Shown here: positions 1 through 64,000 of the stretch, one piece after another | How positions within the stretch are numbered: the stretch's first letter is position 1 | Layout of the letters: every line of letters begins with the position of its first letter | Source of the DNA: a virus | Virus record (IMG/VR): IMGVR_UViG_3300036770_007495 | Span: 62,001-126,000 of that record | DNA length: 64,000 nt | Direction: 5' to 3' (one strand) | Notes under the pieces: model-generated | The model's database searches: none | What the model saw: only the letters and a program-made list of their open reading frames with translations | Told to the model about the DNA's origin: nothing | Translations under genes and position numbers: made by a program

Positions 1-58
1 AGATTAGCGTCTGCCTGAAGAGCAGAAAAGACTGGAGCGTTACCAGTAGCAGCCACCA
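1..58 (+). tRNA. tRNA-Phe(GAA), 5' end cut by window edge
   Basis: An anticodon stem TCTGC/GCAGA with loop CTGAAGA gives anticodon GAA. The T-arm and an encoded 3' CCA (56-58) are present. The acceptor 5' strand and part of the D-arm lie outside the window. Confidence 0.85.
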
Positions 59-62
59 TTTC

Positions 63-151
63 GGGACCTGCCCCCATCAGCGGACTGTAAATCCGTTGCC
101 ATTAATAAGATGGGAAGTTGGCAAGTGGTGCGTTACCACCAGGGCCCACCA
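63..151 (+). tRNA. tRNA-Tyr(GTA), D-arm very short or absent
   Basis: The anticodon loop CTGTAAA gives GTA. A long variable arm (TTGCCA/TGGCAA) fits the class II form of bacterial tRNA-Tyr, and CCA is encoded. Only about 10 nt lie between the acceptor strand and the anticodon stem, too few for a normal D-arm, and one acceptor pair is mismatched. Confidence 0.75.
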
Positions 152-306
152 TTTCAAGTTGGAGATGACGCGCTGTGTTGTCTTTAAAACGCTAACCAAC
201 AAGAACAAACTAGTAATGCCGCTAGTATATACAAAGGCAGTCCTCATCACCTTATGGTGCTGATATGGCTTCTTTTTCCGTGAGCCCGTTAATCACGGAA
301 TATTTT
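152..306 (+). other. structured spacer between tRNA-Tyr and tRNA-Ser
   Basis: There is no gene here. The spacer holds a hairpin closed by GTTGG (158-162) and CCAAC (196-200) and an 8-bp hairpin TTCCGTGA/TCACGGAA (276-300). It may contain one or two small processed RNAs, but no known family is recognised. Confidence 0.35.
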
Positions 307-397
307 GGAGAGAGCCCGGCTAGACGAGGAGCAATCTTGGAAAGATTGTAACACTTCGAAAGAGGTGTTAAGGGTGCGAGTCCCTTTCTCTCCTCCA
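307..397 (+). tRNA. tRNA-Ser(GGA)
   Basis: Acceptor GGAGAGA/TCTCTCC is perfect. The anticodon loop TTGGAAA gives GGA, and the long variable arm is typical of Ser. CCA is encoded; the discriminator is T rather than the usual G. Confidence 0.92.
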
Positions 398-403
398 TTT
401 TAT

Positions 404-493
404 GGGCAGTTAACTAGACAAGCGCGCTGGGACCGACTTGAAATCGGATCGAGGTCGAAAGGCCTTGGGGTGCAAGCCCTCAGCTGCCCGCCA
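404..493 (+). tRNA. tRNA-Ser(TGA)
   Basis: Acceptor GGGCAGT pairs with GCTGCCC, the discriminator is G and CCA is encoded. The loop CTTGAAA gives TGA, and a long variable arm is present. Confidence 0.92.
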
Positions 494-499
494 TTTTAT

Positions 500-574
500 G
501 CGGATATAATTCAGTGGTAGAATATCTCGTTGCCAACGAGAGTGTCGTCGGTTCAAATCCGACTATCCGCTCCA
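500..574 (+). tRNA. tRNA-Gly(GCC)
   Basis: A canonical cloverleaf: acceptor GCGGATA/TATCCGC, anticodon stem CTCGT/ACGAG with anticodon GCC, T-loop TTCAAAT and encoded CCA. Confidence 0.95.
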
Positions 575-655
575 ATTAACCGTAGTGGAGAATCTACGGC
601 ATAACAAAATCTCTTAGATTGCAGAAACCTAACAAAACGCTGCGCCTATTTCAAA
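575..655 (+). other. structured spacer with GGAG-loop hairpin
   Basis: Non-coding. A 6-bp hairpin CCGTAG/CTACGG displays TGGAGAAT in its loop, and a second small hairpin AATCT/AGATT follows. The spacer ends in the array-wide sequence ATTTCAAA just before the next tRNA. Confidence 0.3.
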
Positions 656-732
656 CGGGATGTAGCTCAGCCTGGTAGAGCGCTTGCTTTGGGAGCAAGA
701 TGTCGTCGGTTCGAATCCGGCTATCCCGACCA
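656..732 (+). tRNA. tRNA-Pro(TGG)
   Basis: Acceptor CGGGATG/TATCCCG starts with the C typical of bacterial tRNA-Pro. The loop TTTGGGA gives TGG, the T-arm is canonical and CCA is encoded. Confidence 0.95.
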
Positions 733-934
733 ATTTTGCGGAGCAGAAATGCTAGTGTGCGGCCGAAAGACTGATGATGCGGCGTTTCGGGTAAAACCTC
801 GCGATCATCTCGCAAATTTAGATGTGGGTGAAAGTCCCAGAAGCATCACAGATGCTTGTTCCACGACGGGCTCTAAAGACTTGAACTGACAAGTGCAAGG
901 GTGAGTGTAAAGGTACTCCCCACAAATTTCAAAT
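733..934 (+). ncRNA. structured spacer RNA of unknown family
   Basis: About 200 nt without a credible ORF. Hairpins visible are AAGCATC/GATGCTT around loop ACA (near 841-857) and ACTTG/CAAGT (near 880-895). It ends at the array spacer AAATTTCAAA, which suggests that it is cut out like the tRNAs. It has no CCA end and no cloverleaf. Confidence 0.35.
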
Positions 935-1009
935 GCGGTGTAGATGTTAATGGCTGCACACCTGACTTCCAATCAGAAGGAGGGGGTTCGATTCCCCCAC
1001 ACCGCACCA
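935..1009 (+). tRNA. tRNA-Gly(TCC)
   Basis: Acceptor GCGGTGT/ACACCGC, anticodon loop CTTCCAA giving TCC, strong T-arm and encoded CCA. Confidence 0.95.
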
Positions 1010-1013
1010 ATTT

Positions 1014-1234
1014 TATCAGAAGGAAGTTGGCTTAGAAGCAGCCATCTATAATGAGTGAAGCGAAGTACGAGTCTCCAACATCAACGGCCTAGTAAGGTGA
1101 CTGTGATAATGCATGATGTATCAGAGTCAGATATTGGCTCATGCGTTGGATATCGTCTGACTGCGGATAGTAAAAGAGCACCCCGTAAATGGTAAGGCTT
1201 AATTCTTCTTAGGCGTAACAGCACACCTCTGATA
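1014..1234 (+). ncRNA. RNA mimicking the 23S rRNA GTPase-associated centre
   Basis: A stem-closed RNA between two tRNAs: TATCAGA (1014-1020) pairs with TCTGATA (1228-1234). Directly inside the closing stem, 1021-1046 matches helix 43 of bacterial 23S rRNA (core GGCTTAGAAGCAGCC) with one mismatch in 26 nt against the E. coli sequence as remembered. Directly before the 3' closing strand, 1212-1226 (GGCGTAACAGCACAC) resembles the helix 44 strand AGCGTAATAGCTCAC. The order closing stem, H43, H44, closing stem is that of the L11-binding domain, but about 165 nt are inserted between the two halves. The insert contains AGTACGAG (1064-1071), the core of the sarcin-ricin loop. A decoy for L11 or for elongation factors is inferred; function is untested. 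Confidence 0.7.
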
Positions 1235-1242
1235 TATTTTAA

Positions 1243-1336
1243 GGATCCATGACAGAGCCTGGTATTGTACGTCCCTGCTAAGGACAGGTCAGCCCCTAAA
1301 AAGGCTGCGTAGGTTCAAATCCTACTGGATCCGCCA
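1243..1336 (+). tRNA. tRNA-Ser(GCT)
   Basis: Acceptor GGATCCA/TGGATCC, discriminator G, loop CTGCTAA giving GCT, long variable arm and encoded CCA. Confidence 0.93.
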
Positions 1337-1374
1337 TTTTGTTGCTTTAAATCGTTCATGAGATAAATCACGTT

Positions 1375-1800
1375 ATGAATGAAATTGAACAACTTAAATC
1401 AGAGTTTGAAGAACTCAAAAATGCACAACAAGAAACAATCTTTGAAGACCACAACATTGTGGGTGATGCAGAATCATATGTTGGTTCATTGAACAGTGGT
1501 CTAAAAGAGCTAGTTAATCACTACGTGATGGATTATCTCATCATCATGAATGCGTTAAAGTTCATGACTGGCCCAGTTGCTTGCTATCAAGGCAAAGCAA
1601 TTGAGGCACAAACAATCAAGTTTGAAACAATGAAAGAGTTGAGAGACTTTCTCAAAGACAAACAATATTTGCTGTATGTAATTGTTGCACATGCAAGTGT
1701 TACATATGAAGAAGTGGAATGGACTAAAACAATGGCACCTAATGCTAAAACAATTGGTGCAAAAATTTCATACCTCTTTAGAGGTCATATTCTAGAGTAA
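1375..1800 (+). CDS. hypothetical protein in tRNA array
   Basis: 141 residues, acidic at the N-terminus (MNEIEQLKSEFEELKNAQQE) with coiled-coil character there, then a compact mixed alpha/beta region with hydrophobic stretches (YVMDYLIIMNALKF, YLLYVIVAHA). No signal peptide, membrane segment or catalytic motif is seen and I do not recognise the family. It stands alone between tRNA-Ser and tRNA-Pro. An ATAAATC sequence lies 5 nt before the ATG, one base off the late-promoter box found elsewhere. The start is the first ATG after the tRNA. Confidence 0.7.
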   Translation: MNEIEQLKSEFEELKNAQQETIFEDHNIVGDAESYVGSLNSGLKELVNHYVMDYLIIMNALKFMTGPVACYQGKAIEAQTIKFETMKELRDFLKDKQYLLYVIVAHASVTYEEVEWTKTMAPNAKTIGAKISYLFRGHILE

Positions 1801-1808
1801 TTTCAATT

Positions 1809-1885
1809 CGGGTGGTGTCTGGACAAGTAAACGAACTCGGTTTGGAGTCGAGTAAATGTGGGAGCGTTACCCACTCACCCGACCA
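1809..1885 (+). tRNA. tRNA-Pro(TGG), second copy
   Basis: Acceptor CGGGTGG/TCACCCG with C1-G72, anticodon loop TTTGGAG giving TGG, encoded CCA. Its sequence differs clearly from the Pro tRNA at 656, so it is not a recent duplicate. Confidence 0.85.
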
Positions 1886-1889
1886 ATTT

Positions 1890-2312
1890 ATGAGTACAAA
1901 GCATCAAGGGGATATCTCTGAAGCTTATGCAATAGCAAAATTCTTAGAGTTAGGATTTGTAGTAGCAAAGCCAGTAGGAGACAATCAGAGATATGATCTT
2001 ATCATTGATAGAGGCAATGGATTTGAACGAGTTCAAATAAAAACAGGTACACATTCTACTGGATGTGTAGTTGCATATACAAGATCTGTGTACAATAATA
2101 CAAAACAGTCAAAAGTTGTTGGATACAAAATATCGGAAATTGATCTAATTGCAGTAGTTGTTCACAATACTAAATGTGTTTATTTGTTGCAAAGCAAAGA
2201 ATTCACTGAGGATAATAGTGACAACGTAAAGAAAACCATCTACCTTAGAATTGATCCACCGAGAAACAATCAAATAAAAAAAGTTAAATGGGCAAAGGAA
2301 TACGTCATTTAA
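1890..2312 (+). CDS. PD-(D/E)XK endonuclease, homing-type
   Basis: 140 residues. The layout HQGDISEA ... GDNQRYDLIID ... ERVQIKTG (about residues 5-53) matches the compact group-I-intron type PD-(D/E)XK nucleases of the I-Ssp6803I / PDDEXK_5 kind: Glu11, Asp36 and the QxK strand at Gln49-Lys51 are the expected catalytic positions. Enzymes of this family cut double-stranded DNA and spread their own gene; the best-known member targets a tRNA gene, which fits a location inside a tRNA array. The ATG at 1890 lies 4 nt after the CCA of tRNA-Pro; in-frame starts further upstream would run through the tRNA. No intron is visible around it. Free-standing homing activity is inferred. Confidence 0.75.
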   Translation: MSTKHQGDISEAYAIAKFLELGFVVAKPVGDNQRYDLIIDRGNGFERVQIKTGTHSTGCVVAYTRSVYNNTKQSKVVGYKISEIDLIAVVVHNTKCVYLLQSKEFTEDNSDNVKKTIYLRIDPPRNNQIKKVKWAKEYVI

Positions 2313-2313
2313 T

Positions 2314-2389
2314 ACACGAGAAGGCACCACGGTTGGGCCGGTAGGTTGTTACCCTATTGAACTTGGTTCGATCCCAAGCTCGTGTGCCA
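2314..2389 (+). tRNA. tRNA-Asn(GTT)
   Basis: Acceptor ACACGAG/CTCGTGT is perfect with discriminator G. The anticodon stem GTAGG/CCTAT carries loop TTGTTAC, anticodon GTT. CCA is encoded. It starts 1 nt after the stop codon of the endonuclease gene. Confidence 0.8.
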
Positions 2390-2398
2390 ATTTCAAAT

Positions 2399-2474
2399 GC
2401 TCCAGTAGCTCAATTAGAAGAGCGGTCGCCCGATTAGCGATAGGTTGTAGGTGCAAGTCCTACCTGGAGTACCA
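2399..2474 (+). tRNA. tRNA-Ile(GAT) with C33
   Basis: Acceptor GCTCCAG/CTGGAGT; anticodon stem GTCGC/GCGAT with loop CCGATTA gives GAT. Position 33 is C instead of the nearly invariant T. CCA is encoded. Confidence 0.75.
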
Positions 2475-2487
2475 ATTTCAAGAATGT

Positions 2488-2527
2488 TAGTGGTTAGGAG
2501 GATAACCACTAGAGAAAACACCTCCCC
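2488..2527 (+). ncRNA. small RNA with predicted H-type pseudoknot
   Basis: A 9-bp hairpin TAGTGGTTA/TAACCACTA (2488-2511) exposes loop GGAGGA, and CCTCC follows at 2521-2525, exactly complementary to GGAGG. The element occupies a tRNA slot: the common spacer CAATTTCAA lies on both sides. GGAGG is a Shine-Dalgarno sequence and CCTCC is the anti-Shine-Dalgarno sequence of 16S rRNA. Confidence 0.5.
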
Positions 2528-2537
2528 AATTTCAAAT

Positions 2538-2612
2538 GGACTGCGAGCTTGTGTGGATAAGCAATCGGCTTTTAACCGATAGAACAGGGTTCGAATCCCT
2601 GGCGGTCTACCA
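2538..2612 (+). tRNA. tRNA-Lys(TTT)
   Basis: Acceptor GGACTGC/GCGGTCT, discriminator A; stem ATCGG/CCGAT with loop CTTTTAA gives TTT; canonical T-arm and CCA. Confidence 0.92.
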
Positions 2613-2620
2613 ATTTCAAT

Positions 2621-2697
2621 GCCCATGTAGCCCAATTGGTAGAGGCGTATGACTTAGGATCATAATGTTGGGGGTTCGAATCCCTCTATGGGTACCA
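2621..2697 (+). tRNA. tRNA with Leu anticodon TAG and short variable loop
   Basis: Acceptor GCCCATG/TATGGGT, discriminator A as in Leu; anticodon loop CTTAGGA gives TAG. The variable region is only about 5 nt, whereas bacterial tRNA-Leu carries a long class II arm. Confidence 0.85.
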
Positions 2698-2705
2698 ATT
2701 TATAT

Positions 2706-2785
2706 GGGCATGTATACCCTCGCGCTACGGACGCGTTGAAAGGTTAATTAGAAACATGCGGGTGCAACTCCTGCCATGCCCACCA
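2706..2785 (+). tRNA. tRNA-Arg(ACG) lacking a D-arm
   Basis: Acceptor GGGCATG/CATGCCC is perfect and CCA is encoded. The anticodon loop CTACGGA gives ACG. Only about 8 nt separate acceptor and anticodon stems, so no D-arm can form, while about 20 nt lie between the anticodon and T stems. Confidence 0.7.
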
Positions 2786-2793
2786 TTTCAAAT

Positions 2794-2877
2794 ACACTAG
2801 CAGCAAGTGGTGGTTGCGGGTTCTCTCCAAAAGAACTGTTTTTACTAAAGTGGGTTCGATTCCTACCTAGTGTGCCA
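2794..2877 (+). tRNA. tRNA-Trp(CCA)
   Basis: Acceptor ACACTAG/CTAGTGT, discriminator G as expected for Trp; stem GTTCT/AGAAC with loop CTCCAAA gives CCA. The 3' CCA overlaps the first base of a late-promoter box. Confidence 0.88.
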
Positions 2878-2883
2878 TAAATA
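2877..2883 (+). promoter_or_regulatory. late-promoter box ATAAATA
   Basis: ATAAATA 5 nt before the ATG of the gene at 2889; the spacing matches the majority of boxes in this window. Confidence 0.6.
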
Positions 2884-2888
2884 TATAC

Positions 2889-3773
2889 ATGAGTGTCATT
2901 TATAATGTTGACCAATACAATCAAAGTAAAAGCATAAGTGCTAAAATAGGTGTATTGTGTCCATGTTGTACCAATTGGTTTGAGACAACTAGACTGCTGT
3001 TACAGCGAGCGTTAAAGTCTAACAGACTAAAATTTTGCTCTATAAAGTGTGCAAATAAATTTCAATCAGAAAAGATACAGCTTGAATGTGTTTTCTGCAA
3101 ACAACAAATAGAGAGAGTTGCAAGTCAACTTAAAAATGTAAAACATGTATTTTGTAATCACTCTTGTGCAGCGCAATTTAACAACAGCTTAAGACCTAAA
3201 AAGTTAAAACAACCAAAGAAAGCTAAACCTGTAGCAAAAGTTGTTGAGCACATTTGTATTAATTGTGGAAAAATATCCATTGTTTCTGCTCGTGCTAGTC
3301 TCAAAAAGAAATTTTGTTCTGGCAGTTGCAGAAACGTAATCAATAATAAAACCATAAGAGGTACGCGATCGAAAGTAGAGAAAGAGTTTGAATTAGCAAT
3401 TAAAGCAAATTTTCCAGATTTGAAGTTTAATTGCAATGACAGACAAATTCTTGATGGGTTGGAGCTTGATTTTTACTTTCCTGAAATTAATCTAGCAATA
3501 GAATTTAACGGTATATGGCATTTAAAACCAATACGTGGAGAAGAACTTTTAGTAAAATACAAACAAAGAGACAAACACAAAAAACGCTTATGTGAAGAGA
3601 AAAATATTAAACTTTTAGTGCTTTGTGATGAAGCTAGTTCCAACAAATCAATTGATGAGCAAGTACATAAAGCAATTGCGTTTTTAAAACAATTTCAACA
3701 TGCTTCAGAAGCTACAGTAGACGGGCCGCTCCCTCTTAAGGAGAATATTTGTGTGGTTGCAACTACCACCTGA
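2889..3773 (+). CDS. Vsr-like homing endonuclease with zinc-finger repeats
   Basis: 294 residues. The N-terminal half carries three Cys-rich units of the form CxxC...C...C, likely zinc-binding and DNA-binding. The C-terminal part (about 195-265) reads LELDFYFPEINLAIEFNG, then W-H, K-R-D-H-K-K and LCEEKNIKLLVL. This is the Vsr-like (EDxHD) nuclease pattern found in phage free-standing homing endonucleases. The last 24 codons run through the whole tRNA-Lys(CTT) gene and end inside its acceptor stem, so the natural C-terminus is encoded by tRNA sequence. A late box lies 5 nt before the ATG. Role inferred: spread of the gene within tRNA arrays; target unknown. Confidence 0.75.
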   Translation: MSVIYNVDQYNQSKSISAKIGVLCPCCTNWFETTRLLLQRALKSNRLKFCSIKCANKFQSEKIQLECVFCKQQIERVASQLKNVKHVFCNHSCAAQFNNSLRPKKLKQPKKAKPVAKVVEHICINCGKISIVSARASLKKKFCSGSCRNVINNKTIRGTRSKVEKEFELAIKANFPDLKFNCNDRQILDGLELDFYFPEINLAIEFNGIWHLKPIRGEELLVKYKQRDKHKKRLCEEKNIKLLVLCDEASSNKSIDEQVHKAIAFLKQFQHASEATVDGPLPLKENICVVATTT

Positions 3774-3780
3774 AGCACCA
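3702..3780 (+). tRNA. tRNA-Lys(CTT), overlapped by endonuclease gene
   Basis: Acceptor GCTTCAG/CTGAAGC, discriminator A, stem CTCC/GGAG with loop CTCTTAA giving CTT, CCA encoded. The first 72 nt are also the 3' end of the upstream coding sequence. Confidence 0.8.
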
Positions 3781-3787
3781 ATTTAAT

Positions 3788-3863
3788 GCTCCGTAAGCAG
3801 ATATAGTGATGCGGCTCTCTTGTAAAGAGCAGACAGGGGGTGCAAGTCCCTCACGGAGCTCCA
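3788..3863 (+). tRNA. tRNA-Thr(TGT)
   Basis: Acceptor GCTCCGT/ACGGAGC, anticodon stem GCTCT/AGAGC with loop CTTGTAA giving TGT, short variable loop and CCA. Confidence 0.92.
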
Positions 3864-3868
3864 TTTAA

Positions 3869-3951
3869 GGAAGTATCAGCTGAGGTGGACGCTCTGCGGA
3901 GAAGTGTTACTTGTGCAAGAAAGCTAAACGAACGCTTTCCAGCTAGCTTCC
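3869..3951 (+). ncRNA. stem-closed non-tRNA RNA in array slot
   Basis: GGAAG (3869-3873) pairs with CTTCC (3947-3951) and AGCTG (3878-3882) with CAGCT (3940-3944); a further hairpin GAAAGC/GCTTTC lies inside. The unit is followed by CAATTTCAA like the neighbouring tRNAs, but it has neither a CCA end nor an anticodon arm that I can assign. Confidence 0.4.
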
Positions 3952-3963
3952 AACAATTTCAAT

Positions 3964-4037
3964 AGCTCCTTAGCATAAAAGTAATGCATCTGGCTTTGAC
4001 CCAGATGAAGTTGGCGCAATACCAGCAGGAGCTGCCA
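3964..4037 (+). tRNA. tRNA-Gln(TTG)
   Basis: Acceptor AGCTCCT/AGGAGCT, discriminator G, stem TCTGG/CCAGA with loop CTTTGAC giving TTG; CCA encoded. Confidence 0.9.
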
Positions 4038-4042
4038 TTTTT

Positions 4043-4225
4043 ATGAAAACAGCAATTGATTTAAAAGAATATTTGAGTCAAAACTCTTTAACAGATGTAT
4101 TTGAAGAACCTGTCAAAGTTTTAATTCAAATGGAAGACGATACTTATAAACATTGTACAATATGCACAATGGCATATGTTTGGTCTGGTGAAAGTGAAGC
4201 ACAAAAATGCCTTATAATAGGTTGA
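4043..4225 (+). CDS. small hypothetical protein
   Basis: 60 residues, acidic, no membrane segment; the C-terminus has CTICTMAYVW and a terminal KCLIIG. It fills the gap between tRNA-Gln and tRNA-Met, its ATG is 6 nt after the CCA, and no competing reading frame exists. The family is not recognised. Confidence 0.55.
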   Translation: MKTAIDLKEYLSQNSLTDVFEEPVKVLIQMEDDTYKHCTICTMAYVWSGESEAQKCLIIG

Positions 4226-4237
4226 ATATTTTCAAAA

Positions 4238-4312
4238 TGCTCTCGGAAGGTAAGATCTTGAACTGTCTCATAAGCAGTTATAAAGTGGGTGCAATCCCCA
4301 CGGGAGCGACCA
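4238..4312 (+). tRNA. tRNA-Met(CAT), elongator-type
   Basis: Acceptor TGCTCTC/GGGAGCG, discriminator A, stem ACTGT/GCAGT with loop CTCATAA giving CAT. It lacks the three G-C pairs of initiators. It could instead be an AUA-reading tRNA-Ile if C34 is lysidinylated. Confidence 0.8.
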
Positions 4313-4328
4313 ATTTAAGGAAATTCAA

Positions 4329-4334
4329 TATAAT
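4329..4334 (+). promoter_or_regulatory. possible -10 box TATAAT
   Basis: A perfect TATAAT lies 18 nt before tRNA-Glu. No convincing -35 box is seen at the right distance, so an internal array promoter is only possible. Confidence 0.35.
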
Positions 4335-4352
4335 AAGAGAGTAAATTTAAAA

Positions 4353-4430
4353 GTCCCTGTAGTTAACGGAAGGCTATAACATCGCCCTTTCACGGCGAAA
4401 TACCCGGTTCGACCCCGGGTGGGGATGCCA
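4353..4430 (+). tRNA. tRNA-Glu(TTC)
   Basis: Acceptor GTCCCTG as in bacterial tRNA-Glu, discriminator G, stem TCGCC/GGCGA with loop CTTTCAC giving TTC; T-arm and CCA canonical. Confidence 0.92.
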
Positions 4431-4444
4431 AAACAATTTCAAAT

Positions 4445-4518
4445 GACCCTGTAGATTAATAGTAAATCGCCACGCTTTCAACGTGAAGACGACGGAGCAT
4501 AACCGTCCTGGGTTGCCA
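4445..4518 (+). tRNA. tRNA-Glu(TTC), second and divergent
   Basis: Stem CACG/CGTG with loop CTTTCAA gives TTC. Acceptor GACCCTG/CTGGGTT has one mismatch; discriminator G, CCA encoded. It is unlike the Glu tRNA at 4353. Confidence 0.78.
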
Positions 4519-4527
4519 ATTTCAAAT

Positions 4528-4605
4528 AGAGCCGAAGTCAAACAGCATTGACGCTCGCCTGTCGAGCGAGATATAAAGTGGGGGCAGCACCCACCGGCTC
4601 TGCCA
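4528..4605 (+). tRNA. tRNA-Asp(GTC)
   Basis: Acceptor AGAGCCG/CGGCTCT, discriminator G as expected for Asp, stem CTCGC/GCGAG with loop CTGTCGA giving GTC. Confidence 0.9.
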
Positions 4606-4614
4606 ATTTCAAAT

Positions 4615-4693
4615 TCACGGGTAGTTTATTTTTGGGTAAAACAACCTTGGCATGCAAGGGAGAAGGGTGTTCAAATCACTCGCCTGTGAGCCA
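4615..4693 (+). tRNA. tRNA, anticodon uncertain
   Basis: Acceptor TCACGGG/CCTGTGA, D-arm GTTT/AAAC, T-arm and CCA are clear. The anticodon arm CCTT-GGCATGC-AAGG gives CAT only if position 33 is G, which is abnormal. A shifted loop would read GGC. Either the arm is degenerate or the tRNA is non-standard. Confidence 0.6.
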
Positions 4694-4701
4694 ATTTCAA
4701 A

Positions 4702-4775
4702 CCTCCTGTAGCTCAAAGGTAGAGCTCTCGGTTGATAACCGAAGGACGTAGGATCGTTACCTGCCAGGAGGACCA
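4702..4775 (+). tRNA. tRNA-Ile(GAT)
   Basis: Acceptor CCTCCTG/CAGGAGG, discriminator A, loop TTGATAA giving GAT; normal T33; CCA encoded. Confidence 0.88.
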
Positions 4776-4784
4776 ATTTCAAAA

Positions 4785-4860
4785 GCCCCTATAGCCCAAC
4801 AGCAGAGGCAATACGTTAAGGGCGTATTCAGTGCAGGTGCAAATCCTGCTAGGGGCACCA
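4785..4860 (+). tRNA. tRNA with Leu anticodon AAG and short variable loop
   Basis: Acceptor GCCCCTA/TAGGGGC, discriminator A, stem ATACG/CGTAT with loop TTAAGGG giving AAG. The variable loop is about 5 nt, not the long arm of a bacterial tRNA-Leu. Confidence 0.82.
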
Positions 4861-4865
4861 ATTTT

Positions 4866-5048
4866 ATGAAAATAATTGTCAGCACAGAACAAGAAAAGAT
4901 TGCTTTATTAAAAGCTTCAAAATACATTCATGATCTAAAATGTTTAGATACAAGCGATGATGCTGTTAATACAATAGCTCATTTGTATTGTGCACCATTT
5001 TTAATTGAAGTTGATCCTAATTTAAAAATTTCAGTTGAACAACAATAG
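4866..5048 (+). CDS. small hypothetical protein
   Basis: 60 residues: N-terminal beta strand MKIIVST, then a Lys/Ala-rich helix, then a hydrophobic centre. No family is recognised. It starts 6 nt after the CCA of tRNA-Leu and is followed by a promoter that overlaps its end. Confidence 0.55.
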   Translation: MKIIVSTEQEKIALLKASKYIHDLKCLDTSDDAVNTIAHLYCAPFLIEVDPNLKISVEQQ

Positions 5049-5063
5049 GAAAGAGTATATAAT
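5035..5063 (+). promoter_or_regulatory. sigma70-type promoter TTGAAC-17-TATAAT
   Basis: TTGAAC (5035-5040) and TATAAT (5058-5063) are separated by 17 nt. A start near 5070 would lead into tRNA-Asn at 5078. It probably drives the distal part of the tRNA array with host RNA polymerase. Confidence 0.65.
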
Positions 5064-5077
5064 GTTGTAGATAAAAA

Positions 5078-5153
5078 TCCCAAGTAGCTCAGCGGTAGTA
5101 GCGAGTGGCTGTTAACCACTAGGTCGCTGGTTCGATCCCAGCCTTGGGAGCCA
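5078..5153 (+). tRNA. tRNA-Asn(GTT), second
   Basis: Acceptor TCCCAAG/CTTGGGA, discriminator G, stem AGTGG/CCACT with loop CTGTTAA giving GTT; CCA encoded. A cleaner cloverleaf than the Asn tRNA at 2314. Confidence 0.94.
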
Positions 5154-5163
5154 TTTTCAAAAT

Positions 5164-5237
5164 TGCAGGTAGGTGGTCTAGTGACCATTCTGGGCTCATA
5201 ACCCGGAGAGCGTGGTGCGATTCCCGGCCTGCTACCA
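5164..5237 (+). tRNA. initiator tRNA-fMet(CAT)
   Basis: The anticodon arm CTGGG-CTCATAA-CCCGG has the three consecutive G-C pairs that mark initiator tRNAs. The first acceptor position (T) faces T and cannot pair, another initiator hallmark, and the rest of the stem (GCAGG/CCTGC) pairs. CCA is encoded. Confidence 0.85.
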
Positions 5238-5246
5238 TTTTTTAAG

Positions 5247-5274
5247 TTGATAAAGACAAACAATACGCTATAAT
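5247..5274 (+). promoter_or_regulatory. sigma70-type promoter TTGATA-16-TATAAT
   Basis: TTGATA (5247-5252) and TATAAT (5269-5274) with a 16-nt spacer. The -10 box ends 6 nt before the ATG at 5281, so the transcript would be leaderless. Confidence 0.7.
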
Positions 5275-5280
5275 AATAAC

Positions 5281-5469
5281 ATGAATACATACGAACAATT
5301 GAAGGAGCTTGTAGAAGCATTTGCCATTGAAGACGAAAAGTTCAATAATGGCAAGTCGTCTGCAAGTACAAATGCACGTAAGCGTTTACAAGATATTATT
5401 GTGCTTGCAAAGACTCGTCGCAACGAAATTACGGCTGAGAAGAATGCACGCAAGCAAGCAAAAGCTTAA
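5281..5469 (+). CDS. histone H1-like (Hc1-type) protein
   Basis: 62 residues: an N-terminal helix YEQLKELVEAFAIEDEKF, then a Lys/Arg/Ala-rich part with NARKRLQDIIVLAKTRRNEI. This pattern (KFxxGKxxAxTxxRKxLQDIxxLAK) matches the short chromatin proteins related to chlamydial Hc1, which also occur in Bacteroidetes and PVC-group bacteria and in some large phages. A role in condensing or marking DNA is inferred. It has its own sigma70-type promoter inside the tRNA array and no room for a ribosome binding site, which suggests early leaderless expression. Confidence 0.7.
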   Translation: MNTYEQLKELVEAFAIEDEKFNNGKSSASTNARKRLQDIIVLAKTRRNEITAEKNARKQAKA

Positions 5470-5481
5470 GCGTAGTAATTA

Positions 5482-5557
5482 GCCCGGTTAGCTCAGCGGT
5501 AGTAGCGCCTCCTTTACACGGAGATTGTCGGCGGTTCGATCCCGTCACCGGGTACCA
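5482..5557 (+). tRNA. tRNA-Val(TAC)
   Basis: Acceptor GCCCGGT/ACCGGGT, stem CCTCC/GGAGA with loop TTTACAC giving TAC, discriminator A, CCA encoded. Confidence 0.93.
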
Positions 5558-5563
5558 GTTTAT

Positions 5564-5638
5564 GGGGCTCTAGTGCTAGCGGTAACACGTCGCCTTTGCA
5601 CGGCGAAGTTTGGGGTTCGACTCCCCAGAGCTCCACCA
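5564..5638 (+). tRNA. tRNA-Ala(TGC)
   Basis: Acceptor GGGGCTC/GAGCTCC has the G3-T70 wobble pair that identifies tRNA-Ala. Loop TTTGCAC gives TGC. CCA encoded. Confidence 0.95.
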
Positions 5639-5648
5639 ATTTCTAAAT

Positions 5649-5734
5649 GATCGGCGTCTGAAATGTATAAAGCCGGATAACCCGCGGAGATTGGGTCGGA
5701 TGAGATTAATAATGACGAGTATACCCGGTCACCA
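5649..5734 (+). tRNA. tRNA-like element, no assignable anticodon
   Basis: GATCGG pairs with CCGGTC across 86 nt and is followed by ACCA, so acceptor and CCA end are present. An internal hairpin ACCC/GGGT has a 9-nt loop, and no canonical T-arm is seen. Probably a degenerate or highly divergent tRNA. Confidence 0.4.
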
Positions 5735-5736
5735 AT

Positions 5737-5878
5737 TCCTCGGTAGTGTAATGGTGCAACGGTCAGCAGCGAAAGATCGGGTCTTCCTTAAGGGTCTGCA
5801 GCAAACAGACCAAACAGGCGAATCTTAGCGAATGTCTGCGGACAACAGGTGTTGGTTCGAATCCAACCTGAGGACACA
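5737..5878 (+). tRNA. tRNA-like gene with about 66-nt insertion
   Basis: Acceptor TCCTCGG/CTGAGGA and a canonical T-arm GTTGG-TTCGAAT-CCAAC lie 142 nt apart, twice the normal size. The extra sequence falls in the anticodon region and holds a perfect hairpin GGTCTG-CAGCAAA-CAGACC. The 3' end is ACA where CCA is expected. The anticodon cannot be read. Confidence 0.45.
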
Positions 5879-5880
5879 TT

Positions 5881-6083
5881 TTGATAGCAAGGAAAGACGC
5901 AGTTCGCGGGTAATGAGAAAGCAATGAGTGGGGCCGGGTTGGTCAATGGGCTGCAAATGATTGCAACGTCTGCAGCGAGCACCAACTGGACGGAAGCATT
6001 GCAAAGTGTAGATTACAAATGGAGAATGGGCAAGGAGGCTGGGTCTACCAGCATTAACTCCCCGATACCTCACCAGCTATCAA
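5881..6083 (+). ncRNA. stem-closed structured RNA, about 203 nt
   Basis: TTGATAGC (5881-5888) pairs perfectly with GCTATCAA (6076-6083), and the array spacer TCAATTTCA follows at once. The interior is GC-richer than coding DNA here and no start, family or codon pattern supports a protein. I recognise no RNA family. Confidence 0.5.
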
Positions 6084-6237
6084 TTTCAGAACATTCAATC
6101 AACCGCAACACAGAGGTCGATCTTGCAAGCCGAGTACCTCTGACGGCTCTGATAACAGGTGCGCTTGCACAAGCCTTGCGAATGGTTCTGCATGCACCAG
6201 CTGAATTAGCTACTCAGTGTGGTGCTAAATTTTCTAT
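6084..6237 (+). other. non-coding spacer with hairpin
   Basis: It contains a 7-bp hairpin CAGAGGT/ACCTCTG (near 6112-6151) and smaller hairpins around 6160-6230. No gene is seen. Confidence 0.3.
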
Positions 6238-6312
6238 GGACGTTGAGCCAGCTGGCGTGGGCGGAAGTCTGCAAAACTTCTTAGGTGGGTTCGATTCTCA
6301 CAACGTCCTCCA
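6238..6312 (+). tRNA. tRNA-Cys(GCA)
   Basis: Acceptor GGACGTT/AACGTCC, stem GAAGT/ACTTC with loop CTGCAAA giving GCA, discriminator T as in bacterial tRNA-Cys, CCA encoded. Confidence 0.93.
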
Positions 6313-6337
6313 ATTCTAGTACGCGTATCCGGCGCGA

Positions 6338-6404
6338 GGCTCGTCGCTGGTTAATTCTAGACACCTGGTCTTCCAACGTCGCAGGTGAAGTTAACGAGCC
6401 GCCA
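6338..6404 (+). ncRNA. long hairpin RNA with tRNA-like acceptor and CCA
   Basis: GGCTCGT/ACG-AGCC forms an acceptor-like stem that ends in GCCA and the array spacer. Inside there is no cloverleaf but a continuous hairpin: GTTAA/TTAAC, then CACCTG/CAGGTG around a 14-nt loop. A minihelix that tRNA-processing enzymes could recognise. Confidence 0.45.
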
Positions 6405-6408
6405 ATTT

Positions 6409-6837
6409 ATGAAAACAAAAATGCTGATATTTGGTTTGCCGGGATCCGGCAAAACCACTCTTGCAAAAAAGTTAGTTGGTGCAGTTGCTGACTCTATGCA
6501 CATCAATGCTGATGCAGTTAGAAGTGCAGTTGATGATTGGGATTTTTCGCAACAAGGCCGCATTCAACAAGCACATAGAATGCATCAATTGAGTGAAGCA
6601 AGCAATGCTGCTCTTGTAGTTTGTGACTTTGTCTGTCCTTACCAAAGCACAAGAGATGCATTGTTCAATGATTACTTTCAAGTGTTCATGGATACCATCA
6701 AGAGCAGCAGATTTGCTGATACAGATGCAATTTTTGAACATGTCAATTATTGTGATTTTCGAATTACAAATTTTGACCAAACAGAAATTTTTATCAAATT
6801 CATTGTTGATTTAGTTGTAAAACCATCCATTGTATAA
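6409..6837 (+). CDS. APS-kinase-like P-loop kinase
   Basis: 142 residues. Walker A is GLPGSGKTT (about residues 7-15); the following INADAVRSAVDDWDFSQQGR, then HRMHQLSEA, VVCDFVCPYQSTRDALF and an RFADTDAIFE...DFRIT tail all follow the adenylylsulfate kinase (CysC) layout. The fold phosphorylates a small hydroxylated substrate with ATP; many phage members are probably not true APS kinases. The ATG at 6409 is 4 nt after the CCA-like end of the hairpin RNA; an in-frame ATG upstream would read through that RNA. Substrate unknown. Confidence 0.75.
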   Translation: MKTKMLIFGLPGSGKTTLAKKLVGAVADSMHINADAVRSAVDDWDFSQQGRIQQAHRMHQLSEASNAALVVCDFVCPYQSTRDALFNDYFQVFMDTIKSSRFADTDAIFEHVNYCDFRITNFDQTEIFIKFIVDLVVKPSIV

Positions 6838-6856
6838 GAGTAAATAAACAACAAAA

Positions 6857-6939
6857 GCCCCGGTAGCGGATCCGCCTTCTAAGCGGAGCATTGTACCGTA
6901 ATTGGACGCATACAGGTTCGAGTCCTGTTCGGGGTACCA
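6857..6939 (+). tRNA. tRNA-Arg(TCT) lacking a normal D-arm
   Basis: Acceptor GCCCCGG/TCGGGGT, stem CCGC/GCGG with loop CTTCTAA giving TCT, good T-arm, CCA encoded. Only 8 nt separate the acceptor and anticodon stems, while the variable region is about 24 nt. Confidence 0.78.
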
Positions 6940-6950
6940 CTTTTCAAAAA

Positions 6951-7027
6951 TCCCTGCGTATCATAATTAGCTAATGTCCTCGCCTGTGAAGCGAGCTAAG
7001 ACGGGGCAGAACCGTCCCAGGGAACCA
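6951..7027 (+). tRNA. tRNA-His(GTG)
   Basis: Stem CTCGC/GCGAG with loop CTGTGAA gives GTG. CCA is encoded. The extra G at position -1 and the C73 typical of tRNA-His are not encoded; the discriminator is A and the innermost acceptor pair is mismatched. Confidence 0.85.
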
Positions 7028-7078
7028 TTTCCGGAATAGTTGCAAACGAGGGTTCGAAACCTCAAATAGCATCTAACA

Positions 7079-7163
7079 GAGATTCAAAGCATCGAAGTTT
7101 ATAGGTTGAACGGGACCCTGACAGGTTGATGGTGTGTTCGAGTGCACACGTGCTTTGAGTCTC
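7079..7163 (+). ncRNA. small RNA closed by a 13-bp stem
   Basis: Positions 7079-7091 (GAGATTCAAAGCA) pair without mismatch, with one G-T pair, with 7151-7163 (TGCTTTGAGTCTC). Inside is a T-arm-like hairpin GTGTG...CACAC with TTCGAGT (7132-7149). A T-arm-like piece also lies just upstream (GAGG-GTTCGAAA-CCTC). There is no CCA end or anticodon arm; possibly a rearranged tRNA or a distinct tRNA-like RNA. Confidence 0.45.
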
Positions 7164-7169
7164 GATAAT

Positions 7170-7244
7170 TTATCTGGCTGTTGCAATGAGGTAAAGACCC
7201 AACGCAATGCCAAATAGTCCAAAAAGTAAAAGTAAAATATTCAT
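7170..7244 (-). CDS. tiny membrane protein
   Basis: 24 residues, MNILLLLFGLFGIALGLYL then IATAR: one hydrophobic helix with a basic C-terminus. It lies 19 nt downstream of another tiny membrane protein on the same strand. Single-helix proteins of this kind occur among phage lysis and membrane-effector genes; no family can be named. Confidence 0.45.
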   Translation of the reverse strand: MNILLLLFGLFGIALGLYLIATAR

Positions 7245-7263
7245 AGGGGCTGCGTTCTCAAAA

Positions 7264-7350
7264 CTATGGCAAAGATTTTGCTATAGCAATGAAAATAACA
7301 GCAATGCATGAAATTCCAAAAAACATGTGGATTATTTCATAGAAGTTCAT
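7264..7350 (-). CDS. tiny membrane protein
   Basis: 28 residues with a central hydrophobic helix (MFFGISCIAVIFIAIAK). A CTAAATA late box lies exactly 5 nt before the ATG, which supports a real gene. It is the only late transcription unit directed against the tRNA array. Function unknown. Confidence 0.55.
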   Translation of the reverse strand: MNFYEIIHMFFGISCIAVIFIAIAKSLP

Positions 7351-7355
7351 ATAGT

Positions 7356-7362
7356 TATTTAG
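7356..7362 (-). promoter_or_regulatory. late-promoter box CTAAATA
   Basis: CTAAATA on the - strand, 5 nt before the start at 7350. Confidence 0.6.
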
Positions 7363-7369
7363 TCAAAAT

Positions 7370-7457
7370 GCTGGTGTGGCTGAGCGGTCTAAAGCACTTG
7401 CCTTGTAAGCAAGCGGGAGTGATCCCATCGTCAGTTCGAATCTGACCACCAGCTCCA
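7370..7457 (+). tRNA. class II tRNA with Thr anticodon TGT
   Basis: Acceptor GCTGGTG/CACCAGC, stem CTTGC/GCAAG with loop CTTGTAA giving TGT. The body TGGCTGAGCGGTCTAAAGC and a long variable arm (GGGA/TCCC) are those of Ser or Leu tRNAs, not Thr. Confidence 0.85.
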
Positions 7458-7463
7458 TTTTCC

Positions 7464-7742
7464 ATGAACAATCGTAGATCATTCTTCAAAAGCCTCATTG
7501 GCTTGATCGTTGCACCAAAGGTTGCTGAAGCTCTACCAACAGAAGCTCCAATACCATCAATTCCTGTATATGCTCCAATGAGGAGATTAAGGGCTAATTG
7601 GTCAATTGAAGTGGAGCAAGATCTTATGCGTATGCATGGCATAGACCTTGATGCAATGCTATTAACAAATATGTCAAAAGCAATTCAGGAAGAAATTGAT
7701 AATGACATGGTAAAAAAATTAACAAAGAAAATGGGGAGTTAG
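7464..7742 (+). CDS. capsid-protein fragment with Tat-like leader
   Basis: 92 residues. The first 25 (MNNRRSFFKSLIGLIVAPKV) look like a twin-arginine signal peptide. Residues 39-87, from RRLRANWSIEVEQDLMRMHG onward, align with residues about 238-286 of the major capsid protein encoded at 21912 (RRLGARWSVELEQDLKNMNG), including GIDLDA/GIDIDA and IQEEID/IQAEID. It is far too short to be a capsid subunit. The stop codon lies inside tRNA-Val. A chimera of an export leader and a gp23 segment, or a decayed gp23 paralogue; function unknown. Confidence 0.7.
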   Translation: MNNRRSFFKSLIGLIVAPKVAEALPTEAPIPSIPVYAPMRRLRANWSIEVEQDLMRMHGIDLDAMLLTNMSKAIQEEIDNDMVKKLTKKMGS

Positions 7743-7806
7743 TATAGAAGCAGTACATTGGCTCGACACGCCAAAGAAGAAGGAGCGTTACCTTCACTCC
7801 CTACCA
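7733..7806 (+). tRNA. tRNA-Val(GAC) with C33
   Basis: Acceptor GGGGAGT/ACTCCCT, stem TTGGC/GCCAA with loop TCGACAC giving GAC; position 33 is C. CCA encoded. Its first 10 nt overlap the end of the preceding coding sequence. Confidence 0.78.
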
Positions 7807-7807
7807 T

Positions 7808-7882
7808 GGTTCCTAAGCATAGATAGCGATGCACACGATTGGTATTTGTGATAGAGGAGTGCAAATCTCCTAGGAACCTCCA
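7808..7882 (+). tRNA. tRNA-Thr(GGT)
   Basis: Acceptor GGTTCCT/AGGAACC, stem CACGA/TTGTG with loop TTGGTAT giving GGT; CCA encoded. It begins 2 nt after the previous tRNA. Confidence 0.88.
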
Positions 7883-8004
7883 CTCATCGCAGACAACACA
7901 TAAAATGCATGTATGTGAAGCAACTAATAAAAAAACAATGTAGTTGCAAATAGCGAAGTTGAGATTAAAATAATGCACAAGAGCAAGATAAAGCTCAATG
8001 ATCT

Positions 8005-8403
8005 TTGAAAAATTCCGTGGTGGCAGAACAATGGGTCGCCAGCCCATAATGCACTAAGCAACGTCTGAAAAGACGCCAGGTAGGTTGAAGAAGTTGTGCC
8101 GGATAAAGCTGAAATAGCCAAGGTTGGCTAACCTTGAGTGACGTAAGAAGACAACAAATCGCAATAATCTTGCTGATGGCTGTATTGTCTTGGAGATAAC
8201 CATTCCTCCCTATCATTAACAGTGAGAGTAATTAACTCATTGGATAGTGGCTGAATAATCCGACACAATGGAGGCTTGTGAGTAGTCAGGAATCTCACCC
8301 ACACTAATTTTGGCTAACGAATTCTGTATGCCACCTCCCGTAACCAATGGAAAAATTACAGAATGCGTTTGTGGGAGTCGCAGAAACCTTCAGTAATTTT
8401 CAA
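8005..8403 (+). ncRNA. candidate large structured RNA
   Basis: The 559 nt between 7883 and 8441 hold no convincing + strand gene. Several perfect hairpins are visible: ATGGG-TCGCCAG-CCCAT near 8029-8045, CGTCT-GAAA-AGACG (a GNRA-type tetraloop) near 8063-8076, AAGGTT-GGCT-AACCTT near 8119-8134, AAGACAA/TTGTCTT near 8147-8193, and ATTCTGT/ACAGAAT near 8321-8364. TTGAAAA (8005-8011) can close with TTTTCAA (8397-8403). Large ornate RNAs such as GOLLD and ROOL occur next to phage tRNA genes; membership is not shown. On the - strand a short hydrophobic reading frame ends at 7924 but lacks a good start. Confidence 0.4.
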
Positions 8404-8441
8404 CAATCTCGCAAGAGGATAAAAAGGAAACACACATACAC

Positions 8442-8657
8442 ATGAATAAAAACGCATATGAAATTCGCTTGGAAGTTCTTGGAATGGCTCATGGCACCGT
8501 CTGGAGCCTGTACCATGAAAAGCTCAATGCAATGAGAATCAATGCTGATAAAGCAAATCAGTTCTTTGATGAGACATTGGTTGACAAGCTTGCGCCTAGC
8601 GCAAAGGACGTTTTGTCTTATGCTGCTGAACTCTATGAGTTCGTAGAAGGCAAATAA
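8442..8657 (+). CDS. small hypothetical protein
   Basis: 71 residues, helical and mildly acidic (EIRLEVLGMAHGTVW, then VLSYAAELYEFVEGK). Similar short proteins beginning with N-x-x-Y-E-I/L-R-L-x-V-L are familiar from T4-like cyanophages, function unknown. A purine-rich stretch GGATAAAAAGG lies about 13-23 nt upstream. Confidence 0.65.
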   Translation: MNKNAYEIRLEVLGMAHGTVWSLYHEKLNAMRINADKANQFFDETLVDKLAPSAKDVLSYAAELYEFVEGK

Positions 8658-8705
8658 AGTCAAAGTGGTGCTGGATAACCACATTAAACACCAGCTATTT
8701 TCAAT

Positions 8706-8801
8706 GCTCCAGTAGCTCAATTGGTAGAGCGGAAGGCTTATACCCTTCGTATGCACCAGATTAGTGCGCGGTTGTCGGTTCGAGCCCGGCCTGGAGTACC
8801 A
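8706..8801 (+). tRNA. tRNA with Ile anticodon TAT and long variable arm
   Basis: Acceptor GCTCCAG/CTGGAGT as in the Ile tRNA at 2399, stem GAAGG/CCTTC with loop CTTATAC giving TAT. A variable arm of about 20 nt (GCAC/GTGC) is present, which is not normal for Ile. Confidence 0.82.
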
Positions 8802-8809
8802 TTTTACAT

Positions 8810-9265
8810 ATGAGATTTGAAGGAAAAAAAGTGATTGTTGCAAGTGGATATTTTGACCCACTGCACATTGGTCATGTTGAATATCTCAAACTAGCAAGAA
8901 TGCTGGGTGATATGCTGGTAGTCATTGTCAACAATGACAAGCAAGCTGCTCTCAAAAAAGGAAAATCATTCATGTCTGAAAATGACAGATGGCGCCTTGT
9001 GGGTGAACTCAAATGTGTGGATATTCCAGTTCTCTCCATTGACGATGGTGCATCTGTATCTGATACAATTCAAATGCTTGTAGACAAAGGTTTCAATCCT
9101 GCCATCTTTGCCAAAGGTGGTGATAGATTCAGCAATGAAATACCTGAAGCACAGGTGTGCAGAGAGCATGGTATTCAAATCGTGGATGGTCTTGGAGACA
9201 AGATTAGATCATCATCAGAATTAGTTTCCAACGCATATGAAAGTAGATTACAAATTTGTCCCTAA
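8810..9265 (+). CDS. cytidylyltransferase-like nucleotidyltransferase
   Basis: 151 residues. The N-terminal GYFDPLHIGHVEYL carries the HxGH nucleotide-binding signature of the cytidylyltransferase family (TagD, HldE C-terminal domain, PCT). DRWRLVGEL and a late KIRSSSEL, equivalent to the second nucleotide-binding motif, follow. Such enzymes activate a sugar or alditol phosphate with CTP or ATP. It overlaps the following cupin gene by 29 nt, so the two are probably translated together. It may feed the glycan cluster at 43-55 kb; the substrate cannot be told from sequence. Confidence 0.8.
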   Translation: MRFEGKKVIVASGYFDPLHIGHVEYLKLARMLGDMLVVIVNNDKQAALKKGKSFMSENDRWRLVGELKCVDIPVLSIDDGASVSDTIQMLVDKGFNPAIFAKGGDRFSNEIPEAQVCREHGIQIVDGLGDKIRSSSELVSNAYESRLQICP

Positions 9266-9590
9266 AGGATGGGGGTTTGAAAAGTGGATTTGCAACAATG
9301 AAAAATATTGCGGCAAATTGCTCTTCATTGCCAAAGATAAGAAGATTTCTTGGCATTATCACAAACTCAAGGATGAACATTTTTACATCAACAAAGGTTC
9401 AGTAATAGTCCTTTATGGTGACAATAAAAATATCAATTTAGCTACATCTGAAATTCTGAAGCAAGGTGATGTATTTCATGTTCCAGTTGGAATGATTCAC
9501 AGATTAATTGCTTTAGAAGATACAGAGGTATTTGAATTTTCGACTCAACATTTTGACGAAGATTCTATCAGAGTGGAAAAAGGTGATTGA
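9237..9590 (+). CDS. cupin-domain protein
   Basis: 117 residues. KPKGWGFEKW-like opening, SWHYHKLKDEHFYINKGSV and GDVFHVPVGMIHRLIALED correspond to the two conserved cupin motifs, with His and Glu metal ligands. The pattern is closest to the type II mannose-6-phosphate isomerase cupins. It overlaps the nucleotidyltransferase gene and ends 2 nt before tRNA-Leu. Likely a sugar-phosphate isomerase or epimerase; substrate uncertain. Confidence 0.75.
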   Translation: MKVDYKFVPKGWGFEKWICNNEKYCGKLLFIAKDKKISWHYHKLKDEHFYINKGSVIVLYGDNKNINLATSEILKQGDVFHVPVGMIHRLIALEDTEVFEFSTQHFDEDSIRVEKGD

Positions 9591-9592
9591 AT

Positions 9593-9668
9593 GGCCAAGT
9601 GACGGAATGGCATACGTATCGGTCTCAAAAACCGAGTTCTGTGGGTTCGACTCCCACCTTGGCTACCA
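9593..9668 (+). tRNA. tRNA with Leu anticodon CAA and short variable loop
   Basis: Acceptor GGCCAAG/CTTGGCT, discriminator A, stem TCGGT/ACCGA with loop CTCAAAA giving CAA, variable loop about 5 nt. Last tRNA of the array; its CCA overlaps a late-promoter box. Confidence 0.87.
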
Positions 9669-9674
9669 TAAATA
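9668..9674 (+). promoter_or_regulatory. late-promoter box ATAAATA
   Basis: ATAAATA 5 nt before the ATG at 9680; overlaps the CCA of tRNA-Leu. Confidence 0.65.
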
Positions 9675-9679
9675 TACAG

Positions 9680-10063
9680 ATGAACTTTACTGCACTGTAT
9701 GAGCAAAAAATGTACGCTTTGATTTTTGAAAAAAACTATGGAACAATTCCTAATCCTCCAATTGATGTAGTACTCTCAAAAAGGGCAACAAAAGATCTAA
9801 AAAAAGATCCTATGCTTCGTGCCAATTTCATTAAACGAATGAAGAATTGGGAAAATTTACGCCGTGATCGTGTGTGGGAAAAATTAGCTGCATCATCACG
9901 TTTAAATGACAAATTCAACTTGCCCAGAAACATTACAGCTGTTGCTTTGGATTTGGGTGGAGCACATTGGTATAGAGCCATTGGATACATTGATGACAAC
10001 AATGTGTATCAGATTTTCTCCATCATGACGCACGAAGCATTCAATAAAATAGCTGTATCATGA
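9680..10063 (+). CDS. RelE-like protein, possible mRNA interferase
   Basis: 127 residues. The second half (KNWENLRRDRVWEKLAASSR ... LPRNITAVALDLGG, then WYRAIGYI and IFSIMTHEAFNKI) resembles the RelE/ParE toxin fold: a basic helix, then beta strands, then the TH-x-x-[FY]-x-K ending. The catalytic residues of RelE cannot be confirmed and no antitoxin gene is next to it. The first ATG after the tRNA with a late box 5 nt upstream fixes the start. It could instead be an uncharacterised late regulator. Confidence 0.45.
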   Translation: MNFTALYEQKMYALIFEKNYGTIPNPPIDVVLSKRATKDLKKDPMLRANFIKRMKNWENLRRDRVWEKLAASSRLNDKFNLPRNITAVALDLGGAHWYRAIGYIDDNNVYQIFSIMTHEAFNKIAVS

Positions 10064-10093
10064 TTTTTTTACAGCATTATGTTATCCGAGAAA

Positions 10094-10100
10094 ATAAATA
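10094..10100 (+). promoter_or_regulatory. late-promoter box ATAAATA
   Basis: The box touches the ATG at 10101 and lies 6 nt before the ATG at 10107. The usual spacing favours 10107 as the start codon. Confidence 0.6.
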
Positions 10101-10106
10101 ATGCCA

Positions 10107-10436
10107 ATGAACGACCACAAGAATTTAATCACTGAATTTCTTAGCGGAGGATGGATCATTTTGATCATTGGAGCATCTGGAATGGGTGCAAGAATTCTGT
10201 GCAGTGGTGTTCGTCATTCTGCATTAGAGATCGTTAAAAAAATAATTGCAGCAGCTCTTTGCTCTGGCATTGCTTGGTATGTGTTGGAGCAGACTGATTT
10301 AGCAAGTCTCACCAAAGCAATTGTTTACGGTGTAGTTGGTGTTGTAAGCCCTGAACTCATCAATGGTCTCATCAAGATTGGTGCAAAATTTGCCAAGAAC
10401 CCAACCAAATTCTTCGACGACAACAAGAGCAATTGA
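10107..10436 (+). CDS. holin-like membrane protein
   Basis: 109 residues with three hydrophobic segments: GGWIILIIGASGMGARIL, IIAAALCSGIAWYVL and IVYGVVGVVSPELI, then a Lys/Asn-rich tail. This resembles the small LydA/HP1-type phage holins that form membrane holes at lysis. It is immediately followed by the DUF1501 cassette. An ATG two codons upstream is possible but would touch the promoter box. Confidence 0.6.
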   Translation: MNDHKNLITEFLSGGWIILIIGASGMGARILCSGVRHSALEIVKKIIAAALCSGIAWYVLEQTDLASLTKAIVYGVVGVVSPELINGLIKIGAKFAKNPTKFFDDNKSN

Positions 10437-10452
10437 AATTTCATGATTTGCA

Positions 10453-10459
10453 TTAAATA
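10453..10459 (+). promoter_or_regulatory. late-promoter box TTAAATA
   Basis: TTAAATA 5 nt before the ATG at 10465. Confidence 0.6.
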
Positions 10460-10464
10460 AATGC

Positions 10465-11721
10465 ATGAATCGTAGAGAATTTCTTCGAGTTGGTGCTGCA
10501 GCAGGCATTTCTTTGCCAACAATGTTGCGCAGTCAAGATGCTACCAAAGTCAAAGCAGCATCAGTAATCCAAATCTTCTTGCCTGGTGGCATTGCACATC
10601 AGGATGCATGGGATTACAAACCATATGGATCACCAGAGTATCGTGGTCCATTTGCAGGCATCAAGACCAAAATTGATGGAGTTCACTTTGGTGCATTGTT
10701 GCAAAACACTGCTAAAATCAGCGACAACTTGACTGTGATTCGTTCCATGACACATGGTGAAGCAGCCCACGAACGAGGTGTGCACAACATGTTGACTGGC
10801 TACAGACCTTCACCTGCTTTGACATATCCATCATTTGGAACGGTCATCAATCACGAGTTGGGCGGCAGAAACAACTTGCCTGCATATGTGCTTGTGCCAA
10901 ATCAATTTGCTCCTGAGAATGGCACGGGATATCTATCAACACGTTACGGACCATTTGCAGTGGGGGCAAACCCAGAAGATCCTTCATTCTCCGTAAAGGA
11001 TCTCAAGTCACCTGCAGGAGTAACAGATCAGGCATTTGAACGTCGCAGAGCTCTTCTTGGTGTTGTTGATGACCATTTCAAAACCAGAGAATCACATGTG
11101 GATGCAGTCAAAGCCATGGATTCATTTTATAATGATGCATACAGCATGGTATCATCAACCCAAGCACGAGAAGCATTTGAATTGAGCAAAGAAACTGATG
11201 CAATGCGTGATGCATATGGCAGAAATGCTGCAGGCCAGCGCATGTTGCTGGCTCGCCGATTGGTAGAAGCAGGTGTTCGCATGGTCACTGTCACATATGG
11301 CAGCTGGGATCATCACAGCAATCTCAAAGGTGCGTTTGAGAGCAACATGATGAACTTTGATAAAGCATATGCCATGCTCATTACTGACTTGAAGCAAAGA
11401 GGCTTACTTGATTCTACACTGGTGATGATTACATCAGAATTTGGTCGCACACCAAAGATTAATGGAACCAATGGCCGCGATCACTGGCCTCGTGTGTTTT
11501 CCACTGTGCTTGCTGGGGGTGGAACCAAGGCTGGTTTTGCATATGGAACCAGCGATGCACTTGCTGCGGAACCGGAAACAGATCCTGTTTCGCCTGGTCA
11601 ATTGGCTGCAACCATGTACCATCTCATGGGCATTGATCCAAGAAAGAAGCTCATGACTCCTGATTTAAGACCAGTTGAAATTGTGTATGAAGAAGATCCT
11701 ATTGAAAAGATCTTGGCTTAA
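10465..11721 (+). CDS. DUF1501 protein with Tat signal
   Basis: 418 residues, full length for DUF1501. It opens with a twin-arginine signal NRREFLRVGAAAGISLP, so export in folded form is predicted. DUF1501 landmarks follow: FLPGGIAHQDAWDYKP (about 38-53), RSMTHGEAAHERGVHNMLTG, YGSWDHHSN and SEFGRTPKINGTNGRDHWP near 330. DUF1501 is related to the sulfatase/alkaline phosphatase superfamily and is extremely abundant in Planctomycetes and Verrucomicrobia, where it pairs with DUF1549/DUF1553 genes; the reaction is unknown. It is very unusual in a phage. It sits between a holin-like gene and tail genes with its own late box, so expression late in infection is inferred. Confidence 0.88.
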   Translation: MNRREFLRVGAAAGISLPTMLRSQDATKVKAASVIQIFLPGGIAHQDAWDYKPYGSPEYRGPFAGIKTKIDGVHFGALLQNTAKISDNLTVIRSMTHGEAAHERGVHNMLTGYRPSPALTYPSFGTVINHELGGRNNLPAYVLVPNQFAPENGTGYLSTRYGPFAVGANPEDPSFSVKDLKSPAGVTDQAFERRRALLGVVDDHFKTRESHVDAVKAMDSFYNDAYSMVSSTQAREAFELSKETDAMRDAYGRNAAGQRMLLARRLVEAGVRMVTVTYGSWDHHSNLKGAFESNMMNFDKAYAMLITDLKQRGLLDSTLVMITSEFGRTPKINGTNGRDHWPRVFSTVLAGGGTKAGFAYGTSDALAAEPETDPVSPGQLAATMYHLMGIDPRKKLMTPDLRPVEIVYEEDPIEKILA

Positions 11722-12044
11722 ACACCCTGGTTGGAGTAAGAGAAGAACTGCGATCTAAAAGAAAGCAAACCAGCACCTGCTGTAGTTTTTGCACTAACCT
11801 GAGAGCTGTTTGTTAATCCGCGAAATGTAAACTCTTCATTTGCAGACAACAAGAATGCATTGGTTGTATCAAAATTGTTCTGATCAAAAATGAGTACACC
11901 TTGACCTGTTGTGTTTTTAACAACGACTTCTGAACATACTTGAAATGGCAACTGCTTGAGATTGGTATCGAGAGCAACATTGAATGATTTGCATACATTC
12001 AGGTTGTAGTATGTTACTCCATTGTTTGTTGTGGGTGCTGGCAT
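11718..12044 (-). CDS. small virion-type hypothetical protein
   Basis: 108 residues, beta-rich, Ser/Thr/Asn-rich (GVTYYNLNVCKSFNV, GVLIFDQNNFDTTNAFLL, EFTFRGLTNSSQVSAKTTAG), without signal or membrane segment. The composition is that of small capsid-decoration or fibre-associated proteins; no family is recognised. It overlaps the end of the DUF1501 gene by 4 nt tail to tail. It has a late box 5 nt before its ATG, divergent from the box of the next + strand gene. Confidence 0.65.
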   Translation of the reverse strand: MPAPTTNNGVTYYNLNVCKSFNVALDTNLKQLPFQVCSEVVVKNTTGQGVLIFDQNNFDTTNAFLLSANEEFTFRGLTNSSQVSAKTTAGAGLLSFRSQFFSYSNQGV

Positions 12045-12049
12045 AAGGT

Positions 12050-12056
12050 TATTTAG
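12050..12056 (-). promoter_or_regulatory. late-promoter box CTAAATA
   Basis: CTAAATA on the - strand, 5 nt before the start at 12044; back to back with the box at 12061. Confidence 0.65.
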
Positions 12057-12060
12057 TCTG

Positions 12061-12067
12061 CTAAATA
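12061..12067 (+). promoter_or_regulatory. late-promoter box CTAAATA
   Basis: CTAAATA 5 nt before the ATG at 12073; divergent pair with 12050-12056. Confidence 0.65.
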
Positions 12068-12072
12068 CAATT

Positions 12073-12840
12073 ATGAGCTTTACCAGTCTATTTAATGATC
12101 TTCTTTTGGAAAAGAAAGTACTTACAAGAACAGAAATTCAGCAAGATCTGGAAAAGTTCATGGATCATCTCAAAACAAAAAACAATGTTTTGTTTGTAAC
12201 CACCAGCAACAGATGGGCTGGATCAGAGCAAAAAGCTAAATCTACACAATTGGCTTATCACATCAAAGATTCATTAACTGAATGCAACGTCAAAGTCATT
12301 GAAGCAGATAAACTCAACATCAGATGCTGCACAGGCAATGTGAGTTTGGCATCTGGCAACATTTGTGGTGCAAAAGATGCTTTGCTCAAAAGTTCATCAA
12401 AAAATCCAACCGGTCAAATCAGATGCTGGGAAGCCAAACACAGAGATGATGAGTTGTATAAAATTGCAAATGAAGTGTTCAAAGCTGATGCAGTTGTATT
12501 CTTTACAAGTGTAAGGTGGGGCCAAACCAACTCCATCTATCAAAAAGTGATTGAACGACTAACCTGGATAGAAAACAGATGGTCCTGTTTGGGTGAAAGC
12601 AATTTGCTTGAAAACAAAGAAGCAGGCATCATTGTCATTGGACAAAATTGGAAAGACAAGCAAGTTATGCAAACTCAGCGCAGTGTTTTTGAGATGTTTG
12701 GATTCAAATCACCTGCAAATCTCTCCATGTATTGGCAGTTTACTGATGATGCAATGGATGAATCCAAGCAGTCATACAAGGCAGCAGTTTCTCAGTTCCA
12801 AGATGACTTTGATTTAAGACTCCGCAAAAAGACTAAATAA
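12073..12840 (+). CDS. flavodoxin-like NAD(P)H-dependent FMN reductase
   Basis: 255 residues. After a helical N-terminus, NNVLFVTTSNRWAGSEQKAK looks like the phosphate-binding first loop of a flavodoxin fold. CCTGNVSLASGNICGAKDAL (about 84-103) resembles the Cys-containing segment of iron-sulfur flavoproteins. DAVVFFTSVRWGQTNSIYQK and VIERLTWIENRW match the FMN-binding and dimer segments of WrbA-like NADPH:FMN reductases. Predicted role is cytoplasmic electron transfer. It lies between the two halves of the DUF1501 cassette with its own late box, suggesting a redox step in the same system (inference). Confidence 0.65.
   Translation: MSFTSLFNDLLLEKKVLTRTEIQQDLEKFMDHLKTKNNVLFVTTSNRWAGSEQKAKSTQLAYHIKDSLTECNVKVIEADKLNIRCCTGNVSLASGNICGAKDALLKSSSKNPTGQIRCWEAKHRDDELYKIANEVFKADAVVFFTSVRWGQTNSIYQKVIERLTWIENRWSCLGESNLLENKEAGIIVIGQNWKDKQVMQTQRSVFEMFGFKSPANLSMYWQFTDDAMDESKQSYKAAVSQFQDDFDLRLRKKTK
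12833..12839 (+). promoter_or_regulatory. late-promoter box CTAAATA
   Basis: CTAAATA 6 nt before the ATG at 12846; overlaps the stop codon of the flavodoxin-like gene. Confidence 0.6.
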
Positions 12841-12845
12841 ATTTT

Positions 12846-14633
12846 ATGAAAAAGCTAATTGTCCTATTTTTGAGCATTTGCACCTTAACTTTTGGTGCAA
12901 CATTAGAACAGCTTAACAACTACAGCGGCTGGATTGACTCAGTTTTAGAAAAGCAATACACTGCTGCCAAGGTAACGCCACTCAAGCGCATTGATGAAGA
13001 TACATTTGTGCGCAGAGCATATCTCACCATCATTGGCAGAAATCCAACATACGAAGAATATCAGATGTATGCCAAAGCAACTGATGCCAACAAGCGCCAA
13101 GGTTTGATTCAATTTTTAATGAATCATCCTGGACACGTTTCACACATGTTTAACTTTTGGGCTGAGTCTTTGAGACTAAGAGACAGATTATCCAACATCA
13201 ATAATTTTTCTGGTGGTCCATACATTGATTACATCAAAGACTCCATTGCTGCAAACAAACCATATACAAAGTTTGTTTCAGATTTGTTGACTGCATCAGG
13301 TTCATATTACGACAATCCTGCTACAGGCTATTTCTATCGCGATTTGGGAATGCCTTTGGACAACCTCATTGCAACTGGCAAAGTTTTCATGGGCACTGAC
13401 ATTGGATGTGCACAATGCCATGATGATCCATTCCAAGATTTCACTCAAATGCAGTTTTATAAAATGGCTGCTATGTTTAATCAAGTAGAGCTCAGGGGCC
13501 GCGGCAAAGATAAAGATCCAGCCATTGCAGCTCGTCAAAAGGCTCTAAGAGAAGAAGTAGATGCCTTGATCAAAGCTGATCCAATGAAGAATCGTGGTCT
13601 CAACAATCAGATCAACAACTTTGTTGCAGCCATGAGAGCCAATCTTGAGGTAGAGGAGAAAAGAGAATTAAAATTGCCTCACGATTATAAGTATACAGAT
13701 GCAAAGCCACTTGATACAGTTGTACCTGCAGTATTGTCAGGCAAAACAGAAATCAAGAACAAAGCTGATATGAGACAGGATGTTGTTGCATGGTTGGTGA
13801 GCCCACAGCATCCAACATTCACAAAGAACATTGTCAATAGATACTGGAAATGGGTGTTTGGTAGATACATCATTGATGACTATGACAATATTCATGATGA
13901 TGAAAAGCTCAATGGTGAGCTCATGAATGCACTTGCTAAAATCATGGTGCAGGTAAATTATGATAGCAAGCAGTTCATGTATGTGTTATTCAATACCAAG
14001 CTCTTTCAAAGAGAATTGTATGATGGAGCATACTCTAATACAGAAAGATTCATCTTCATTGGGCCTGTCAAGCAGCGTCTAACAGCCGAACAAATGTGGG
14101 ATTCAGTTGTATCCATTGCCATTGATCGCCCAGATACATTCAAGCTCAGCTTTCAAGATGAGTATGTCAAGGTGATGAGATACACCATTGAAGATCTTAC
14201 CATTGACAAACTCAAAGAAAAACAAGAAATGTATCAGAAGATTATGCGCTCCAAATACGATGCTGCTCCCAAGTATCGCAATTATCCACTTGCAAGAGCA
14301 TCTGAAGTGAATGACAACAGCCCTGTTAACACAATTCTTGAGCAGCTTGGCAGAGGCGACCGTGAGCTCATTGATACATCATCACGTGAAGGTTCTGTAA
14401 CACAAGTAATTTCATTCATGAATGGACAACTTGCTGAAGTTGCAGTAAACAAAGATACCAGCCTTGCAAAAGCCATTGCTGGCAAGTCTCCAACTGAGAC
14501 CATTGAAATTATTTTCAAGTCTGTTTTATCCAGAAAACCCACAATTGATGAGAGAAGCAAGTTCACTGGAGTGCAGGATGATGACATCATCTGGGCACTA
14601 GTCAATAGTTCTGAGTTCAAATTTAATAAATAA
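12846..14633 (+). CDS. DUF1549/DUF1553 secreted protein with CxxCH motif
   Basis: 595 residues, starting with a Sec signal peptide (MKKLIVLFLSICTLTFGA). The first half follows DUF1549: DTFVRRAYLTIIGRNPTYEE, then GCAQCHDDPF at about 187-196, where C188-x-x-C191-H192 could bind haem c or another metal. The second half follows DUF1553: LVSPQHPTFTKNIVNRYWKW, VFGRYIIDD, RLTAEQMWDSVVSIA and a C-terminal SVLSRKPTIDERSKF repeat-like end. In Planctomycetes these domains are longer and are almost always next to a DUF1501 gene, exactly as here (next gene 4 nt downstream). Biochemical role unknown; exported. Confidence 0.88.
   Translation: MKKLIVLFLSICTLTFGATLEQLNNYSGWIDSVLEKQYTAAKVTPLKRIDEDTFVRRAYLTIIGRNPTYEEYQMYAKATDANKRQGLIQFLMNHPGHVSHMFNFWAESLRLRDRLSNINNFSGGPYIDYIKDSIAANKPYTKFVSDLLTASGSYYDNPATGYFYRDLGMPLDNLIATGKVFMGTDIGCAQCHDDPFQDFTQMQFYKMAAMFNQVELRGRGKDKDPAIAARQKALREEVDALIKADPMKNRGLNNQINNFVAAMRANLEVEEKRELKLPHDYKYTDAKPLDTVVPAVLSGKTEIKNKADMRQDVVAWLVSPQHPTFTKNIVNRYWKWVFGRYIIDDYDNIHDDEKLNGELMNALAKIMVQVNYDSKQFMYVLFNTKLFQRELYDGAYSNTERFIFIGPVKQRLTAEQMWDSVVSIAIDRPDTFKLSFQDEYVKVMRYTIEDLTIDKLKEKQEMYQKIMRSKYDAAPKYRNYPLARASEVNDNSPVNTILEQLGRGDRELIDTSSREGSVTQVISFMNGQLAEVAVNKDTSLAKAIAGKSPTETIEIIFKSVLSRKPTIDERSKFTGVQDDDIIWALVNSSEFKFNK
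14626..14632 (+). promoter_or_regulatory. late-promoter box ATAAATA
   Basis: ATAAATA 5 nt before the ATG at 14638, overlapping the previous stop. Confidence 0.6.
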
Positions 14634-14637
14634 CAAC

Positions 14638-15873
14638 ATGAATACACTAACAAGACGCAACTTTGTGCTTAACCTTGCATCAGCAGGTTTAGGTGTAACC
14701 GTTCTTCCACACATTGTAGCTGCTCCAGCCAGCAAGAAAGCAGAACACATCATCTACCTCTTTATGAATGGAGGCATGAGCCATTTGGATACATTTGATC
14801 CTAAAATGGATGCTGAAGTCAAAGGTGAATTCAAATCCATCACCACAAATGCTGATTTTCAGATCTCTGAACATTTGCCTTTGATGGCCAAGCATGGTGA
14901 TAAGATGGCAGTTGTTCGTTCCATGATGGTAACAACTGGCGATCATGCTGGTGCACAATACTTGCAAAGAACATCATTCAAGAAGATTGGCACAGTTGTT
15001 CACCCCAACATGGGAGCATGGATGTGTCATTATACTGAAGATGGGAAGCCAAAAGTCATTCCACAAAACGTTTTGATTGGTGGTGGAGCTGATCACCCCG
15101 GTTCAGGGTGGATGCCTAAGAAGTATTCTCCTATTCCAGTTGCAGATCCTATGAGAGGTCTTGATAATACTAAGCTTAAGAATGCAGCAGAGTTTGCAAA
15201 GAGAGTACAAATCCTGGAAAAACTTGAAAAAGATGCAAACAAAATCATCAACCCAGCTCAAAAGTCATATGCTGAATTTTATGACCAAACAATTCGTCTT
15301 CTCAACTCAAATGAGCTTGATGTCTTTGATCTTTCCAAGGTGGATCAAGCAACAAGAGACAAATATGGCAACAATCGTTTTGGTCAAGGTGTTTGCTTGG
15401 CAAAACGCTTGATTGAAAAGGGTAATTGCAAGTTTATTGAAGTATCTGATGGTGGTTGGGATACACACGTTAATAACTTTGAATCTCTTGAGACAAAGCT
15501 CAAGGTGCTTGACCAAGCAGTTGATGCTCTTTTGCAAGACCTCAAATCATCTGGTCTTCTTGAGAAAACACTTGTTGTAATTGCAACAGACTTTGGTAGA
15601 ACACCAAACATCAACATCAACAATGGTAGAGATCATCACCCAGGTGCATTCTGCGGTGTTCTCATGGGTGCAGGCATCAAAGGCGGTCAAGCATATGGCA
15701 AGTCTGATGACAAGGGTATGAAAGCAATTGAAAACGTGGTTAGCCCAGCTGATTTCAATGCTACCATTGCTGCTGCTGCAGGATTGCCAATTGAAGATAT
15801 TGTAGTCTCACCTGATGGTAGACCATTCAAAATTGCTGATAAAGGAAAGCCTGTTACTGCTCTGCTTGCGTGA
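14638..15873 (+). CDS. DUF1501 protein with Tat-like signal, second copy
   Basis: 411 residues. It opens with TRRNFVLNLASAGLGVTVLP, a twin-arginine leader. DUF1501 landmarks are FMNGGMSHLDTFDPK (about 42-56), VRSMMVTTGDHAGAQYLQRT, DGGWDTHVNNFES and TDFGRTPNININNGRDHHPG near 322. It is clearly divergent from the DUF1501 at 10465, so this is an old pair rather than a fresh duplication. The DUF1549-DUF1553/DUF1501 adjacency is the standard planctomycetal arrangement. Likely periplasmic or surface partner of the upstream CxxCH protein. Confidence 0.88.
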   Translation: MNTLTRRNFVLNLASAGLGVTVLPHIVAAPASKKAEHIIYLFMNGGMSHLDTFDPKMDAEVKGEFKSITTNADFQISEHLPLMAKHGDKMAVVRSMMVTTGDHAGAQYLQRTSFKKIGTVVHPNMGAWMCHYTEDGKPKVIPQNVLIGGGADHPGSGWMPKKYSPIPVADPMRGLDNTKLKNAAEFAKRVQILEKLEKDANKIINPAQKSYAEFYDQTIRLLNSNELDVFDLSKVDQATRDKYGNNRFGQGVCLAKRLIEKGNCKFIEVSDGGWDTHVNNFESLETKLKVLDQAVDALLQDLKSSGLLEKTLVVIATDFGRTPNININNGRDHHPGAFCGVLMGAGIKGGQAYGKSDDKGMKAIENVVSPADFNATIAAAAGLPIEDIVVSPDGRPFKIADKGKPVTALLA

Positions 15874-15879
15874 TCACGC

Positions 15880-15886
15880 ATAAATA
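15880..15886 (+). promoter_or_regulatory. late-promoter box ATAAATA
   Basis: ATAAATA 5 nt before the ATG at 15892. Confidence 0.65.
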
Positions 15887-15891
15887 AGTTC

Positions 15892-17043
15892 ATGCAGAAC
15901 CAGGCTTTTCACTTTGAGATTGAAGATCTCATTACGCAATTCATTGCGGCATTTGATGATTGCGTAATCAAGAGGTTCACTGGTTCTCGTGAACAAAAAG
16001 ACCAAATCAGTGTGCGTTATGTTTATGCACCCAAGCAGCGTGTAATTTATGATATCATTAACAAAGGCAAGAATATAACATTGCCGGTTGTGAGCATCAG
16101 CATTTCGCAAATTGCAAGAGATTCATCCAGAGTGTTCAACAAGCTTGATGGATTTTATTATCCTGCTGCTAACACCGACAATGAATATGCTGCTTTTTCT
16201 AATCAGGTTTATTCACCGGTTCCTGTCAACATAACTGTCAACATGAGCATCATTGGCAAGTATCAGACAGACATTGAACAAATCTTATCCAATTTTGCCG
16301 CATATACAAATCCATATTTGGTCATAAGCTGGAAAATTCCTGCGGCTTATAATCTCACAAAGACATATGAGATTAGAACTGAAGTCGATTGGAGCGGATC
16401 CATTGCACTCAATTATCCTGGTGATCAGACACCAGCAGATTCTTACAGAGTAACTGCTGATACAAGCTTTACAATCAAAGGGTGGCTGTTTCCACAAGCA
16501 CCATCAAGTTCTGTTAAAAACATCTTTTTCATTGATGCTAATTTTTATGCAACAAATCAGTTGTCAGGCAATCCCTACAAGATGCTTTATTCCACTCTGG
16601 AAGACTATGCAACACTGAGTGCATCCAATTTGGCAGGCTTTACCGAGACCATTAACATATCTGCAGCACCAGCAATTACTAACATTTATTATGCAACCAA
16701 TGTTGGCATTGGTGAGCAAGTGTTCTCCAGTCTCACCATCAATGCATTCAATTCTGGTGGAACCATAACATTGTTTGGTAAAAGATTTCAATACACTACA
16801 GCAGTTGCACTTTGCAGCAACAATGCAACTCTTTACAAAGGTCTCACATCATTTGCATTTGCGTATTATCCAACTATTTCATGCATACCCATTGAAACAT
16901 ACAATGTTTTGAATGAAAACACAATGACCATCACATTGCCTGCTTTGACTGCATCAGGCAACTTTAACATTGTAGTACTCAATGAGGCAGGCTATGACAC
17001 AACATACAGCGCTAATCAAGGTGTTTTTACCAATGTGGTGTAG
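15892..17043 (+). CDS. gp15-like tail sheath terminator with C-terminal extension
   Basis: 383 residues. The first 220 follow T4 gp15: VIKRFTGSREQKDQISVRYV, VYAPKQRVIYDI, LPVVSISISQIARD, the PVPVNITVNMSIIGKYQTDI segment, EQILSNFAAYTNPYLVI and a final FTIKGWLFPQ. gp15 caps the tail tube and sheath and joins the tail to the head. T4 gp15 is about 270 residues; here about 110 extra residues form a beta-rich IPT/Ig-like domain (INAFNSGGTITLFGKRF ... NFNIVVLNEAGYD). The place directly before the portal gene fits the T4 order. Confidence 0.7.
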   Translation: MQNQAFHFEIEDLITQFIAAFDDCVIKRFTGSREQKDQISVRYVYAPKQRVIYDIINKGKNITLPVVSISISQIARDSSRVFNKLDGFYYPAANTDNEYAAFSNQVYSPVPVNITVNMSIIGKYQTDIEQILSNFAAYTNPYLVISWKIPAAYNLTKTYEIRTEVDWSGSIALNYPGDQTPADSYRVTADTSFTIKGWLFPQAPSSSVKNIFFIDANFYATNQLSGNPYKMLYSTLEDYATLSASNLAGFTETINISAAPAITNIYYATNVGIGEQVFSSLTINAFNSGGTITLFGKRFQYTTAVALCSNNATLYKGLTSFAFAYYPTISCIPIETYNVLNENTMTITLPALTASGNFNIVVLNEAGYDTTYSANQGVFTNVV

Positions 17044-17061
17044 CTGTTTAAGCAATGACAA

Positions 17062-17068
17062 CTAAATA
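17062..17068 (+). promoter_or_regulatory. late-promoter box CTAAATA
   Basis: CTAAATA 6 nt before the ATG at 17075. Confidence 0.65.
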
Positions 17069-17074
17069 ACTAGA

Positions 17075-18874
17075 ATGGACTCTTCTTATAGCAATCAGGC
17101 AAATGTGCAGCAAACTTTTGGTAGGCAGTTGATGACCTACATTTCTTCCAAGCTGCCATACTCTGGATTCAACATTTTGGATTTCACAGAAAGAGAAAAT
17201 CCAAAATTCAAGACATTTGAGGAGACAGGCATCCGCAGAAATGAAGCACTAGCAAGAAACTCCATTTCACAATCCAACCTTTTCTCTACAGGGTATGGTG
17301 AGTTTCGTGACATTGGATTTGGTGATCTCATGTATGCAAACATGCAGAACGACAAAGGTGCACGTTTGCAGGATTACAGAGTCATGGCTGCTTTTGCAGA
17401 AGTATCCAATGCTCTTGATGAAATTTGTGATGAGATGATCAACAGAGATGCACAGAATCATGTTGTGAATGTGAAGCTCAAAAACTTTACAATGGATGCT
17501 GTGGATCTAGAACAGCTGCAGCTTGAGTTTCAGAAGTACGTTGAGTTCTTTGATTTGGAAAACAAAGGCTGGACATATTTTAGAGATTTGTTGGTTGAAG
17601 GTGAGTTGTATTTTGAACACATCATTCACAAAAAGTATTCTGATCAAGGCGTTTTGGGTGTAATTAGAATGCCTACTGAACTTGTTGATCCTGTTTACAA
17701 CAACATTCAAAACATGATTGTCAAAGGTTATCTTTACAGAAAGCCTGTTTTTGATGCTGTCAATCCCAAAAAGAAAATTGAAGAGAAGATGATTCCAATG
17801 CAAGAGAATCAGGTTGTTTACATCAACAGCGGTATTTGGAATCAAAACAAAACAGTGCGCCTGCCTTTCATTGAAAATGCTCGTCGTGCTTATCGTCAAT
17901 TGTCACTCATTGAAGATGCCATTGTCATTTACCGATTGGTGCGTGCACCAGAGCGTCTCATCTTCAACGTTGATGTTGGCAACATGGCACCACCCAAAGC
18001 AGAAGCATTTTTGCGCAAGCTCATGAATCAATACTGGAGCAGCAAAACATTTGATGTAGATCAGAATGATGTTGTTCGCAAGTTTAATCCTCAAAGCATG
18101 CTAGACAGCTTTTGGTTTGCCAAGCGTCAAGGTTCAGAAGGCACAAGCGTACAACAGCTGCCAGGTGGCCAAAATCTTGGTGAGTTGACAGACTTGATGT
18201 ACTTTGTCAAGAAATTGTATGAGGCACTCAAAGTGCCTGTCAACCGTTTGGATCCCCAATCACAGATTTCAGATGGCAGCACAGTATTGCGTGAAGAATT
18301 AAAGTTTGCTCGCTTCATCATCAGAATGCAACAGATGTTTGCATCTGGCATCAAAAAGGGCTTCATTACACATTTGCACCTCAAAGGACTTTGGGACAAA
18401 TGGAAGCTCAAAGATTATTACCTTGATGTAGAATTCAACCCACCGACCAACTATTATGAATTGCGCCAGAGTCAGCGATTGGAAGCCAAGGTGGGCAACT
18501 TCAACAATCTTGCATCCAATCCAACCATTTCTCAAACTTACTTGCAGCGTAAAATTCTTGGCTGGAGTGACATTGATGTCAAGGCTAATAGAGAGTACTT
18601 GCGTGCTGACAAGGAGCTTGAATGGGAGCTCAATCAAATCACCAACTCAGGCCCATATTGGAAGCTCATGATGGGTGGTGCGGTAGGTGGTGCAGAAGCT
18701 GGCGGCGCACCTCCAGGAGGAGGCGGCGGTGGTGGAGCTGGTCCAGGTGGAATGCCACCAGCATTTGCAGGAGGCCCTGCAGCACTTGAGACACCACCAG
18801 AAGCAGAAGCTCCACCTGAAGCTGGTGCACCAGAAGCTGCACAAGCTGCCCCTGCACCTGAAGCAGGCGCATAA
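17075..18874 (+). CDS. gp20: portal protein, T4 gp20-like
   Basis: 599 residues. Signature stretches of the T4 portal family are present: ALDEICDEMINRD, VYINSGIWNQN, RRAYRQLSLIEDAIVIYRLV followed by RAPERLIFNVDVGNM, MNQYWSSKTFD, DLMYFVKKLYEALKVPVNRL and EELKFARFI. The protein forms the dodecameric ring at the capsid vertex through which DNA is packaged. The last 65 residues are a low-complexity Gly/Ala/Pro/Glu tail not found in T4, GC-richer than the rest of the gene. It is followed by neck, protease, scaffold and capsid genes. Confidence 0.95.
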   Translation: MDSSYSNQANVQQTFGRQLMTYISSKLPYSGFNILDFTERENPKFKTFEETGIRRNEALARNSISQSNLFSTGYGEFRDIGFGDLMYANMQNDKGARLQDYRVMAAFAEVSNALDEICDEMINRDAQNHVVNVKLKNFTMDAVDLEQLQLEFQKYVEFFDLENKGWTYFRDLLVEGELYFEHIIHKKYSDQGVLGVIRMPTELVDPVYNNIQNMIVKGYLYRKPVFDAVNPKKKIEEKMIPMQENQVVYINSGIWNQNKTVRLPFIENARRAYRQLSLIEDAIVIYRLVRAPERLIFNVDVGNMAPPKAEAFLRKLMNQYWSSKTFDVDQNDVVRKFNPQSMLDSFWFAKRQGSEGTSVQQLPGGQNLGELTDLMYFVKKLYEALKVPVNRLDPQSQISDGSTVLREELKFARFIIRMQQMFASGIKKGFITHLHLKGLWDKWKLKDYYLDVEFNPPTNYYELRQSQRLEAKVGNFNNLASNPTISQTYLQRKILGWSDIDVKANREYLRADKELEWELNQITNSGPYWKLMMGGAVGGAEAGGAPPGGGGGGGAGPGGMPPAFAGGPAALETPPEAEAPPEAGAPEAAQAAPAPEAGA

Positions 18875-18877
18875 ATA
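18871..18877 (+). promoter_or_regulatory. late-promoter box ATAAATA
   Basis: ATAAATA 10 nt before the ATG at 18888; overlaps the portal stop codon. Confidence 0.55.
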
Positions 18878-18887
18878 AGATAGTATT

Positions 18888-20060
18888 ATGGCATGTACAA
18901 TCACACCCGTTTCTGCGTTTCAATCAACAAATCTAAACAGCAGAATTGATTCTTTCTGCAGATTGGCAGATAGAATTGTGCGATCTCTGGGTGCTCCACT
19001 CATTACCATTGAAGTACATCAAGATCAAATCTTTGAAAACATCAGCATTGCGTGTGAGTTGTTTACTAGATATGCAGGCTATACTCAAGAGTATTTGATC
19101 TTTGATTCCAATTTGTATGAGAAAAACAAAGGCATTCGCTTGGATGTTTTGTTTACACTTTCCAATGCTAACTTGACTTTGGATCGCAAGCTGCAATCAC
19201 AAACAACATCCAGATCCACTTCACCATATCTCTCACCACCACCTGCTGAATATGTTTGTGTGAGTGCTATACCTGTTTCTTACTTTGCACAGATTCCAAA
19301 TTTGTCAGCAAACTTTACTACGCAAGGCTTGTTTGAGTTTCAATTGCTCGATGACCAAACATACACCAATGTTTTGACATCATTTCAAACAACACTCAAC
19401 ATCTCTCTGTCAGATGCTTTCAAGCAAACACAGCGCACCAACAACAATCTCACCATCAATGGTAGTTGTGCAACAACTGCTGCGGAGCAATACAACAACA
19501 TGTTTGATTATGATGTGATGGATTACCGCAAAGTCATGTCTGTAACTGACTTTGAAGAGGGCAGCACAACTGGCATCAACACATTGTTTACCATTGAGCA
19601 GACTCTTGCTCAGCAAACATACTTCTCATATGCCATGGGCAATTACGGCTTTGATCTTGTATCATGGTACACTCTCAAAAATTGGCTTGACACAAGAGAA
19701 AAGATGCTTGCAACCAAGCGTGAAATGAAATTTGATGACCGCACACAATACATGGTCATGTATCCACAACCAAATGCCAACAGCAGATTCTATGGTGTAA
19801 TTTCTGCATATGTGGAAAGACCTCTGCGTGATGTTATCAAAGAGTTCTGGGTGTATGAGTATGCTCTTGCACTTACAAAAATCTCTGTGGGTTATGTTCG
19901 CGGCAAGTATGGTCAATTGCCTTTGTTTGGTGGTCAGGTGTTCTCTTCTGACATGATGACACAAGGCATTGAAGAGAAAAAGCGTCTTGAAGAGCAGCTG
20001 TTTACCGGTTCTGCTCCAGGCATGGGTGCTGCAGAACCGGTTATGTTCTTGGTTGGATAA
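18888..20060 (+). CDS. gp13: neck protein, T4 gp13-like
   Basis: 390 residues. The N-terminal IVRSLGAPLITIEVHQDQIF followed by ELFTRY corresponds to the RLGAPxxxVExxxDQxxDxI-ALxxY opening of gp13-type neck proteins. The C-terminal KISVGYVRGKYGQLPLFGGQ and IEEKKRLEEQLFTG fit the end of that family. gp13 binds the filled head and connects it to the tail. T4 gp13 is about 310 residues; the extra length lies in the middle. The position between portal and protease differs from T4 but similar shuffles occur in marine T4-like phages. Confidence 0.65.
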   Translation: MACTITPVSAFQSTNLNSRIDSFCRLADRIVRSLGAPLITIEVHQDQIFENISIACELFTRYAGYTQEYLIFDSNLYEKNKGIRLDVLFTLSNANLTLDRKLQSQTTSRSTSPYLSPPPAEYVCVSAIPVSYFAQIPNLSANFTTQGLFEFQLLDDQTYTNVLTSFQTTLNISLSDAFKQTQRTNNNLTINGSCATTAAEQYNNMFDYDVMDYRKVMSVTDFEEGSTTGINTLFTIEQTLAQQTYFSYAMGNYGFDLVSWYTLKNWLDTREKMLATKREMKFDDRTQYMVMYPQPNANSRFYGVISAYVERPLRDVIKEFWVYEYALALTKISVGYVRGKYGQLPLFGGQVFSSDMMTQGIEEKKRLEEQLFTGSAPGMGAAEPVMFLVG

Positions 20061-20121
20061 TAAAAATGTACAAAAATATGTGTATTGCTGCACATAAAAC
20101 ATAGATTTTAATCAAGCTTAC

Positions 20122-20128
20122 ATAAATA
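20122..20128 (+). promoter_or_regulatory. late-promoter box ATAAATA
   Basis: ATAAATA 5 nt before the ATG at 20134. Confidence 0.65.
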
Positions 20129-20133
20129 CGAAT

Positions 20134-20799
20134 ATGGCGTTTAAACTGCTAGTCGAAAAACCTGCACCTCAAGAAGAATTTGAGTACATCGTTGAAGAGA
20201 AGGACCGCACAGCTCCTGCAACACTCTTCATCAAGGGTCCATACATGATGGCCAATGGAGTCAATAGAAACAAGCGCATGTATCCGCTTGAAGAGATGAC
20301 ACGCGAAGTTTCTCGTTATACAGATGAAATGATCAAGACTGGCCGCGCCATGGGCGAACTCAATCACCCCACAACAGCAGATGTTGACTTGGAGCGTGCA
20401 TGCCACATTGTAACTGATTTGTGGCAAGAAGGCAATGTATTTTATGGCAAGAGCAAAGTTCTCTCAACACCTTGCGGTTTGATTGTTCGTGCTCTTGTTA
20501 ATGATGGTGTCAAAGTTGGCATGAGTTCAAGAGCTCTTGGTCAGCTTGTTTCTGAAAACAATGGTACATCCGTTGTTAAAGAAATGAGACTTGTTGCCAT
20601 TGACTGCGTTGCTGACCCTTCATTTCCAAAGGCATTTGTGAATGGTATTTTGGAAAGCAAGCAATGGGTGCTTGCCAATGATGGCAAGTATCAAGAAGCA
20701 TATGATCGCTTTGAAAAAGGCATTTCAACACTTCCCAAGAAAAATTTAGATGTATTCTTGCGCGAACACATCATTAAATTCATCAACTTGATTAAATAA
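20134..20799 (+). CDS. gp21: prohead core protease, T4 gp21-like
   Basis: 221 residues. NGVNRNKRMYPLEEMTREV, AMGELNHPTTADVDLERACH with the catalytic His, and VKVGMSSRALGQL with the catalytic Ser match the gp21 serine protease (peptidase U9/S78-like fold). It cleaves the scaffold and the capsid precursor during head maturation. It stands in the standard place before the scaffold gene. Confidence 0.92.
   Translation: MAFKLLVEKPAPQEEFEYIVEEKDRTAPATLFIKGPYMMANGVNRNKRMYPLEEMTREVSRYTDEMIKTGRAMGELNHPTTADVDLERACHIVTDLWQEGNVFYGKSKVLSTPCGLIVRALVNDGVKVGMSSRALGQLVSENNGTSVVKEMRLVAIDCVADPSFPKAFVNGILESKQWVLANDGKYQEAYDRFEKGISTLPKKNLDVFLREHIIKFINLIK
20792..20798 (+). promoter_or_regulatory. late-promoter box TTAAATA
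   Basis: TTAAATA inside the end of the protease gene, 10 nt before the ATG at 20809. Confidence 0.5.
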
Positions 20800-20808
20800 C
20801 TATAGATT

Positions 20809-20955
20809 ATGCGCAACAAACAGCACATCATTAAATTTATTAGCGCCTTGAATGGGAAAAATTACCATGAGGCTAATAAATATCTTCAGGCAGTAGTCGA
20901 AAGCAAAGTGAAAGCCAAGATTGCAGCTGCTGTTAAAACAACCAAGCTTTTCTGA
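20809..20955 (+). CDS. small prohead core-type protein
   Basis: 48 residues, basic and helical: NKQHIIKFISALNGKNYHEA, then AVVESKVKAKIAAAV and a final TTKLF. It sits between protease and scaffold genes with 9 nt to the former and 1 nt to the latter and has its own late box. In T4 the small core proteins gp67 and gp68 occupy this block. Homology cannot be proven at this length, but the position and the Lys/Ala-rich helices fit. Confidence 0.65.
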   Translation: MRNKQHIIKFISALNGKNYHEANKYLQAVVESKVKAKIAAAVKTTKLF

Positions 20956-20956
20956 T

Positions 20957-21841
20957 ATGACAGGTACTAACACCAACTTTGTAGATGTAATTAAGGAAGC
21001 CACAGAAGGCATTCTTTCAGAGGATTCTTTGGTAGCAATCCAAGAAGCTTTCAACCAAGCAGTTGAACAAAAAACAACTGTGAACGTCGAAGCTGCACTT
21101 GTCAAGCAAGATGCAGAATATGCAGACAAGCTCAAGTCATTGCTTGAAGCAATTGACAAAGATCACACAGGCAAGCTTGTTAAACTTGCTGAAGCAATTG
21201 ACACCAACAACGCTGTAAAGCTCAACAAGGTGGTCAAGAAGTACAAAACAGCTCTTGCAAATGAAGCAAAGCAATTCAAGAACAATCTTGTTGGATCCAT
21301 CAGCAAGTATCTTGAAGTTTATTTGGAACAAGCTGTCCCACAACAATTTATCAACGAAGCTGTACTTGAACGCAAGGCACAGCACGTATTAGACAATCTC
21401 CGCCAGCACCTTGCTGTTGATTCTGCTCTCATGAGAGAGTCAGTTCGCACAGCAGTAGTGGATGGCAAGAAACAAATTGATGAAGCTCAACAAGAGCTTG
21501 AGAAAGCACAACAGCGCGCAAAGATGCTGGAAGAGAAGCTTAACAAGGCACAGGCAGATCTTGTGCTTGCTGAGAAGACTTCTACACTTCCAAGCAAGAA
21601 GCGTGATTACGTGAAGCGCGTACTTGATGGCAAGTCTGCAAAATTCATTGCAGAAAACATCGATTACACCATTAATCTGTTCGATAAGACAGAGCGTGAT
21701 CAAGTTGACTTTCTCAGAGAACAAGCAATGCAAGACGTTGTCGCAACAGATGACGTTCCTGTTGATCAAGTGGTTGAGGAATCAACACATGAATCTTCAA
21801 CAGTGAGCAGTGCTTATCTCACAGAACTTTCCAAGTACTAA
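20957..21841 (+). CDS. gp22: prohead core scaffold, T4 gp22-like
   Basis: 294 residues, almost wholly helical with long heptad stretches (KQIDEAQQELEKAQQRAKML), acidic C-terminus (VVATDDVPVDQVVEES). The middle AVPQQFINEAVLERKAQHVL and the late SKKRDYVKRVLDGKS then FIAENI are typical of gp22-type scaffolds. It fills the prohead and is degraded by gp21. The ATG at 20957 directly follows the previous stop; an in-frame ATG further upstream would lie inside the preceding gene. Confidence 0.9.
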   Translation: MTGTNTNFVDVIKEATEGILSEDSLVAIQEAFNQAVEQKTTVNVEAALVKQDAEYADKLKSLLEAIDKDHTGKLVKLAEAIDTNNAVKLNKVVKKYKTALANEAKQFKNNLVGSISKYLEVYLEQAVPQQFINEAVLERKAQHVLDNLRQHLAVDSALMRESVRTAVVDGKKQIDEAQQELEKAQQRAKMLEEKLNKAQADLVLAEKTSTLPSKKRDYVKRVLDGKSAKFIAENIDYTINLFDKTERDQVDFLREQAMQDVVATDDVPVDQVVEESTHESSTVSSAYLTELSKY

Positions 21842-21844
21842 ATA
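21838..21844 (+). promoter_or_regulatory. late-promoter box CTAAATA with long leader
   Basis: CTAAATA overlaps the scaffold stop codon, 67 nt before the capsid ATG. The leader carries a hairpin AGGTAT-AAAA-ATACCT (near 21868-21883) and a ribosome binding site AAGGAA about 7-12 nt before the ATG, unlike the short leaders of other late genes. Confidence 0.6.
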
Positions 21845-21911
21845 GTACAACTGGAATCATAAAATGAGGTATAAAAATACCTGAGATCGAGATTAAGAAA
21901 AAGGAAAATCT

Positions 21912-23387
21912 ATGAACAGAATCAAACCTACACAGGCTTATATCGATCAAAATCGTGCTAAGATGCTTCTCGAGAAGTGGGGTCCAGTATTGGATTACTC
22001 TTCCAAGAACGTCGCAGCAATCGAAAACGAGCACACTCGCCTCAACACAGCTATGCTCTTGGAAAACCAAGAAGCATGGTGCTTGAACGAGTCTGGCAAC
22101 CTTGCTGGTCAGGGTGGCTCATTCGGCAGCGCTGCAGGTGGTCAGTATAGCCCACCTGTTGGTATCTCCTCTGGCGATACCTACGCTCCTAATGACTCTC
22201 GTCTTCCAAAGATTTTGATTCCGATGATTCGTCGTACATTCCCTGAACTTATCAGTAACGAGATTTGCGGTGTTCAGCCAATGAGCGGCCCTGTTGGTCT
22301 TGCATTTGCTCTTCGCTACAAGTATAGCAACACTACACTTGGCGGTGGCAACTACATTGACAACGGTGCGTCCTCTCAGTCCCCTGGCTGGCACACACAG
22401 CAGAACATCAGCTACGGCTCCGGCAACGGTCAGAATGAATTGGGATACCAGTTCATTGACACCCGCTTCACCGGTACCTCCGCTACTGTTCTGTCCGGCA
22501 ATGGCTACTGGACTTTCGCTGACCAAGACCGCGGTGTCGCTGAAATTTTGAAGAACTTCGAAATCAACAGCAACATCCCAACAGTCGAAGTTAGCTTTGA
22601 AAAGACAGCAGTTGAAGCTGGTACTCGCCGTCTTGGCGCTCGCTGGTCAGTTGAGTTGGAGCAGGATCTGAAGAACATGAACGGTATCGACATTGATGCT
22701 GAGATTACAAATGCTATGGCATATGAAATCCAGGCAGAAATCGACCGTGAAATGATCATTCGCATGATCCAGACCGCACTCAATCAGCCACTTGGCGTCG
22801 GCTATTCTGTATGGAGCCCAGCTTCTGCAGACGGCCGCTGGATGGTGGAACGCAACCGTGACTTCTATCAGAGACTCATCATCGAAGCAAACCGCATCGC
22901 CGTACGTAACCGTCGTGGTGCAGCTAACTTCATCGTTGCAACACCTCGTGTGTGCGCAATCCTTGAAATGCTTCCTGAGTTTCAGTGGGTTCCTGTCCAA
23001 GGCAACGTAAACACCCAGCCAACTGGGGTTGCTAAGGTCGGCTCCCTTGGTGGAAGATTCAATGTGTACCGCGATACACGTACTGAAGTGCAGAACAGCA
23101 ATGTCTATGGTAACAACGGTTATACCGGTCAGACCTCAGGCGTTGAATATGCACTACTTGGTTACAAAGGCAGCGAATTTTATGACACTGGTATCATCTA
23201 TTGTCCGTACATTCCTGTCATGGTGCAGCGTACCATTGGTCCAAACGACTTCGCTCCACGCGTAGGCTTGCTTACACGTTACGGCGTTGTTGACAACATC
23301 TTTGGTGCTAACCTGTACTACCATGTAATCATTGTTCAGGGTCTTGGAGTGGCGTTTACGCCAGCTTCCCAGACAGTGTACTTCTGA
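21912..23387 (+). CDS. gp23: major capsid protein, T4 gp23-like
   Basis: 491 residues. Family landmarks: RIKPTQAYIDQNRAKMLLEK, RLPKILIPMIRRTFPELISN, GVQPMSGPVGLAFALRYKY, RRLGARWSVELEQDLKNMNG with GIDIDAEITNAM, then NFIVATPRVCAILEMLPEF and YCPYIPVMVQRTIGPNDF. It forms the hexamers of the prolate head; the N-terminal part is probably removed by gp21. Local GC and codon choice (more C-ending codons) differ from the neighbours, as expected for the most highly expressed gene. A strong terminator follows. Confidence 0.96.
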   Translation: MNRIKPTQAYIDQNRAKMLLEKWGPVLDYSSKNVAAIENEHTRLNTAMLLENQEAWCLNESGNLAGQGGSFGSAAGGQYSPPVGISSGDTYAPNDSRLPKILIPMIRRTFPELISNEICGVQPMSGPVGLAFALRYKYSNTTLGGGNYIDNGASSQSPGWHTQQNISYGSGNGQNELGYQFIDTRFTGTSATVLSGNGYWTFADQDRGVAEILKNFEINSNIPTVEVSFEKTAVEAGTRRLGARWSVELEQDLKNMNGIDIDAEITNAMAYEIQAEIDREMIIRMIQTALNQPLGVGYSVWSPASADGRWMVERNRDFYQRLIIEANRIAVRNRRGAANFIVATPRVCAILEMLPEFQWVPVQGNVNTQPTGVAKVGSLGGRFNVYRDTRTEVQNSNVYGNNGYTGQTSGVEYALLGYKGSEFYDTGIIYCPYIPVMVQRTIGPNDFAPRVGLLTRYGVVDNIFGANLYYHVIIVQGLGVAFTPASQTVYF

Positions 23388-23412
23388 TAACGGAAGAAAA
23401 AAGGTCAACTTG

Positions 23413-23446
23413 GCGCTGGAGGATTGCTACTCCAGCGCTTTTTTTT
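23413..23446 (+). terminator. rho-independent terminator after capsid gene
   Basis: A 9-bp stem GCGCTGGAG/CTCCAGCGC with loop GATTGCTA is followed by eight T. Confidence 0.93.
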
Positions 23447-23447
23447 G

Positions 23448-23455
23448 TATAAATA
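23448..23455 (+). promoter_or_regulatory. perfect T4-type late promoter TATAAATA
   Basis: TATAAATA is the exact T4 late consensus, 5 nt before the ATG at 23461 and directly behind the capsid terminator. Confidence 0.8.
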
Positions 23456-23460
23456 ACATC

Positions 23461-23742
23461 ATGACAACTGAATTTGACGCACTATTTGAACACCTGTTGA
23501 CAGAAGCTAAAAAGGGTGCACGATGCACCAAAGTAACAGGGCAGCAATCATCAACACGCAGCGATAAGAAATACATGCGTTGTGCAAGAGTAGATGGCAA
23601 GCTCAAACGTATTCACTATGGTGATCCAAATTTGAGAATCAAGAAGTCTAATCCCAAGAAGCGCAAGTCATTCAGAGCACGACACAAGTGCTCAAGCGCC
23701 AAGCCAGGCACAGCAAAATACTACAGCTGTAAAAATTGGTAA
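23461..23742 (+). CDS. small basic Cys-containing phage protein
   Basis: 93 residues. The C-terminal two-thirds (KYMRCARVDGKLKRIHYGDP, then NLRIKKSNPKKRKSFRARHK and CSSAKPGTAKYYSCKNW) belong to a small family common in large phages whose members read RVRYGDPNLRIKKSNPKRRK. Function unknown; strongly basic, so nucleic-acid binding in the virion is plausible. Flanked by terminators on both sides and driven by a perfect late promoter, hence an independent late unit. Confidence 0.8.
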   Translation: MTTEFDALFEHLLTEAKKGARCTKVTGQQSSTRSDKKYMRCARVDGKLKRIHYGDPNLRIKKSNPKKRKSFRARHKCSSAKPGTAKYYSCKNW

Positions 23743-23744
23743 AT

Positions 23745-23776
23745 AAAAAAACCCGCCTTTCGGCGGGTTTTTTTTT
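23745..23776. terminator. bidirectional terminator
   Basis: AACCCGCC-TTTC-GGCGGGTT with seven A before and a T tract after it, so it can stop transcription from both converging genes (23742 and 23794). Confidence 0.92.
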
Positions 23777-23793
23777 GATTGATGTCTGTGTTG

Positions 23794-24366
23794 TTATCCA
23801 ACGTAACCAAGCACCCACAATCTGCGAGCTTCAGCTTGGCATGTATAGATTCCATCACCTTCACTTGCTGTATTAACAGCTGTAACAGTGATGGTTGTAG
23901 TAGCAGTTGTATCACTTGCTGTCTTAACAATGCTTGTGCTGCCAGCATTGCCAGAAAGTGCAAAGCTTGAAAGTGTAAGAGTAACAGTTCCTGTTTGAAT
24001 ACCTTTTGCACACTCAGCACCCAATGCGGTGAGTCTAAATGTTACAGATCCAGAAGAAGCAGCATTACCACCTTGCAAAACAACAGGTGTTGCAAAAGAC
24101 TGCGCAGTATTGAATTCAAAGATTGAATTGTCTTGACCCTGTGCTGTATAAATGGGCGCGCCTGCAATTTGCTGCGAGAAAGAAATGCCTGTAGCATAAG
24201 CAGTCACCGGAGGTGAAGCAGCCAGAGGCACGCGAACAAAGAGTGTTGTGTTTGCCACACTTCCGGTTCCACCTGTGAGACGTTCACCGGCGTCTAATGC
24301 GCTGCCTGCAGTAGAAAATGTGAATGGAGCTGTACCAGCGATTTCAATGGGAATACTTAAAGCCAT
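23794..24366 (-). CDS. beta-rich virion-type protein
   Basis: 190 residues, rich in Thr, Ala, Gly and Ser, with alternating hydrophobic strands (VTLTLSSFALSGNAGSTSIV, TTATTTITVTAV) suggesting an Ig-like or decoration-type fold. MALSIPIEIAGTAPFTFSTA at the N-terminus has no charged n-region and is not a signal peptide. The late box 5 nt upstream and the place beside the capsid gene suggest a head decoration or tail accessory protein. Family not recognised. Confidence 0.7.
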   Translation of the reverse strand: MALSIPIEIAGTAPFTFSTAGSALDAGERLTGGTGSVANTTLFVRVPLAASPPVTAYATGISFSQQIAGAPIYTAQGQDNSIFEFNTAQSFATPVVLQGGNAASSGSVTFRLTALGAECAKGIQTGTVTLTLSSFALSGNAGSTSIVKTASDTTATTTITVTAVNTASEGDGIYTCQAEARRLWVLGYVG

Positions 24367-24371
24367 GCTAA

Positions 24372-24378
24372 TATTTAT
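24372..24378 (-). promoter_or_regulatory. late-promoter box ATAAATA
   Basis: ATAAATA on the - strand, 5 nt before the start at 24366. Confidence 0.65.
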
Positions 24379-24403
24379 TCATAGCATGCTTTATTTTAGC
24401 ATA

Positions 24404-24877
24404 TTAGTCTTTCCATTTAACTCTTTTTGAGCTGGTCTTTTTATGCATTTTGCCTTTGATCTTTTTGCACTGCTGGTGTGTTGGTCTGCATGCAGGGTAC
24501 TTGCCGCCTTTGCTTTTGGATGAACAAGGACCACCAGTTCTGCAGTTGATCCAACCTTTGAATCGCTTGCCTGTGCGTTTGTCAATGTGTGGCTTGAACC
24601 AATCTCTCAAATTTTCAACAATGAGACCATCCATGTACTGATCAAGTGATTCTTTTTTAGGCTGCAGCTCCTTTTTGAGTTCTTCCATTTTGCCAAGAAC
24701 CTCTCTTTGTTCTTGATTGAAATCAATGTTGCGTGCATCTGCATTGAAGATTGCATCCATTTCACTATCTGCATCAAATGTAGCTACAATGCCTTGATTG
24801 CCAAGCTTGTCTTTGACAGCAAAGCGCCCATCTTTGGTGCGTACTACAATGTAGCGAATGCGATCTGTGTAGCTCAT
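24404..24877 (-). CDS. DUF5872-like Cys/Lys-rich protein
   Basis: 157 residues. The N-terminal half is acidic and helical (MEELKKELQPKKESLDQYMD). The C-terminal half reads DWFKPHIDKRTGKRFKGWIN, CRTGGPCSSKSKGGKYPACR, PTHQQCKKIKGK, the pattern of the DUF5872-type domain (WF.P...CGR...YPKCVP) seen in algal-virus and phage proteins. Four Cys could form a zinc site. The start overlaps the end of the next upstream gene, so translation is probably coupled. Confidence 0.7.
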   Translation of the reverse strand: MSYTDRIRYIVVRTKDGRFAVKDKLGNQGIVATFDADSEMDAIFNADARNIDFNQEQREVLGKMEELKKELQPKKESLDQYMDGLIVENLRDWFKPHIDKRTGKRFKGWINCRTGGPCSSKSKGGKYPACRPTHQQCKKIKGKMHKKTSSKRVKWKD

Positions 24878-24878
24878 A

Positions 24879-25046
24879 TCACTTTATTTTGCCTTTGCGT
24901 TTGCGGCATTTGGCAATGTAACCGCTTGCATATGCACTTGGAAACACTTTGTACTTGCTTTTGGCGCGATGATAGCATGCATCATGCTTGGGCTTTTTTG
25001 CAGCCTCTTCAAGCATTTGAGCAAAGATTTCACCAAAAATATTCAT
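24879..25046 (-). CDS. small YKVFPSAYASG-motif protein
   Basis: 55 residues: a helical start (NIFGEIFAQMLEEAAKKPKH), then DACYHRAKSKYKVFPSAYAS, GYIAKCRKRKGK. The C-x-x-x-K-x-x-Y-K-V-[FW]-P-S-A-Y-A-S-G motif is shared by many small phage and giant-virus proteins of unknown role, often beside the DUF5872-type domain. The stop overlaps the start of the gene at 24877, and its start overlaps the end of the gene at 25511. Confidence 0.7.
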   Translation of the reverse strand: MNIFGEIFAQMLEEAAKKPKHDACYHRAKSKYKVFPSAYASGYIAKCRKRKGKIK

Positions 25047-25049
25047 CAA

Positions 25050-25511
25050 TTAGTCTTCTTGGTTTGCTTTGCATTCTTCACATCCATCACAATCGCATCC
25101 TTCTTCAGCATGTTTGCAATGCATGTGTTCTTCAGCTTCTTCTTTGCCTTTAGTTTTGCTAATGGCTGCACCAATTTTTTCGCGACGCTTTTTGAGATAT
25201 TCATCTGTTGAATCAGAATCGCCATCATTATCAATATCATCATCTTCTTCGCCAACTGCATCAAGCTTTTCAAGATATAATGACATCACATGTTGATATG
25301 CAAAATCGAAAACATTTTCTGGCTGAGCACTCTCAACCAAAGCATTTAATTCATTGGTAAGAGCAGACTCTTTCTTAATAAACTCTTTGATCTTTTTCTT
25401 AGACATCTTTTTAGCTATTTCTTTAGCAGCACCCTTTACTTTGGTGTTTCCCTTTTTAGCACCCATGGCTGCTTTGAAAAGGTTTTGTTGTTTTTTAGAT
25501 TTTGATGGCAT
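25050..25511 (-). CDS. lysine-rich protein with Asp/Ser acidic linker and Cys tail
   Basis: 153 residues. The basic N-terminus MPSKSKKQQNLFKAAMGAKK resembles the DUF3008-type opening (KSKAQQxF). The middle holds EEDDDIDNDGDSDSTDEYLK, a motif repeated in many T4-like phage structural proteins, and the end is HMHCKHAEEGCDCDGCEECK, a probable metal site. First gene of a three-gene overlapping unit (25511 to 24404). A late box precedes it. Role unknown. Confidence 0.7.
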   Translation of the reverse strand: MPSKSKKQQNLFKAAMGAKKGNTKVKGAAKEIAKKMSKKKIKEFIKKESALTNELNALVESAQPENVFDFAYQHVMSLYLEKLDAVGEEDDDIDNDGDSDSTDEYLKKRREKIGAAISKTKGKEEAEEHMHCKHAEEGCDCDGCEECKANQED

Positions 25512-25519
25512 AATGCATT

Positions 25520-25526
25520 TATTTAT
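25520..25526 (-). promoter_or_regulatory. late-promoter box ATAAATA
   Basis: ATAAATA on the - strand, 8 nt before the start at 25511, inside the end of the UvsE gene. Confidence 0.55.
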
Positions 25527-26440
25527 GCAGCTGCGCGCATTTTTAAAAGCATTTTCTCAATTGCCAAGTCTTTCATTTTGAGCTCCACTTCATAATCTAC
25601 ACTTTTGCCAAAGTCAGTAGGAAGCAATTCTGCATAATCAGCATGCTTGCGAGTTCCATCAATGCCTTCACTGTAATGAAACACAGGACGACAAGGCCAG
25701 GTGCTGTGAGCCATGTCAAATGCTTCTTGATGAGACATTGCATCGCCAATCATTTCATGATGCAGATTGTCATAAGTCACAGGAATTTGCTCAGTCTTGT
25801 ACAGTTGATTGTACAACTCTTGAATGGTCCATTGACCTTGCTTGTTGTCATTCACCTCAACAACAAGGCGTTTGCGAACTGAATCGGAGCATTTGGCAAG
25901 ATTGCGACGAAACGTTTGCCCCAGTTTCTCCACGTCGCCCTGTTGTCGAATGTGAATGTTAAGAGGAGATGCATAGCTTTGGGGCAACCCAAGAAGATCA
26001 AAGATCTCCCCATGTTGCTCCAAGTCTCGAATGGAATTAGCAATGACACGCTCATCTTCACTTGTCAGAGAGATGAATTCAGAAGGATGAGCGCTGGTGC
26101 GCATGTTGTTGTCAATGATGGCTTGTTTGGCTTCATCCATGGCATCAAAGATTTTTTGTGCATCATCAAAGTCAGTGATTTGCATGTTGACATTGGGATG
26201 ATTGATGACAGGCACAAGATCAGAAGACAGACGATATCGCTCAATGCCCATGTTTTTGCACATGCGTACAATTTTAGCAACAGTCTTGAAGTTGTTGATG
26301 ATGCGAGAAGCAAGAATGCTTTCCGCTTGTTTGCGCGGCAGTTTGGCAAACTGCGTGTATGTCATGGTCTGAAATTTGATGCCTTGCTCTTTGCATTTGA
26401 GAGAGATGCAGCACAGACCGAGTGAATAGTTGTAAGTCAT
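25523..26440 (-). CDS. uvsE: UV damage endonuclease UvsE/UVDE
   Basis: 305 residues. YSLGLCCISLK at the N-terminus, IERYRLSSDLVPV, the HPSEFISLTS segment, NIHIRQQGDVEKLGQTFRRN, RLVVEVNDNKQGQWTIQELY, PVTYDNLHHEM and VFHYSEG follow the TIM-barrel UVDE family with its metal-binding His, Glu and Asp residues. The enzyme nicks DNA 5' of UV photoproducts and starts repair. I chose the ATG at 26440 because MTYNYSLGL is the usual family opening; an earlier ATG would add ten unrelated residues. Confidence 0.9.
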   Translation of the reverse strand: MTYNYSLGLCCISLKCKEQGIKFQTMTYTQFAKLPRKQAESILASRIINNFKTVAKIVRMCKNMGIERYRLSSDLVPVINHPNVNMQITDFDDAQKIFDAMDEAKQAIIDNNMRTSAHPSEFISLTSEDERVIANSIRDLEQHGEIFDLLGLPQSYASPLNIHIRQQGDVEKLGQTFRRNLAKCSDSVRKRLVVEVNDNKQGQWTIQELYNQLYKTEQIPVTYDNLHHEMIGDAMSHQEAFDMAHSTWPCRPVFHYSEGIDGTRKHADYAELLPTDFGKSVDYEVELKMKDLAIEKMLLKMRAAA

Positions 26441-26474
26441 GTTGTACAATACAATGAAAATGCAGGACAATCAA

Positions 26475-26512
26475 CAAAAAAGACCCGAGCAGCATAAAAT
26501 ACTGCTCGGGTC
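26475..26512 (-). terminator. rho-independent terminator after queF
   Basis: On the - strand an 11-bp stem GACCCGAGCAG/CTGCTCGGGTC with a 9-nt loop is followed by six T. Confidence 0.9.
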
Positions 26513-26551
26513 ATCCCGGTTTCTGTTTTTGTTGCTAAGCTACACAACAAA

Positions 26552-27481
26552 TCATTGCTTAGGTGTCTTGATGTGGCAATATTCTGTATTGCTCAAAGAG
26601 CCATGCAGCAACATTTCACTTGACACACGTTCTGGATTGATGTCAATGCCACCGCGACGAGCATACAAGCAAACAACAGACAGTTCACTTGGCTTCAAAG
26701 CATCATGCAGACGTTTGTAAATGGTTTCACAAATTTCTTCATGAAAGTGACATTCATCACGGAATGAAATGATGTAGCGCAGCAATGATTCAGGCGTCAC
26801 AGTCTTGTTGCCTCTGATGTGAATCAAAACATCACCCCAGTCAGGCTGAGAAGTCACACGGCAATTGCTCTTGAGCAATGCACTATGATACCTGTATGGT
26901 TTGCCTTTGCTACCACGCACAGTTTCAGCATCAACAACTTCAAGCAGTTCAGGAGTTTCTTGATAAACAGTCACTTCACCTGCATCATAATTGTCTTCAA
27001 GAGTTTCATACTCTTCAAGACCATATTCATCTGAAACAGATGTCTGCTCACAAATTGCTTCATAATTGCTAAAGACCCTGACTTCAACTTCAGTTTCAAG
27101 CAATTCGCTAAGATCTTTTGCAGCTGTTTCAGCAATGACATTGTGAACTTCATGTGCATTGTTTCCCAACTTAGTCATGTTGAATGAGTTGAAATACAAT
27201 TTGATGGACTTGGATTCCACAATGTACTTGCTGGAGCAAGGATAAACAATCTTTGCAACGCCAGTCACAGGAACACCTTTGTTGGTCAGTGCAGAGATTT
27301 CATATGCATTCCAAGTATCATTGCCATAAAATGGTAAATCATCATCTTGAATGTTGAGATGCTTGCGATTGTTGCTACGAGGCTCTCTCACAAGAAGAGA
27401 TGCATCGTATTGAGACTTGTACTCCGAGGTCTTACCAAGGTGCACACTGATGTTGCTGTTGTCGAGTTTATCTAATGCCAT
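26552..27481 (-). CDS. queF: QueF, 7-cyano-7-deazaguanine reductase (long form)
   Basis: 309 residues, the long E. coli type. LGKTSEYKSQYDASLLVREP, the IVESKSIKLYFNSFNMTKL substrate-binding segment, then LLKSNCRVTSQPDWGDVLIH with the active-site Cys, SFRDECHFHEEICETIY and YARRGGIDINP are all diagnostic. It reduces preQ0 to preQ1 with NADPH. Last gene of a four-gene unit with DpdA, formyltransferase and kinase; it overlaps the kinase gene by 14 nt. In phages this product can end up in DNA or in tRNA. Confidence 0.95.
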   Translation of the reverse strand: MALDKLDNSNISVHLGKTSEYKSQYDASLLVREPRSNNRKHLNIQDDDLPFYGNDTWNAYEISALTNKGVPVTGVAKIVYPCSSKYIVESKSIKLYFNSFNMTKLGNNAHEVHNVIAETAAKDLSELLETEVEVRVFSNYEAICEQTSVSDEYGLEEYETLEDNYDAGEVTVYQETPELLEVVDAETVRGSKGKPYRYHSALLKSNCRVTSQPDWGDVLIHIRGNKTVTPESLLRYIISFRDECHFHEEICETIYKRLHDALKPSELSVVCLYARRGGIDINPERVSSEMLLHGSLSNTEYCHIKTPKQ

Positions 27482-28013
27482 ATTTGTTGAGTGTTTGTTT
27501 GATTGTTTGCATGCGCTGTTCCACTGTCCCTGACAATTCTACCAGTTGTTCTGGTTTGCACCAATTGTGAATTTTATATTCCATTGCTGCAACAATTTGC
27601 TTTCTAAAATCTACATCTGTAGATCTTTCACCATCATCTACCAAATCAAAATCTGCAGAACAATAGAATACAAGATCTATTTTTTGCAACAGAACACTAA
27701 ACAAGTTCCATGCATAATTGTATACCCATGCACTCACTTTGTTTTTCTTGTAAAGCCATTCTGTATAAACCAAACCATCAATGATGCACCGATCCATGAT
27801 GACATCACCTGCAATGAATGAATTGGTGAGATGTTGATTAAGAATCAGCAACTGCGTAACATCACCTGCATGCTCATTGATGGGAACATTGTAAGTGCGC
27901 TTCACATAACGAGTCACTTCATCAACATAAGTCACAGGCAAATTGAGTTTTTTACACTCATTGAGCAGAGTACTTTTGCCAGTGGATTGAGCTCCAGTAA
28001 AACTAATGACCAT
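27468..28013 (-). CDS. NadR/AAA_28-like P-loop nucleotide kinase
   Basis: 181 residues. Walker A GAQSTGKSTL at residues 7-16; then VDEVTRYVKRTYNVP, DRCIIDGLVYTEWLY (a DR lid motif as in deoxynucleoside and NadR-type kinases) and DVDFRKQIVAAM. Such ATPases phosphorylate small nucleosides or ribosides. It lies between a formyltransferase and QueF, overlapping the latter. Substrate unknown; a role in the 7-deazaguanine or nucleotide salvage route is inferred from position only. Confidence 0.75.
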   Translation of the reverse strand: MVISFTGAQSTGKSTLLNECKKLNLPVTYVDEVTRYVKRTYNVPINEHAGDVTQLLILNQHLTNSFIAGDVIMDRCIIDGLVYTEWLYKKNKVSAWVYNYAWNLFSVLLQKIDLVFYCSADFDLVDDGERSTDVDFRKQIVAAMEYKIHNWCKPEQLVELSGTVEQRMQTIKQTLNKYGIR

Positions 28014-28016
28014 GTA

Positions 28017-28565
28017 TTATAGTAATGTCTTGAGAAGTTTAATCCACTGTTCAATGGAAGTTTTTTTGAGAGTTGCAATGGTTTCTTCTACACTCTTGCA
28101 ATGTGCAATGGCTACCTCATCATGCATCACAATGGGACCACCATCCACTTCTGCAGTAACGCGATGAATGACACAACCACTAAAAGGCAATTTCAGTTCA
28201 AAAGCTTTCTTTTGAGGATCTTTGCCTTTGAGCTGAGGAAACTTTTTGATGTCTCCAGGATGCCCATTGAAGATTTGATATCGTTGACACACATCTCCAG
28301 GCACAATTTTGAGCCACCCATGCAGAGTTACAAGAGGCTCATCACCTGCTGAAAAAGCATCAAACAAAGAGTTGTAGAGCTTGCTCTCTACTTTGCTCTT
28401 TGCATCAACTTGAACTAGCATGCTTTTGTTCCAAATGGAAGCATCAACTTCAGCAGCATTTGTAACAACAACGTCAGGCCATTTGTTGAGTCGTTTGCAG
28501 ACTTCTTGCAACTCACTGCCTGTTTGTGAGAACATTGCAAACCAGCATCGCTTTACATCACTCAT
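28017..28565 (-). CDS. formyltransferase (PurN / Met-tRNA formyltransferase fold)
   Basis: 182 residues. LVTLHGWLKIVPGDVCQRYQ, then IFNGHPGDIKKFPQLKGKD with the N-x-H-P catalytic motif, and FSGCVIHRVTAEVDGGPIV with the conserved Asp, match the N10-formyltetrahydrofolate-dependent formyltransferases. GAR formyltransferase (PurN) is the usual phage version. As the same phage encodes an initiator tRNA, a methionyl-tRNA formyltransferase is a real alternative, but the C-terminal tRNA-binding domain of Fmt is missing. The ATG at 28565 follows the DpdA stop by 1 nt. Confidence 0.75.
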   Translation of the reverse strand: MSDVKRCWFAMFSQTGSELQEVCKRLNKWPDVVVTNAAEVDASIWNKSMLVQVDAKSKVESKLYNSLFDAFSAGDEPLVTLHGWLKIVPGDVCQRYQIFNGHPGDIKKFPQLKGKDPQKKAFELKLPFSGCVIHRVTAEVDGGPIVMHDEVAIAHCKSVEETIATLKKTSIEQWIKLLKTLL

Positions 28566-28566
28566 A

Positions 28567-29364
28567 TTATTTGACAATGTTTTTGAAATGCATGATGTTG
28601 TATTCAATGCGCTTCATTTCTTCATCTGAAACTTTGTGATCAATCATCTCCACAAGCTTTTGAGAAGGCTTGATTTCAAGACCGTGCTCACCATTGTACA
28701 AATATCCTTTGATGCCTGCAACAACAGGATTGCTTGTATCAATGGAGTGAATGTTGTGAATGCAGTGATCTCTGTAAAAGCCAAATTCTTTGGCAATGGA
28801 GCAACCAAGCAAATGGTGCGGCTTTTTGTAATTCCAAATGCCATCAGCAATGAGATTCTTGATGAATCGAATTCGACCATCACACTGACGCTGCAGCTTA
28901 TTGGATCCAATGCCTGTGCCTTGATAGTAACTCAAATCAAAACTAATGGCAATCATGTCAGCACTTTCAGACATGAACTGATAACAATTTGCCAATTCAG
29001 CATACGTTCTGCCCTGCACCGTGCCAATTTTTACACCAGGCAGACCAGTATAAGTGCTTCCAAAGTTGATGAAGTTTTGAATGGTTTCTTCACCATTCTC
29101 GAGAACATCTGGCAACACATAATATGACGGCTGAAGCTTTTCAATCCAATCTGCAAATTTGTCAGCATCAAATGCTGTACCCAATTCAAAGATGCTGTTG
29201 TCAAGTAGCACATCTCTGTGAAGCTTGTGACGAGCATTGTAGAAAAAATTGTAATATTCTGGATGAGTCTCAAACAGATGAACCAATGCATAATCATAGT
29301 CTGTCTGTGGCTGAACTTTGCTCAGAATAGAGATTGGAGCTTCGTGTGCAATTTTAGGAGTCAT
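28567..29364 (-). CDS. dpdA: DpdA-like 7-deazaguanine DNA transglycosylase
   Basis: 265 residues. VLLDNSIFELGTAFDADKFA, then SYYVLPDVLENGEETI and PGVKIGTVQGRTYAELANCY correspond to the nucleophile and substrate loops of tRNA-guanine transglycosylase-related enzymes (Asp residues and the VQG motif). The short length and the phage context fit DpdA, which swaps guanine in DNA for a 7-deazaguanine, rather than a bacterial Tgt. QueF in the same unit and QueE, QueD and FolE elsewhere in the window support this. The ATG at 29364 is preferred over a TTG nine codons upstream. Confidence 0.68.
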   Translation of the reverse strand: MTPKIAHEAPISILSKVQPQTDYDYALVHLFETHPEYYNFFYNARHKLHRDVLLDNSIFELGTAFDADKFADWIEKLQPSYYVLPDVLENGEETIQNFINFGSTYTGLPGVKIGTVQGRTYAELANCYQFMSESADMIAISFDLSYYQGTGIGSNKLQRQCDGRIRFIKNLIADGIWNYKKPHHLLGCSIAKEFGFYRDHCIHNIHSIDTSNPVVAGIKGYLYNGEHGLEIKPSQKLVEMIDHKVSDEEMKRIEYNIMHFKNIVK

Positions 29365-29400
29365 TGCCAACAATATACATGGTGTTCTCAAATTTTCAAC

Positions 29401-29407
29401 TTAAATA
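29401..29407 (+). promoter_or_regulatory. late-promoter box TTAAATA
   Basis: TTAAATA 6 nt before the ATG at 29414, in the divergent gap upstream of dpdA. Confidence 0.6.
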
Positions 29408-29413
29408 TCTAAT

Positions 29414-29980
29414 ATGTTACCCAAAGTAGGAAGTTTTCTCAACAATGCGACCAGCACTTTTGATCAAATCACAAAAATTGCCAAAGGCATCATGTGTATC
29501 CCGTCTTTGCTTGGAACTTTGTTTTCAGGTGGCGGTCTCAAGTCTTTTGGTGCAGCAGTTTTAGCATCAGCAGGTAACATTGTATCAACCATTGTTCAGA
29601 ATGAAATTGCTCTCATTGGCAATCTTGTTAGTCAAGCATTGAGACAATTGTATAGAGATGTAATGTCCATCATCAGGACATTCAAAGCCGTCTTTGATAC
29701 TGTTGCTAAATTGCGTCAAAAGACTCAAGATACTCTTGATTATGTTAAGAATACAGAAAACTGTGCATATGCAGCAGGTGACTTGGTCTCATGTGTTTTG
29801 ATTTCAGCAACCAACTTGCAAAAAACCATCAGAAAGCCTGCACAAAAATTAGATGAATTCAACAACAAATTGTATGATGCAGTTGGTGGATCCACTGGAA
29901 CACTCAACAACTATGTCAATAAAAATTTGCAATTTCTCGACAAAGCAAAGATGCAAATGAATCTGCAAAATCTACTATGA
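29414..29980 (+). CDS. hypothetical tail-associated protein
   Basis: 188 residues, helical and amphipathic: a hydrophobic first third (IMCIPSLLGTLFSGGGLKSF) and coiled-coil-like stretches (LRQLYRDVMSIIRTFKAVFD). No signal or catalytic motif. It overlaps the gp5-like spike gene by 4 nt (ATGA) and shares its late box, so a baseplate or tail-tip partner, chaperone or tape-related protein is plausible. Family not recognised. Confidence 0.6.
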   Translation: MLPKVGSFLNNATSTFDQITKIAKGIMCIPSLLGTLFSGGGLKSFGAAVLASAGNIVSTIVQNEIALIGNLVSQALRQLYRDVMSIIRTFKAVFDTVAKLRQKTQDTLDYVKNTENCAYAAGDLVSCVLISATNLQKTIRKPAQKLDEFNNKLYDAVGGSTGTLNNYVNKNLQFLDKAKMQMNLQNLL

Positions 29981-32394
29981 ACGAACAACTTCTTCCAGGT
30001 GATGAGCCAACCAACATCAAGCAAATGGTGCTGGAAAACAACATTTATGGCATGCAATTTTCGGGATTTTATCGCGGCATTGCGATTCAAAACAATGATC
30101 CTGAGAGACGTGGCCGTGTCAAAGTTTACATTCCTGCATTTGCACCTCAAATTTACAATCAATGGTATGATCAAGATGATACCAACAAAAGCTTTCGATT
30201 TCCAGCAGGTAGCAACATTTACAAAAATGAAGCATCTCTCAAATTAATTTTTGAAGAAGCTAAGAAAATTTTGCCATGGGCTGAACAAGCATCATCATTG
30301 CTCGGAGCAGGCTCACCAGGTACATACGTCAAATCAAGTGATGTAGCAACCATCAGCGACAGCAGCTCTGCAAAGTTGCCTGCACCAGGCGGTGCTTTGA
30401 ACGTTGATGGCATTGGTGAGAAGGCAGGCTTCTTGTATGAGACTCCTGTAGGACAACTCAAAGATGGTTTCAATGGATACAATGCTGATGGAATGCCTGA
30501 AACCAATCCATACGCATTTCAATTCAAACCATCTACTTACAGCAATTGCACCAAAGGTGTTTTTACAGTGCCTGATGTAGGTGCAAACGTCTGGGTGTTT
30601 TTTGAGAATGGCAACATTGAAAGCCCCATTTATTTTGCCTACAGTTTTGACAAAAGCGATTGGCAAAAAGTCAATGAGATGGTCAATGCTGATGAAACCA
30701 ATGCAGGCATCAACTATCCAGGTGCATTTGAAAATTCTAAGAGTGGGGACCCACAAGCTTACAAAAAAGGCAAAACTGTTTGGAACTCCAAAGGCGGAAC
30801 CATTGAAGTCATTGACACGGACGACAATGAATCAGTAAAAATTACCCATGCAAGTGGTTCCTTTTTGCAGCTTCACAAATTAGCTACTACAAATCTTGTC
30901 ACTGGCAATGATCAAAAATTGGTGCTCAAAACACAATTTGAAACCATCACCAACAACAAAAATGTTCACGTCAAGAAAACATACAACATTGGTGTTGATG
31001 AATCAAGATGGACACGCATTGGTGATTGGAGAAATAGGGATGCTTACCAGCAATGGGTTGAGTTGAATCGCCCCATTGCAGACACAAGATCACGTTTTGC
31101 AATCAAGCGCTCTGCAGGAGCACCACACACATCTTCTTTGACTGTGCCTGCAGGTAGCGTGAATCAACAGCGAAGTGGATCATTTGCTTCAAATCCTGTG
31201 CTGAGTCAACAGCCTGTTGCAGTTGCATCTGCTTCCATTCCAAACAACATTTATGAGTCAACTCCTGTAGCAAGTGAGCAAGATGGCAATCAGGCAGGTA
31301 CGCTTGAGACAGCTGTGCGTCAGGTTGCTACAGATTCTTCTGATGCTGTTGCAACATCTATTCCAGTCAATGAGTTTGCTATTGCGGCAGGCAAGCGCGG
31401 CTCAAACAACTTTGTTGGTTCAGATCCTAAACTGTCTGCATCAACTCAAGACGGCAAATGGGATGTTGATGAGAGCTATGCTGACATCAGCAATTTTGAA
31501 ACAGCACAAAGTCAAAGAATGCTTGAATATGAGCAGAAGTTTGGCACAGGTGGTGATGAGACCATTGAAATTCTTCGACACAAATATGAAGTTGTAGGCG
31601 GAGCTTTCAATGATACTCAAAGCGTTAGAGTTGATTCAGTTGGACGAACTGAATTCAATGAGATGCTCATTTGTACAAAAACAGCATTTGCTTCACAAAA
31701 GCCAAGTCCATTGGTTGAGCGTGTTGCCAATGATGGTAAATTTCCATGTGGTAATTATTCATTGACCATTTGCAACAGCTTCAACTGCACAGTTGGTAGC
31801 GGTGGTATTCATATGACAACTCTTGGCACAGTTGATTTGGCTGGATCACAAGTTGTAATTTCTGGCTCAAATGAACTCATCATGAGCTCACCCGGTGATG
31901 TAAAAATTGTTTCTGGTAGTCGTTTCAATGTTACTGCTGACATTGTTACATTGCGTCAATCAGAAGGTAAACAAGTTGGCATTGATTGCAGCTTGGGTGT
32001 GCGCAACAATGTAATCATTGGTGGTGGTGCATATGTTGAAGGTGAGTTGTTTGTGAACCATGTTACAGCACCAGTTGAAATTCAAGAAACAGAGCTCACA
32101 AAACTGTATGGTAGACCAGACAATGAGAATAAAAAAGTCATTGGCTATGTCAAGGTAAATAATCAATGGCAGCCAGTCTATTCATGTGTGCCAGAAGAGG
32201 GTAGATTCAATGATGCAGACAGCATCATCAATGTTCCACATTCTCACAACTTTAGAAACTTGCCACTCAAGCTTGTTGACAACAATGCAAGTGTGCGAAC
32301 AGCTGCTATGCCAATGAACAAAGGAACAGCGCCAGTTGTTGCTGGCGCTGTCTCAAATGGCAAAAAGACTATTTCTAAAGTTGAATTGAGTTAA
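29977..32394 (+). CDS. gp5: gp5-like baseplate spike / hub protein
   Basis: 805 residues. GFYRGIAIQNNDPERRGRVK then VYIPAFAP is the OB-fold opening of gp5/VgrG-type spikes; FTVPDVGANVWVFFENGN continues it. The C-terminal half has short repeats typical of a triple-stranded beta-helix (GGIHMTTLGTVDLAGSQVVI, then GSNELIMSSPGDVKIVSGSR). T4 gp5 carries a lysozyme domain between these parts; none is recognisable here. It forms the membrane-piercing tip of the contractile tail. Confidence 0.85.
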   Translation: MNEQLLPGDEPTNIKQMVLENNIYGMQFSGFYRGIAIQNNDPERRGRVKVYIPAFAPQIYNQWYDQDDTNKSFRFPAGSNIYKNEASLKLIFEEAKKILPWAEQASSLLGAGSPGTYVKSSDVATISDSSSAKLPAPGGALNVDGIGEKAGFLYETPVGQLKDGFNGYNADGMPETNPYAFQFKPSTYSNCTKGVFTVPDVGANVWVFFENGNIESPIYFAYSFDKSDWQKVNEMVNADETNAGINYPGAFENSKSGDPQAYKKGKTVWNSKGGTIEVIDTDDNESVKITHASGSFLQLHKLATTNLVTGNDQKLVLKTQFETITNNKNVHVKKTYNIGVDESRWTRIGDWRNRDAYQQWVELNRPIADTRSRFAIKRSAGAPHTSSLTVPAGSVNQQRSGSFASNPVLSQQPVAVASASIPNNIYESTPVASEQDGNQAGTLETAVRQVATDSSDAVATSIPVNEFAIAAGKRGSNNFVGSDPKLSASTQDGKWDVDESYADISNFETAQSQRMLEYEQKFGTGGDETIEILRHKYEVVGGAFNDTQSVRVDSVGRTEFNEMLICTKTAFASQKPSPLVERVANDGKFPCGNYSLTICNSFNCTVGSGGIHMTTLGTVDLAGSQVVISGSNELIMSSPGDVKIVSGSRFNVTADIVTLRQSEGKQVGIDCSLGVRNNVIIGGGAYVEGELFVNHVTAPVEIQETELTKLYGRPDNENKKVIGYVKVNNQWQPVYSCVPEEGRFNDADSIINVPHSHNFRNLPLKLVDNNASVRTAAMPMNKGTAPVVAGAVSNGKKTISKVELS

Positions 32395-32924
32395 AGAATC
32401 TCATCAACCAAACCATACTCAAGGCATTGTGTAGAATCCATCCACAAGTCTGATTTGAGCAATTCATCCAACTTCTTTGCAGGAATCTTGGTATGCTTCT
32501 TGTAGATGTTTTTGATGAGCTCCATGAACTGTCTGGTGTTCTTGATTTCATCTTCCATCTCTTCAAGCTTGCCACCACTTTCACTTCTGATTTGGTGAAT
32601 GAGCATTGATGAATATTTGCCAATGAAGCGGCGATGTGCAACGCTAGAGATGAGTGTTGCAGCACTAGCAGCACCACCATCAACATAGGTGTAAACTTTG
32701 CTCTTCAATGTTCTGATGGTATCAATTGTTGCAAGTGCAGCAATGACAGATCCTCCAAATGAATTGATGTGCAGATGAATTACAGGCTCTGAAATGTGTG
32801 CAAGCTCCTTGTCGATTTTGCGTAATGTTGCATTGAGGTGCAAGCATGTTTCAATGTCGATGTCGGCATAAAACCAAATGCGGTTATCTTGGTGTACAAG
32901 GAATTCTTTTACGAAGTCAGACAT
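32391..32924 (-). CDS. ClpP-like serine protease
   Basis: 177 residues. PVIHLHINSFGGSVIAALAT, then DGGAASAATLISSVAHRRFI with the catalytic Ser in G-x-A-A-S, MLIHQIRSES with the catalytic His, and a later Asp (DLWMDSTQC) give the ClpP triad. Phage ClpP-like proteases often act in head maturation or on host targets. I chose the ATG at 32924, 4 nt after the stop of the small upstream gene; an in-frame ATG seven codons earlier overlaps that gene. It converges with the gp5-like gene (4-nt overlap). Confidence 0.88.
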   Translation of the reverse strand: MSDFVKEFLVHQDNRIWFYADIDIETCLHLNATLRKIDKELAHISEPVIHLHINSFGGSVIAALATIDTIRTLKSKVYTYVDGGAASAATLISSVAHRRFIGKYSSMLIHQIRSESGGKLEEMEDEIKNTRQFMELIKNIYKKHTKIPAKKLDELLKSDLWMDSTQCLEYGLVDEIL

Positions 32925-32928
32925 AGTG

Positions 32929-33096
32929 TTAGTGTTGGAGATCATTGATAATTTCCTTGATGAGACTCAGTTGTTTTGCTGCAACATCATATTGCACTGC
33001 ATCTTCATCGTCCATGATTGTTTCATTATTGAATGAATTCAACTGCTCTTCAAGAGCTGTTTTTCGCTGAATCCATTTTTGAATGATGTCATTCAT
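32929..33096 (-). CDS. small hypothetical protein
   Basis: 55 residues, acidic and helical (IIQKWIQRKTALEEQLNSFN, then DEDAVQYDVAAKQLSLIKEI), likely a short coiled coil. It is tightly placed between NrdB and ClpP genes, and a CTAAATA box overlapping the NrdB stop lies 6 nt before its ATG. Function unknown. Confidence 0.65.
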   Translation of the reverse strand: MNDIIQKWIQRKTALEEQLNSFNNETIMDDEDAVQYDVAAKQLSLIKEIINDLQH

Positions 33097-33102
33097 CTGA
33101 CG

Positions 33103-33109
33103 TATTTAG
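33103..33109 (-). promoter_or_regulatory. late-promoter box CTAAATA
   Basis: CTAAATA on the - strand, 6 nt before the start at 33096; could give the ClpP gene a late transcript separate from the reductase genes. Confidence 0.5.
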
Positions 33110-34107
33110 AAGTCGTCATCCAAAGCTCCAGCAGATTGGTACTCTGTAACACGGGTTTCAAAGAAATTTTTTGCTTTGAGCAAATCCTGAACTTCAGACA
33201 AGAAGTCAAAAGGATTTTTATCGTTCTTGAATCTGTATTTGATGCCGACACTTTCCAGGCGGCGATTGCCAATGTATTGCATGTAGTCAATGAACATACC
33301 TGCATTGAGACCCAAAATGCCATTTGACAATACATCATGAGCATAATTGATTTCAAGCTGCACTGCTTCAATGATGCACTGAGTCAGATCTGCTTCAAAT
33401 TCAGCATCCCATACATCAGGATACTGCTCCTTGATCTTGGTGATGAGAGAAGCACCAAACGCAATGTGCAAAGATTCATCACGCAGGGTATATTCAATCT
33501 GCTCACCAATGCCTGGAATCTTGTGCTTGAGAGCTAGCAACATGGCAAAGCCGCTGAAGAAGAAAGTGCCTTCACACACAACCCAATACAAGAAAGCGGC
33601 TTTGGTGATTGCTTTGCGACCTTCTGTTGTAGATGCATCAACTCCTTTGTTGATGGTCTTGGTAACCTTCATCAAAAACTCATCTTTGGCTCTGATGCTT
33701 GGAATATTTGCATATGCTTCATACACTTCATCTACGTCAAGCTTGAGTGAATCGCAAATGTAAACAATGGTATCATTGTGTAAGCATTCTTCCCAAATCT
33801 GACGAGCCATGTATTGGCGACACTCAGGATCAGTGATGTGCTTGAACATGGTAACCAAGTTGTTACCTACAAGAGATTCAGATCCTGCAAAGAAGCCAAG
33901 GCAGCGCTTGATGACAAGTTTTTCTGCTTCAGAAATGGTGCCATTGCTCCAGTTTTGAATGTCTCTTGTCATTGGAATATCTTCTGGATTCCAGTGATTG
34001 TTTTTGCCCTTGCGGTACAATTCCCATGCCCATTTATTAACATGTGGAAGAATTTGATTTACACCTTCTGCTTGTTTACCGAAAATCTCACCAGTTTTTT
34101 TGCGCAT
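33106..34107 (-). CDS. nrdB: NrdB, class I ribonucleotide reductase small subunit, class Ic-like
   Basis: 333 residues. Metal-ligand segments are present: GSESLVGNN with Glu as first ligand, WEECLHNDTIVYICDSL with E-x-x-H, CEGTFFFSGF, and YTLRDESLHIAFG with E-x-x-H. The residue at the place of the radical Tyr (four after the first His) is Ile, and the first ligand is Glu rather than Asp. Both are features of the chlamydial class Ic enzymes, which use a Mn/Fe site without a tyrosyl radical (there the residue is Phe). It pairs with NrdA at 35229. The start at 34107 is preferred because the late box directly abuts the ATG at 34116. Confidence 0.93.
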   Translation of the reverse strand: MRKKTGEIFGKQAEGVNQILPHVNKWAWELYRKGKNNHWNPEDIPMTRDIQNWSNGTISEAEKLVIKRCLGFFAGSESLVGNNLVTMFKHITDPECRQYMARQIWEECLHNDTIVYICDSLKLDVDEVYEAYANIPSIRAKDEFLMKVTKTINKGVDASTTEGRKAITKAAFLYWVVCEGTFFFSGFAMLLALKHKIPGIGEQIEYTLRDESLHIAFGASLITKIKEQYPDVWDAEFEADLTQCIIEAVQLEINYAHDVLSNGILGLNAGMFIDYMQYIGNRRLESVGIKYRFKNDKNPFDFLSEVQDLLKAKNFFETRVTEYQSAGALDDDF

Positions 34108-34116
34108 ATGTGTCAT

Positions 34117-34123
34117 TATTTAT
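34117..34123 (-). promoter_or_regulatory. late-promoter box ATAAATA
   Basis: ATAAATA on the - strand, 9 nt before the preferred nrdB start and touching the ATG at 34116. Confidence 0.5.
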
Positions 34124-34127
34124 CTTG

Positions 34128-34370
34128 TTACTGTAGCTGCAAATTTGTAAAATCAATGAGTTTTGTCTTTAAACTTTGATAAATTTCTTTGCCGCATTCA
34201 TTGAGCTTAGATTCAGTTTGCTGCATTTTTTTACCAAGAATATTTAGCTTCACACATTGCAGAGAATCCAAGTCAAACTCAAACTGTGAATCTTGTTGCA
34301 TGATTGCAAAAAGTAGACTAAGTTCATCATGCGTTAATTCTGACTCAAGCCATTGTCTGTGTAACATCAT
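34128..34370 (-). CDS. small hypothetical protein upstream of nrdB
   Basis: 80 residues, helical, no membrane segment (LESELTHDELSLLFAIMQQD, ILGKKMQQTESKLNECGKEI). It starts with two successive ATG codons at 34370 and 34367. Same direction as nrdB, 20 nt upstream of it. No family is recognised; the divergent gene at 34383 starts 12 nt away. Confidence 0.55.
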   Translation of the reverse strand: MMLHRQWLESELTHDELSLLFAIMQQDSQFEFDLDSLQCVKLNILGKKMQQTESKLNECGKEIYQSLKTKLIDFTNLQLQ

Positions 34371-34375
34371 AAATA
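34369..34375 (+). promoter_or_regulatory. late-promoter box ATAAATA
   Basis: ATAAATA 7 nt before the ATG at 34383. Confidence 0.6.
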
Positions 34376-34382
34376 AAAGAAT

Positions 34383-35219
34383 ATGCAATTGTTGTTTGAA
34401 CAATACTTTACGGATGCTCTCGATTTTTCAAGGGATTTGTATAAAAAACTTAGAAACAGCACGGAAATTTATCCTGCTGGCGAGGATGTAATATACAAAC
34501 TTTCTGATGATCCATTAATTGATGTAATTTTTGTTAGAACTCCAAATTTAGGCATGCAAACTGCTCTTGGTGGTTTTTATAGAGCAACCAAAGGAAAACG
34601 CAGCACAGTTACACTTAAAAATGGTAAAAAGGCACGACGCATGCTAGTGCTGGGCGGTGAAATTGCAATCAATGTTGCTAACATCATTCAAAAATATCGT
34701 CATATGTTTCCAATATACAAGGAGATTGCACCTGCCATCATCAAAATTAAAAAAAATAGTTACGCATTCTCTGATGATGTCAATGCACTACACTTTGCTA
34801 CCATTGTAAAGGAACTCATTGATACTAACTTTTTTGCACATGTTTTTGCACACGAAGTTCAGCATTTTTACAATCCTTGGGTACACAAACGCGCTGAATC
34901 ACATCGCAAAGTCAAAACTGATTTGCCATTAACACAAGATGAGCAACGTGATCTTAATTATCTGCGCTCCAATGCTGAGGTAGATAGCCGCACCATTGAA
35001 GCAGCTGTTCGTGTCATTGGTGCACAAGGCATGCAACATGTGTTTGATGAAAACACTCCTGAAAATCAAAAGAAATTTGTAATAGCGTGCATACAGGATT
35101 TTATCAATACTGAAGTTTGGGATGTTTATCCAGAATGGCTGCGCAACAAATTGATCAGGCGCTGGAGCAAAATTTACCAGCACGAGATGCAAAGACGGTT
35201 CCGTGCTGGTAAACTCTAA
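34383..35219 (+). CDS. zincin-type metalloprotease-like protein
   Basis: 278 residues. FFAHVFAHEVQHFYNPWVHK contains HExxH (HEVQH), the zincin active-site helix, and a downstream NAEVDSRTIEAAV supplies a possible third ligand (Glu). No signal peptide. Proteins of this size with HExxH occur in T4-like marine phages near tail genes but have no assigned substrate. Isolated + strand late gene between the two reductase genes. Confidence 0.7.
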   Translation: MQLLFEQYFTDALDFSRDLYKKLRNSTEIYPAGEDVIYKLSDDPLIDVIFVRTPNLGMQTALGGFYRATKGKRSTVTLKNGKKARRMLVLGGEIAINVANIIQKYRHMFPIYKEIAPAIIKIKKNSYAFSDDVNALHFATIVKELIDTNFFAHVFAHEVQHFYNPWVHKRAESHRKVKTDLPLTQDEQRDLNYLRSNAEVDSRTIEAAVRVIGAQGMQHVFDENTPENQKKFVIACIQDFINTEVWDVYPEWLRNKLIRRWSKIYQHEMQRRFRAGKL

Positions 35220-35228
35220 CTGTTTATC

Positions 35229-37721
35229 TTATTGACAGCTCTGACAATCAGGGTTGTCAATCATGCATGCCTTAACGTTGCTCAATTCGTCTCCAATGGA
35301 GCTAACAATGGGATCAGCTGTTTTAGCAGAAGATACAGATGCCTTCTCGATGTCACTTGCACCACGGTTTCTCAAGTAATAAGTTGTCTTGAGTCCTAGT
35401 TCCCAAGCAAGCATATACAAGTCGTTGAGATACTTGAGACTTGTCTTGTCATTGAACAAATTGACTGACATGGCCTGATCAATCCACATGCCTCGAGCTG
35501 CAGCAGCTTTGAGCAATTTGAACTGATCCACCTGGAATGCAGTCTTGTATTTGTTCTGCAGATACTCTCTATGCTCAGCAGGAACATTGAGCTGAGTTAC
35601 ATCACCATTGACACGTTTCACTTCATTTAGCATGTTGTGATTCCACAATCCAAGCTTCTTGAGATCATTTACAAATGGTTCACAAACAACAGTGAAGTCA
35701 CCGCTGAGAGTAGAGTATACATAAATGTTGTTGTACAATGGTTCTGTAGTTGGACTACAACCAACAATGCTGCTGATGGTTGCAGTAGGAGCAATGGCCA
35801 TGGTGTTGCTGTTGCGCATGCCATGCTGCTTCACATGTTCACGCACTTCACTCCATTCTGGCAATGTCTCTTTGCACAACGGCATAAACACATCCTCATC
35901 ACTACGATATGTGGCAAGCTTGTTGTATGTATCAATGGGGAAGATGTTTTGGTCCCACAGAGAACCCTTGTAGGTGGAGTAGGTGCCACGTTCTTTGGCA
36001 AGAACAGAACTTGCTTTGATGGTGTGCAATGACATGAATTCGTAAATCTTGCCACTCAAAATGATGGCTTCATCACTATCATAATTGACATCCAGAGCAA
36101 AGAACAAATCATGCCAGCCCATGCTACCCATGCCCACCGGACGATGTCTGGTGTTAGAGAGTTTAGCTTCTTGAGTTGGATAGAAATTGATGTCGATGAC
36201 ATTGTCAAGCATGCGTGCTGCAATACCAATGGTATCTGCAAGCAAGGGCCAATCAATTTCAACTTTGCCATCAACAACTTTGGTATGAGCTCCAACATTC
36301 ACAGAGCCCAAATTGCACACAGCAGTCTCGCCATATTCTTTGATCTGACGATCATTGTTGCGTTCAAAAGAGGTAGGCTTGTTGTGTAGAATAATTTCAG
36401 TGCACAAATTGGAAGAGTGAACAACACCTTCGTGCTGGTTGGAGTATCGTAAGTTGCTTGGATCTTTCCAAGTCATCCATGGATGACCAGTCTCAAACAA
36501 CATCTTGAGCATCAGCTTCCAAAGTTCCTTGGCAGATACTTCTTTGAACAAGCGCATTTCACCACGCTTGCCCTTGTCAACATACTCCCAGTATTTCTGC
36601 TCAAATGCTTCACCCCACAGTTCATGCAGTTCTGGTGCTTCATCTGGACTCATGAGATACCATGGACCATCAATGCGAACCTGATTCATGAACAAGTCAG
36701 GAATCCAGTTGGCTGTATTCATGTCATGGCAGCGACGACGGTCATCACCTGTATTCTTCTTGAGGTCCAAGAAGTCATAGATGTCATAATGCCAGGTTTC
36801 AAGATAACCGCAACCAGCACCACGACGCTTGCCACTCTGATTGATGGCTACGAGCATGTCATTGAACATCTTCCAGATGTAAACTGAACCTTGCGTCTTG
36901 CCACCAGTAGAAGTAATGACTGCATTGCCTGCACGGAATGGTGTAAAGTCCATGCCCAATCCACCTGCAAACTTGCTCTTTTGTGCTTCTTGATGCAAAC
37001 CGTCAAAGATGCCTTCAAGAGAATCTTCAAAGGTGTTGAGGAAGCAGCTGCTCAACTGATTGCGAACACCACCAGCATTGAACAAGGTTGGTGTGCTGGT
37101 CATGTATCGGAATGTGCTCAGCACTTCATAGAACTTGATTGCATAATCAGTGCGCTCTTCTGGCTTTTCAGCAAGAGCAAGACCCATGGCAACTCGCATG
37201 AGCCAGGTTTGAGGAGCTTCAACAATCTTACCGTCAATGCGGTAAAAATAGCGGTCATTGATGGTCTGCAAGCCAATGTATGGGAACAGATAGTCTCTGT
37301 CAAGCTTGAGTGCATTGCTCAACTTCTTCAAATCATACTTGAGAAGTTCTTTGTTGACAATGCCTGCTTTGGCAAGTTTCTTGAGATTGGTGATGAAAGA
37401 CTTGCGATACTGTAAATCAAATGCATCACTATCAACACCTTCTTCAAACACTTGCTTGTAGAGAGTCTGAAGCAGCAAACGAGCAGCAACAAACTTGTAT
37501 TGTGGCTCCTGCTCAATGAGGGCTCGTGCAGATCGAATGAGAGCTTCATCAATGGCTTCAGTTGGAATGCCATTATACAGCTTGAGCGTAGCATTGTATA
37601 CTACCTGCTTGTAATCAGTTGATTCCAAACCTTTGCATGCTCTCTTGGCACAATTGTGCACTTTCTTCTCATTAAACTCTTCAGTTTTACCAGAACGTTT
37701 TTTGACTTTCATTGAACTCAT
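35229..37721 (-). CDS. nrdA: NrdA, class I ribonucleotide reductase large subunit
   Basis: 830 residues. An ATP-cone domain opens the protein (KKRSGKTEEFNEKKVHNCAK). NQLSSCFLNTFEDSLEGIFD and SSNLCTEIILHNKPTSF hold the active-site Cys and the N-x-C-x-E motif. PTATISSIVGCSPTTEPLYN, KTTYYLRNRGASDIEKAS and the C-terminal DCQSC redox pair complete the enzyme. It reduces ribonucleoside diphosphates for phage DNA synthesis together with NrdB. No late box precedes it, fitting an earlier expression class. Confidence 0.97.
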   Translation of the reverse strand: MSSMKVKKRSGKTEEFNEKKVHNCAKRACKGLESTDYKQVVYNATLKLYNGIPTEAIDEALIRSARALIEQEPQYKFVAARLLLQTLYKQVFEEGVDSDAFDLQYRKSFITNLKKLAKAGIVNKELLKYDLKKLSNALKLDRDYLFPYIGLQTINDRYFYRIDGKIVEAPQTWLMRVAMGLALAEKPEERTDYAIKFYEVLSTFRYMTSTPTLFNAGGVRNQLSSCFLNTFEDSLEGIFDGLHQEAQKSKFAGGLGMDFTPFRAGNAVITSTGGKTQGSVYIWKMFNDMLVAINQSGKRRGAGCGYLETWHYDIYDFLDLKKNTGDDRRRCHDMNTANWIPDLFMNQVRIDGPWYLMSPDEAPELHELWGEAFEQKYWEYVDKGKRGEMRLFKEVSAKELWKLMLKMLFETGHPWMTWKDPSNLRYSNQHEGVVHSSNLCTEIILHNKPTSFERNNDRQIKEYGETAVCNLGSVNVGAHTKVVDGKVEIDWPLLADTIGIAARMLDNVIDINFYPTQEAKLSNTRHRPVGMGSMGWHDLFFALDVNYDSDEAIILSGKIYEFMSLHTIKASSVLAKERGTYSTYKGSLWDQNIFPIDTYNKLATYRSDEDVFMPLCKETLPEWSEVREHVKQHGMRNSNTMAIAPTATISSIVGCSPTTEPLYNNIYVYSTLSGDFTVVCEPFVNDLKKLGLWNHNMLNEVKRVNGDVTQLNVPAEHREYLQNKYKTAFQVDQFKLLKAAAARGMWIDQAMSVNLFNDKTSLKYLNDLYMLAWELGLKTTYYLRNRGASDIEKASVSSAKTADPIVSSIGDELSNVKACMIDNPDCQSCQ

Positions 37722-37751
37722 AGTTGAAATATAGATGCAGAAGTTGCGAAA

Positions 37752-37979
37752 TCAATTAGAAATCGGTATAGAATTGATTAGCTCAAAACTTGGCAATTTG
37801 TATGTTTTGATGAACTTTGTAGCTGCAGAAACTTGTACAGTCAGAGTCAAAACATTGCCAGCACACACGCAAGAAATGATGTTGTCTCCAACGTCGCGTG
37901 TTAATGCTTGTACTCCTGTTAATGCATTGTATATTTTTACAATGCTGCCTTGTGCAAATGCGGTGTAAATGTTATCCAT
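37752..37979 (-). CDS. small hypothetical protein
   Basis: 75 residues, beta-rich (GSIVKIYNALTGVQALTRDV, NVLTLTVQVSAATKFIKTYK). The ATG at 37979 overlaps the stop region of the upstream gene, so the two are translationally coupled. Comparable small proteins occur in cyanophages; no function is known. Confidence 0.65.
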   Translation of the reverse strand: MDNIYTAFAQGSIVKIYNALTGVQALTRDVGDNIISCVCAGNVLTLTVQVSAATKFIKTYKLPSFELINSIPISN

Positions 37980-38346
37980 TGTAGTTTCGTAGATTTTCAA
38001 TAAATTCTTTCACGTGCGGCTTGACCTCTATATTTACCGATTCAAGAGGCTGTTCAGGAATGAAATTTTCAGAATCTTTCTCCATAACAATTTGTTTGAT
38101 TTGTTCAAGAGTAAGTTGCATTGGCTCTGCTGCCTTGCCCAAAACATCTTGAATTTCATCAATGGAGTATCCGCGTTTCACCATGCTTTTGGCTTGTTTG
38201 CAGATGTATTTTTGCTGCAATGCTTGTTCGCTGCCAAATTCAATGACCTTTTTATCATAGTATTCACGTGTTAGCGGCGTTGTTTTGCCTGTGATGATGC
38301 ACGTGACTTTGGTTGTGTTCTTTTTTTCTTTTTGAGTGTCGGCCAT
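37972..38346 (-). CDS. conserved phage hypothetical protein
   Basis: 124 residues. VTCIITGKTTPLTREYYDKK, then KYICKQAKSMVKRGYSIDEI resembles a small family found in several large marine phages, with a C-x-x-T-G-K start (possibly a zinc-ribbon half). The rest is acidic and helical. Overlaps both neighbours. Function unknown. Confidence 0.65.
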   Translation of the reverse strand: MADTQKEKKNTTKVTCIITGKTTPLTREYYDKKVIEFGSEQALQQKYICKQAKSMVKRGYSIDEIQDVLGKAAEPMQLTLEQIKQIVMEKDSENFIPEQPLESVNIEVKPHVKEFIENLRNYNG

Positions 38347-38522
38347 TTGAGTATGTTTTCTTCTGGAGCACCATAACCTTCATTGCCTTTGAAGCCTTGA
38401 CGAGGTGCTCTTGTTATTGTACTTATTGAGTTTGGCTGATTCAGCAACGGACCTTTGCCGGTTCTCGCATACTCTGAATCATTCATGTAATATGTCTCAA
38501 AAAATGTAGCAAAACACTGCAT
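38271..38522 (-). CDS. small basic hypothetical protein
   Basis: 83 residues. An N-terminal MQCFATFFETYYMNDSEYAR, a Pro/Asn-rich middle, and a strongly basic C-terminus (KKKKRTQPKSRASSQAKQRR). The 3' quarter overlaps the next gene in another frame by 76 nt. The late box exactly 5 nt before the ATG at 38522 supports this start over an earlier in-frame ATG. Confidence 0.6.
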   Translation of the reverse strand: MQCFATFFETYYMNDSEYARTGKGPLLNQPNSISTITRAPRQGFKGNEGYGAPEENILKWPTLKKKKRTQPKSRASSQAKQRR

Positions 38523-38527
38523 GGCAG

Positions 38528-38534
38528 TATTTAT
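38528..38534 (-). promoter_or_regulatory. late-promoter box ATAAATA
   Basis: ATAAATA on the - strand, 5 nt before the start at 38522; overlaps the end of the phosphoribosyltransferase gene. Confidence 0.6.
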
Positions 38535-38998
38535 GCTTCCCATGGATATACAACCCATACGGTGCTTTCTATGGCATATATATCTGGGACATAATATGAG
38601 TCGTGCGCACGATGCAGAGTAGCAAATCTAATTTTGTTGGCTTTGTTGCTTTTTTCTAGATATTTTGTGATGCATGAAATGGTTCTGCCAGAATCGCAGA
38701 TGTCATCAACAATAAGCACGTTTCTGTTGTCAACAAACTCATCAAGTTCCTTGCCAATGTCATTGTAAAATTCTACACCATCCAATTGTTTGGTGTCATC
38801 ATAGGACTTTAATCCAATGATTCTCATGGGCAAATTTAAATTGTGTGCAAGCCACACCGCAGGAATCGCGCCACCTCGCAGCAATCCAATGATGCAATCA
38901 AACTTCAAATCAAGTTCTCGTTCATGCTGTTTGATTTTTTCTTGTAGAACGTTGCAAAGCACATCAAATTCTTGCCATGTAAGATAATGTTTATCCAT
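38531..38998 (-). CDS. phosphoribosyltransferase
   Basis: 155 residues. FDCIIGLLRGGAIPAVWLAH, then NVLIVDDICDSGRTISCIT is the PRPP-binding loop of type I phosphoribosyltransferases; the protein ends TVWVVYPWEA as in xanthine-guanine enzymes (Gpt-like). Predicted to salvage a purine base with PRPP. A base other than hypoxanthine or guanine cannot be excluded, for example a 7-deazapurine given the pathway in this genome (speculative). Confidence 0.85.
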   Translation of the reverse strand: MDKHYLTWQEFDVLCNVLQEKIKQHERELDLKFDCIIGLLRGGAIPAVWLAHNLNLPMRIIGLKSYDDTKQLDGVEFYNDIGKELDEFVDNRNVLIVDDICDSGRTISCITKYLEKSNKANKIRFATLHRAHDSYYVPDIYAIESTVWVVYPWEA

Positions 38999-39031
38999 GA
39001 CTAAATATAGATAACATTCTGCTTTTTCAAC

Positions 39032-39334
39032 ATGGACAACAAAGATTTACAATGCATTCTTGAAAATTATTATCGCAACATGGAGACCATGCAGCCTGCT
39101 GACAAGCGATACAAGGCAGAGTATGATCGTCACAACAGCACCCCTGAGTGGGATGCAATGACTGATCCATCCAAGGGGCCATCAATGCTTACACCATCTG
39201 TTGATGAAGAGCAGCCTGACAAAGCAAGCAAAATGAAAAGTCTCATTGAAATGGAGATCAAAAGAGCTCCAAAAAAGATGACTTATGCAATCAGGGTTCT
39301 GAAGTCTTTGCTGCAGAAGATTGATAGTCTGTGA
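39032..39334 (+). CDS. hypothetical protein
   Basis: 100 residues. NKDLQCILENYYRNMETMQP, a Pro/Ser/Asp-rich middle with TDPSKGPSMLTPSVDEEQPD and a basic helical end. No known domain. Divergent from the phosphoribosyltransferase gene and converging with the membrane-protein gene at 39291 (44-nt tail overlap). Confidence 0.6.
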   Translation: MDNKDLQCILENYYRNMETMQPADKRYKAEYDRHNSTPEWDAMTDPSKGPSMLTPSVDEEQPDKASKMKSLIEMEIKRAPKKMTYAIRVLKSLLQKIDSL

Positions 39335-39641
39335 TGGCTTTTTTCTTGGCCATGCATAATACATCAATGGCTTGAACCATTTGGACTACACTATCTGCTG
39401 ACCAGCATGCTGCTGCACTGACAAATGGCATTGCCAAATATTTGAGACTGAATGCCCATTCACAAATCATCATGAATGGTACATGCAATGCACCGGCCCA
39501 AAATCCTAAACACAAGGAACATTTAAAGAGTTCTTTGAGCAGCTCATCATCTTTTGTGATGCGCTCTCTATAATCTTTTAAGATGCTGCCGTATTTAAGA
39601 ATGAAGGTGAGACCAATGCAACTAGCCAAGTAGTAGCTCAT
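39291..39641 (-). CDS. DUF1360-like membrane protein
   Basis: 116 residues with hydrophobic segments YYLASCIGLTFILKYG, LCLGFWAGALHVPFMMI and MPFVSAAACWSADSVV. The sequence LFKCSLCLGFWAG has the C-x-x-C-x-G-F-W-x-G core of DUF1360-type phage and Bacillus membrane proteins. Role unknown. The ATG at 39641 is chosen; one five codons upstream is also possible and would increase the overlap with the upstream gene. Confidence 0.65.
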   Translation of the reverse strand: MSYYLASCIGLTFILKYGSILKDYRERITKDDELLKELFKCSLCLGFWAGALHVPFMMICEWAFSLKYLAMPFVSAAACWSADSVVQMVQAIDVLCMAKKKAITDYQSSAAKTSEP

Positions 39642-39834
39642 CTTTTTTTCCTTCAAATACTTTCACTGCATCAGCAATGAGCTTAGCTTGATCAAGCTTC
39701 ATGGTAACCTTGTTGCCATCATCATCAATGATTTCAACTTTAGCATCATCAACCTTGTTCACTACTGGGCAGTTGTTGCCACCACAGCAGAGCTGCAAGC
39801 CGCCATTATCGAGTTGTTTGAGATAACTGTTCAT
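39622..39834 (-). CDS. small CCGG-motif phage protein
   Basis: 70 residues. YLKQLDNGGLQLCCGGNNCP, then VEIIDDDGNKVTMKLDQAKL is the pattern of a small family in marine T4-like phages with LCCGxxxCP near the N-terminus, perhaps a metal site. It overlaps the helicase gene stop by 4 nt. Function unknown. Confidence 0.7.
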   Translation of the reverse strand: MNSYLKQLDNGGLQLCCGGNNCPVVNKVDDAKVEIIDDDGNKVTMKLDQAKLIADAVKVFEGKKDELLLG

Positions 39835-41453
39835 ACGAATCGTTTCAAAAAGTATTTAGGCAGCTTGCTTGCATTATCAAGGATGCTGTGAACAATGTTG
39901 CCATCCAGAATATATGTTACACAGAAATCATCTTTGCTTCTGACACCTCGACCAGATGCCTGAATCACAGTTGTAAGCATCTTGTTTGCATACCATTGTG
40001 GGTCCATGTCAAACAGTTTCTTGATGCGCTTGCTGTTGAGTGGCAAATATGGAGCTTTGACAATGATCTGAAATCTTGCCAAATCATCTTTCAAGTCAAC
40101 ACCATGAGTCATGCTGGGGCTCACCAGCACTGTATCATCATCACCTTGCAGATGCATTTGCAAAATTTGCTCATTGTCAATGCCATCTTCTCGCACCAAG
40201 TATCTTTTGCCTTTGAGATTCTCACGCATGTAATTGGTGATGTTCATGTTGTGAGTATGAATGATGCCCTTGGCACCTTTGTGATTATCAACAATCTGCT
40301 CAATGAGATTTTTGAATACAGGCATGAGCTTTTCCCAATTGCCATTGTTCATTCTGTATTTGCTGGATACAATGATGGGAGCTTTTTGTGGGTCAAAGGT
40401 GCTAGGCATCTCAATGTATGCATAGTCATCAATGCCTAGACTCTTGGCATAGTTGGCAGGATCAATGATGGTTGCAGACATGAGCAACACTTTATGAGCA
40501 TTGTCAAACAAATGATGTGACAATTTGTCAACTTTGAGCGGACTAATAGTGATGCCTGTCTTGGTTTTCTCAGCAACATATTCACATGCACCCCAATTGT
40601 CAAGAACTGTCTTGACTTGACCATGCATGTTTTTAGCTGCAAGCATTCTGCTAACTTCAGCAGCAGATGCTTTCTTCTTTTTGCTGGCCACTTTCTTTTC
40701 CAATTCTCCAATGACTTCTGTAAGATTAGTCGCAATGCTGATGAGATGAGTTCTGACAGCAGTCAGATTTTCTACATCAACAATGTTGTCAAAACCAGGA
40801 AGCAAATAGTGAACAGTTTTGGTTCGCAGCTCCACAGAGTAGTTCTTCACAATTTCATCTTCAAGTTCTGCAGCTTCATCACACACGAGAAACTGTTTCT
40901 GCTTGACGTGATCAGGGAGACACATGAACATAGTGTAATTGAAAACACCAAAGCGAGACACAATGCTCTCATTGCGAGCATTGTAATACAGACACTTGTT
41001 GCACTTCCAACAATCCTGTTTCATCTTCTCCAGAATGATGCATGGAGCTGTATCAACGCTATGATCTTCATCCACCATGCATTTGTAGTTGCTCTTGCCT
41101 TTGAGCACCATGGAGTCATTGAACAGTCGCTCATATTGATCTTGCAATGCTTTGGTAACTGTCAAAACAGCACCACCAAATGGCGCCATTTTCATGCATT
41201 CTTCTTCATGAATGTATGCACCAGATTCTTTTTCAAAGATGTCATAGCCGCGCACCAGCTGCTTGAATCTATCAGATGGTTCATTGCTGGCATTGCAAAT
41301 TGTCTTGGCAACCATGCTCTTGCCACTTCCAGTTGGTGCACAGCAAATTACAAACTTGTGCTTGGTGAATGCATCAGAAATTTCTCTGATGACTTTTGCC
41401 TGAGCTTCTGTTGGCGTAAACGGAGCGGGAAAATGCTGTTCGAGATCAATCAT
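39831..41453 (-). CDS. DinG/XPD-type superfamily 2 helicase
   Basis: 540 residues. Walker A CCAPTGSGKSMVAK; Cys residues KCMVDEDHSVDTAPC and CWKCNKC give the four-Cys Fe-S pattern of XPD/DinG helicases; CDEAAELED is the DEAH-like box; later VLLMSATIIDP, DTVLVSPSMTHGVDLKDDLA and VIQASGRGVRSKDD are motifs III-VI. A 5'-3' DNA helicase role in repair or replication is expected. The ATG at 41453 gives MIDLEQHF; upstream in-frame codons lie in the gap to the next gene. Confidence 0.88.
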   Translation of the reverse strand: MIDLEQHFPAPFTPTEAQAKVIREISDAFTKHKFVICCAPTGSGKSMVAKTICNASNEPSDRFKQLVRGYDIFEKESGAYIHEEECMKMAPFGGAVLTVTKALQDQYERLFNDSMVLKGKSNYKCMVDEDHSVDTAPCIILEKMKQDCWKCNKCLYYNARNESIVSRFGVFNYTMFMCLPDHVKQKQFLVCDEAAELEDEIVKNYSVELRTKTVHYLLPGFDNIVDVENLTAVRTHLISIATNLTEVIGELEKKVASKKKKASAAEVSRMLAAKNMHGQVKTVLDNWGACEYVAEKTKTGITISPLKVDKLSHHLFDNAHKVLLMSATIIDPANYAKSLGIDDYAYIEMPSTFDPQKAPIIVSSKYRMNNGNWEKLMPVFKNLIEQIVDNHKGAKGIIHTHNMNITNYMRENLKGKRYLVREDGIDNEQILQMHLQGDDDTVLVSPSMTHGVDLKDDLARFQIIVKAPYLPLNSKRIKKLFDMDPQWYANKMLTTVIQASGRGVRSKDDFCVTYILDGNIVHSILDNASKLPKYFLKRFV

Positions 41454-41467
41454 GAGACATTGTAGTC

Positions 41468-41809
41468 TCAATTTACTCTTTTGCAATGCACAATTGTGTC
41501 AAAAAACCTGGTGTTTTTCTTTTTTGTTGTTGTGCGCAATTTGAAGTAAACGTCATTGTTGTTGCGGCTCAATGTTTTGAGTGTAAAATCAAGAGCAATG
41601 ACATCATTTTGTTTTTCTACGCTAAATGGCAAAGGCAAAATGAATTGTTTGGTGTCACCGGCATCAGTTTGAAGCACGAAAAATACATGAAAATCCTTGA
41701 TGGCAATCAGAATTAGTTTGCCTTTCTTTATTGACTTGCCATTGATGTCAAAGCTTATTTTGCTTTGCAAAAATGAGCTGAATGTTTTTTCTATGTACTC
41801 GGAAATCAT
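41468..41809 (-). CDS. hypothetical protein
   Basis: 113 residues, basic, beta-rich (KISFDINGKSIKKGKLILIA, then FHVFFVLQTDAGDTKQFILP). No catalytic motif or membrane segment. It overlaps the upstream gene by 4 nt and belongs to the run 42974 to 39291 of tightly packed - strand genes. Not recognised. Confidence 0.65.
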   Translation of the reverse strand: MISEYIEKTFSSFLQSKISFDINGKSIKKGKLILIAIKDFHVFFVLQTDAGDTKQFILPLPFSVEKQNDVIALDFTLKTLSRNNNDVYFKLRTTTKKKNTRFFDTIVHCKRVN

Positions 41810-42186
41810 GATTGCATAAATGCAAACTTTTGTTGCATTGACATGGGGAAAATGGTTTCATTGAAGAAATTCCAAAACTCATCATTGGGTTGAAACTGTC
41901 TTACAATTTCACAATCATCCAAGCTGATGGTACGAAAATCCTGCATTAAAATATCCCATGTGATGATGAGATTTTTTTGTGCAGGATTGTAATTCAAAGC
42001 ATTTGCAGGGGTTCTGTAATTGAGAACAATGCGACCGTTGGGCGATGTTAAGATGGTTGAGTTGTTGGTGCACAACATTCTTCGCACTGCTCCCAATCCA
42101 GGAATTTGTCGACGACGAACAAAGCGGACCTCAACAACGTTGTTGAGCAAAGCTTGATAAAGAGGTCCGTATGACGTCTGCGGCAT
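41806..42186 (-). CDS. SH3-barrel-like conserved phage protein
   Basis: 126 residues. LYQALLNNVVEVRFVRRRQI, then CTNNSTILTSPNGRIVLNYR and VTWDILMQDFRTISLDDCE-like text (here ITWDILMQDFRTISLDDCEI) match small T4-like phage proteins annotated as SH3 beta-barrel or WYL-like. Function unknown. One of a cluster with the GroES-like and gp62-like genes. Confidence 0.65.
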   Translation of the reverse strand: MPQTSYGPLYQALLNNVVEVRFVRRRQIPGLGAVRRMLCTNNSTILTSPNGRIVLNYRTPANALNYNPAQKNLIITWDILMQDFRTISLDDCEIVRQFQPNDEFWNFFNETIFPMSMQQKFAFMQS

Positions 42187-42188
42187 AA

Positions 42189-42590
42189 TTACTTAGTATC
42201 CCTTGGCTGGCACTTGCCAAACAAACGCTGCTCATTCAAGAACATGCCTTTTTTGATCTTGCCATGGCCTTTGATTTCCATGCCAGTAACAGTGACTCCT
42301 TTGTCATTTGGAAACATGACAATGTCACCAGGCTGTGTGTTCTTAACTTCTGTTCCAACAAGAACAACTTTGGCTTTTCTCCATGCTTTGGTAACAGAGT
42401 TGGTTGGGATGTAAATGCCACCTCTTAAAATTGCATCTCCATCTTCTGACAAGTCTATGAATTCAACCAAAATGATGTCTCCATAAACTTGAGACAAAAT
42501 GAAGTCATCCATTCCAAAGTCTCCTTCGGAATGAGATGACAAGTCAATGAGGTTGCGTGTTGGTGCTAACTGATCAATATCTGCGGGCAT
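42189..42590 (-). CDS. GroES-like co-chaperonin (gp31-type)
   Basis: 133 residues. FILSQVYGDIILVEFIDLSE, GDAILRGGIYIPTNSVTKAW and AKVVLVGTEVKNTQPGDIVM follow the Cpn10 barrel with a mobile loop between the first strands (about 48-62). T4 gp31 replaces host GroES to fold the large capsid protein; the same use is inferred here. A GTAAATA sequence, one base off the late box, lies 6 nt upstream of the ATG. Confidence 0.7.
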   Translation of the reverse strand: MPADIDQLAPTRNLIDLSSHSEGDFGMDDFILSQVYGDIILVEFIDLSEDGDAILRGGIYIPTNSVTKAWRKAKVVLVGTEVKNTQPGDIVMFPNDKGVTVTGMEIKGHGKIKKGMFLNEQRLFGKCQPRDTK

Positions 42591-42599
42591 ATGCTGTAT

Positions 42600-42974
42600 T
42601 TACATGCATACGCTTTTTTGCAACTCCTGATATTGCTTTACACTCATGAAGTTTGCATGAGCAATCATGCGATCCAACTCTTCTTGCTCATCTTTTGCTG
42701 CCTTTTGTTTTTTGGCAGTCTTCTTCACATAGTTGATTTTCTTGAACTTGCTCTTTGCAAGCAAATGAAAAAGAAAATCATACTGCTGCTGTTTGTTATC
42801 AAAGATTGACCACCACTGATTTGTAGTAGCATTGATGAGACTCGCAACATCTGGTGAATACATGCTGAGCCAGCGGTTCATCATGTACAGATTAAACTCC
42901 TTTTCACACTCTGTATCTAGTTCAATGTATTTTTTTGAAGTGAGTACAGAGGAAAGAAAATCAAAGATGGTCAT
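42600..42974 (-). CDS. clamp-loader small subunit, T4 gp62-like
   Basis: 124 residues. TIFDFLSSVLTSKKYIELDT, then FNLYMMNRWLSMYSPDVASL and DNKQQQYDFLFHLLAKSKFK follow the gp62 family pattern (FDFLxxIxxxK, YNPFMINRxLSMxPD, LDKxMQYDFL). It would form the sliding-clamp loader with a gp44 partner outside the window. It overlaps the DUF366 gene by 4 nt. Confidence 0.72.
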   Translation of the reverse strand: MTIFDFLSSVLTSKKYIELDTECEKEFNLYMMNRWLSMYSPDVASLINATTNQWWSIFDNKQQQYDFLFHLLAKSKFKKINYVKKTAKKQKAAKDEQEELDRMIAHANFMSVKQYQELQKSVCM

Positions 42975-43573
42975 GCAATGATTTTTGTAGTCGCAACAAA
43001 GATGTTCTCAGTCATGTAGTGAAACACATCAATGACCTTTTGCATAAACACAGTTGCTTGCTCATCTGTCAGCTTGGTTGAGTATGCAAATCCAGGAGCC
43101 TTGTTGCCTGCATCAATGTTGATGCCAGTATGACCAAGAGCTGCACCATTCTTGACATAAGTGATGCTCACAGAGCACTTGCCTTTGCTATGCACCTGAC
43201 CATCACTGCCAACAAACTCATCATGAACAATCAAATCATCACCATTGACTTCAATGGGCTTTTGAATGATGCCATACAAGATGTTTGCAATCTGCGTATT
43301 GAACAAGCGCTGAAATGCTACTGCACCAAAAGCTTCAAGACCAGGAATCTCCCAGCAGAAGTTAATTGCATCTTTGCTGTAGATGAAATCATTGCTCAGC
43401 ACATCTTCCAGATCAATCATTCCAGATGCTTCAACATGCATGGGTGCACGAAATGCTACAATGTTACCTTGAGGTATAACTTGATTGCGCAGCAACTTGT
43501 AAGCAAAGCGATTGTGGATAAGATGTCCATCATAAATGATTTGATCATCGCGAATAAAAAGTTGGTAATTCAT
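42971..43573 (-). CDS. DUF366 family protein
   Basis: 200 residues. YQLFIRDDQIIYDGHLIHNR, then GNIVAFRAPMHVEASGMIDL and EDVLSNDFIYSKDAINFCWE follow DUF366 (SIVAFRGPCxV, MVDLEDVxxxDxIxS). DUF366 has a lipoate/biotin-ligase-like fold and no proven reaction. The ATG at 43573 gives the normal family opening. First gene of the replication-type cluster, 14 nt after the epimerase gene of the glycan cluster. Confidence 0.6.
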   Translation of the reverse strand: MNYQLFIRDDQIIYDGHLIHNRFAYKLLRNQVIPQGNIVAFRAPMHVEASGMIDLEDVLSNDFIYSKDAINFCWEIPGLEAFGAVAFQRLFNTQIANILYGIIQKPIEVNGDDLIVHDEFVGSDGQVHSKGKCSVSITYVKNGAALGHTGINIDAGNKAPGFAYSTKLTDEQATVFMQKVIDVFHYMTENIFVATTKIIA

Positions 43574-43586
43574 CTTGTAATGTAAC

Positions 43587-44582
43587 TTACTGATTCTGTT
43601 TTTCAACCTGTTGTTTGATCCAAAAGTATGTTTTTTCAATGCCCTTGGCAAGTGAGTAGTTGGGAGACCATCCCAGCTTTTCTTGAATGAGAGCATTGTC
43701 AGAATTTCTTCCTCGTACTCCAGTTGGACCAGTAATGTGTTTCTTGGTCAACTGTTTGCCTTCAATGCTGCATGCAATGTCTACAAGCTGATTGATGGTC
43801 ACCATTTCATCAGAACCAAGATTCACTGGACCAGCAAATTCAGAATTCATGAGTCGGCGAATGCCTTCAATGCATTCATCAATGTAAAGAAAGGAGCGTG
43901 TTTGATTGCCATCACCCCAAATTTCAATCTCATCTGTTGCATTGATGACTTTGCGGCAAACTGCTGCAGGAGCTTTTTCCTTGCCACCTTGCCATGTACC
44001 AAGAGGTCCAAAAATGTTGTGAAAGCGCGCAATGCGAACATTCAAGCCATAATTGCGCTGATAAGCAAGATACAATCTCTCACTAAACAGTTTTTCCCAA
44101 CCATACTCAGAGTCTGGAGCTGCTGGATAGGCACTTGCTTCTGTGCAGTTTGGATTGTCTGGATCTTCTTGATTGTAAGCAGGGTACATGCATGCAGAGG
44201 AAGAATAAAATACCTTTTTGACGCCTTTCTTGATGCATTCTTCGGCAACATTCAAATTGATTGTTGCTGAATTGTGCATGACGTTAGCATCATTTTCACC
44301 AGTAAAAATGTAACCAGCACCACCCATGTCAGCTGCTAGCTGATATACTTCATCAAAGCCACCATCTGCAGCTGTACTCTGATGCGGTGAAAATACCACT
44401 CTTGAAACTGTTGATGCATCTCGCAAATCACCAATTACAAAATCGTCAGCTGCTGATTTGTCTTGATATTCAGGATACTTGAGGTCAACACCCCTCACCC
44501 AATATCCTTCTGATTTTAATCTGTTGACAAGGTGGTTGCCAATGAATCCACCTGCTCCAAGTACTAATGCTGTTTTATTCAT
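43587..44582 (-). CDS. GDP-mannose 3,5-epimerase-like
   Basis: 331 residues. GAGGFIGNHLVNRL is the NAD-binding GxxGxxG; VYQLAADMGGAGYIFTGEND, then FYSSSACMYPAYNQ and EASAYPAAPDSEYGWEKLFS with the catalytic Y-x-x-x-K, and RFHNIFGPLGTWQGGKEKAP are typical of GDP-mannose 3,5-epimerases, which make GDP-L-galactose or GDP-L-gulose. Last gene of the 12-kb glycan cluster. Supplies an activated sugar. Confidence 0.88.
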   Translation of the reverse strand: MNKTALVLGAGGFIGNHLVNRLKSEGYWVRGVDLKYPEYQDKSAADDFVIGDLRDASTVSRVVFSPHQSTAADGGFDEVYQLAADMGGAGYIFTGENDANVMHNSATINLNVAEECIKKGVKKVFYSSSACMYPAYNQEDPDNPNCTEASAYPAAPDSEYGWEKLFSERLYLAYQRNYGLNVRIARFHNIFGPLGTWQGGKEKAPAAVCRKVINATDEIEIWGDGNQTRSFLYIDECIEGIRRLMNSEFAGPVNLGSDEMVTINQLVDIACSIEGKQLTKKHITGPTGVRGRNSDNALIQEKLGWSPNYSLAKGIEKTYFWIKQQVEKQNQ

Positions 44583-44588
44583 AGTTTG

Positions 44589-45128
44589 TTATTTGATTGC
44601 TTGTACATTTAAGCTCATGAGCTTGCCTGTTTCCTTTTCAAGATGCGGAATATATGATTGACTGAAGTCATCAATGTGTGAATGTTCAGTATTTCTCCAA
44701 TCATATCTTTCTACAACTGAAAAACCTACATCCACGAGATCTTTTTTGAGATGTGCAAAATCCCAACACCAGTGGTGAAAATTTTCGTTGTAGTCTTGAC
44801 CACCATACATCATGCCTCTTATTGCATTCAAATCTCCTGTTTTGCTATAATAATTAACAATTGCTTCAAAGTCAGGAACTGCAACTCTAAGTATGCCACC
44901 AGGTTTTAAAATTTCATGCCATCGTTTGAGTACATCTTTGTATTCCCAGCGTGAAAAATGTTCCAAAACATGAGAAGCATATATTGTACATACAGAAGCC
45001 AATTTATAGCTTCTAAGATATTTTATGTTATCAACTGCATCAACGCCGGGTATATATCTCACGTCAATGTTAGTATACCCTTCAATGTGTTTGTTGCCGC
45101 AGCCTAAGTGTAATTTTATATTATTCAT
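44589..45128 (-). CDS. SAM-dependent methyltransferase
   Basis: 179 residues. NNIKLHLGCGNKHIEGYTNI then VCTIYASHVLEHFSRWE, DVLKRWHEILKPGGILRVAV are motif I, post-I and motif III of class I methyltransferases often found in glycan loci. The ATG at 45128 overlaps the end of the upstream fucosyltransferase gene by 8 nt; longer in-frame starts would run far into that gene. Confidence 0.85.
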   Translation of the reverse strand: MNNIKLHLGCGNKHIEGYTNIDVRYIPGVDAVDNIKYLRSYKLASVCTIYASHVLEHFSRWEYKDVLKRWHEILKPGGILRVAVPDFEAIVNYYSKTGDLNAIRGMMYGGQDYNENFHHWCWDFAHLKKDLVDVGFSVVERYDWRNTEHSHIDDFSQSYIPHLEKETGKLMSLNVQAIK

Positions 45129-45963
45129 GCGCAATAAAATATTGATTAGGTATGGACATAGCAATGTCTCGCGGCGACCAAACTGTTGTATTTTTGTGGT
45201 AATTAAACCAATACATTGGCGATATAATTGTCGGGGAGTTTCTATTGAGCCATGCTCCCCACCAAGAAAAACTAGATGCAGCAGTAATGCAATGATGCGC
45301 ATTTTTCATAATGCTCAAATCAAGCAGTTTGTTTTCCACTCCAAAAGGAGATATTTTAACATCAAAATTTTCATCAATTAATATTTTGAGTCTATCACTA
45401 TTCTTATTATCTGATATAAAAGCAATGCCAACATCCTCTTTGTTTAGATTGTTTATCTCTAAAATTTTATCAACAGCTCTCTTAAAATACCATGCACTAG
45501 GGATTGGAAATCCATCGCCTAATACATAATCACCCTCTCTGCTGTGTGCACAAATGACTACTTTTTTATCAAAGCTTTTTATAAAGTCATTAGCTTTTTC
45601 ATCAATGGTTTTATCCTTAAAAGAGAAAAAATTCAGAATATCATCTCTGCAATCAATGAAGTATTTGTCTGTTTGAAAATAACCCTCCAATACAGTATTA
45701 TCAGCAACATTAAAAATTTCTGGATTAAATGTCTGTTCAGCACAGCCAGAATCTCTAAAGCAGTGATGAATAACATTTGGTGTCTGCGTTTTGGGCGGCA
45801 GATTAAAAATTTCTAATCCATTGCCGCTTGGAGTACTATCATTACTTGCACCACTCCAGTCTGAATTATACAATTCAAAGCCTCTCTTCTTGCTTACAGC
45901 ATATGCCACAGCCCATTGAAACATATTATTTCCAAAGTTAGACATCCACACGTTACTTATCAT
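45121..45963 (-). CDS. GT11 alpha-1,2-fucosyltransferase-like
   Basis: 280 residues. SNFGNNMFQWAVAYAVSKKR, then NTVLEGYFQTDKYFIDCRDD, AFISDNKNSDRLK and TAASSFSWWGAWLNRNSPTI match family GT11. It would transfer fucose (or the related sugar made by the epimerase) from a GDP donor. The ATG at 45963 is the one next to the family opening; an earlier one overlaps the preceding gene further. Confidence 0.85.
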   Translation of the reverse strand: MISNVWMSNFGNNMFQWAVAYAVSKKRGFELYNSDWSGASNDSTPSGNGLEIFNLPPKTQTPNVIHHCFRDSGCAEQTFNPEIFNVADNTVLEGYFQTDKYFIDCRDDILNFFSFKDKTIDEKANDFIKSFDKKVVICAHSREGDYVLGDGFPIPSAWYFKRAVDKILEINNLNKEDVGIAFISDNKNSDRLKILIDENFDVKISPFGVENKLLDLSIMKNAHHCITAASSFSWWGAWLNRNSPTIISPMYWFNYHKNTTVWSPRDIAMSIPNQYFIAHE

Positions 45964-45979
45964 ACGGCTATTTAAAAGG

Positions 45980-47209
45980 TTACATAACTTTAACAACAGG
46001 CATTGGCATAATAAATTTGCCGCTGTATTGACTGTTGTTTTTAATGATAGAATCTGCCATGTTCCAGACAGAGATTATGCAGTAGTCTGTTGGATGTGCA
46101 TTAAAATAATCTCTACTTACAATTTGAATTTTCGATCCAGGTGAAAATCTTCCTTGTTTGAGTGGCGAATCATCAACAACATATTCAACTACAGAGTCAT
46201 CGAGATTAAAAAATTTACTAAATAAAGCAAACTTTGCAGGGCAGCCGTAGCAGCTTATTGTTTTGCCCTGCTGTTTTATTTGCTTGATGAGCTCGTTAAA
46301 TTCTTTTTGCAGCTTCATTATCTTTTCAACAAAATCTGCATAAGTACTCATTTCATGCAACTTTAAGCTATTTTCTTTTTCAATTGCTGCATATACAGTT
46401 TCACTAACAGTAAATTTGCCTGTATGCTTTTTTTGAGCAAAAATTCTAAAAGACCCACCTTGTGTATTCACCATTTGAATATCAAAAATTTCAAGTCCGT
46501 ACTTATTCAAATAACTCACGAGGGGCACTATGCTGAAATACTGCAAATGCTCATGATATACCTGATCAAAATAAAGACCAGTGATAGTATCTAGCAAATA
46601 TGCATTTTCAAATACTAAAATTCCTTCTTTGCTCAAACACTCTGCAATGCCTTCCATTATGCTATCAAGCTGCTTTACATGTGCTAGCACGTTGTTGGCA
46701 CAAACAACATCTACATATCCATGATTGTTTGTGATTTTTTCTGCAACTGCTTTATTAAAAAAATCGTTGTAAATTACAACATCTTCAATTTTAGATGCTC
46801 TACTTACAATATTTTTTGCAGGATCAACTCCAATTAAGTCACTATACCCTATTTGCTTCAATGCATTCAGAAGAATTCCATCATTGCATCCAATCTCGAG
46901 TATTTTAGGTCTAATAAAGTGTGTAAGTTTTTGCTCCAATGATTGTGCATAATCTCTAAAATGTGCAAGGAGTGCAGGTGAATCAGAACTTGAGTAGAGA
47001 TAATTTTCAAACAAAGCTGTTGGTTCAATAGTCTCTTTTAATTGAACATGAAAGCATTCACCACATCTTACAACAGTTAGCGGATAAACTGATTGCATTT
47101 CTTCTCTAGAGACAGGATAAGAATTAGCTAATGCACAGTCTCCAAATGAAATTATGTGTTGCAAATCATCTGATTTACATAGTCTGCAGCATGTAATGTT
47201 TTCAATCAT
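45980..47209 (-). CDS. sugar C-methyltransferase, three-domain type
   Basis: 409 residues. N-terminal zinc domain CRLCKSDDLQHIISFGDCAL with CGECFHVQL; middle SAM domain PKILEIGCNDGILLNALKQI; GVDPAKNIV; NNVLAHV; C-terminal domain with GKTISCYGCPAKFALFSKFF then EYVVDDSPLKQGRFSPG. This is the TylC3/TcaB9-type family that puts a methyl group on a carbon of an NDP-ketosugar. It overlaps the upstream epimerase gene by 8 nt. Confidence 0.9.
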   Translation of the reverse strand: MIENITCCRLCKSDDLQHIISFGDCALANSYPVSREEMQSVYPLTVVRCGECFHVQLKETIEPTALFENYLYSSSDSPALLAHFRDYAQSLEQKLTHFIRPKILEIGCNDGILLNALKQIGYSDLIGVDPAKNIVSRASKIEDVVIYNDFFNKAVAEKITNNHGYVDVVCANNVLAHVKQLDSIMEGIAECLSKEGILVFENAYLLDTITGLYFDQVYHEHLQYFSIVPLVSYLNKYGLEIFDIQMVNTQGGSFRIFAQKKHTGKFTVSETVYAAIEKENSLKLHEMSTYADFVEKIMKLQKEFNELIKQIKQQGKTISCYGCPAKFALFSKFFNLDDSVVEYVVDDSPLKQGRFSPGSKIQIVSRDYFNAHPTDYCIISVWNMADSIIKNNSQYSGKFIMPMPVVKVM

Positions 47210-48125
47210 AATTAACCTTGTTGTTTCTGCCTGACATTATATATGCAGCTTGTGGATTTTTTAAACTATCAATTATAGTCTTGATGTTGCCTTTGAATTT
47301 GAAGTTGAATGCATTGCAAAATTTTTCGTTTGATGCAGAAAAACTATAAGTGCTGTTTCTGCCTGAGTTGTCATAAACTAGTTCACATTTTAGCTCTTTT
47401 GATGCTCCAATAGCAATGTCACCAATGGTGCTGTTAAAAGAAACAAGATTATACACACCTTTTTTGTCTGCGCTGCCCTCTGAAATAATGATTTGAATAG
47501 CTTCAGATAAATCGCTAATATCCAAAATGGGCCTGTAGTTAGATTGATTCATGCAAAAAATTTTGTTAGAATCTAGCGACGATTTAAACATTGCATTCAA
47601 CATGATGTCATTTCGTATGTTGGCTGACCAGCCACAAACAGTTCCAAAGCGTAGTGCATAGTACTCAATATTTTTTGTTATTGCAGCATAATAATCAATC
47701 TCCTGTTTGGAGAGATCATAATAGTTGTGCGGTGAAAAACATGCATCAGACTCTTGAGAAACTCTATCATGACAACTGCCATAAACACTTGAACTGCTAG
47801 CATATATTAGCTTAATTTGTTTCTGATCAGATACGTTGCTAATTTTTTGCAGCAAACTGCAAAAATTTCTAACATTGTTGTTGAGCGTAGGCAACATATT
47901 ATCGATGCACATGCCAACACTTGAGTGACCAGCAAGCAAAATTATTACATCATAGTTAAGAATAAATGTCTCTTCAATGCTTGCAAAATCCTGTTTAATG
48001 TTTTGCATGTTTACAACATTTCCAAACCACTCTAAGTCGAGAGTATCAACAATGTATTTTTGATGCAGATCAAAAAATAGCCTGCTTCCAATGTAGCCTG
48101 TTCCACCAATTATTAGGATTTTCAT
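47202..48125 (-). CDS. NAD-dependent epimerase/dehydratase
   Basis: 307 residues. GGTGYIGSRLF cofactor motif, LLAGHSSVGMCIDN, YASSSSVYGSC with the catalytic Ser, HNYYDLSKQEIDYY with Y-x-x-x-K and LRFGTVCGWS show an extended short-chain dehydrogenase acting on nucleotide sugars. Placed directly before the C-methyltransferase, it may produce or reduce the ketosugar that the latter methylates (inference). Confidence 0.88.
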   Translation of the reverse strand: MKILIIGGTGYIGSRLFFDLHQKYIVDTLDLEWFGNVVNMQNIKQDFASIEETFILNYDVIILLAGHSSVGMCIDNMLPTLNNNVRNFCSLLQKISNVSDQKQIKLIYASSSSVYGSCHDRVSQESDACFSPHNYYDLSKQEIDYYAAITKNIEYYALRFGTVCGWSANIRNDIMLNAMFKSSLDSNKIFCMNQSNYRPILDISDLSEAIQIIISEGSADKKGVYNLVSFNSTIGDIAIGASKELKCELVYDNSGRNSTYSFSASNEKFCNAFNFKFKGNIKTIIDSLKNPQAAYIMSGRNNKVNYD

Positions 48126-48907
48126 ACATTTATAAAGTATTGAGAATAGCGCTGCATATTATTTTGCACAGTTTGCGGCATATTTTCTAATGCATCATAT
48201 CCTCTAAATTTCATACCACTTGAACGCTCAATTGGATCTGATAAAGTTTCAAATCGCTTCTCAATGTCTTGCATTGTCATATGCACCCACTCTGTATGCG
48301 CAAAGCTTTGCAATTTGCTAAAGATGTATTCAGGTCCACCTGTATAAGAGAAGTGCCAACCGCCATCTGCAACAAATGGAATCTTATTTCGTGATCTAAT
48401 CGCAGCATCATAGATGCAACCTTGCGCTTTTAATAGCTTGTAGGGGCTCATGTATGTGCCTGGCCAATCTGTACTTGCCTCTCCAAATTTTGTATTGAAA
48501 TAGAGGTAATAAAGTTGCTGTAAAAAATGAACATCTGTATCAAGTGAATGGTGCAATTCGCGTATGCGTGCAGGTTTTGGAATCTCATCAACTGCACTAA
48601 TCATAATGAGATCATCATCAGATGCACTTTCTAGTCCACGAGCAATGCAGTTAAAAGCATGAGATTCATTGCTCCATGAATTGTCTTGTGATTCAGTAGC
48701 AGGCACTACTACATGAATAATTTTATCTGCAAAATTATCAAAGATGTGTTTATTTTTTTCAAAATAAAGTTCTTTATCTTTGTTTTGCCATGTCCTTTCA
48801 CCCTCAACTAAAACAAATTTATCTACTACATCATTTAATTCATTGAGTCTAAGCTCAAGAAGATGCAGCTCATTAAAGAATGTAAAGCAATCATAAATTC
48901 TTCGCAT
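48122..48907 (-). CDS. GT17-like glycosyltransferase
   Basis: 261 residues. RRIYDCFTFFNELHLLELRL, then VVDKFVLVEGERTWQNKDKE, LIMISAVDEIPKPARIRELH and GGWHFSYTGGPEYIFSKLQS follow family GT17 (beta-1,4-mannosyl-glycoprotein GlcNAc transferase type), common in marine phage and bacterial surface loci. Overlaps the next gene by 4 nt. Confidence 0.88.
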   Translation of the reverse strand: MRRIYDCFTFFNELHLLELRLNELNDVVDKFVLVEGERTWQNKDKELYFEKNKHIFDNFADKIIHVVVPATESQDNSWSNESHAFNCIARGLESASDDDLIMISAVDEIPKPARIRELHHSLDTDVHFLQQLYYLYFNTKFGEASTDWPGTYMSPYKLLKAQGCIYDAAIRSRNKIPFVADGGWHFSYTGGPEYIFSKLQSFAHTEWVHMTMQDIEKRFETLSDPIERSSGMKFRGYDALENMPQTVQNNMQRYSQYFINV

Positions 48908-48909
48908 AA

Positions 48910-49521
48910 TTATTTTTTGAGTATGCAGGTTAAGCTATCTGCATTTGTGTAGAGAATGTTCATATACTGACACTCAAACGAATTGCTGTCGAGCATAATT
49001 TTAAAAATGGAGTTGAGTGTAGAATTTTCAGCCTGTTTATCACAATGAATATCTTCAATTATGTAAATATCACCAATTCTTAGTTTTGGCCAAATGTGTC
49101 TGAATGTAAATTGCTGATGCTCATTGAAATGACTACCATCATCAACTACAACTTCAAAAGATTTCCACTCGTCAAATATACTATCCAATACATTTGCATC
49201 AACTTGACTACCCTGTTTTAAGATGATGTTATCTGGATTTGGCCATCCACCGCCTTCAACTCCTTGTGGTCTGCTTTTGTCTATATGATCAAGAGTGATG
49301 TCAAGACCCACGATGGTCCCGTTCTTGAAGTATTCCTGCCACATACACAAGGATGCTCCCTTTGCAATGCCAATTTCAAGTAGTTTTATAGGTGCATCTC
49401 TCAAATGGGAGAGAAACAAATCATACACAGGAGCGTACATGTGACCTGCTCCAGGTATCTTATCGAAGAAGTTAGTACCTTTGTCTGTGAGGTACTTGTC
49501 AGCGAGTTCAAGCAGGTTCAT
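48910..49521 (-). CDS. methyltransferase, sugar O-methyl type
   Basis: 203 residues. ELADKYLTDKGTNFF, then KLLEIGIAKGASLCMWQEYF with VGLDITLDHID and FEVVVDDGSHFNEHQQFTFR fit the small SAM methyltransferases related to macrocin and tetracenomycin sugar O-methyltransferases (TylF-like). It overlaps the upstream gene by 14 nt. Confidence 0.8.
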   Translation of the reverse strand: MNLLELADKYLTDKGTNFFDKIPGAGHMYAPVYDLFLSHLRDAPIKLLEIGIAKGASLCMWQEYFKNGTIVGLDITLDHIDKSRPQGVEGGGWPNPDNIILKQGSQVDANVLDSIFDEWKSFEVVVDDGSHFNEHQQFTFRHIWPKLRIGDIYIIEDIHCDKQAENSTLNSIFKIMLDSNSFECQYMNILYTNADSLTCILKK

Positions 49522-50119
49522 AAATGATAATTATTCTGCGACCAAGATTTGTATCTTCTGCAGTATATTTTGGATTAATTGATTGTATGCCATTGATGAA
49601 TTGCTCCATTGTTGGCCATCCCGGTCCACCAATATCAACACAATCATCAACAATGATGACATGATCATTTCTATTGGAGTATTTTTTGATTGCTTCAAAC
49701 TCACTCATCACTGGAGATTGCGTTGGTGTATGAGCATCAAGCAACATTACAAATCGTTCATCTGGATGTTTGCTGAGAATATCTTTCAAGAAAGATGCAG
49801 AATCAGCATTGTAAAAATCAATGTTGTTGTATTGCTTTTTGAGTGCTGTGTATCTTTCCAAAAGATCAATTGATGTGTAACTGTTGTTGGTAATATATTG
49901 CTCTACTGTCGAAACTCTGCCAAAATGCTCAGCAAAAATTGTAGCAGTATCACCCTCAAATGTACCCAATTCAATTGCATGTTCAATAGTATGCAAGTCA
50001 ATTGTGTCTCTGTAGTTGTATAGTACCTGAGCAAATACATTTGGTACATCAACTACACCAGGCTTGCCGTTAACACGGCTCCATCTTTCATCTTGTTTGT
50101 TGTATGTTATGAATTTCAT
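49508..50119 (-). CDS. methyltransferase-like protein
   Basis: 203 residues. AIELGTFEGDTATIFAEHFG is SAM motif I, STVEQYITN may end strand beta-2, and RFVMLLDAHTPTQSPVMSEF, VIIVDDCVDIGGPGWPTMEQ resemble the FkbM/TylF-like fold. Probably another glycan-tailoring methyltransferase. Overlaps the epimerase gene by 4 nt. Confidence 0.72.
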   Translation of the reverse strand: MKFITYNKQDERWSRVNGKPGVVDVPNVFAQVLYNYRDTIDLHTIEHAIELGTFEGDTATIFAEHFGRVSTVEQYITNNSYTSIDLLERYTALKKQYNNIDFYNADSASFLKDILSKHPDERFVMLLDAHTPTQSPVMSEFEAIKKYSNRNDHVIIVDDCVDIGGPGWPTMEQFINGIQSINPKYTAEDTNLGRRIIIIYEPA

Positions 50120-51111
50120 TTCCAGTATGAGTAAATGTTTTTATCAATTTCGTATTTCATCTGCTTCACTTCACGATCAGGCTGCTGCAATGCCCATGCA
50201 AACATTTTTTCAACCAATTGCTCCAGATTGGTATGATCTTTGAAGTTGAGCATTTGCTTTGCTTTGGTGTGATCACAAAAGGCATGCTTCACTTCATGTC
50301 TGCCTTCTACATGTTGAATTTCAACATTCAGACTAAACTTGCTTGCAACTTTTTGAACAATGGCTGCAGCTTCATTCAAAGTATATTCTTTGTCTGCACC
50401 AATGTTGAATGTCTCATTGTCAAAATCAGTTGCAAGCTTTTTGAGCGGAATCAAATAATCATCAATGTCTGAAAATGCACGGCGTTGTTCACCGTCCCCA
50501 TAAACTAAAATGGGCTGCTTCTGCATGGCTCTGCGAATCCAAATGCCAATGACGTTTCTGTATTTGTCCCAAATGTTTTGATTGATGCCCAGCACATTGT
50601 GTGGTCTAACAATGTTGTATCTCAAACCAAACTGATCATGCGCTTGCTTGATGTCTTGCTCCACTGTGTATTTTGCAATGCCATATGGATCAACAGGAGC
50701 AGGTGTCATGCTTTCTGTGAATGGTGCTGGCTGGCCACCATATACTGCCATGGATGATGTAAAAATTAGCTTTGCATCACGCTTGATGCACTCATTGACT
50801 ACATTCACAGAAGCAATCACATTGTTCTCATAATTGAATTTGCGAATAAAAGGAGACAATCCTTCAGCAGCATATGCAGCGAAATGGTATACAACATCTG
50901 GATTATACAAATTAAAGTAATGCTCTACTTTGTCAGCATCCACAAGATCAACGCAAGAGTACCTGACATTTTCAGGAATGAATTCTGTATAACCACCAAA
51001 AAAATTGTCTAAACCACACACATGATATTCTTTTTCATGCATGCGGTTTTGCAAGAAATTAGCAAAGTTTGATCCAATCAAACCACCTACACCAGTAATC
51101 AGGATTCTCAT
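50116..51111 (-). CDS. UDP-glucose 4-epimerase-like NAD-dependent epimerase
   Basis: 331 residues. GVGGLIGSNFANFLQ, then VVYHFAAYAAEGLSPFIRKF, FTSSMAVYGGQPAPF, DPYGIAKYTVEQDI with the catalytic Y-x-x-x-K and VRPHNVLGINQN are typical of GalE/WbpP-like enzymes. Makes a sugar nucleotide for the neighbouring transferases. Overlaps the neighbouring gene on each side by 4 nt. Confidence 0.88.
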   Translation of the reverse strand: MRILITGVGGLIGSNFANFLQNRMHEKEYHVCGLDNFFGGYTEFIPENVRYSCVDLVDADKVEHYFNLYNPDVVYHFAAYAAEGLSPFIRKFNYENNVIASVNVVNECIKRDAKLIFTSSMAVYGGQPAPFTESMTPAPVDPYGIAKYTVEQDIKQAHDQFGLRYNIVRPHNVLGINQNIWDKYRNVIGIWIRRAMQKQPILVYGDGEQRRAFSDIDDYLIPLKKLATDFDNETFNIGADKEYTLNEAAAIVQKVASKFSLNVEIQHVEGRHEVKHAFCDHTKAKQMLNFKDHTNLEQLVEKMFAWALQQPDREVKQMKYEIDKNIYSYWK

Positions 51112-51809
51112 AATGAATTATTGAAAGCTTGCCAGTCTGTAAAAGGAGAAAGCTGAAATGCATTCATGTGAGTTGTACAGCCTGGCATAGGTGTATATAA
51201 TCTTATTTCAGAATTTATCAAGTGCCTAAAAAATGCCCTATCCTCAAGCAAGTATTGTTTGGCAGTCTGCACCATTTGCTTGCCCCACCCATCACCTTTT
51301 GTTGCCCATGTGCATGTGGTGCTTTCTGCAGTTCTCCAATGACAAGTGGATCCCAATGCAATTGATTCTTGCTGAAATGTTGCATCATCTGTCCGCATGT
51401 ATCGATCCGTGTGATCATAACCCGTCACAAGACTAAAGCGCTCAATGCCATCTTGTATCATGCTCAGGCTGTGCGGCAGATGCAGATAATCGTCTTCAAC
51501 AAAGTACACATCTCTACCACTAAACTCATTCAAGTAAATGTCATAAACTTGCGATAAACAAGCTGCATTGCCATTAGCATTGATCTGTCTTGCATTTACA
51601 TGCTTGAATGTTTCAATGTATTCTGAGAGTTCTCCACGCGGACCATCTACAATTACATGCATTTCATACTGACCACCTTGCTGCTGTGAAGCATAAAAAG
51701 CGTCCATTATGCTTTTGAAACACTTTTGTTTGCTAAACCATGATGGTCTGTTAGACTTAAAAGTGCTTGCGTCTAATTCGTAATTTGATGCTCTATAAAG
51801 AATAATCAT
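51108..51809 (-). CDS. glycosyltransferase, family unclear
   Basis: 233 residues. YEMHVIVDGPRGELSEYIET, then DVYFVEDDYLHLPHSLSMIQ with an EDD metal-binding motif and GSTCHWRTAESTTCTWATKG suggest a GT-A fold transferase. No closer family is recognised. It overlaps the DUF5672 gene by 17 nt. Confidence 0.7.
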   Translation of the reverse strand: MIILYRASNYELDASTFKSNRPSWFSKQKCFKSIMDAFYASQQQGGQYEMHVIVDGPRGELSEYIETFKHVNARQINANGNAACLSQVYDIYLNEFSGRDVYFVEDDYLHLPHSLSMIQDGIERFSLVTGYDHTDRYMRTDDATFQQESIALGSTCHWRTAESTTCTWATKGDGWGKQMVQTAKQYLLEDRAFFRHLINSEIRLYTPMPGCTTHMNAFQLSPFTDWQAFNNSL

Positions 51810-52446
51810 GTATTAATCCCTTGTTGCCATGAAAGCCAAATGTTGCTGTTTTATCTATCAGAGGATCCTGTGAAAATAAATCTGCTACGTGTTCGGGTGC
51901 ATAAACCACCCCATGTGCTTCAAAATGATCTCTATTATTATTGCATACATATGCATCTTCTGGGCCAGTAAAATCTTGTGGTGCAGATGCACACAAATCA
52001 ATCAATTTTTTGCTTCGAAAACTAAAGCCGCCATTACCAACAGGATTTACACCTTGTGGTCCTCTTTCTTTGATGTGTGAATAAATCCACTGGCAGTGAT
52101 ATGCAAGTCGATTTCTGTCCCATTTTGCGCCAATATAATCGTATTTAAAAAATTCATCATTCCATTTATTAGCATTAATTACAAATCCATCTGTCTGTAC
52201 AATTAGACAAAAATCAGTATCAACCACACTAGATAAGTTTCGCACTATAAATTGGTTGTATTGCTCGTAATTGAAAGATGGTATTTTAAACAACTCATGG
52301 TTGCATGCTCTAGTTGGTTTAGTTGATGTAAATACTTTGCTGGCACCAAATTTTATGTTCTGGCAACAGATATCTAAAACCTTGACTGCGTCATCTGGTT
52401 TTGCAGGCTCAACTATTAGTAGTGTTACATTTGAAAGATTAATCAT
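51793..52446 (-). CDS. DUF5672 glycosyltransferase-like protein
   Basis: 217 residues. NYEQYNQFIVRNLSSVVDTD, then FCLIVQTDGFVINANKWNDE, FFKYDYIGAKWD and NPVGNGGFSFRSKKLIDLCA are the DUF5672 pattern, a GT-A-like family of glycan loci. It overlaps the adjacent gene by 8 nt. Confidence 0.85.
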   Translation of the reverse strand: MINLSNVTLLIVEPAKPDDAVKVLDICCQNIKFGASKVFTSTKPTRACNHELFKIPSFNYEQYNQFIVRNLSSVVDTDFCLIVQTDGFVINANKWNDEFFKYDYIGAKWDRNRLAYHCQWIYSHIKERGPQGVNPVGNGGFSFRSKKLIDLCASAPQDFTGPEDAYVCNNNRDHFEAHGVVYAPEHVADLFSQDPLIDKTATFGFHGNKGLIHDYSL

Positions 52447-53110
52447 GATATATCCACGGCTTGCTAAATAGATTTTTGATATGAAAATAGTTTGATGGCT
52501 TCCACTTGGAATACATGTGCAAATCTCTTGACGTATCTAATTTTTCAATGATGTAGTTCAACGAGGTTTCGACTGTATGAATTGTGTGAGCTTTCTGTAT
52601 CACTTTACACCAATCCAACAAAGTAAAATCTGCTAAATTTAACATGCATACTTCTTGCATACCTTCGCAGTCTGCATTTCTTGCTGCTTCACAAATTTGC
52701 GTATGAGGCGGTGAAGCAAAATGAAAATTCTTTAGCACATATGGTGTATCATCATGCAACTCTAGAACATCATAGAACAATTGATTCTCTTTGCATTCAT
52801 TGCGTTTAAAATCAAAGTACTTGCACCAATCTGCATAGCGCAAATCAACAAGCTTGTACTTTGCTTCCATGACAGACATGCCAGGAAACAATCTATCTGC
52901 TTCTTGCAGAGGCAAAATAGCATCATAGTTGCATTGTAGTGGCTCTTTGACATCGCAAAAAGTTATTCCTTCAATGTAGTCTTTGATCCAGAGAAATTCT
53001 GGAATTACTGGCCACACAACCTCATAATTTTGCTGACGCAACTTGTGTGCAATTTTTTGGCAAAAGAAAATGTCTCCAATGCCTGCAGGTTGCTTAATGA
53101 GCGCTTTCAT
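52439..53110 (-). CDS. hypothetical protein of glycan cluster, GT9-like start
   Basis: 223 residues. KALIKQPAGIGDIFFCQKIA, then LRQQNYEVVWPVIPEFLWIK looks like the GxGDxxxxxP opening of ADP-heptose-type (GT9) transferases, but the C-terminal donor site is not evident. The ATG at 53110 overlaps the upstream stop by one base; an earlier in-frame ATG lies inside that gene. Confidence 0.6.
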   Translation of the reverse strand: MKALIKQPAGIGDIFFCQKIAHKLRQQNYEVVWPVIPEFLWIKDYIEGITFCDVKEPLQCNYDAILPLQEADRLFPGMSVMEAKYKLVDLRYADWCKYFDFKRNECKENQLFYDVLELHDDTPYVLKNFHFASPPHTQICEAARNADCEGMQEVCMLNLADFTLLDWCKVIQKAHTIHTVETSLNYIIEKLDTSRDLHMYSKWKPSNYFHIKNLFSKPWIYHD

Positions 53111-53931
53111 CAATTGAACACAAAAGGATAATTGAGATACATCCAATCTTCTGGAATGCGATATTTCTCAACAAGTTCAAAATTTTTGTTGATGGCGTCA
53201 ATTCTGGTTTGATACAGATTAGCACCATCAAATCTAATTGCTTCAAGAATTTCTTCCAAAGTTGTGAGTTTATCAAAGAACAAAATGCCATCACCATCAA
53301 AGTGATCGCAAATGGATCTATCACCCCAGAAAATAGGAATGGTTTTGGTTGCAAAGCAATCTACAATCTTCTCTGTCCAATACCCGGGCTGAATTGAGTT
53401 TTCAATGGTGATGGAGAAGTAATATGCATCCAATGCTTCACGCTTGCTTTCAACTGGCTTGTAGCCATAACCAAATACATCCACATCATCATATTGGCTC
53501 TGAATAATCTTGTGCCGCATCTGATGACCAGTGGTGAAATTTTTGCTTGATGCAATGATGGAGCACAATTTGGATTTTTCCGTTGTAGTTGGCTCTCCAT
53601 TGATCCAGCATCTGCCATGCGGATAATACAAGAAGTTTTCACCTCGCTCAATGAGATCTGTATCAAAGGTGAATACAAAATCAAACAACTTGTTGTTTTG
53701 CTCAATCCATTGATACACCTGAGGATGAATGGCGCGTGGCTCAAGAATCCAAGCAATTTTGCGCTTTACATTTTTTGCCTTTGCAACATCCGGCAAGCAC
53801 AAATCAGTAATGAAGCAGCTTTTGCTTGCTGGTACATTGCCAAATTCCCACTGCACATATTTGTTGACGCCTTTGTGGCATGATGAAGGCTCACCGCCAA
53901 AATTTTTGTCTCTGATGTTAATTTTTACCAT
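53110..53931 (-). CDS. GT10 alpha-1,3-fucosyltransferase-like
   Basis: 273 residues. KRKIAWILEPRAIHPQVYQW, then ALDAYYFSITIENSIQPGYW, TEKIVDCFATKTIPIFWGDR are the donor-binding core of family GT10. Together with the GT11 gene it gives the phage two fucosyltransferase-type enzymes. Overlaps the upstream gene by 7 nt. Confidence 0.88.
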   Translation of the reverse strand: MVKINIRDKNFGGEPSSCHKGVNKYVQWEFGNVPASKSCFITDLCLPDVAKAKNVKRKIAWILEPRAIHPQVYQWIEQNNKLFDFVFTFDTDLIERGENFLYYPHGRCWINGEPTTTEKSKLCSIIASSKNFTTGHQMRHKIIQSQYDDVDVFGYGYKPVESKREALDAYYFSITIENSIQPGYWTEKIVDCFATKTIPIFWGDRSICDHFDGDGILFFDKLTTLEEILEAIRFDGANLYQTRIDAINKNFELVEKYRIPEDWMYLNYPFVFN

Positions 53932-54725
53932 TGTTTTATATATCTCTCCATGTGTTGTTTATCAAGGCTCTCTACAAATTGAACAATTGCTTCATTTTGC
54001 TTGTAATGCTCGTGAGTGGATTTGTTAACACTAACATCACAGTGTGGGAGATGATACAAGTGATGATCAGCAATGCCGCTCTTGGTGACATTCATTCCCA
54101 AAATGCGCGCTCTTGAAATAACCTCATTATCTTCATATCCCCAACCAACAAAGAATGGATTAAAACCATTCATTCGTTTGAATGATTCTTGTGTCATAAC
54201 AAGACAGCCGCCAACAGCTTTTGTATTTCCAAGAAGAGCATATTTGTTTGCATTGTTAGTAAACAATTGCATGTCTTTGATTTTGCTATGAAGGTCACTC
54301 ACTTCAAGTGTTTGCAAAAACTGTTCTTCACCTGCTTCTGTCATGTAAAACGCACAGCCATTGTATCCAATCAGACACTCAAGAGTGTTATTCTCATATG
54401 CAGCATTAATACATTCAAGTAGTTTGCCACAATCAACAATGATATCAACATCCAAGAATACTAGAATAGTTGTATCAGCTAGCTTGGCTCCAAGGTTATA
54501 GCCAACACACTTTTTAACCAACCCATGGTTTTGAAAGTATTTGTATCTATCTTTTGCTTCAAGTGGCAAGTCTAACCAACCTTCTGGATCATCTTCAACA
54601 AATACAAACTTACAACCAGGCAAATGCTTTTTATAATAAGCAAAGATGGTTTCAATGTTCTTTTCACGTGCTTCATTGTCAATTCTTATATGACAAATGA
54701 AAGTAATGTCTTTTGCTGTGATCAT
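53925..54725 (-). CDS. GT2-type glycosyltransferase with galactosyltransferase C-terminal motif
   Basis: 266 residues. ITFICHIRIDNEAREKNIET, then TTILVFLDVDIIVDCGKLLE with a D-x-D, and GGCLVMTQESFKRMNGFNPF followed by VGWGYEDNEVISRARILGMN correspond to the GT2 catalytic domain and the Glyco_transf_7C (WGxED) motif. Overlaps its upstream neighbour by 4 nt. Confidence 0.85.
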   Translation of the reverse strand: MITAKDITFICHIRIDNEAREKNIETIFAYYKKHLPGCKFVFVEDDPEGWLDLPLEAKDRYKYFQNHGLVKKCVGYNLGAKLADTTILVFLDVDIIVDCGKLLECINAAYENNTLECLIGYNGCAFYMTEAGEEQFLQTLEVSDLHSKIKDMQLFTNNANKYALLGNTKAVGGCLVMTQESFKRMNGFNPFFVGWGYEDNEVISRARILGMNVTKSGIADHHLYHLPHCDVSVNKSTHEHYKQNEAIVQFVESLDKQHMERYIKQW

Positions 54726-55504
54726 TGTTGTTTGTTGATTAATTTTTTCAATTTTGATTTGACTTGATCAAAGCTTGCATCAGGCACTTGCACTGGGCTG
54801 ATTCCTTCAAGTTCAATGAATCTTTTAAAGCCTTTTTGAATATTGTCTTGCCAATCTTTGCGTGGCCTGATTGCACTGTTGTGTTCAGAGCAGGCTTGTT
54901 CTTCAATGTAATCAAGACTATTTGCCAAATCTGGCCACCACCAATATTCTACACAAAAATCTTGTTTGCAAAGCAAATAAGAGTGGTGAACATGCTCAAA
55001 TGCATTGTGAAACGTTGTATCAAACAATCCGACTGATTCAAGAGATTGTTTGGTATACATGCACATAGCACCCACACAATGCTGATTGAGTGCAATTTTT
55101 AACCCAGTTGAGTATTCAATGCTGACTCGAGGATGTGGTGGTCCGCCAGAGATGCCATTTTTGTTAGCAGGTCCATGATATGCAAACATCATGTGCTGAA
55201 TTCCTGTAATTTTGCTTGCTGCAATGTAGGCGTCAAAAATATCTTCACGCTTTATGAGCATGTCATCTTCTATGATGAACAAATAGTCACAATTTTTTTC
55301 AAGCAAATGCTTCATTGCTGCATTTTTTGCAACACCAACTCCGCTGCCATTTGTTTTGATGATGTGTGCAGAAATTTCTTGGGTTAAATCTTCTCCATCA
55401 TTCACAACAACCAATTCATCAATTTTGTGAGCGGGTATGCTGCCTAGACACTTGCTGAACATTGATTGTCTGTTGCATGTAATAATTGCTACACCGATTT
55501 TCAT
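54722..55504 (-). CDS. GT2-type glycosyltransferase
   Basis: 260 residues. KIGVAIITCNRQSMFSKCLG, then ELVVVNDGEDLTQEI, CDYLFIIEDDMLIKREDIFD with the metal-binding EDD and SAHNSAIRPRKDW-like end (here CSEHNSAIRPRKDWQDNIQK) define a GT-A family 2 transferase. First gene of the glycan cluster. The ATG at 55504 gives the family opening; an earlier one would lie in the divergent intergenic gap. Confidence 0.85.
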   Translation of the reverse strand: MKIGVAIITCNRQSMFSKCLGSIPAHKIDELVVVNDGEDLTQEISAHIIKTNGSGVGVAKNAAMKHLLEKNCDYLFIIEDDMLIKREDIFDAYIAASKITGIQHMMFAYHGPANKNGISGGPPHPRVSIEYSTGLKIALNQHCVGAMCMYTKQSLESVGLFDTTFHNAFEHVHHSYLLCKQDFCVEYWWWPDLANSLDYIEEQACSEHNSAIRPRKDWQDNIQKGFKRFIELEGISPVQVPDASFDQVKSKLKKLINKQQ

Positions 55505-55519
55505 TCCCTGTAATATAGC

Positions 55520-55526
55520 ATAAATA
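55520..55526 (+). promoter_or_regulatory. late-promoter box ATAAATA
   Basis: ATAAATA 7 nt before the ATG at 55534, in the gap divergent from the glycan cluster. Confidence 0.6.
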
Positions 55527-55533
55527 CATGTAA

Positions 55534-56382
55534 ATGGCAACTAACTCAATTGGAATTAACATTAAACAGCTTCCACAGCTCAATGCTGTTCAGTCGGGTG
55601 ATTTCATCATCATTGAGACTCCTGATGGAACTGGTGTAGTGGATTTTAATGACATCATCATTGACTTGAATCAAACAAGCTTTGAAAGCACCATAGATTC
55701 TTTGGTGTCTACCACTGTTGCATTGAGCACACAGTATTCTTCCTTGAGCAGCACAATCTATGATGATGTTGCAGTTGCTCTTGGTGCTCCAATTGCCATC
55801 TTCAAAAATGTCACACCCCTCACTGGTGGTCAAACCTTTTCAGGACCAGACATTGATTTGCCATTCAATTTCATTGAAGTGAATCAGCTATCACAGCAGC
55901 AATCTGCTGATGATTTTACTGCTGTAAATGTTTGTACAGACTTAACTCTGTCAAAGCCTTCAAGTGCATTCATTTTTCCTGCAGGCACATACAAAACATT
56001 CATCAATGCAAGCATTACATCTGCTACCTCAAGCACAGGCTGGATGCAGCTGTATTTGTATCAAAAGACACCACCAGAACAGGTGCTGTTGCTTGGTTCA
56101 GCCTTTACACCAACTGAATTGAATCAGCAAAAAACACTCACTGTTGATGGTGCTTTTGTTTTGTGCAAAGAAGCAGAAATTTCTTTGAGAGCCACAACAT
56201 ATGGCAAGTTCAAAATTGGCAATGCAGTATCCAACACACTTTATGCAGCTGCATCTGCACCATCATTGAGTGCAAGTCTTTTCAAGATGCTGCAGACAAG
56301 TGCATGCAACATAAGCATGTACATTGAACAAATACCTGCTGCAGCAGCACCTGCTGTTAATGCATTGTCTAAGGCGTTATAA
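55534..56382 (+). CDS. fibre-like virion protein
   Basis: 282 residues. The N-terminal ATNSIGINIKQLPQLNAVQS, then GDFIIIETPDGTGVVDFNDI resembles the virion-attachment modules of phage fibre proteins. A helical Ser/Thr stretch and a beta-rich C-terminus (TYKTFINASITSATSSTGWM, QLYLYQKTPPEQVLLLGSAF) follow. A receptor-binding or capsid-fibre role is inferred from these patterns and the late box. No enzymatic motif. Confidence 0.6.
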   Translation: MATNSIGINIKQLPQLNAVQSGDFIIIETPDGTGVVDFNDIIIDLNQTSFESTIDSLVSTTVALSTQYSSLSSTIYDDVAVALGAPIAIFKNVTPLTGGQTFSGPDIDLPFNFIEVNQLSQQQSADDFTAVNVCTDLTLSKPSSAFIFPAGTYKTFINASITSATSSTGWMQLYLYQKTPPEQVLLLGSAFTPTELNQQKTLTVDGAFVLCKEAEISLRATTYGKFKIGNAVSNTLYAAASAPSLSASLFKMLQTSACNISMYIEQIPAAAAPAVNALSKAL

Positions 56383-57103
56383 GGCCTGTGTCTTTGAACA
56401 ATTGACTCTTTTGCTGATTGAGCAGCTCTTTGACTGCTTCTTGAACATCTTCAGATCCTGCCACTTGCTGCAGATCTTCCATCCAGGAATCATCTGGAGA
56501 GATGGTGTTGCCACGCTCATTAATGTAGTTGGCAATGTCTTTGATTCTCATGAACCTATCTGATGAGAAGATGGGAATGATTGCAGGGCGATCTTCCTTG
56601 TCAAACAACACAAACTTGTCATTGTACAGATATTGATTGTAAATGACTTCAAAGATGTTGTTGATTTCTTTGATGTAGTCAACATCAGTCTCTCTCATGC
56701 CATCGCGTGAGATGGCAATGTTTTCATTGTAAGGCACCCAGAAGATGATGTCAAGATCTTTTATGGATTCGCGCACTTTGCTGATGCACTTTGAAATGAA
56801 TGCATCGTCAATGTCAGATACACCCTTTTCGTTGGCCCACATTGAGTATACAATGTTATCCAGCGGGCACCTATCATACACAACATTGTCTTCAGGGGTT
56901 TTACCCTTCATTTGCTCAACCATGAAGTCAAGAATAGCTTTTTGGCCTCTCTTGGTCACGTGCTTGCTGTGTTGAATATCATTTTCAACAATGAGATTTC
57001 TATACGATTTCTCTGGTGTTGAGTACATGGTCCACACAGTCAGAAAGTCTCTGACGAGCGTTGTTTTGCCTGTGTTTGCTGTGCCGCTGAATGCAATTCT
57101 CAT
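56369..57103 (-). CDS. P-loop NTPase, AAA_28/thymidylate kinase-like
   Basis: 244 residues. Walker A SGTANTGKTTLVRDFL near residue 6, then VVYDRCPLDNIVYSMWANEK (DR motif), IIFWVPYNENIAI and SRDGMRETDVDYIKEINNIF. The layout is that of the NadR/AAA_28 nucleotide kinases, related to but distinct from the kinase at 27468. Substrate unknown. Overlaps the upstream gene by 4 nt and the fibre-like gene tail to tail. Confidence 0.75.
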   Translation of the reverse strand: MRIAFSGTANTGKTTLVRDFLTVWTMYSTPEKSYRNLIVENDIQHSKHVTKRGQKAILDFMVEQMKGKTPEDNVVYDRCPLDNIVYSMWANEKGVSDIDDAFISKCISKVRESIKDLDIIFWVPYNENIAISRDGMRETDVDYIKEINNIFEVIYNQYLYNDKFVLFDKEDRPAIIPIFSSDRFMRIKDIANYINERGNTISPDDSWMEDLQQVAGSEDVQEAVKELLNQQKSQLFKDTGLITP

Positions 57104-57327
57104 TTGTTGATGAGTGTCTTGATATTGTCGTTGGTTTTAGAGTAGAGCTGATCTGTAACTGACTTCAAGCTTTTGTTTGCTGCTTCACCGCCATTGGTTT
57201 GTACCAATTTTGCAAGTGCATCAACGTCAAAACGCACAACAGATTCAAGAGACTCACCCTTGTATGTTACAATGGATTTAATTTCCACAACTGAGGTTGG
57301 GAGTTCGGAGATTTCGTTCTTTGCCAT
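57100..57327 (-). CDS. small hypothetical protein
   Basis: 75 residues. AKNEISELPTSVVEIKSIVT, then GESLESVVRFDVDALAKLVQ and a Lys-rich end. No domain is recognised. The ATG at 57327 is 4 nt after the Nudix stop codon; an earlier in-frame ATG would overlap that gene. Confidence 0.6.
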   Translation of the reverse strand: MAKNEISELPTSVVEIKSIVTYKGESLESVVRFDVDALAKLVQTNGGEAANKSLKSVTDQLYSKTNDNIKTLINK

Positions 57328-57331
57328 GCTA

Positions 57332-57793
57332 TCATTTATCCTCTTCATTATCTTTTTCAACGTCCGTTTGTGGTTTTTTCTTGGGCTTTGCTGCTGGCTC
57401 TTCGTTCTTTTTCAACACATTCTTGTTGATAGACTCAATGAGATCACGTTGCGTCTCACGAGTGAGCTGCATTTTTTTCATGGCTGTCTGCGGTGAAACC
57501 CATTTGTAGTCAATGTGCTCATCACTAATTTTTACCACAGTTGCATTGCATTTGCAGTGAAACAGCTCAAAGTTGTGCATCTTGTAAATGCTCTTGATGC
57601 CAACAACTTTGAGCCCAGTCTCTTCATGCACCTCACGCTTCACTCCTTGAGCAAAAGTTTCATTTGCCTTGATGTGACCACCCGGCAAATGCCACTTTTT
57701 TTTGTCTTTTGGCAGCAAAAGGAGAACTTTGCCATTATGTTGAATGATGGCTTTGCTCACCCGCTTGGTATCTTTTTCTGATGAATCTTTCAT
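57332..57793 (-). CDS. Nudix hydrolase
   Basis: 153 residues. The Nudix box GGHIKANETFAQGVKREVHE followed by ETGL is complete (G-x5-E-x7-REVHEETG). KKKWHLPGG precedes it. The C-terminal 30 residues are a Lys/Glu/Pro-rich tail. It hydrolyses a nucleoside diphosphate linked to another group, for example an oxidised nucleotide or an mRNA cap-like end; the target is unknown. Overlaps queE by 4 nt. Confidence 0.92.
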   Translation of the reverse strand: MKDSSEKDTKRVSKAIIQHNGKVLLLLPKDKKKWHLPGGHIKANETFAQGVKREVHEETGLKVVGIKSIYKMHNFELFHCKCNATVVKISDEHIDYKWVSPQTAMKKMQLTRETQRDLIESINKNVLKKNEEPAAKPKKKPQTDVEKDNEEDK

Positions 57794-58662
57794 ACAGAAC
57801 AGGTTTTATCCCATGCACTCACATGCAGGCGTGACAGACCAGTGAAACCATACTTTTTGGCCATTTCAAGCACAAATGCAGTGCGTTCATGGAAGTTTTC
57901 TCGACTATCCATGCCAGGCATGCACACCACCTGAGTCATGTCAATGCCAAATGGCTCCAGATAATCTGCAATGAATTCCTTGATGTCTTCTTCAGTTGAA
58001 ATCACAAACTTAAACCATGAATTCCAGTGGTCTCTGATGCGACAAATTGCATCTGGCACAATGCGTTCTTCCTTGCTCAAACCGGTGTTACTGAGCTTTG
58101 CACTGCAGTTGATCTGATGCAGACGGCTATACAATTCATCTTGAATAAACTGCGTTCCATTGGTCTCGATCTCATTGTATACACCAAAATCAACTTTAGG
58201 ATCTTCATTGATGTATTTGTCAGTGAGATAGTCAATGAAGTTTGTAATGCATTTCTGATGACGCGGCAGAGTTGGCTCACCACCAGTCCAAATGAGATGA
58301 GTCTGCCCTTTGAACACCCAATCTAGCATGGTAGAACCATCATAATTCTTATACTCTTTCCAACGATTGATGAGATATTCAAATGGTTTCTTCTCACCAA
58401 AAAGCCAAACTGGAAGAGAGTCGCAAGTCCAAGTTGCTTGACCTGCAGCATGCAAATCACCCTTGAAAGACCCCGGATCTGTGTTGCCTTGACCAGCATC
58501 TTTCACCTGTTTAGCAAGTGCTCTAGTAGCACCGCAAGTGAGATTGCAGTCTTTGAGACGGATAAAATAAGAAGGATGACCAGTAGTAATGCCTTCACCC
58601 TGCACTGAGAAAAAGTCCTCAGAAATTACAAGATAATCATGGTTATTGATAGTTTCACTCAT
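57790..58662 (-). CDS. queE: QueE, 7-carboxy-7-deazaguanine synthase
   Basis: 290 residues. SEDFFSVQGEGITTGHPSYF, then IRLKDCNLTCGAT is the QueE opening. The cluster Cys are spread: C-x-x-x-C is followed, about 40 residues later, by TWTCDS, so the third Cys comes after an insertion, as in other phage QueE proteins. HLIWTGGEPTLPRHQ is the SAM-binding GGEP motif. It turns carboxytetrahydropterin into CDG in the preQ1 route. The ATG at 58662 gives MSETINNHDY; longer forms enter the promoter region of phoH. Confidence 0.9.
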   Translation of the reverse strand: MSETINNHDYLVISEDFFSVQGEGITTGHPSYFIRLKDCNLTCGATRALAKQVKDAGQGNTDPGSFKGDLHAAGQATWTCDSLPVWLFGEKKPFEYLINRWKEYKNYDGSTMLDWVFKGQTHLIWTGGEPTLPRHQKCITNFIDYLTDKYINEDPKVDFGVYNEIETNGTQFIQDELYSRLHQINCSAKLSNTGLSKEERIVPDAICRIRDHWNSWFKFVISTEEDIKEFIADYLEPFGIDMTQVVCMPGMDSRENFHERTAFVLEMAKKYGFTGLSRLHVSAWDKTCSV

Positions 58663-58696
58663 AAGTAAAGGTAACTGATAGAAACAAGAATTCAAC

Positions 58697-58703
58697 ATAA
58701 ATA
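58697..58703 (+). promoter_or_regulatory. late-promoter box ATAAATA
   Basis: ATAAATA 6 nt before the ATG at 58710. Confidence 0.6.
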
Positions 58704-58709
58704 ATACAT

Positions 58710-59465
58710 ATGAGCAAAAAAACTCGCTTGCGCAAAGCGCTGGCAGACCTCGAATTCGGTGATGGTGACATTGAAGTTCATACCACAAGATCATCTTCAA
58801 ATCTCGGAATCAGAAACAAGTATCAGCTCAATGATGTACATAAATCCTTCTTGGATACTTGTTTATATGAAAAAACCAAAATGGTGCTTGTTGATGGACC
58901 AGCTGGTACGGCAAAAACCTTTTTAGCAGTGTATGCTGGCTTGTTGCTGCTGCAAGAGAAAAAAATTAAAAATATCATTTACATTCGCAGCATTGTAGAA
59001 TCAGCAACCAAAAGCATTGGTGCATTGCCAGGTGAATTGGATGAAAAATTCAAGCCTTGGAGCTTGCCTTTGCTGGATAAACTCAATGAATTGCTGCCGC
59101 CAACTTCCATTGATGATCTCATGGAAAGTGGCACCATCAAGTGCATTCCTGTGAACTTTGTTCGTGGTCTCACCTTTCATGATTCCATGGTTATCATTGA
59201 CGAATTCCAGAATCTTACACATGAAGAAGGTGTTACAATCCTGACTCGCTTTGGTCACAACAGCAAGTACATTGCCATTGGCGATGCTCGTCAGGCAGAC
59301 ATTGGCTCAAAGTCCGGGTTCAAGGATTTGTTCAACGCTTTTGATGATGAAGAAAGCGCAGAACATGGCATTCATACTTTTAGGTTCGGCGAGAACGAAA
59401 TTGTACGAAGCAAAATTCTGCGCTTTATCGTGAGCAAAATTGCTAAGGTAAAGAAGTCGGGTTAA
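58710..59465 (+). CDS. phoH: PhoH-like ATPase
   Basis: 251 residues. VLVDGPAGTAKTFLAVYAGL (Walker A), IYIRSIVESATKSIGALPGE, then MVIIDEFQNLTHEEGVTILT (Walker B) and KYIAIGDARQADIGSKSGFK are the PhoH signature, widespread in marine T4-like phages. An RNA-related ATPase role is suspected in the family. Ends 4 nt into the convergent queD gene. Confidence 0.95.
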   Translation: MSKKTRLRKALADLEFGDGDIEVHTTRSSSNLGIRNKYQLNDVHKSFLDTCLYEKTKMVLVDGPAGTAKTFLAVYAGLLLLQEKKIKNIIYIRSIVESATKSIGALPGELDEKFKPWSLPLLDKLNELLPPTSIDDLMESGTIKCIPVNFVRGLTFHDSMVIIDEFQNLTHEEGVTILTRFGHNSKYIAIGDARQADIGSKSGFKDLFNAFDDEESAEHGIHTFRFGENEIVRSKILRFIVSKIAKVKKSG

Positions 59466-60088
59466 TTGCCCCAACTTGTACCTTTGAACCAATCTCCCTT
59501 GCCAGATGACACATTGGGTCCAACACTTGCTGGACGACCGCCATTGCGTGTAACTTCTGGTGCAACAAGCGGAGTAACTTCTACTGGTTCAGGTGCAGGC
59601 TGTTCACCACCCAATCCATCTTCAGGAATTTCACGATCTTGCTCTACATCACAGTCACAGAAGAGAGCAGAGTTGTCTTCATGCTCAAACACTTCTACTT
59701 GCTTCACCCAGCAGCGATCACCATACTTGGCTTTGAGAAATTCTGATGCCATTTCAAAGCATTTTTCAGCAGCTCGCTCAATGCCAACACCCTTGTCAAA
59801 AATGCGCAGTTGAATGATGCCAGATGCATCCAATGCTTTGAGCTGCTCAAGAGCGGGATCATCAGCAGCTGCACAATACGTATGATCAAACACATGCTGC
59901 AGTTGCTGCTTCAGCTCTTTAAGACCACCAAAATCAACAGCCCAATTCTTTTCATCAAGCTCTTTGCAACCAAACCAAAACTTTGCTTTGAGTTGGTAAC
60001 CGTGAATGTATTGACAGTGAGAATGCGTTGCTCTCCATTGACGAAATGCGCAGGAGCCTAATTCAATGACTTTGGTACTTGTAAACAT
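59462..60088 (-). CDS. queD: QueD-like 6-carboxytetrahydropterin synthase
   Basis: 208 residues. The catalytic part (1-135) reads FRQWRATHSHCQYIHGYQLK, then NWAVDFGGLKELKQQLQHVF with DHT, and VFEHEDNSALF. A zinc His and the catalytic Cys are present, but the usual H-G-H is H-G-Y, so the third zinc His is replaced, as in one QueD subfamily. The last 70 residues are a Pro/Gly/Glu-rich tail without known function. Second step of preQ1 synthesis after FolE. Confidence 0.85.
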   Translation of the reverse strand: MFTSTKVIELGSCAFRQWRATHSHCQYIHGYQLKAKFWFGCKELDEKNWAVDFGGLKELKQQLQHVFDHTYCAAADDPALEQLKALDASGIIQLRIFDKGVGIERAAEKCFEMASEFLKAKYGDRCWVKQVEVFEHEDNSALFCDCDVEQDREIPEDGLGGEQPAPEPVEVTPLVAPEVTRNGGRPASVGPNVSSGKGDWFKGTSWGN

Positions 60089-60118
60089 ATGTACAAGTTA
60101 ATGTCTAAAAATTAGAAA

Positions 60119-61129
60119 TCAAGGCTGCTGAGATGCAAAAGCAATGGCAAAGTCATTTGTATTTGGAATACGCATCAAGCTTCCATAACCTTGATATGCT
60201 GTATTTGTTGATTTTTCAACAATTGTTACGAGCGCTCCTTCATTAACAAATTCTGGCTTGCTTGTAATATCAACAAAGCGAACACCTGCTTTTTGTGGTG
60301 CTGGTGGTTTATTAGCTGGCGGTTTATTAGCTGGTTGTGTATTAGGAGTATTAGCTGGTTGTGTATTAGGAGTATTAGCTGGTTGTGTATTAGGAGGCGG
60401 CACCGGTGGCACCACTGGTGGTGCTGGTGGTTGTGGTGCTTCTAATAACATCATTTGGTTTGCAAATAAATCACCAAAGCTTCTGTGCTCAAGCAGTCTT
60501 CCAGAACCGTTGGTAAGTTTAATTTGTGAAACATAATATGTTTTGCCGCGAGCTACAATGTATGCTGCACCTTTTCTATCTCCTTTGATGTTGAAGGATT
60601 TGCCTGCCATTTCTGTAGGAATTTTTGTTAATCCAACCTGCTTACCAAGTGCAATGTTTTGTTGAGCAGCTGCTGCAGCTGCTGTTGCGTCTGCAGCAGC
60701 ACCAGGCTGTGGGTTAGATGGTCTGCCTGTTACTGTGTTCCACACACCACCTACCACTTGTCTGCCAAGTGATCCAACGGATCGTGATATTGGCGTACCC
60801 TGCGGGGTGCCTGCTGCACCTGCTGCAAGATTTGTTGCTGCACTACCAATTCCTGATGCAACTCTGCCTGCAGCTTTAAATGGTGCTGCCGCAACTTTGC
60901 CAATGCCAGATAAAATGCCCTCAACAACCACAGCTTTCTTTGGAATTAGTACAATCTCATTGTTGCTAAAAAATTTGATAGCATCTTCTGTTTCTGCAAG
61001 GATATATCCTTCATAACCATTGTACTGCGCAAAATCTTCTGCATATTTGTTGAGAGGATCAACCTTGAGACGCACTCTCTGCAGATTCTTTTCAAGAATG
61101 GATGAATACTGATCAAAAAACTTGGACAT
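60119..61129 (-). CDS. hypothetical protein with proline-rich repeats
   Basis: 336 residues. N-terminal part: KYAEDFAQYNGYEGYILAET. The middle is Gly/Ala-rich, amphipathic (GIGKVAAAPFKAAGRVASGI) and could touch membranes. A Pro-rich linker with three NTQPANTP repeats (about 245-275) separates it from a small C-terminal SH3-like domain (GALVTIVEKSTNTAYQGYGS). A virion or ejected protein is conceivable. Late box 5 nt before the ATG. Confidence 0.6.
   Translation of the reverse strand: MSKFFDQYSSILEKNLQRVRLKVDPLNKYAEDFAQYNGYEGYILAETEDAIKFFSNNEIVLIPKKAVVVEGILSGIGKVAAAPFKAAGRVASGIGSAATNLAAGAAGTPQGTPISRSVGSLGRQVVGGVWNTVTGRPSNPQPGAAADATAAAAAAQQNIALGKQVGLTKIPTEMAGKSFNIKGDRKGAAYIVARGKTYYVSQIKLTNGSGRLLEHRSFGDLFANQMMLLEAPQPPAPPVVPPVPPPNTQPANTPNTQPANTPNTQPANKPPANKPPAPQKAGVRFVDITSKPEFVNEGALVTIVEKSTNTAYQGYGSLMRIPNTNDFAIAFASQQP
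60327..60396 (-). repeat. 24-bp tandem repeat inside coding sequence
   Basis: Two perfect and one nearly perfect copy of a 24-bp unit (TTAGCTGGTTGTGTATTAGG plus GAGTA-type end on the + strand) encode NTQPANTP units; copy number is likely to vary between relatives. Confidence 0.85.
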
Positions 61130-61134
61130 GCAAG

Positions 61135-61141
61135 TATTTAG
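61135..61141 (-). promoter_or_regulatory. late-promoter box CTAAATA
   Basis: CTAAATA on the - strand, 5 nt before the start at 61129. Confidence 0.65.
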
Positions 61142-61174
61142 TAGATTTCTCTATTTTTTACGTTACATTATAGA

Positions 61175-61822
61175 ATGGAATTACTCAAATACGCTAATGG
61201 TAATCTGCCGCAAACTGAACAAGAGCGTCAGAAGATGATTGAAGAAGCAGCTGAGCATTATGCTGCATTTATGAAAGCATTGAAGTTTGACTTCAAGAGC
61301 GATCCAAATAGTGCTGATACACCACGACGTGTTGCTAAAGCATTTGTCAATGATGTTATCAAAGGCTGTTATGAAGATGCACCAAGCATCACTGCATTTG
61401 ACAATGTTGACCAATACAACGGCATGGTGTGTCAGAACAACATTCGACTCACTTCACTTTGCAGTCACCACCACATGCCATTCACTGGCTTTGCGCATGT
61501 TGCATACATTCCAAGTCGCAGCGGCAAAGTCATTGGACTGAGCAAGCTCAATCGCATTGTTGATTGGTTTGCTCGTCGTCCGCAGGTGCAAGAAAATCTC
61601 ACCATGCAAATCCATCACTTTGTGAATGAAGTTTGTGGCAACAACAATGGTGTTGCAGTCATGATTGAAGCCAAGCACAACTGTTGCAGCAATCGTGGCA
61701 TCAAGCATGATTCAACCATGCGCACAGCATACATGAGCGGTGCATTCCTTGAAAATGGAGACAGCTCTCGTGCAGAGTTTTACAACTTTGTTGATCATGC
61801 ACAGAATCGAAACCTCATGTGA
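61175..61822 (+). CDS. folE: FolE, GTP cyclohydrolase I
   Basis: 215 residues. [20 protein letters not shown], then [20 protein letters not shown] and [20 protein letters not shown] hold the zinc ligands (Cys, His, Cys) and active-site residues of type I enzymes. [20 protein letters not shown] is the pterin-site helix. It opens GTP to dihydroneopterin triphosphate, the entry to both folate and 7-deazaguanine synthesis; with QueD, QueE and QueF present, the latter is the likely use here. Alone on the + strand. Confidence 0.96.
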
Positions 61823-62216
61823 GTGAGGGATCGACTACGCTGTTCATTTGAGCAATGAAGTCTTTGCTCAACAGCACTGGTTCGCTCATACCAGAGCGAT
61901 CAGAAATAGTAAAAGGCTGACCTTTGTAAGTCTTACCGTTAACCGTCACGTCGAGTCGAATCACGTGACGGTTTTCTTGTAATTGAGGTCCTTTGTTGAT
62001 CATCATTGTGCCTTGAGAATGAGCACGATGTTGTTTGCCATTGCATACAAATGTTACAATGGCACCATCATCTTTGATGTCTGTTGCATGCAACACATTG
62101 TGTCCATCATTGCCTGTATCAGCTTTGGCATCAAAAGCGCCAATGTTGTGAACTTCAATGCGCACTGTTGGTGGTATTGCGTGTTTTTCAAAAAAGAACT
62201 GCTTGAATGTTTGCAC
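61815..62216 (-). CDS. retropepsin-like protein with GTG start
   Basis: 133 residues. [20 protein letters not shown] carries D-T-G as in aspartyl proteases, and [20 protein letters not shown] matches the fTLtDRsxMxYPVLLGRxxL ending of the RimK-associated retropepsin-like family. No ATG exists at the N-terminus; the GTG at 62216, exactly 5 nt after an ATAAATA box, gives [15 protein letters not shown]. Convergent overlap of 8 nt with folE. Protease activity is inferred. Confidence 0.72.
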
Positions 62217-62221
62217 GCAGT

Positions 62222-62228
62222 TATTTAT
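62222..62228 (-). promoter_or_regulatory. late-promoter box ATAAATA
   Basis: ATAAATA on the - strand, 5 nt before the GTG at 62216, overlapping the end of the upstream gene. Confidence 0.6.
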
Positions 62229-63271
62229 TTTGCAAATTTGATTTTGTATCCACTAGAATCGTAGCATGCAGAGAAAGTTACATCACATGCTCGCAACTCT
62301 TTGAACAATCTGATGCAGCTCCATGCATCATACTCTATGCATGCATTGTTGATGATGAATGCTGTACCAAATGGTGCTGTCTTTTTGCCTGGATGCTTAA
62401 ACAATACAAACCAGTCATCTTTTTTGCTGCAAATGTATTCAAGAAGTTGAGCTGCTCCTAAAAAATGCATTGCATCTTCTTTGCATTTGATCAAATTCTC
62501 GCAGCAAGCAGCACGAGCCATGCAACCAATGCTGTAAGGCAGCATTGAAAAATCATATGGCACTTCATAAATCTTTGATATTTCAGCAAACTGAAATTCA
62601 AACTGCATGGCACTAACTACAGGGCGATCTTTTGCAAACTGATTGATGAATTTTTCAATGTTTGCACGATTGCCAATCCATTTGCTTGATTCTCCAATGC
62701 GACCGCCATCGCCTTTCAACTCAATGAGGTTGTTGTTGATCATGATGTCGCCTTTGTCAGCTTTGTATCCACCAGCAAGCAACAACAAAGGCAACTCTGC
62801 AGGACCAGAATAGCCACGAGTCTTGCCTTCATCAGAAATGGGACGCATTTTTGTCCACACTTCAGCAGTCAATGCACTTGCTTTAAAATCTGCTTTGTAA
62901 TATTCACCCAAGAAATCAACAATGTTGGTTCTTTTGAATGCATTTTCTTGCAGATGCTTCAAGAATAATGGAGCAATTGCATCAGTTGATATCGTTTCCA
63001 ACATCTGCAACACACATTCATTGGATACATCACACAAGTAACCAAACAATTTGTTGAGTTCAGTCAATCTATCAATGACTCTGTTGGCAGCAATGAGCTT
63101 GTTGCTTCTTTTGATTAGATTGTCATTGATAACTTTGAAGCATTTGCCAATTTGTGCATGCTGCTTTTGCAGATCAATGTAATGAACAATTATTTCATCC
63201 CACAAACACCCATCAATAACGTATTCCTTTGCATCATCTGTTGCATCATTTGTTGCTACAACGTTGATCAT
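62225..63271 (-). CDS. hypothetical protein with PD-(D/E)XK-like motif
   Basis: 348 residues. GYKADKGDIMINNNLIELKG looks like a nuclease core: Asp in GD, then a strand and the I-E-L-K (ExK) motif at about residues 175-195. GPAELPLLLLAGG precedes it. The flanks are helical and Cys-rich near the C-terminus. The ATG at 63271 follows the upstream stop codon. Function is not known; a DNA end-processing or restriction-type nuclease is possible. Confidence 0.55.
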   Translation of the reverse strand: MINVVATNDATDDAKEYVIDGCLWDEIIVHYIDLQKQHAQIGKCFKVINDNLIKRSNKLIAANRVIDRLTELNKLFGYLCDVSNECVLQMLETISTDAIAPLFLKHLQENAFKRTNIVDFLGEYYKADFKASALTAEVWTKMRPISDEGKTRGYSGPAELPLLLLAGGYKADKGDIMINNNLIELKGDGGRIGESSKWIGNRANIEKFINQFAKDRPVVSAMQFEFQFAEISKIYEVPYDFSMLPYSIGCMARAACCENLIKCKEDAMHFLGAAQLLEYICSKKDDWFVLFKHPGKKTAPFGTAFIINNACIEYDAWSCIRLFKELRACDVTFSACYDSSGYKIKFAK

Positions 63272-63276
63272 GCAAA

Positions 63277-63687
63277 TCAAGGTGCAGTTGACAAATCCTT
63301 GAGTACCGCACTTACTATCTGCTCAACTTGTGCAGGATCTGAGGTGGACAACTGAGAAATTGCAATGTTGATTTGTTTCTCAACATCAGCTGGAATGCTT
63401 GACCTTACTGCTTGAAGTCTGTCACTATCATTGCCTTCAATTGCACCTGCTGTTTGAGCAACAAGTCTAAGCAATTGAATAATGATGGTTCTGAATGTAT
63501 CATAACCGCTCTGAATTTGCTCAGTTGTTTTGTCTGGCTGTTGTGCCATTGCTGCATCAGGTTGAGCAGGAGCTGCTTGTTGATCTTGTGCTGGCGCTTG
63601 CTGCATAGCTACATCAGCAGCTTCATCTTGCTCCATCAAGTAAGTTGCACGAGCTTCTCTAATTACACTGTCAAATATACTTTGCAT
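63277..63687 (-). CDS. hypothetical Gln/Ala-rich protein
   Basis: 136 residues. QSIFDSVIREARATYLMEQD, a Gln/Ala/Pro-rich linker (AMQQAPAQDQQAAPAQPDAA), then a helical C-terminal part. The low-complexity linker resembles other small head-core or virion proteins of T4-like phages. Late box 6 nt before the ATG. Confidence 0.6.
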   Translation of the reverse strand: MQSIFDSVIREARATYLMEQDEAADVAMQQAPAQDQQAAPAQPDAAMAQQPDKTTEQIQSGYDTFRTIIIQLLRLVAQTAGAIEGNDSDRLQAVRSSIPADVEKQINIAISQLSTSDPAQVEQIVSAVLKDLSTAP

Positions 63688-63688
63688 T

Positions 63689-64000
63689 TCAGGTATTTAG
63701 GAGCATGCATTTGGTTTTCAAACAGTTGAAGTAGTTGTTGTTGAGAAAAACCAACTTGTATTTGTCAATGAATCTTGTAGCCTTGTCATAGCTATATTTT
63801 ATCTTGTCACCATTGCTGATTTGCATCAAAAATGATGTGCCTTGATTGTTGCTTATGAGTTTGTTGTAATATTCAATAGGTTTGCTGCTGCAATACCATG
63901 TCAAAGGAAGTTTTTTGGTTGCTTCCATGATGAGTTTGTGAATAAACTCCTTGATTTTACCATTTTCATCATCTGGCACCTGGATGCACTCAGAGCTGTA
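63689..64000 (-). CDS. hypothetical protein, N-terminus beyond window
   Basis: At least 103 residues; the frame is open to the window edge. GKIKEFIHKLIMEATKKLPL, then SKPIEYYNKLISNNQGTSFL is helical and basic, ending KTKCMLLNT. The GTG at 63979 could be a start, but the open frame upstream makes a longer protein more likely. Not recognised. Confidence 0.55.
   Translation of the reverse strand, partial: YSSECIQVPDDENGKIKEFIHKLIMEATKKLPLTWYCSSKPIEYYNKLISNNQGTSFLMQISNGDKIKYSYDKATRFIDKYKLVFLNNNYFNCLKTKCMLLNT
63694..63700 (-). promoter_or_regulatory. late-promoter box CTAAATA
   Basis: CTAAATA on the - strand, 6 nt before the start at 63687, just inside the end of the upstream gene. Confidence 0.6.

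Follow-up and report, generated by a model that had tools for sequence, protein, structure and literature searches.

The cassette and its setting in the phage genome

The window analyzed here, a stretch of 64,000 nucleotides, comprises bases 62001-126000 of a virus record of 224,703 bases in total, which belongs to a large T4-like virus, probably one of Verrucomicrobia bacteria. It contains a T4-type structural block with gp15, the gp20 portal, the prohead protease and the gp23 capsid protein, and also 23 tRNA genes within less than 10 kb at its left end (window 309-9668). The cassette consists of two DUF1501 genes, here named DUF1501a and DUF1501b, and a gene for a protein with DUF1549 (PSCyt2) and DUF1553 (PSD1) domains, hereafter PSCyt2 (Table 1); no other DUF1501 or DUF1549 genes were found in the 224,703-base record. 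The initial annotation placed these genes between a holin-like gene and tail/portal genes, and this holds firmly on the gp15 and gp20 side, while the identity of the holin-like gene is weak, although such a gene also lies beside DUF1501a, by synteny, in the related contigs L006, L007, L011, L025 and L040. Two further genes inside the interval were absent from that annotation's list. The first of them, on the minus strand, encodes a small protein with no Pfam or PHROG match and is conserved next to DUF1501a in the phages sharing the window's gene order (layout A, below). The second encodes an FMN-reductase-like protein, has a late box at -11, and is present only in the window, L011 and L025 among these phages.

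Table 1. Genes and late-type boxes of the cassette and its flanks (window positions)
Feature	Position	Strand	Evidence and remarks
Holin-like small membrane protein	10101..10436	+	phrog_6384 holin, E=0.0068 (weak)
Late-type box TAAATA	10454..10459	+	11 nt before DUF1501a ATG
DUF1501a	10465..11721	+	Pfam DUF1501 371 bits; Tat-type leader NRREFLRV
Small protein	11718..12044	-	Own late box
NADPH-dependent FMN-reductase-like protein	12073..12840	+	Pfam 23.2 bits, just under cut-off 24
Late-type box TAAATA	12834..12839	+	12 nt before PSCyt2 ATG
DUF1549 (PSCyt2)-DUF1553 (PSD1) protein	12846..14633	+	Pfam 124 + 95 bits; Sec-type leader
Late-type box TAAATA	14627..14632	+	11 nt before DUF1501b ATG
DUF1501b	14638..15873	+	Pfam DUF1501 332 bits; Tat-type leader TRRNFVLN; partner of PSCyt2
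T4 gp15-type tail sheath stabiliser	15892..17043	+	Pfam, PHROG; right flank, phage anchor
T4 gp20-type portal	17075..18874	+	Pfam, PHROG; right flank, phage anchor

Late-type promoters

The hexamer TAAATA corresponds to the 3' portion of the T4 late box, and its presence just before each of the three cassette genes, as claimed from the first inspection, was confirmed. In the whole record, 58 of the 132 TAAATA copies sit 6-25 nt before an ATG, where about 2 would be expected, and their spacing peaks sharply at -11 (29/58) and -12 (13/58). In marine relatives of the window phage, the distance from TAAATA to the ATG of PSCyt2 is exactly 11 nt in nearly all contigs, with L226 as the exception; the box is mostly the full TATAAATA and was retained despite a different genome context. 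There, DUF1501b follows PSCyt2 almost at once and has no box of its own, being probably co-transcribed with it. The L228/L234 group and the non-T4 phages are mostly devoid of the late box. Late expression of the cassette is thus well supported, at the level of promoter motifs, for the window phage and the T4-like phages related to it. Besides, for boxes such as those at window positions 10454, 12062, 14627 and 15881, the T4 rule would have transcription begin on the A of the ATG or on a neighboring base, and the late mRNAs of this phage and of its marine relatives may therefore be leaderless.

Domains, leaders and predicted folds of the cassette proteins

The two DUF1501 proteins are complete and divergent, as had been noted, with each of them spanning positions 1-390 of the 390 of PF07394, far above its curated cut-off of 27 bits, and with both placed on different deep branches of the tree. 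Their Tat-type leaders were called by inspection, and the alignment shows the twin arginine in 26-27 of the 28 phage DUF1501 proteins, which makes DUF1501a and DUF1501b candidate Tat substrates by leader motif. The signature elements GG, H, WDxH, FGRTP and GRDH are retained throughout or almost throughout an alignment of 28 phage and 110 cellular DUF1501 rows, the conserved residues being RR, H103, D275, H277, D/E318, D332 and H333. These conserved D/H/E residues could bind metal, while an S/T/C nucleophile was not identified. The structure model of DUF1501b is of low confidence (pLDDT 57, pTM 0.64), and the top 50 Foldseek matches of this low-confidence model are mostly sulfatases, LTA synthases and YejM/PbgA, with E values from 4e-6 to 2e-4. 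An alkaline-phosphatase-superfamily fold is accordingly predicted for DUF1501b from a model of that quality; the predicted fold and the conserved D/H residues resemble the sulfatases, LtaS/LtaP and YejM/PbgA of this superfamily, but identity to them is only 9-18% over the aligned parts.

The PSCyt2 protein was also correctly recognized at first sight as a signal-peptide protein with DUF1549, DUF1553 and CxxCH landmarks: both domains score well above their Pfam cut-offs (29.8 bits for PSCyt2/DUF1549 and 28.5 bits for PSD1/DUF1553), a Sec-type leader was called by inspection, and a single CAQCH lies at residues 188-192, whose C, C and H are invariant across 61 PSCyt2 sequences. The PSCyt1 domain is absent from this protein (12846-14633). 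A CxxCH motif in an exported protein, with the leader called by inspection, is the mark of a c-type cytochrome, and heme binding by PSCyt2 is therefore predicted. Its AF2 model is good (pLDDT 92, pTM 0.91) and almost entirely helical, and when compared with PDB and viral structure libraries it gave no match with E<0.001, only a faint likeness to DUF4214/phycobilisome-linker domains; given a good model without matches in these libraries, PSCyt2 may have a new fold. No convincing sequence relatives were found in the PDB.

Between phage copies, dN/dS is 0.04-0.11 in comparisons whose synonymous sites are not saturated, similar to the portal, and the phage cassette genes are under purifying selection.

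Two cellular sources

The PVC origin proposed for these families was corroborated, with DUF1501a falling among Prosthecobacter orthologues and DUF1501b in a verrucomicrobial subfamily that lies beside DUF1549/1553 genes. The closest cellular DUF1501b homologues (42-46% identity) are mainly from Verrucomicrobiota, and a DUF1549/1553 gene immediately precedes nearly all of them on the same strand. The phage pair has the same domains, order and strand as the cellular PSCyt2-PSD1 + DUF1501 pair of Verrucomicrobiota and Planctomycetota, and it keeps CxxCH and the DUF1501 signature residues. In contrast with the cellular pair, phage PSCyt2 has about 595 aa instead of the mostly 700-900 aa of its nearest cellular partners, to which it is 30-39% identical, and the phage genes are under T4-type late boxes and accompanied by a second DUF1501 of other ancestry. 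This second protein, DUF1501a, belongs to a distinct orthologue group (starred branch, 100) among up to about 70 paralogues per genome, its closest cellular members being those of Prosthecobacter (60-63%), followed by other Verrucomicrobia (57-59%). In these other Verrucomicrobia, DUF1501a lies beside PSCyt1-WD40, PPC-domain and PSCyt1-PSCyt2-PSD1 genes (Pfam was run on L179, and the others have the same layout), whereas the phage took DUF1501a only, with no sign of the WD40, PPC and large cytochrome genes in its cassette. DUF1501a is near an S11 D-Ala-D-Ala carboxypeptidase gene in three out of four Prosthecobacter genomes, and in one of these three, L176, a PSCyt2-DUF1501b pair lies within 8 kb of DUF1501a. 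By homology and gene neighborhood, the window cassette is therefore a mixture of two origins, with its DUF1501a coming from a cellular cluster other than that of the DUF1549/1553-DUF1501b pair.

In quick trees made without bootstrap, phage DUF1501b forms a single clade (starred branch, 99), as does phage PSCyt2 (starred branch, 98), while 10 of 11 phage DUF1501a proteins form a clade next to Prosthecobacter. An enlarged tree including non-T4 phages requires 10 host-virus changes, at least 7 of them on starred branches, and these trees show, as far as sequences can, PVC ancestry and independent capture of cassette genes by several phage lineages. One of the 10 changes concerns L238, which was not counted as a phage case, because it groups within cellular sequences and may be host DNA sorted wrongly among the viral contigs. 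We infer that the window phage has a Prosthecobacter-like host, and the window tRNA-Pro, 90% identical to that of Prosthecobacter, agrees with this host as weak evidence. A search of the first 20 kb of the window against 12 Verrucomicrobia/Opitutia genomes returned DUF1501, tRNA and short matches, with no clear prophage or spacer.

Recurrence and mobility among viruses

Searches of viral contigs retrieved 25 loci with DUF1501b and 19 with PSCyt2, in three broad arrangements. Layout A, with the window order beside gp15-portal, is found in L006, L007, L009, L010, L011, L018, L020 and L021, some of these contigs ending early or missing single genes. In layout B (L001, L003, L008 and L012), DUF1501a is about 6 kb away on the opposite strand, and in L001 the PSCyt2-DUF1501b pair adjoins replication genes, while layout C collects other places (L013-L017, L022 and L024). 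Transfer of the cassette between phage lineages is most likely, given that L001 and the window phage are only 59% identical in the portal but 92% identical in DUF1501b. Moreover, among 17 sister contigs picked by portal similarity (mostly 54-61%), DUF1501 occurs in just two, both already in our set, and the cassette is therefore accessory. In a wider scan, the set grew by a T4-like marine group (L208-L227), another freshwater group, which carries all three genes (L228 and L234), phages that combine a PolIIIalpha-type polymerase with two DUF1501 genes in tandem (L239-L245), and L258 and L263, with a single DUF1501 in phages having terminase/portal or rIIA.

In L025, where PSCyt2 and most of DUF1501b are lost and DUF1501a is intact, the stretch at 12384-12791 joins in frame the N-terminal ~50 residues of PSCyt2 to the C-terminal ~85 residues of DUF1501b, a fusion that arose either from a natural deletion, apparently at a short shared sequence, or from an assembly collapse.

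Linkage to lysis genes and the proposed role

Phages commonly acquire exported enzymes from their hosts, and we consider it very likely that the genes described here make up a host-derived, exported, late envelope cassette. As to its purpose, the linkage to lysis genes is the best clue. An amidase endolysin lies at most 5 kb from the cassette in 12 of the 15 contigs with a detectable amidase, although these 12 contigs are not independent, since they belong largely to one marine lineage. At least three amidase arrangements exist, namely downstream in L212, upstream in L214 and L218-like contigs, and downstream in the freshwater L013; furthermore, the marine contigs have an overlapping spanin-like pair within the same gene block as the cassette, and L024 has an NlpC/P60 gene between DUF1501a and PSCyt2. 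Amidase endolysins and two-component spanins are thus gene neighbors of the PSCyt2-DUF1501b pair in many relatives, but they are not of the same families as the DUF proteins, and the lysis set of the window phage itself lies far from the cassette, with amidase and spanin-like pair at G000:4.6-6.1 kb and cassette at 72-78 kb, about 67 kb apart. In G029 and G040 also, the amidase is about 59 and about 49 kb or more from the cassette. The release role suggested by the initial annotation is thus partly backed by endolysin/spanin linkage in many relatives and opposed by this separation in the window phage. The lysis locus of the window phage (G000:4641-6143, L045) combines an Amidase_2 endolysin with an adjacent spanin pair of the overlapping, lambda Rz/Rz1-like type that includes an embedded lipoprotein (G000:5777-6143); because of this pair beside the amidase, the idea of the cassette as a spanin substitute was rejected.

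Given the lysis linkage on one side and the window separation and single-lineage bias on the other, we favor an accessory function in release only tentatively, as a reading that has somewhat less than an even chance of being right. In such a scheme, the T4-type late machinery would make the cassette proteins at the end of infection; DUF1501a and DUF1501b, as putative metal-dependent enzymes of the alkaline-phosphatase superfamily (hydrolases or transferases), would fold in the cytoplasm and exit through Tat, while the DUF1549/1553 protein would exit through Sec, carry one c-type heme and cooperate with DUF1501b, as their counterparts do in PVC bacteria. Their joint action would be to cleave or alter an envelope polymer or lipid of PVC bacteria that bears phosphate or sulfate esters and, in the least certain step, to help the progeny to leave the cell alongside the ordinary endolysin and spanins. 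We counted against release that the hosts already hold dozens of DUF1501 paralogues, and that L025 keeps DUF1501a in spite of lacking PSCyt2 and most of DUF1501b. A broader version, in which PVC phages share a late envelope-breaching module of a DUF1501 hydrolase and a heme-bearing DUF1549/1553 partner, captured repeatedly and swapped between lineages, which would remove a PVC-specific surface layer that endolysin and spanins cannot open, seems to us rather unlikely.

Other purposes have to be weighed against release. The cassette could be a metabolic helper boosting the host DUF1501/PSCyt2 system, for instance in the extracellular attack on sulfated or phosphorylated polysaccharides, thereby feeding phage production. 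This reading fits with complete proteins that keep their signature residues and come from hosts holding dozens of paralogues, and with the finding of PSCyt genes near sulfatases, some with carbohydrate-binding modules, in freshwater Verrucomicrobia (PMC5615132); nevertheless, late-type promoters fit release or virion genes better, the linkage to lysis genes is repeated, and little would be gained from a few copies on top of dozens, so that we deem a metabolic role unlikely. The exported enzymes might instead alter the host surface in such a way that receptors are destroyed, progeny avoid debris and other phages are barred, in agreement with the export leaders, with a fold family that includes surface polymer and lipid modifiers, and with the patchy presence among related phages, as for an accessory competition trait. 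Late expression is, however, late for barring competitors, and the cassette showed no association with known exclusion genes, which leaves receptor destruction or superinfection exclusion unlikely too, although both this reading and metabolic help are serious competitors of release. Virion decoration, in which the proteins would ride on the particle, had also been suggested, and it found little support beyond the late boxes and the nearby structural genes (portal and sheath in layout A, terminase/portal in the non-T4 L258); given that Tat and Sec leaders are kept in nearly all copies, that no fusion to a structural domain was seen, and that layout B is not near structural genes, it is highly improbable. 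Finally, despite the hallmark cellular families and the lack of a full-length match among deposited phages in the phage collection, an assembly artefact joining host to phage DNA at 10.4-15.9 kb was rejected with near certainty, by the same junction recurring in at least 7 other virus contigs, by the separate phage clades, and by the late box before each gene.

Novelty and significance

The DUF1501 and PSCyt protein families are already known but uncharacterised (PMC5615132, PMC4452313, PMC2754498), with 41 PSD1/PSC2 genes in R. baltica (PMC2754498). In phages, by contrast, the suspicion of an undescribed system was upheld, with no earlier phage report in the sequence collections or open-access literature searched: INPHARED phages have no homologue of DUF1501b or PSCyt2 and one partial 33% match to DUF1501a, in an unannotated 6.9-kb record; PHROGs has no family for DUF1501a, PSCyt2 or DUF1501b; and in the open-access literature searched, 10 papers contain DUF1501, two of them also mentioning phage, and the only phage paper among these has it just as a CDD match of a 61-aa protein. 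A phage-borne DUF1501/PSCyt system therefore appears undescribed. To our knowledge, no reaction or substrate has been assigned to any DUF1501 or PSCyt2 protein, and yet few families are as expanded in Planctomycetota and Verrucomicrobiota as DUF1501 and PSCyt/PSD, with dozens per genome. The phages have reduced this system to two or three compact genes under strong selection, that is, to a minimal testable form, and the phage-borne form hints at an envelope location of the substrate. The cassette genes may also act as host markers for uncultured PVC phages.

Two further observations concern the surroundings of DUF1501 genes in other phages. In the marine phage L218, a third, divergent DUF1501 (486 bits) follows straight after DUF1501b at 9203-10624, and in L263, an actin-like protein (Pfam Volactin, 206 bits) is encoded at 8993-9994, two genes past a phage DUF1501.
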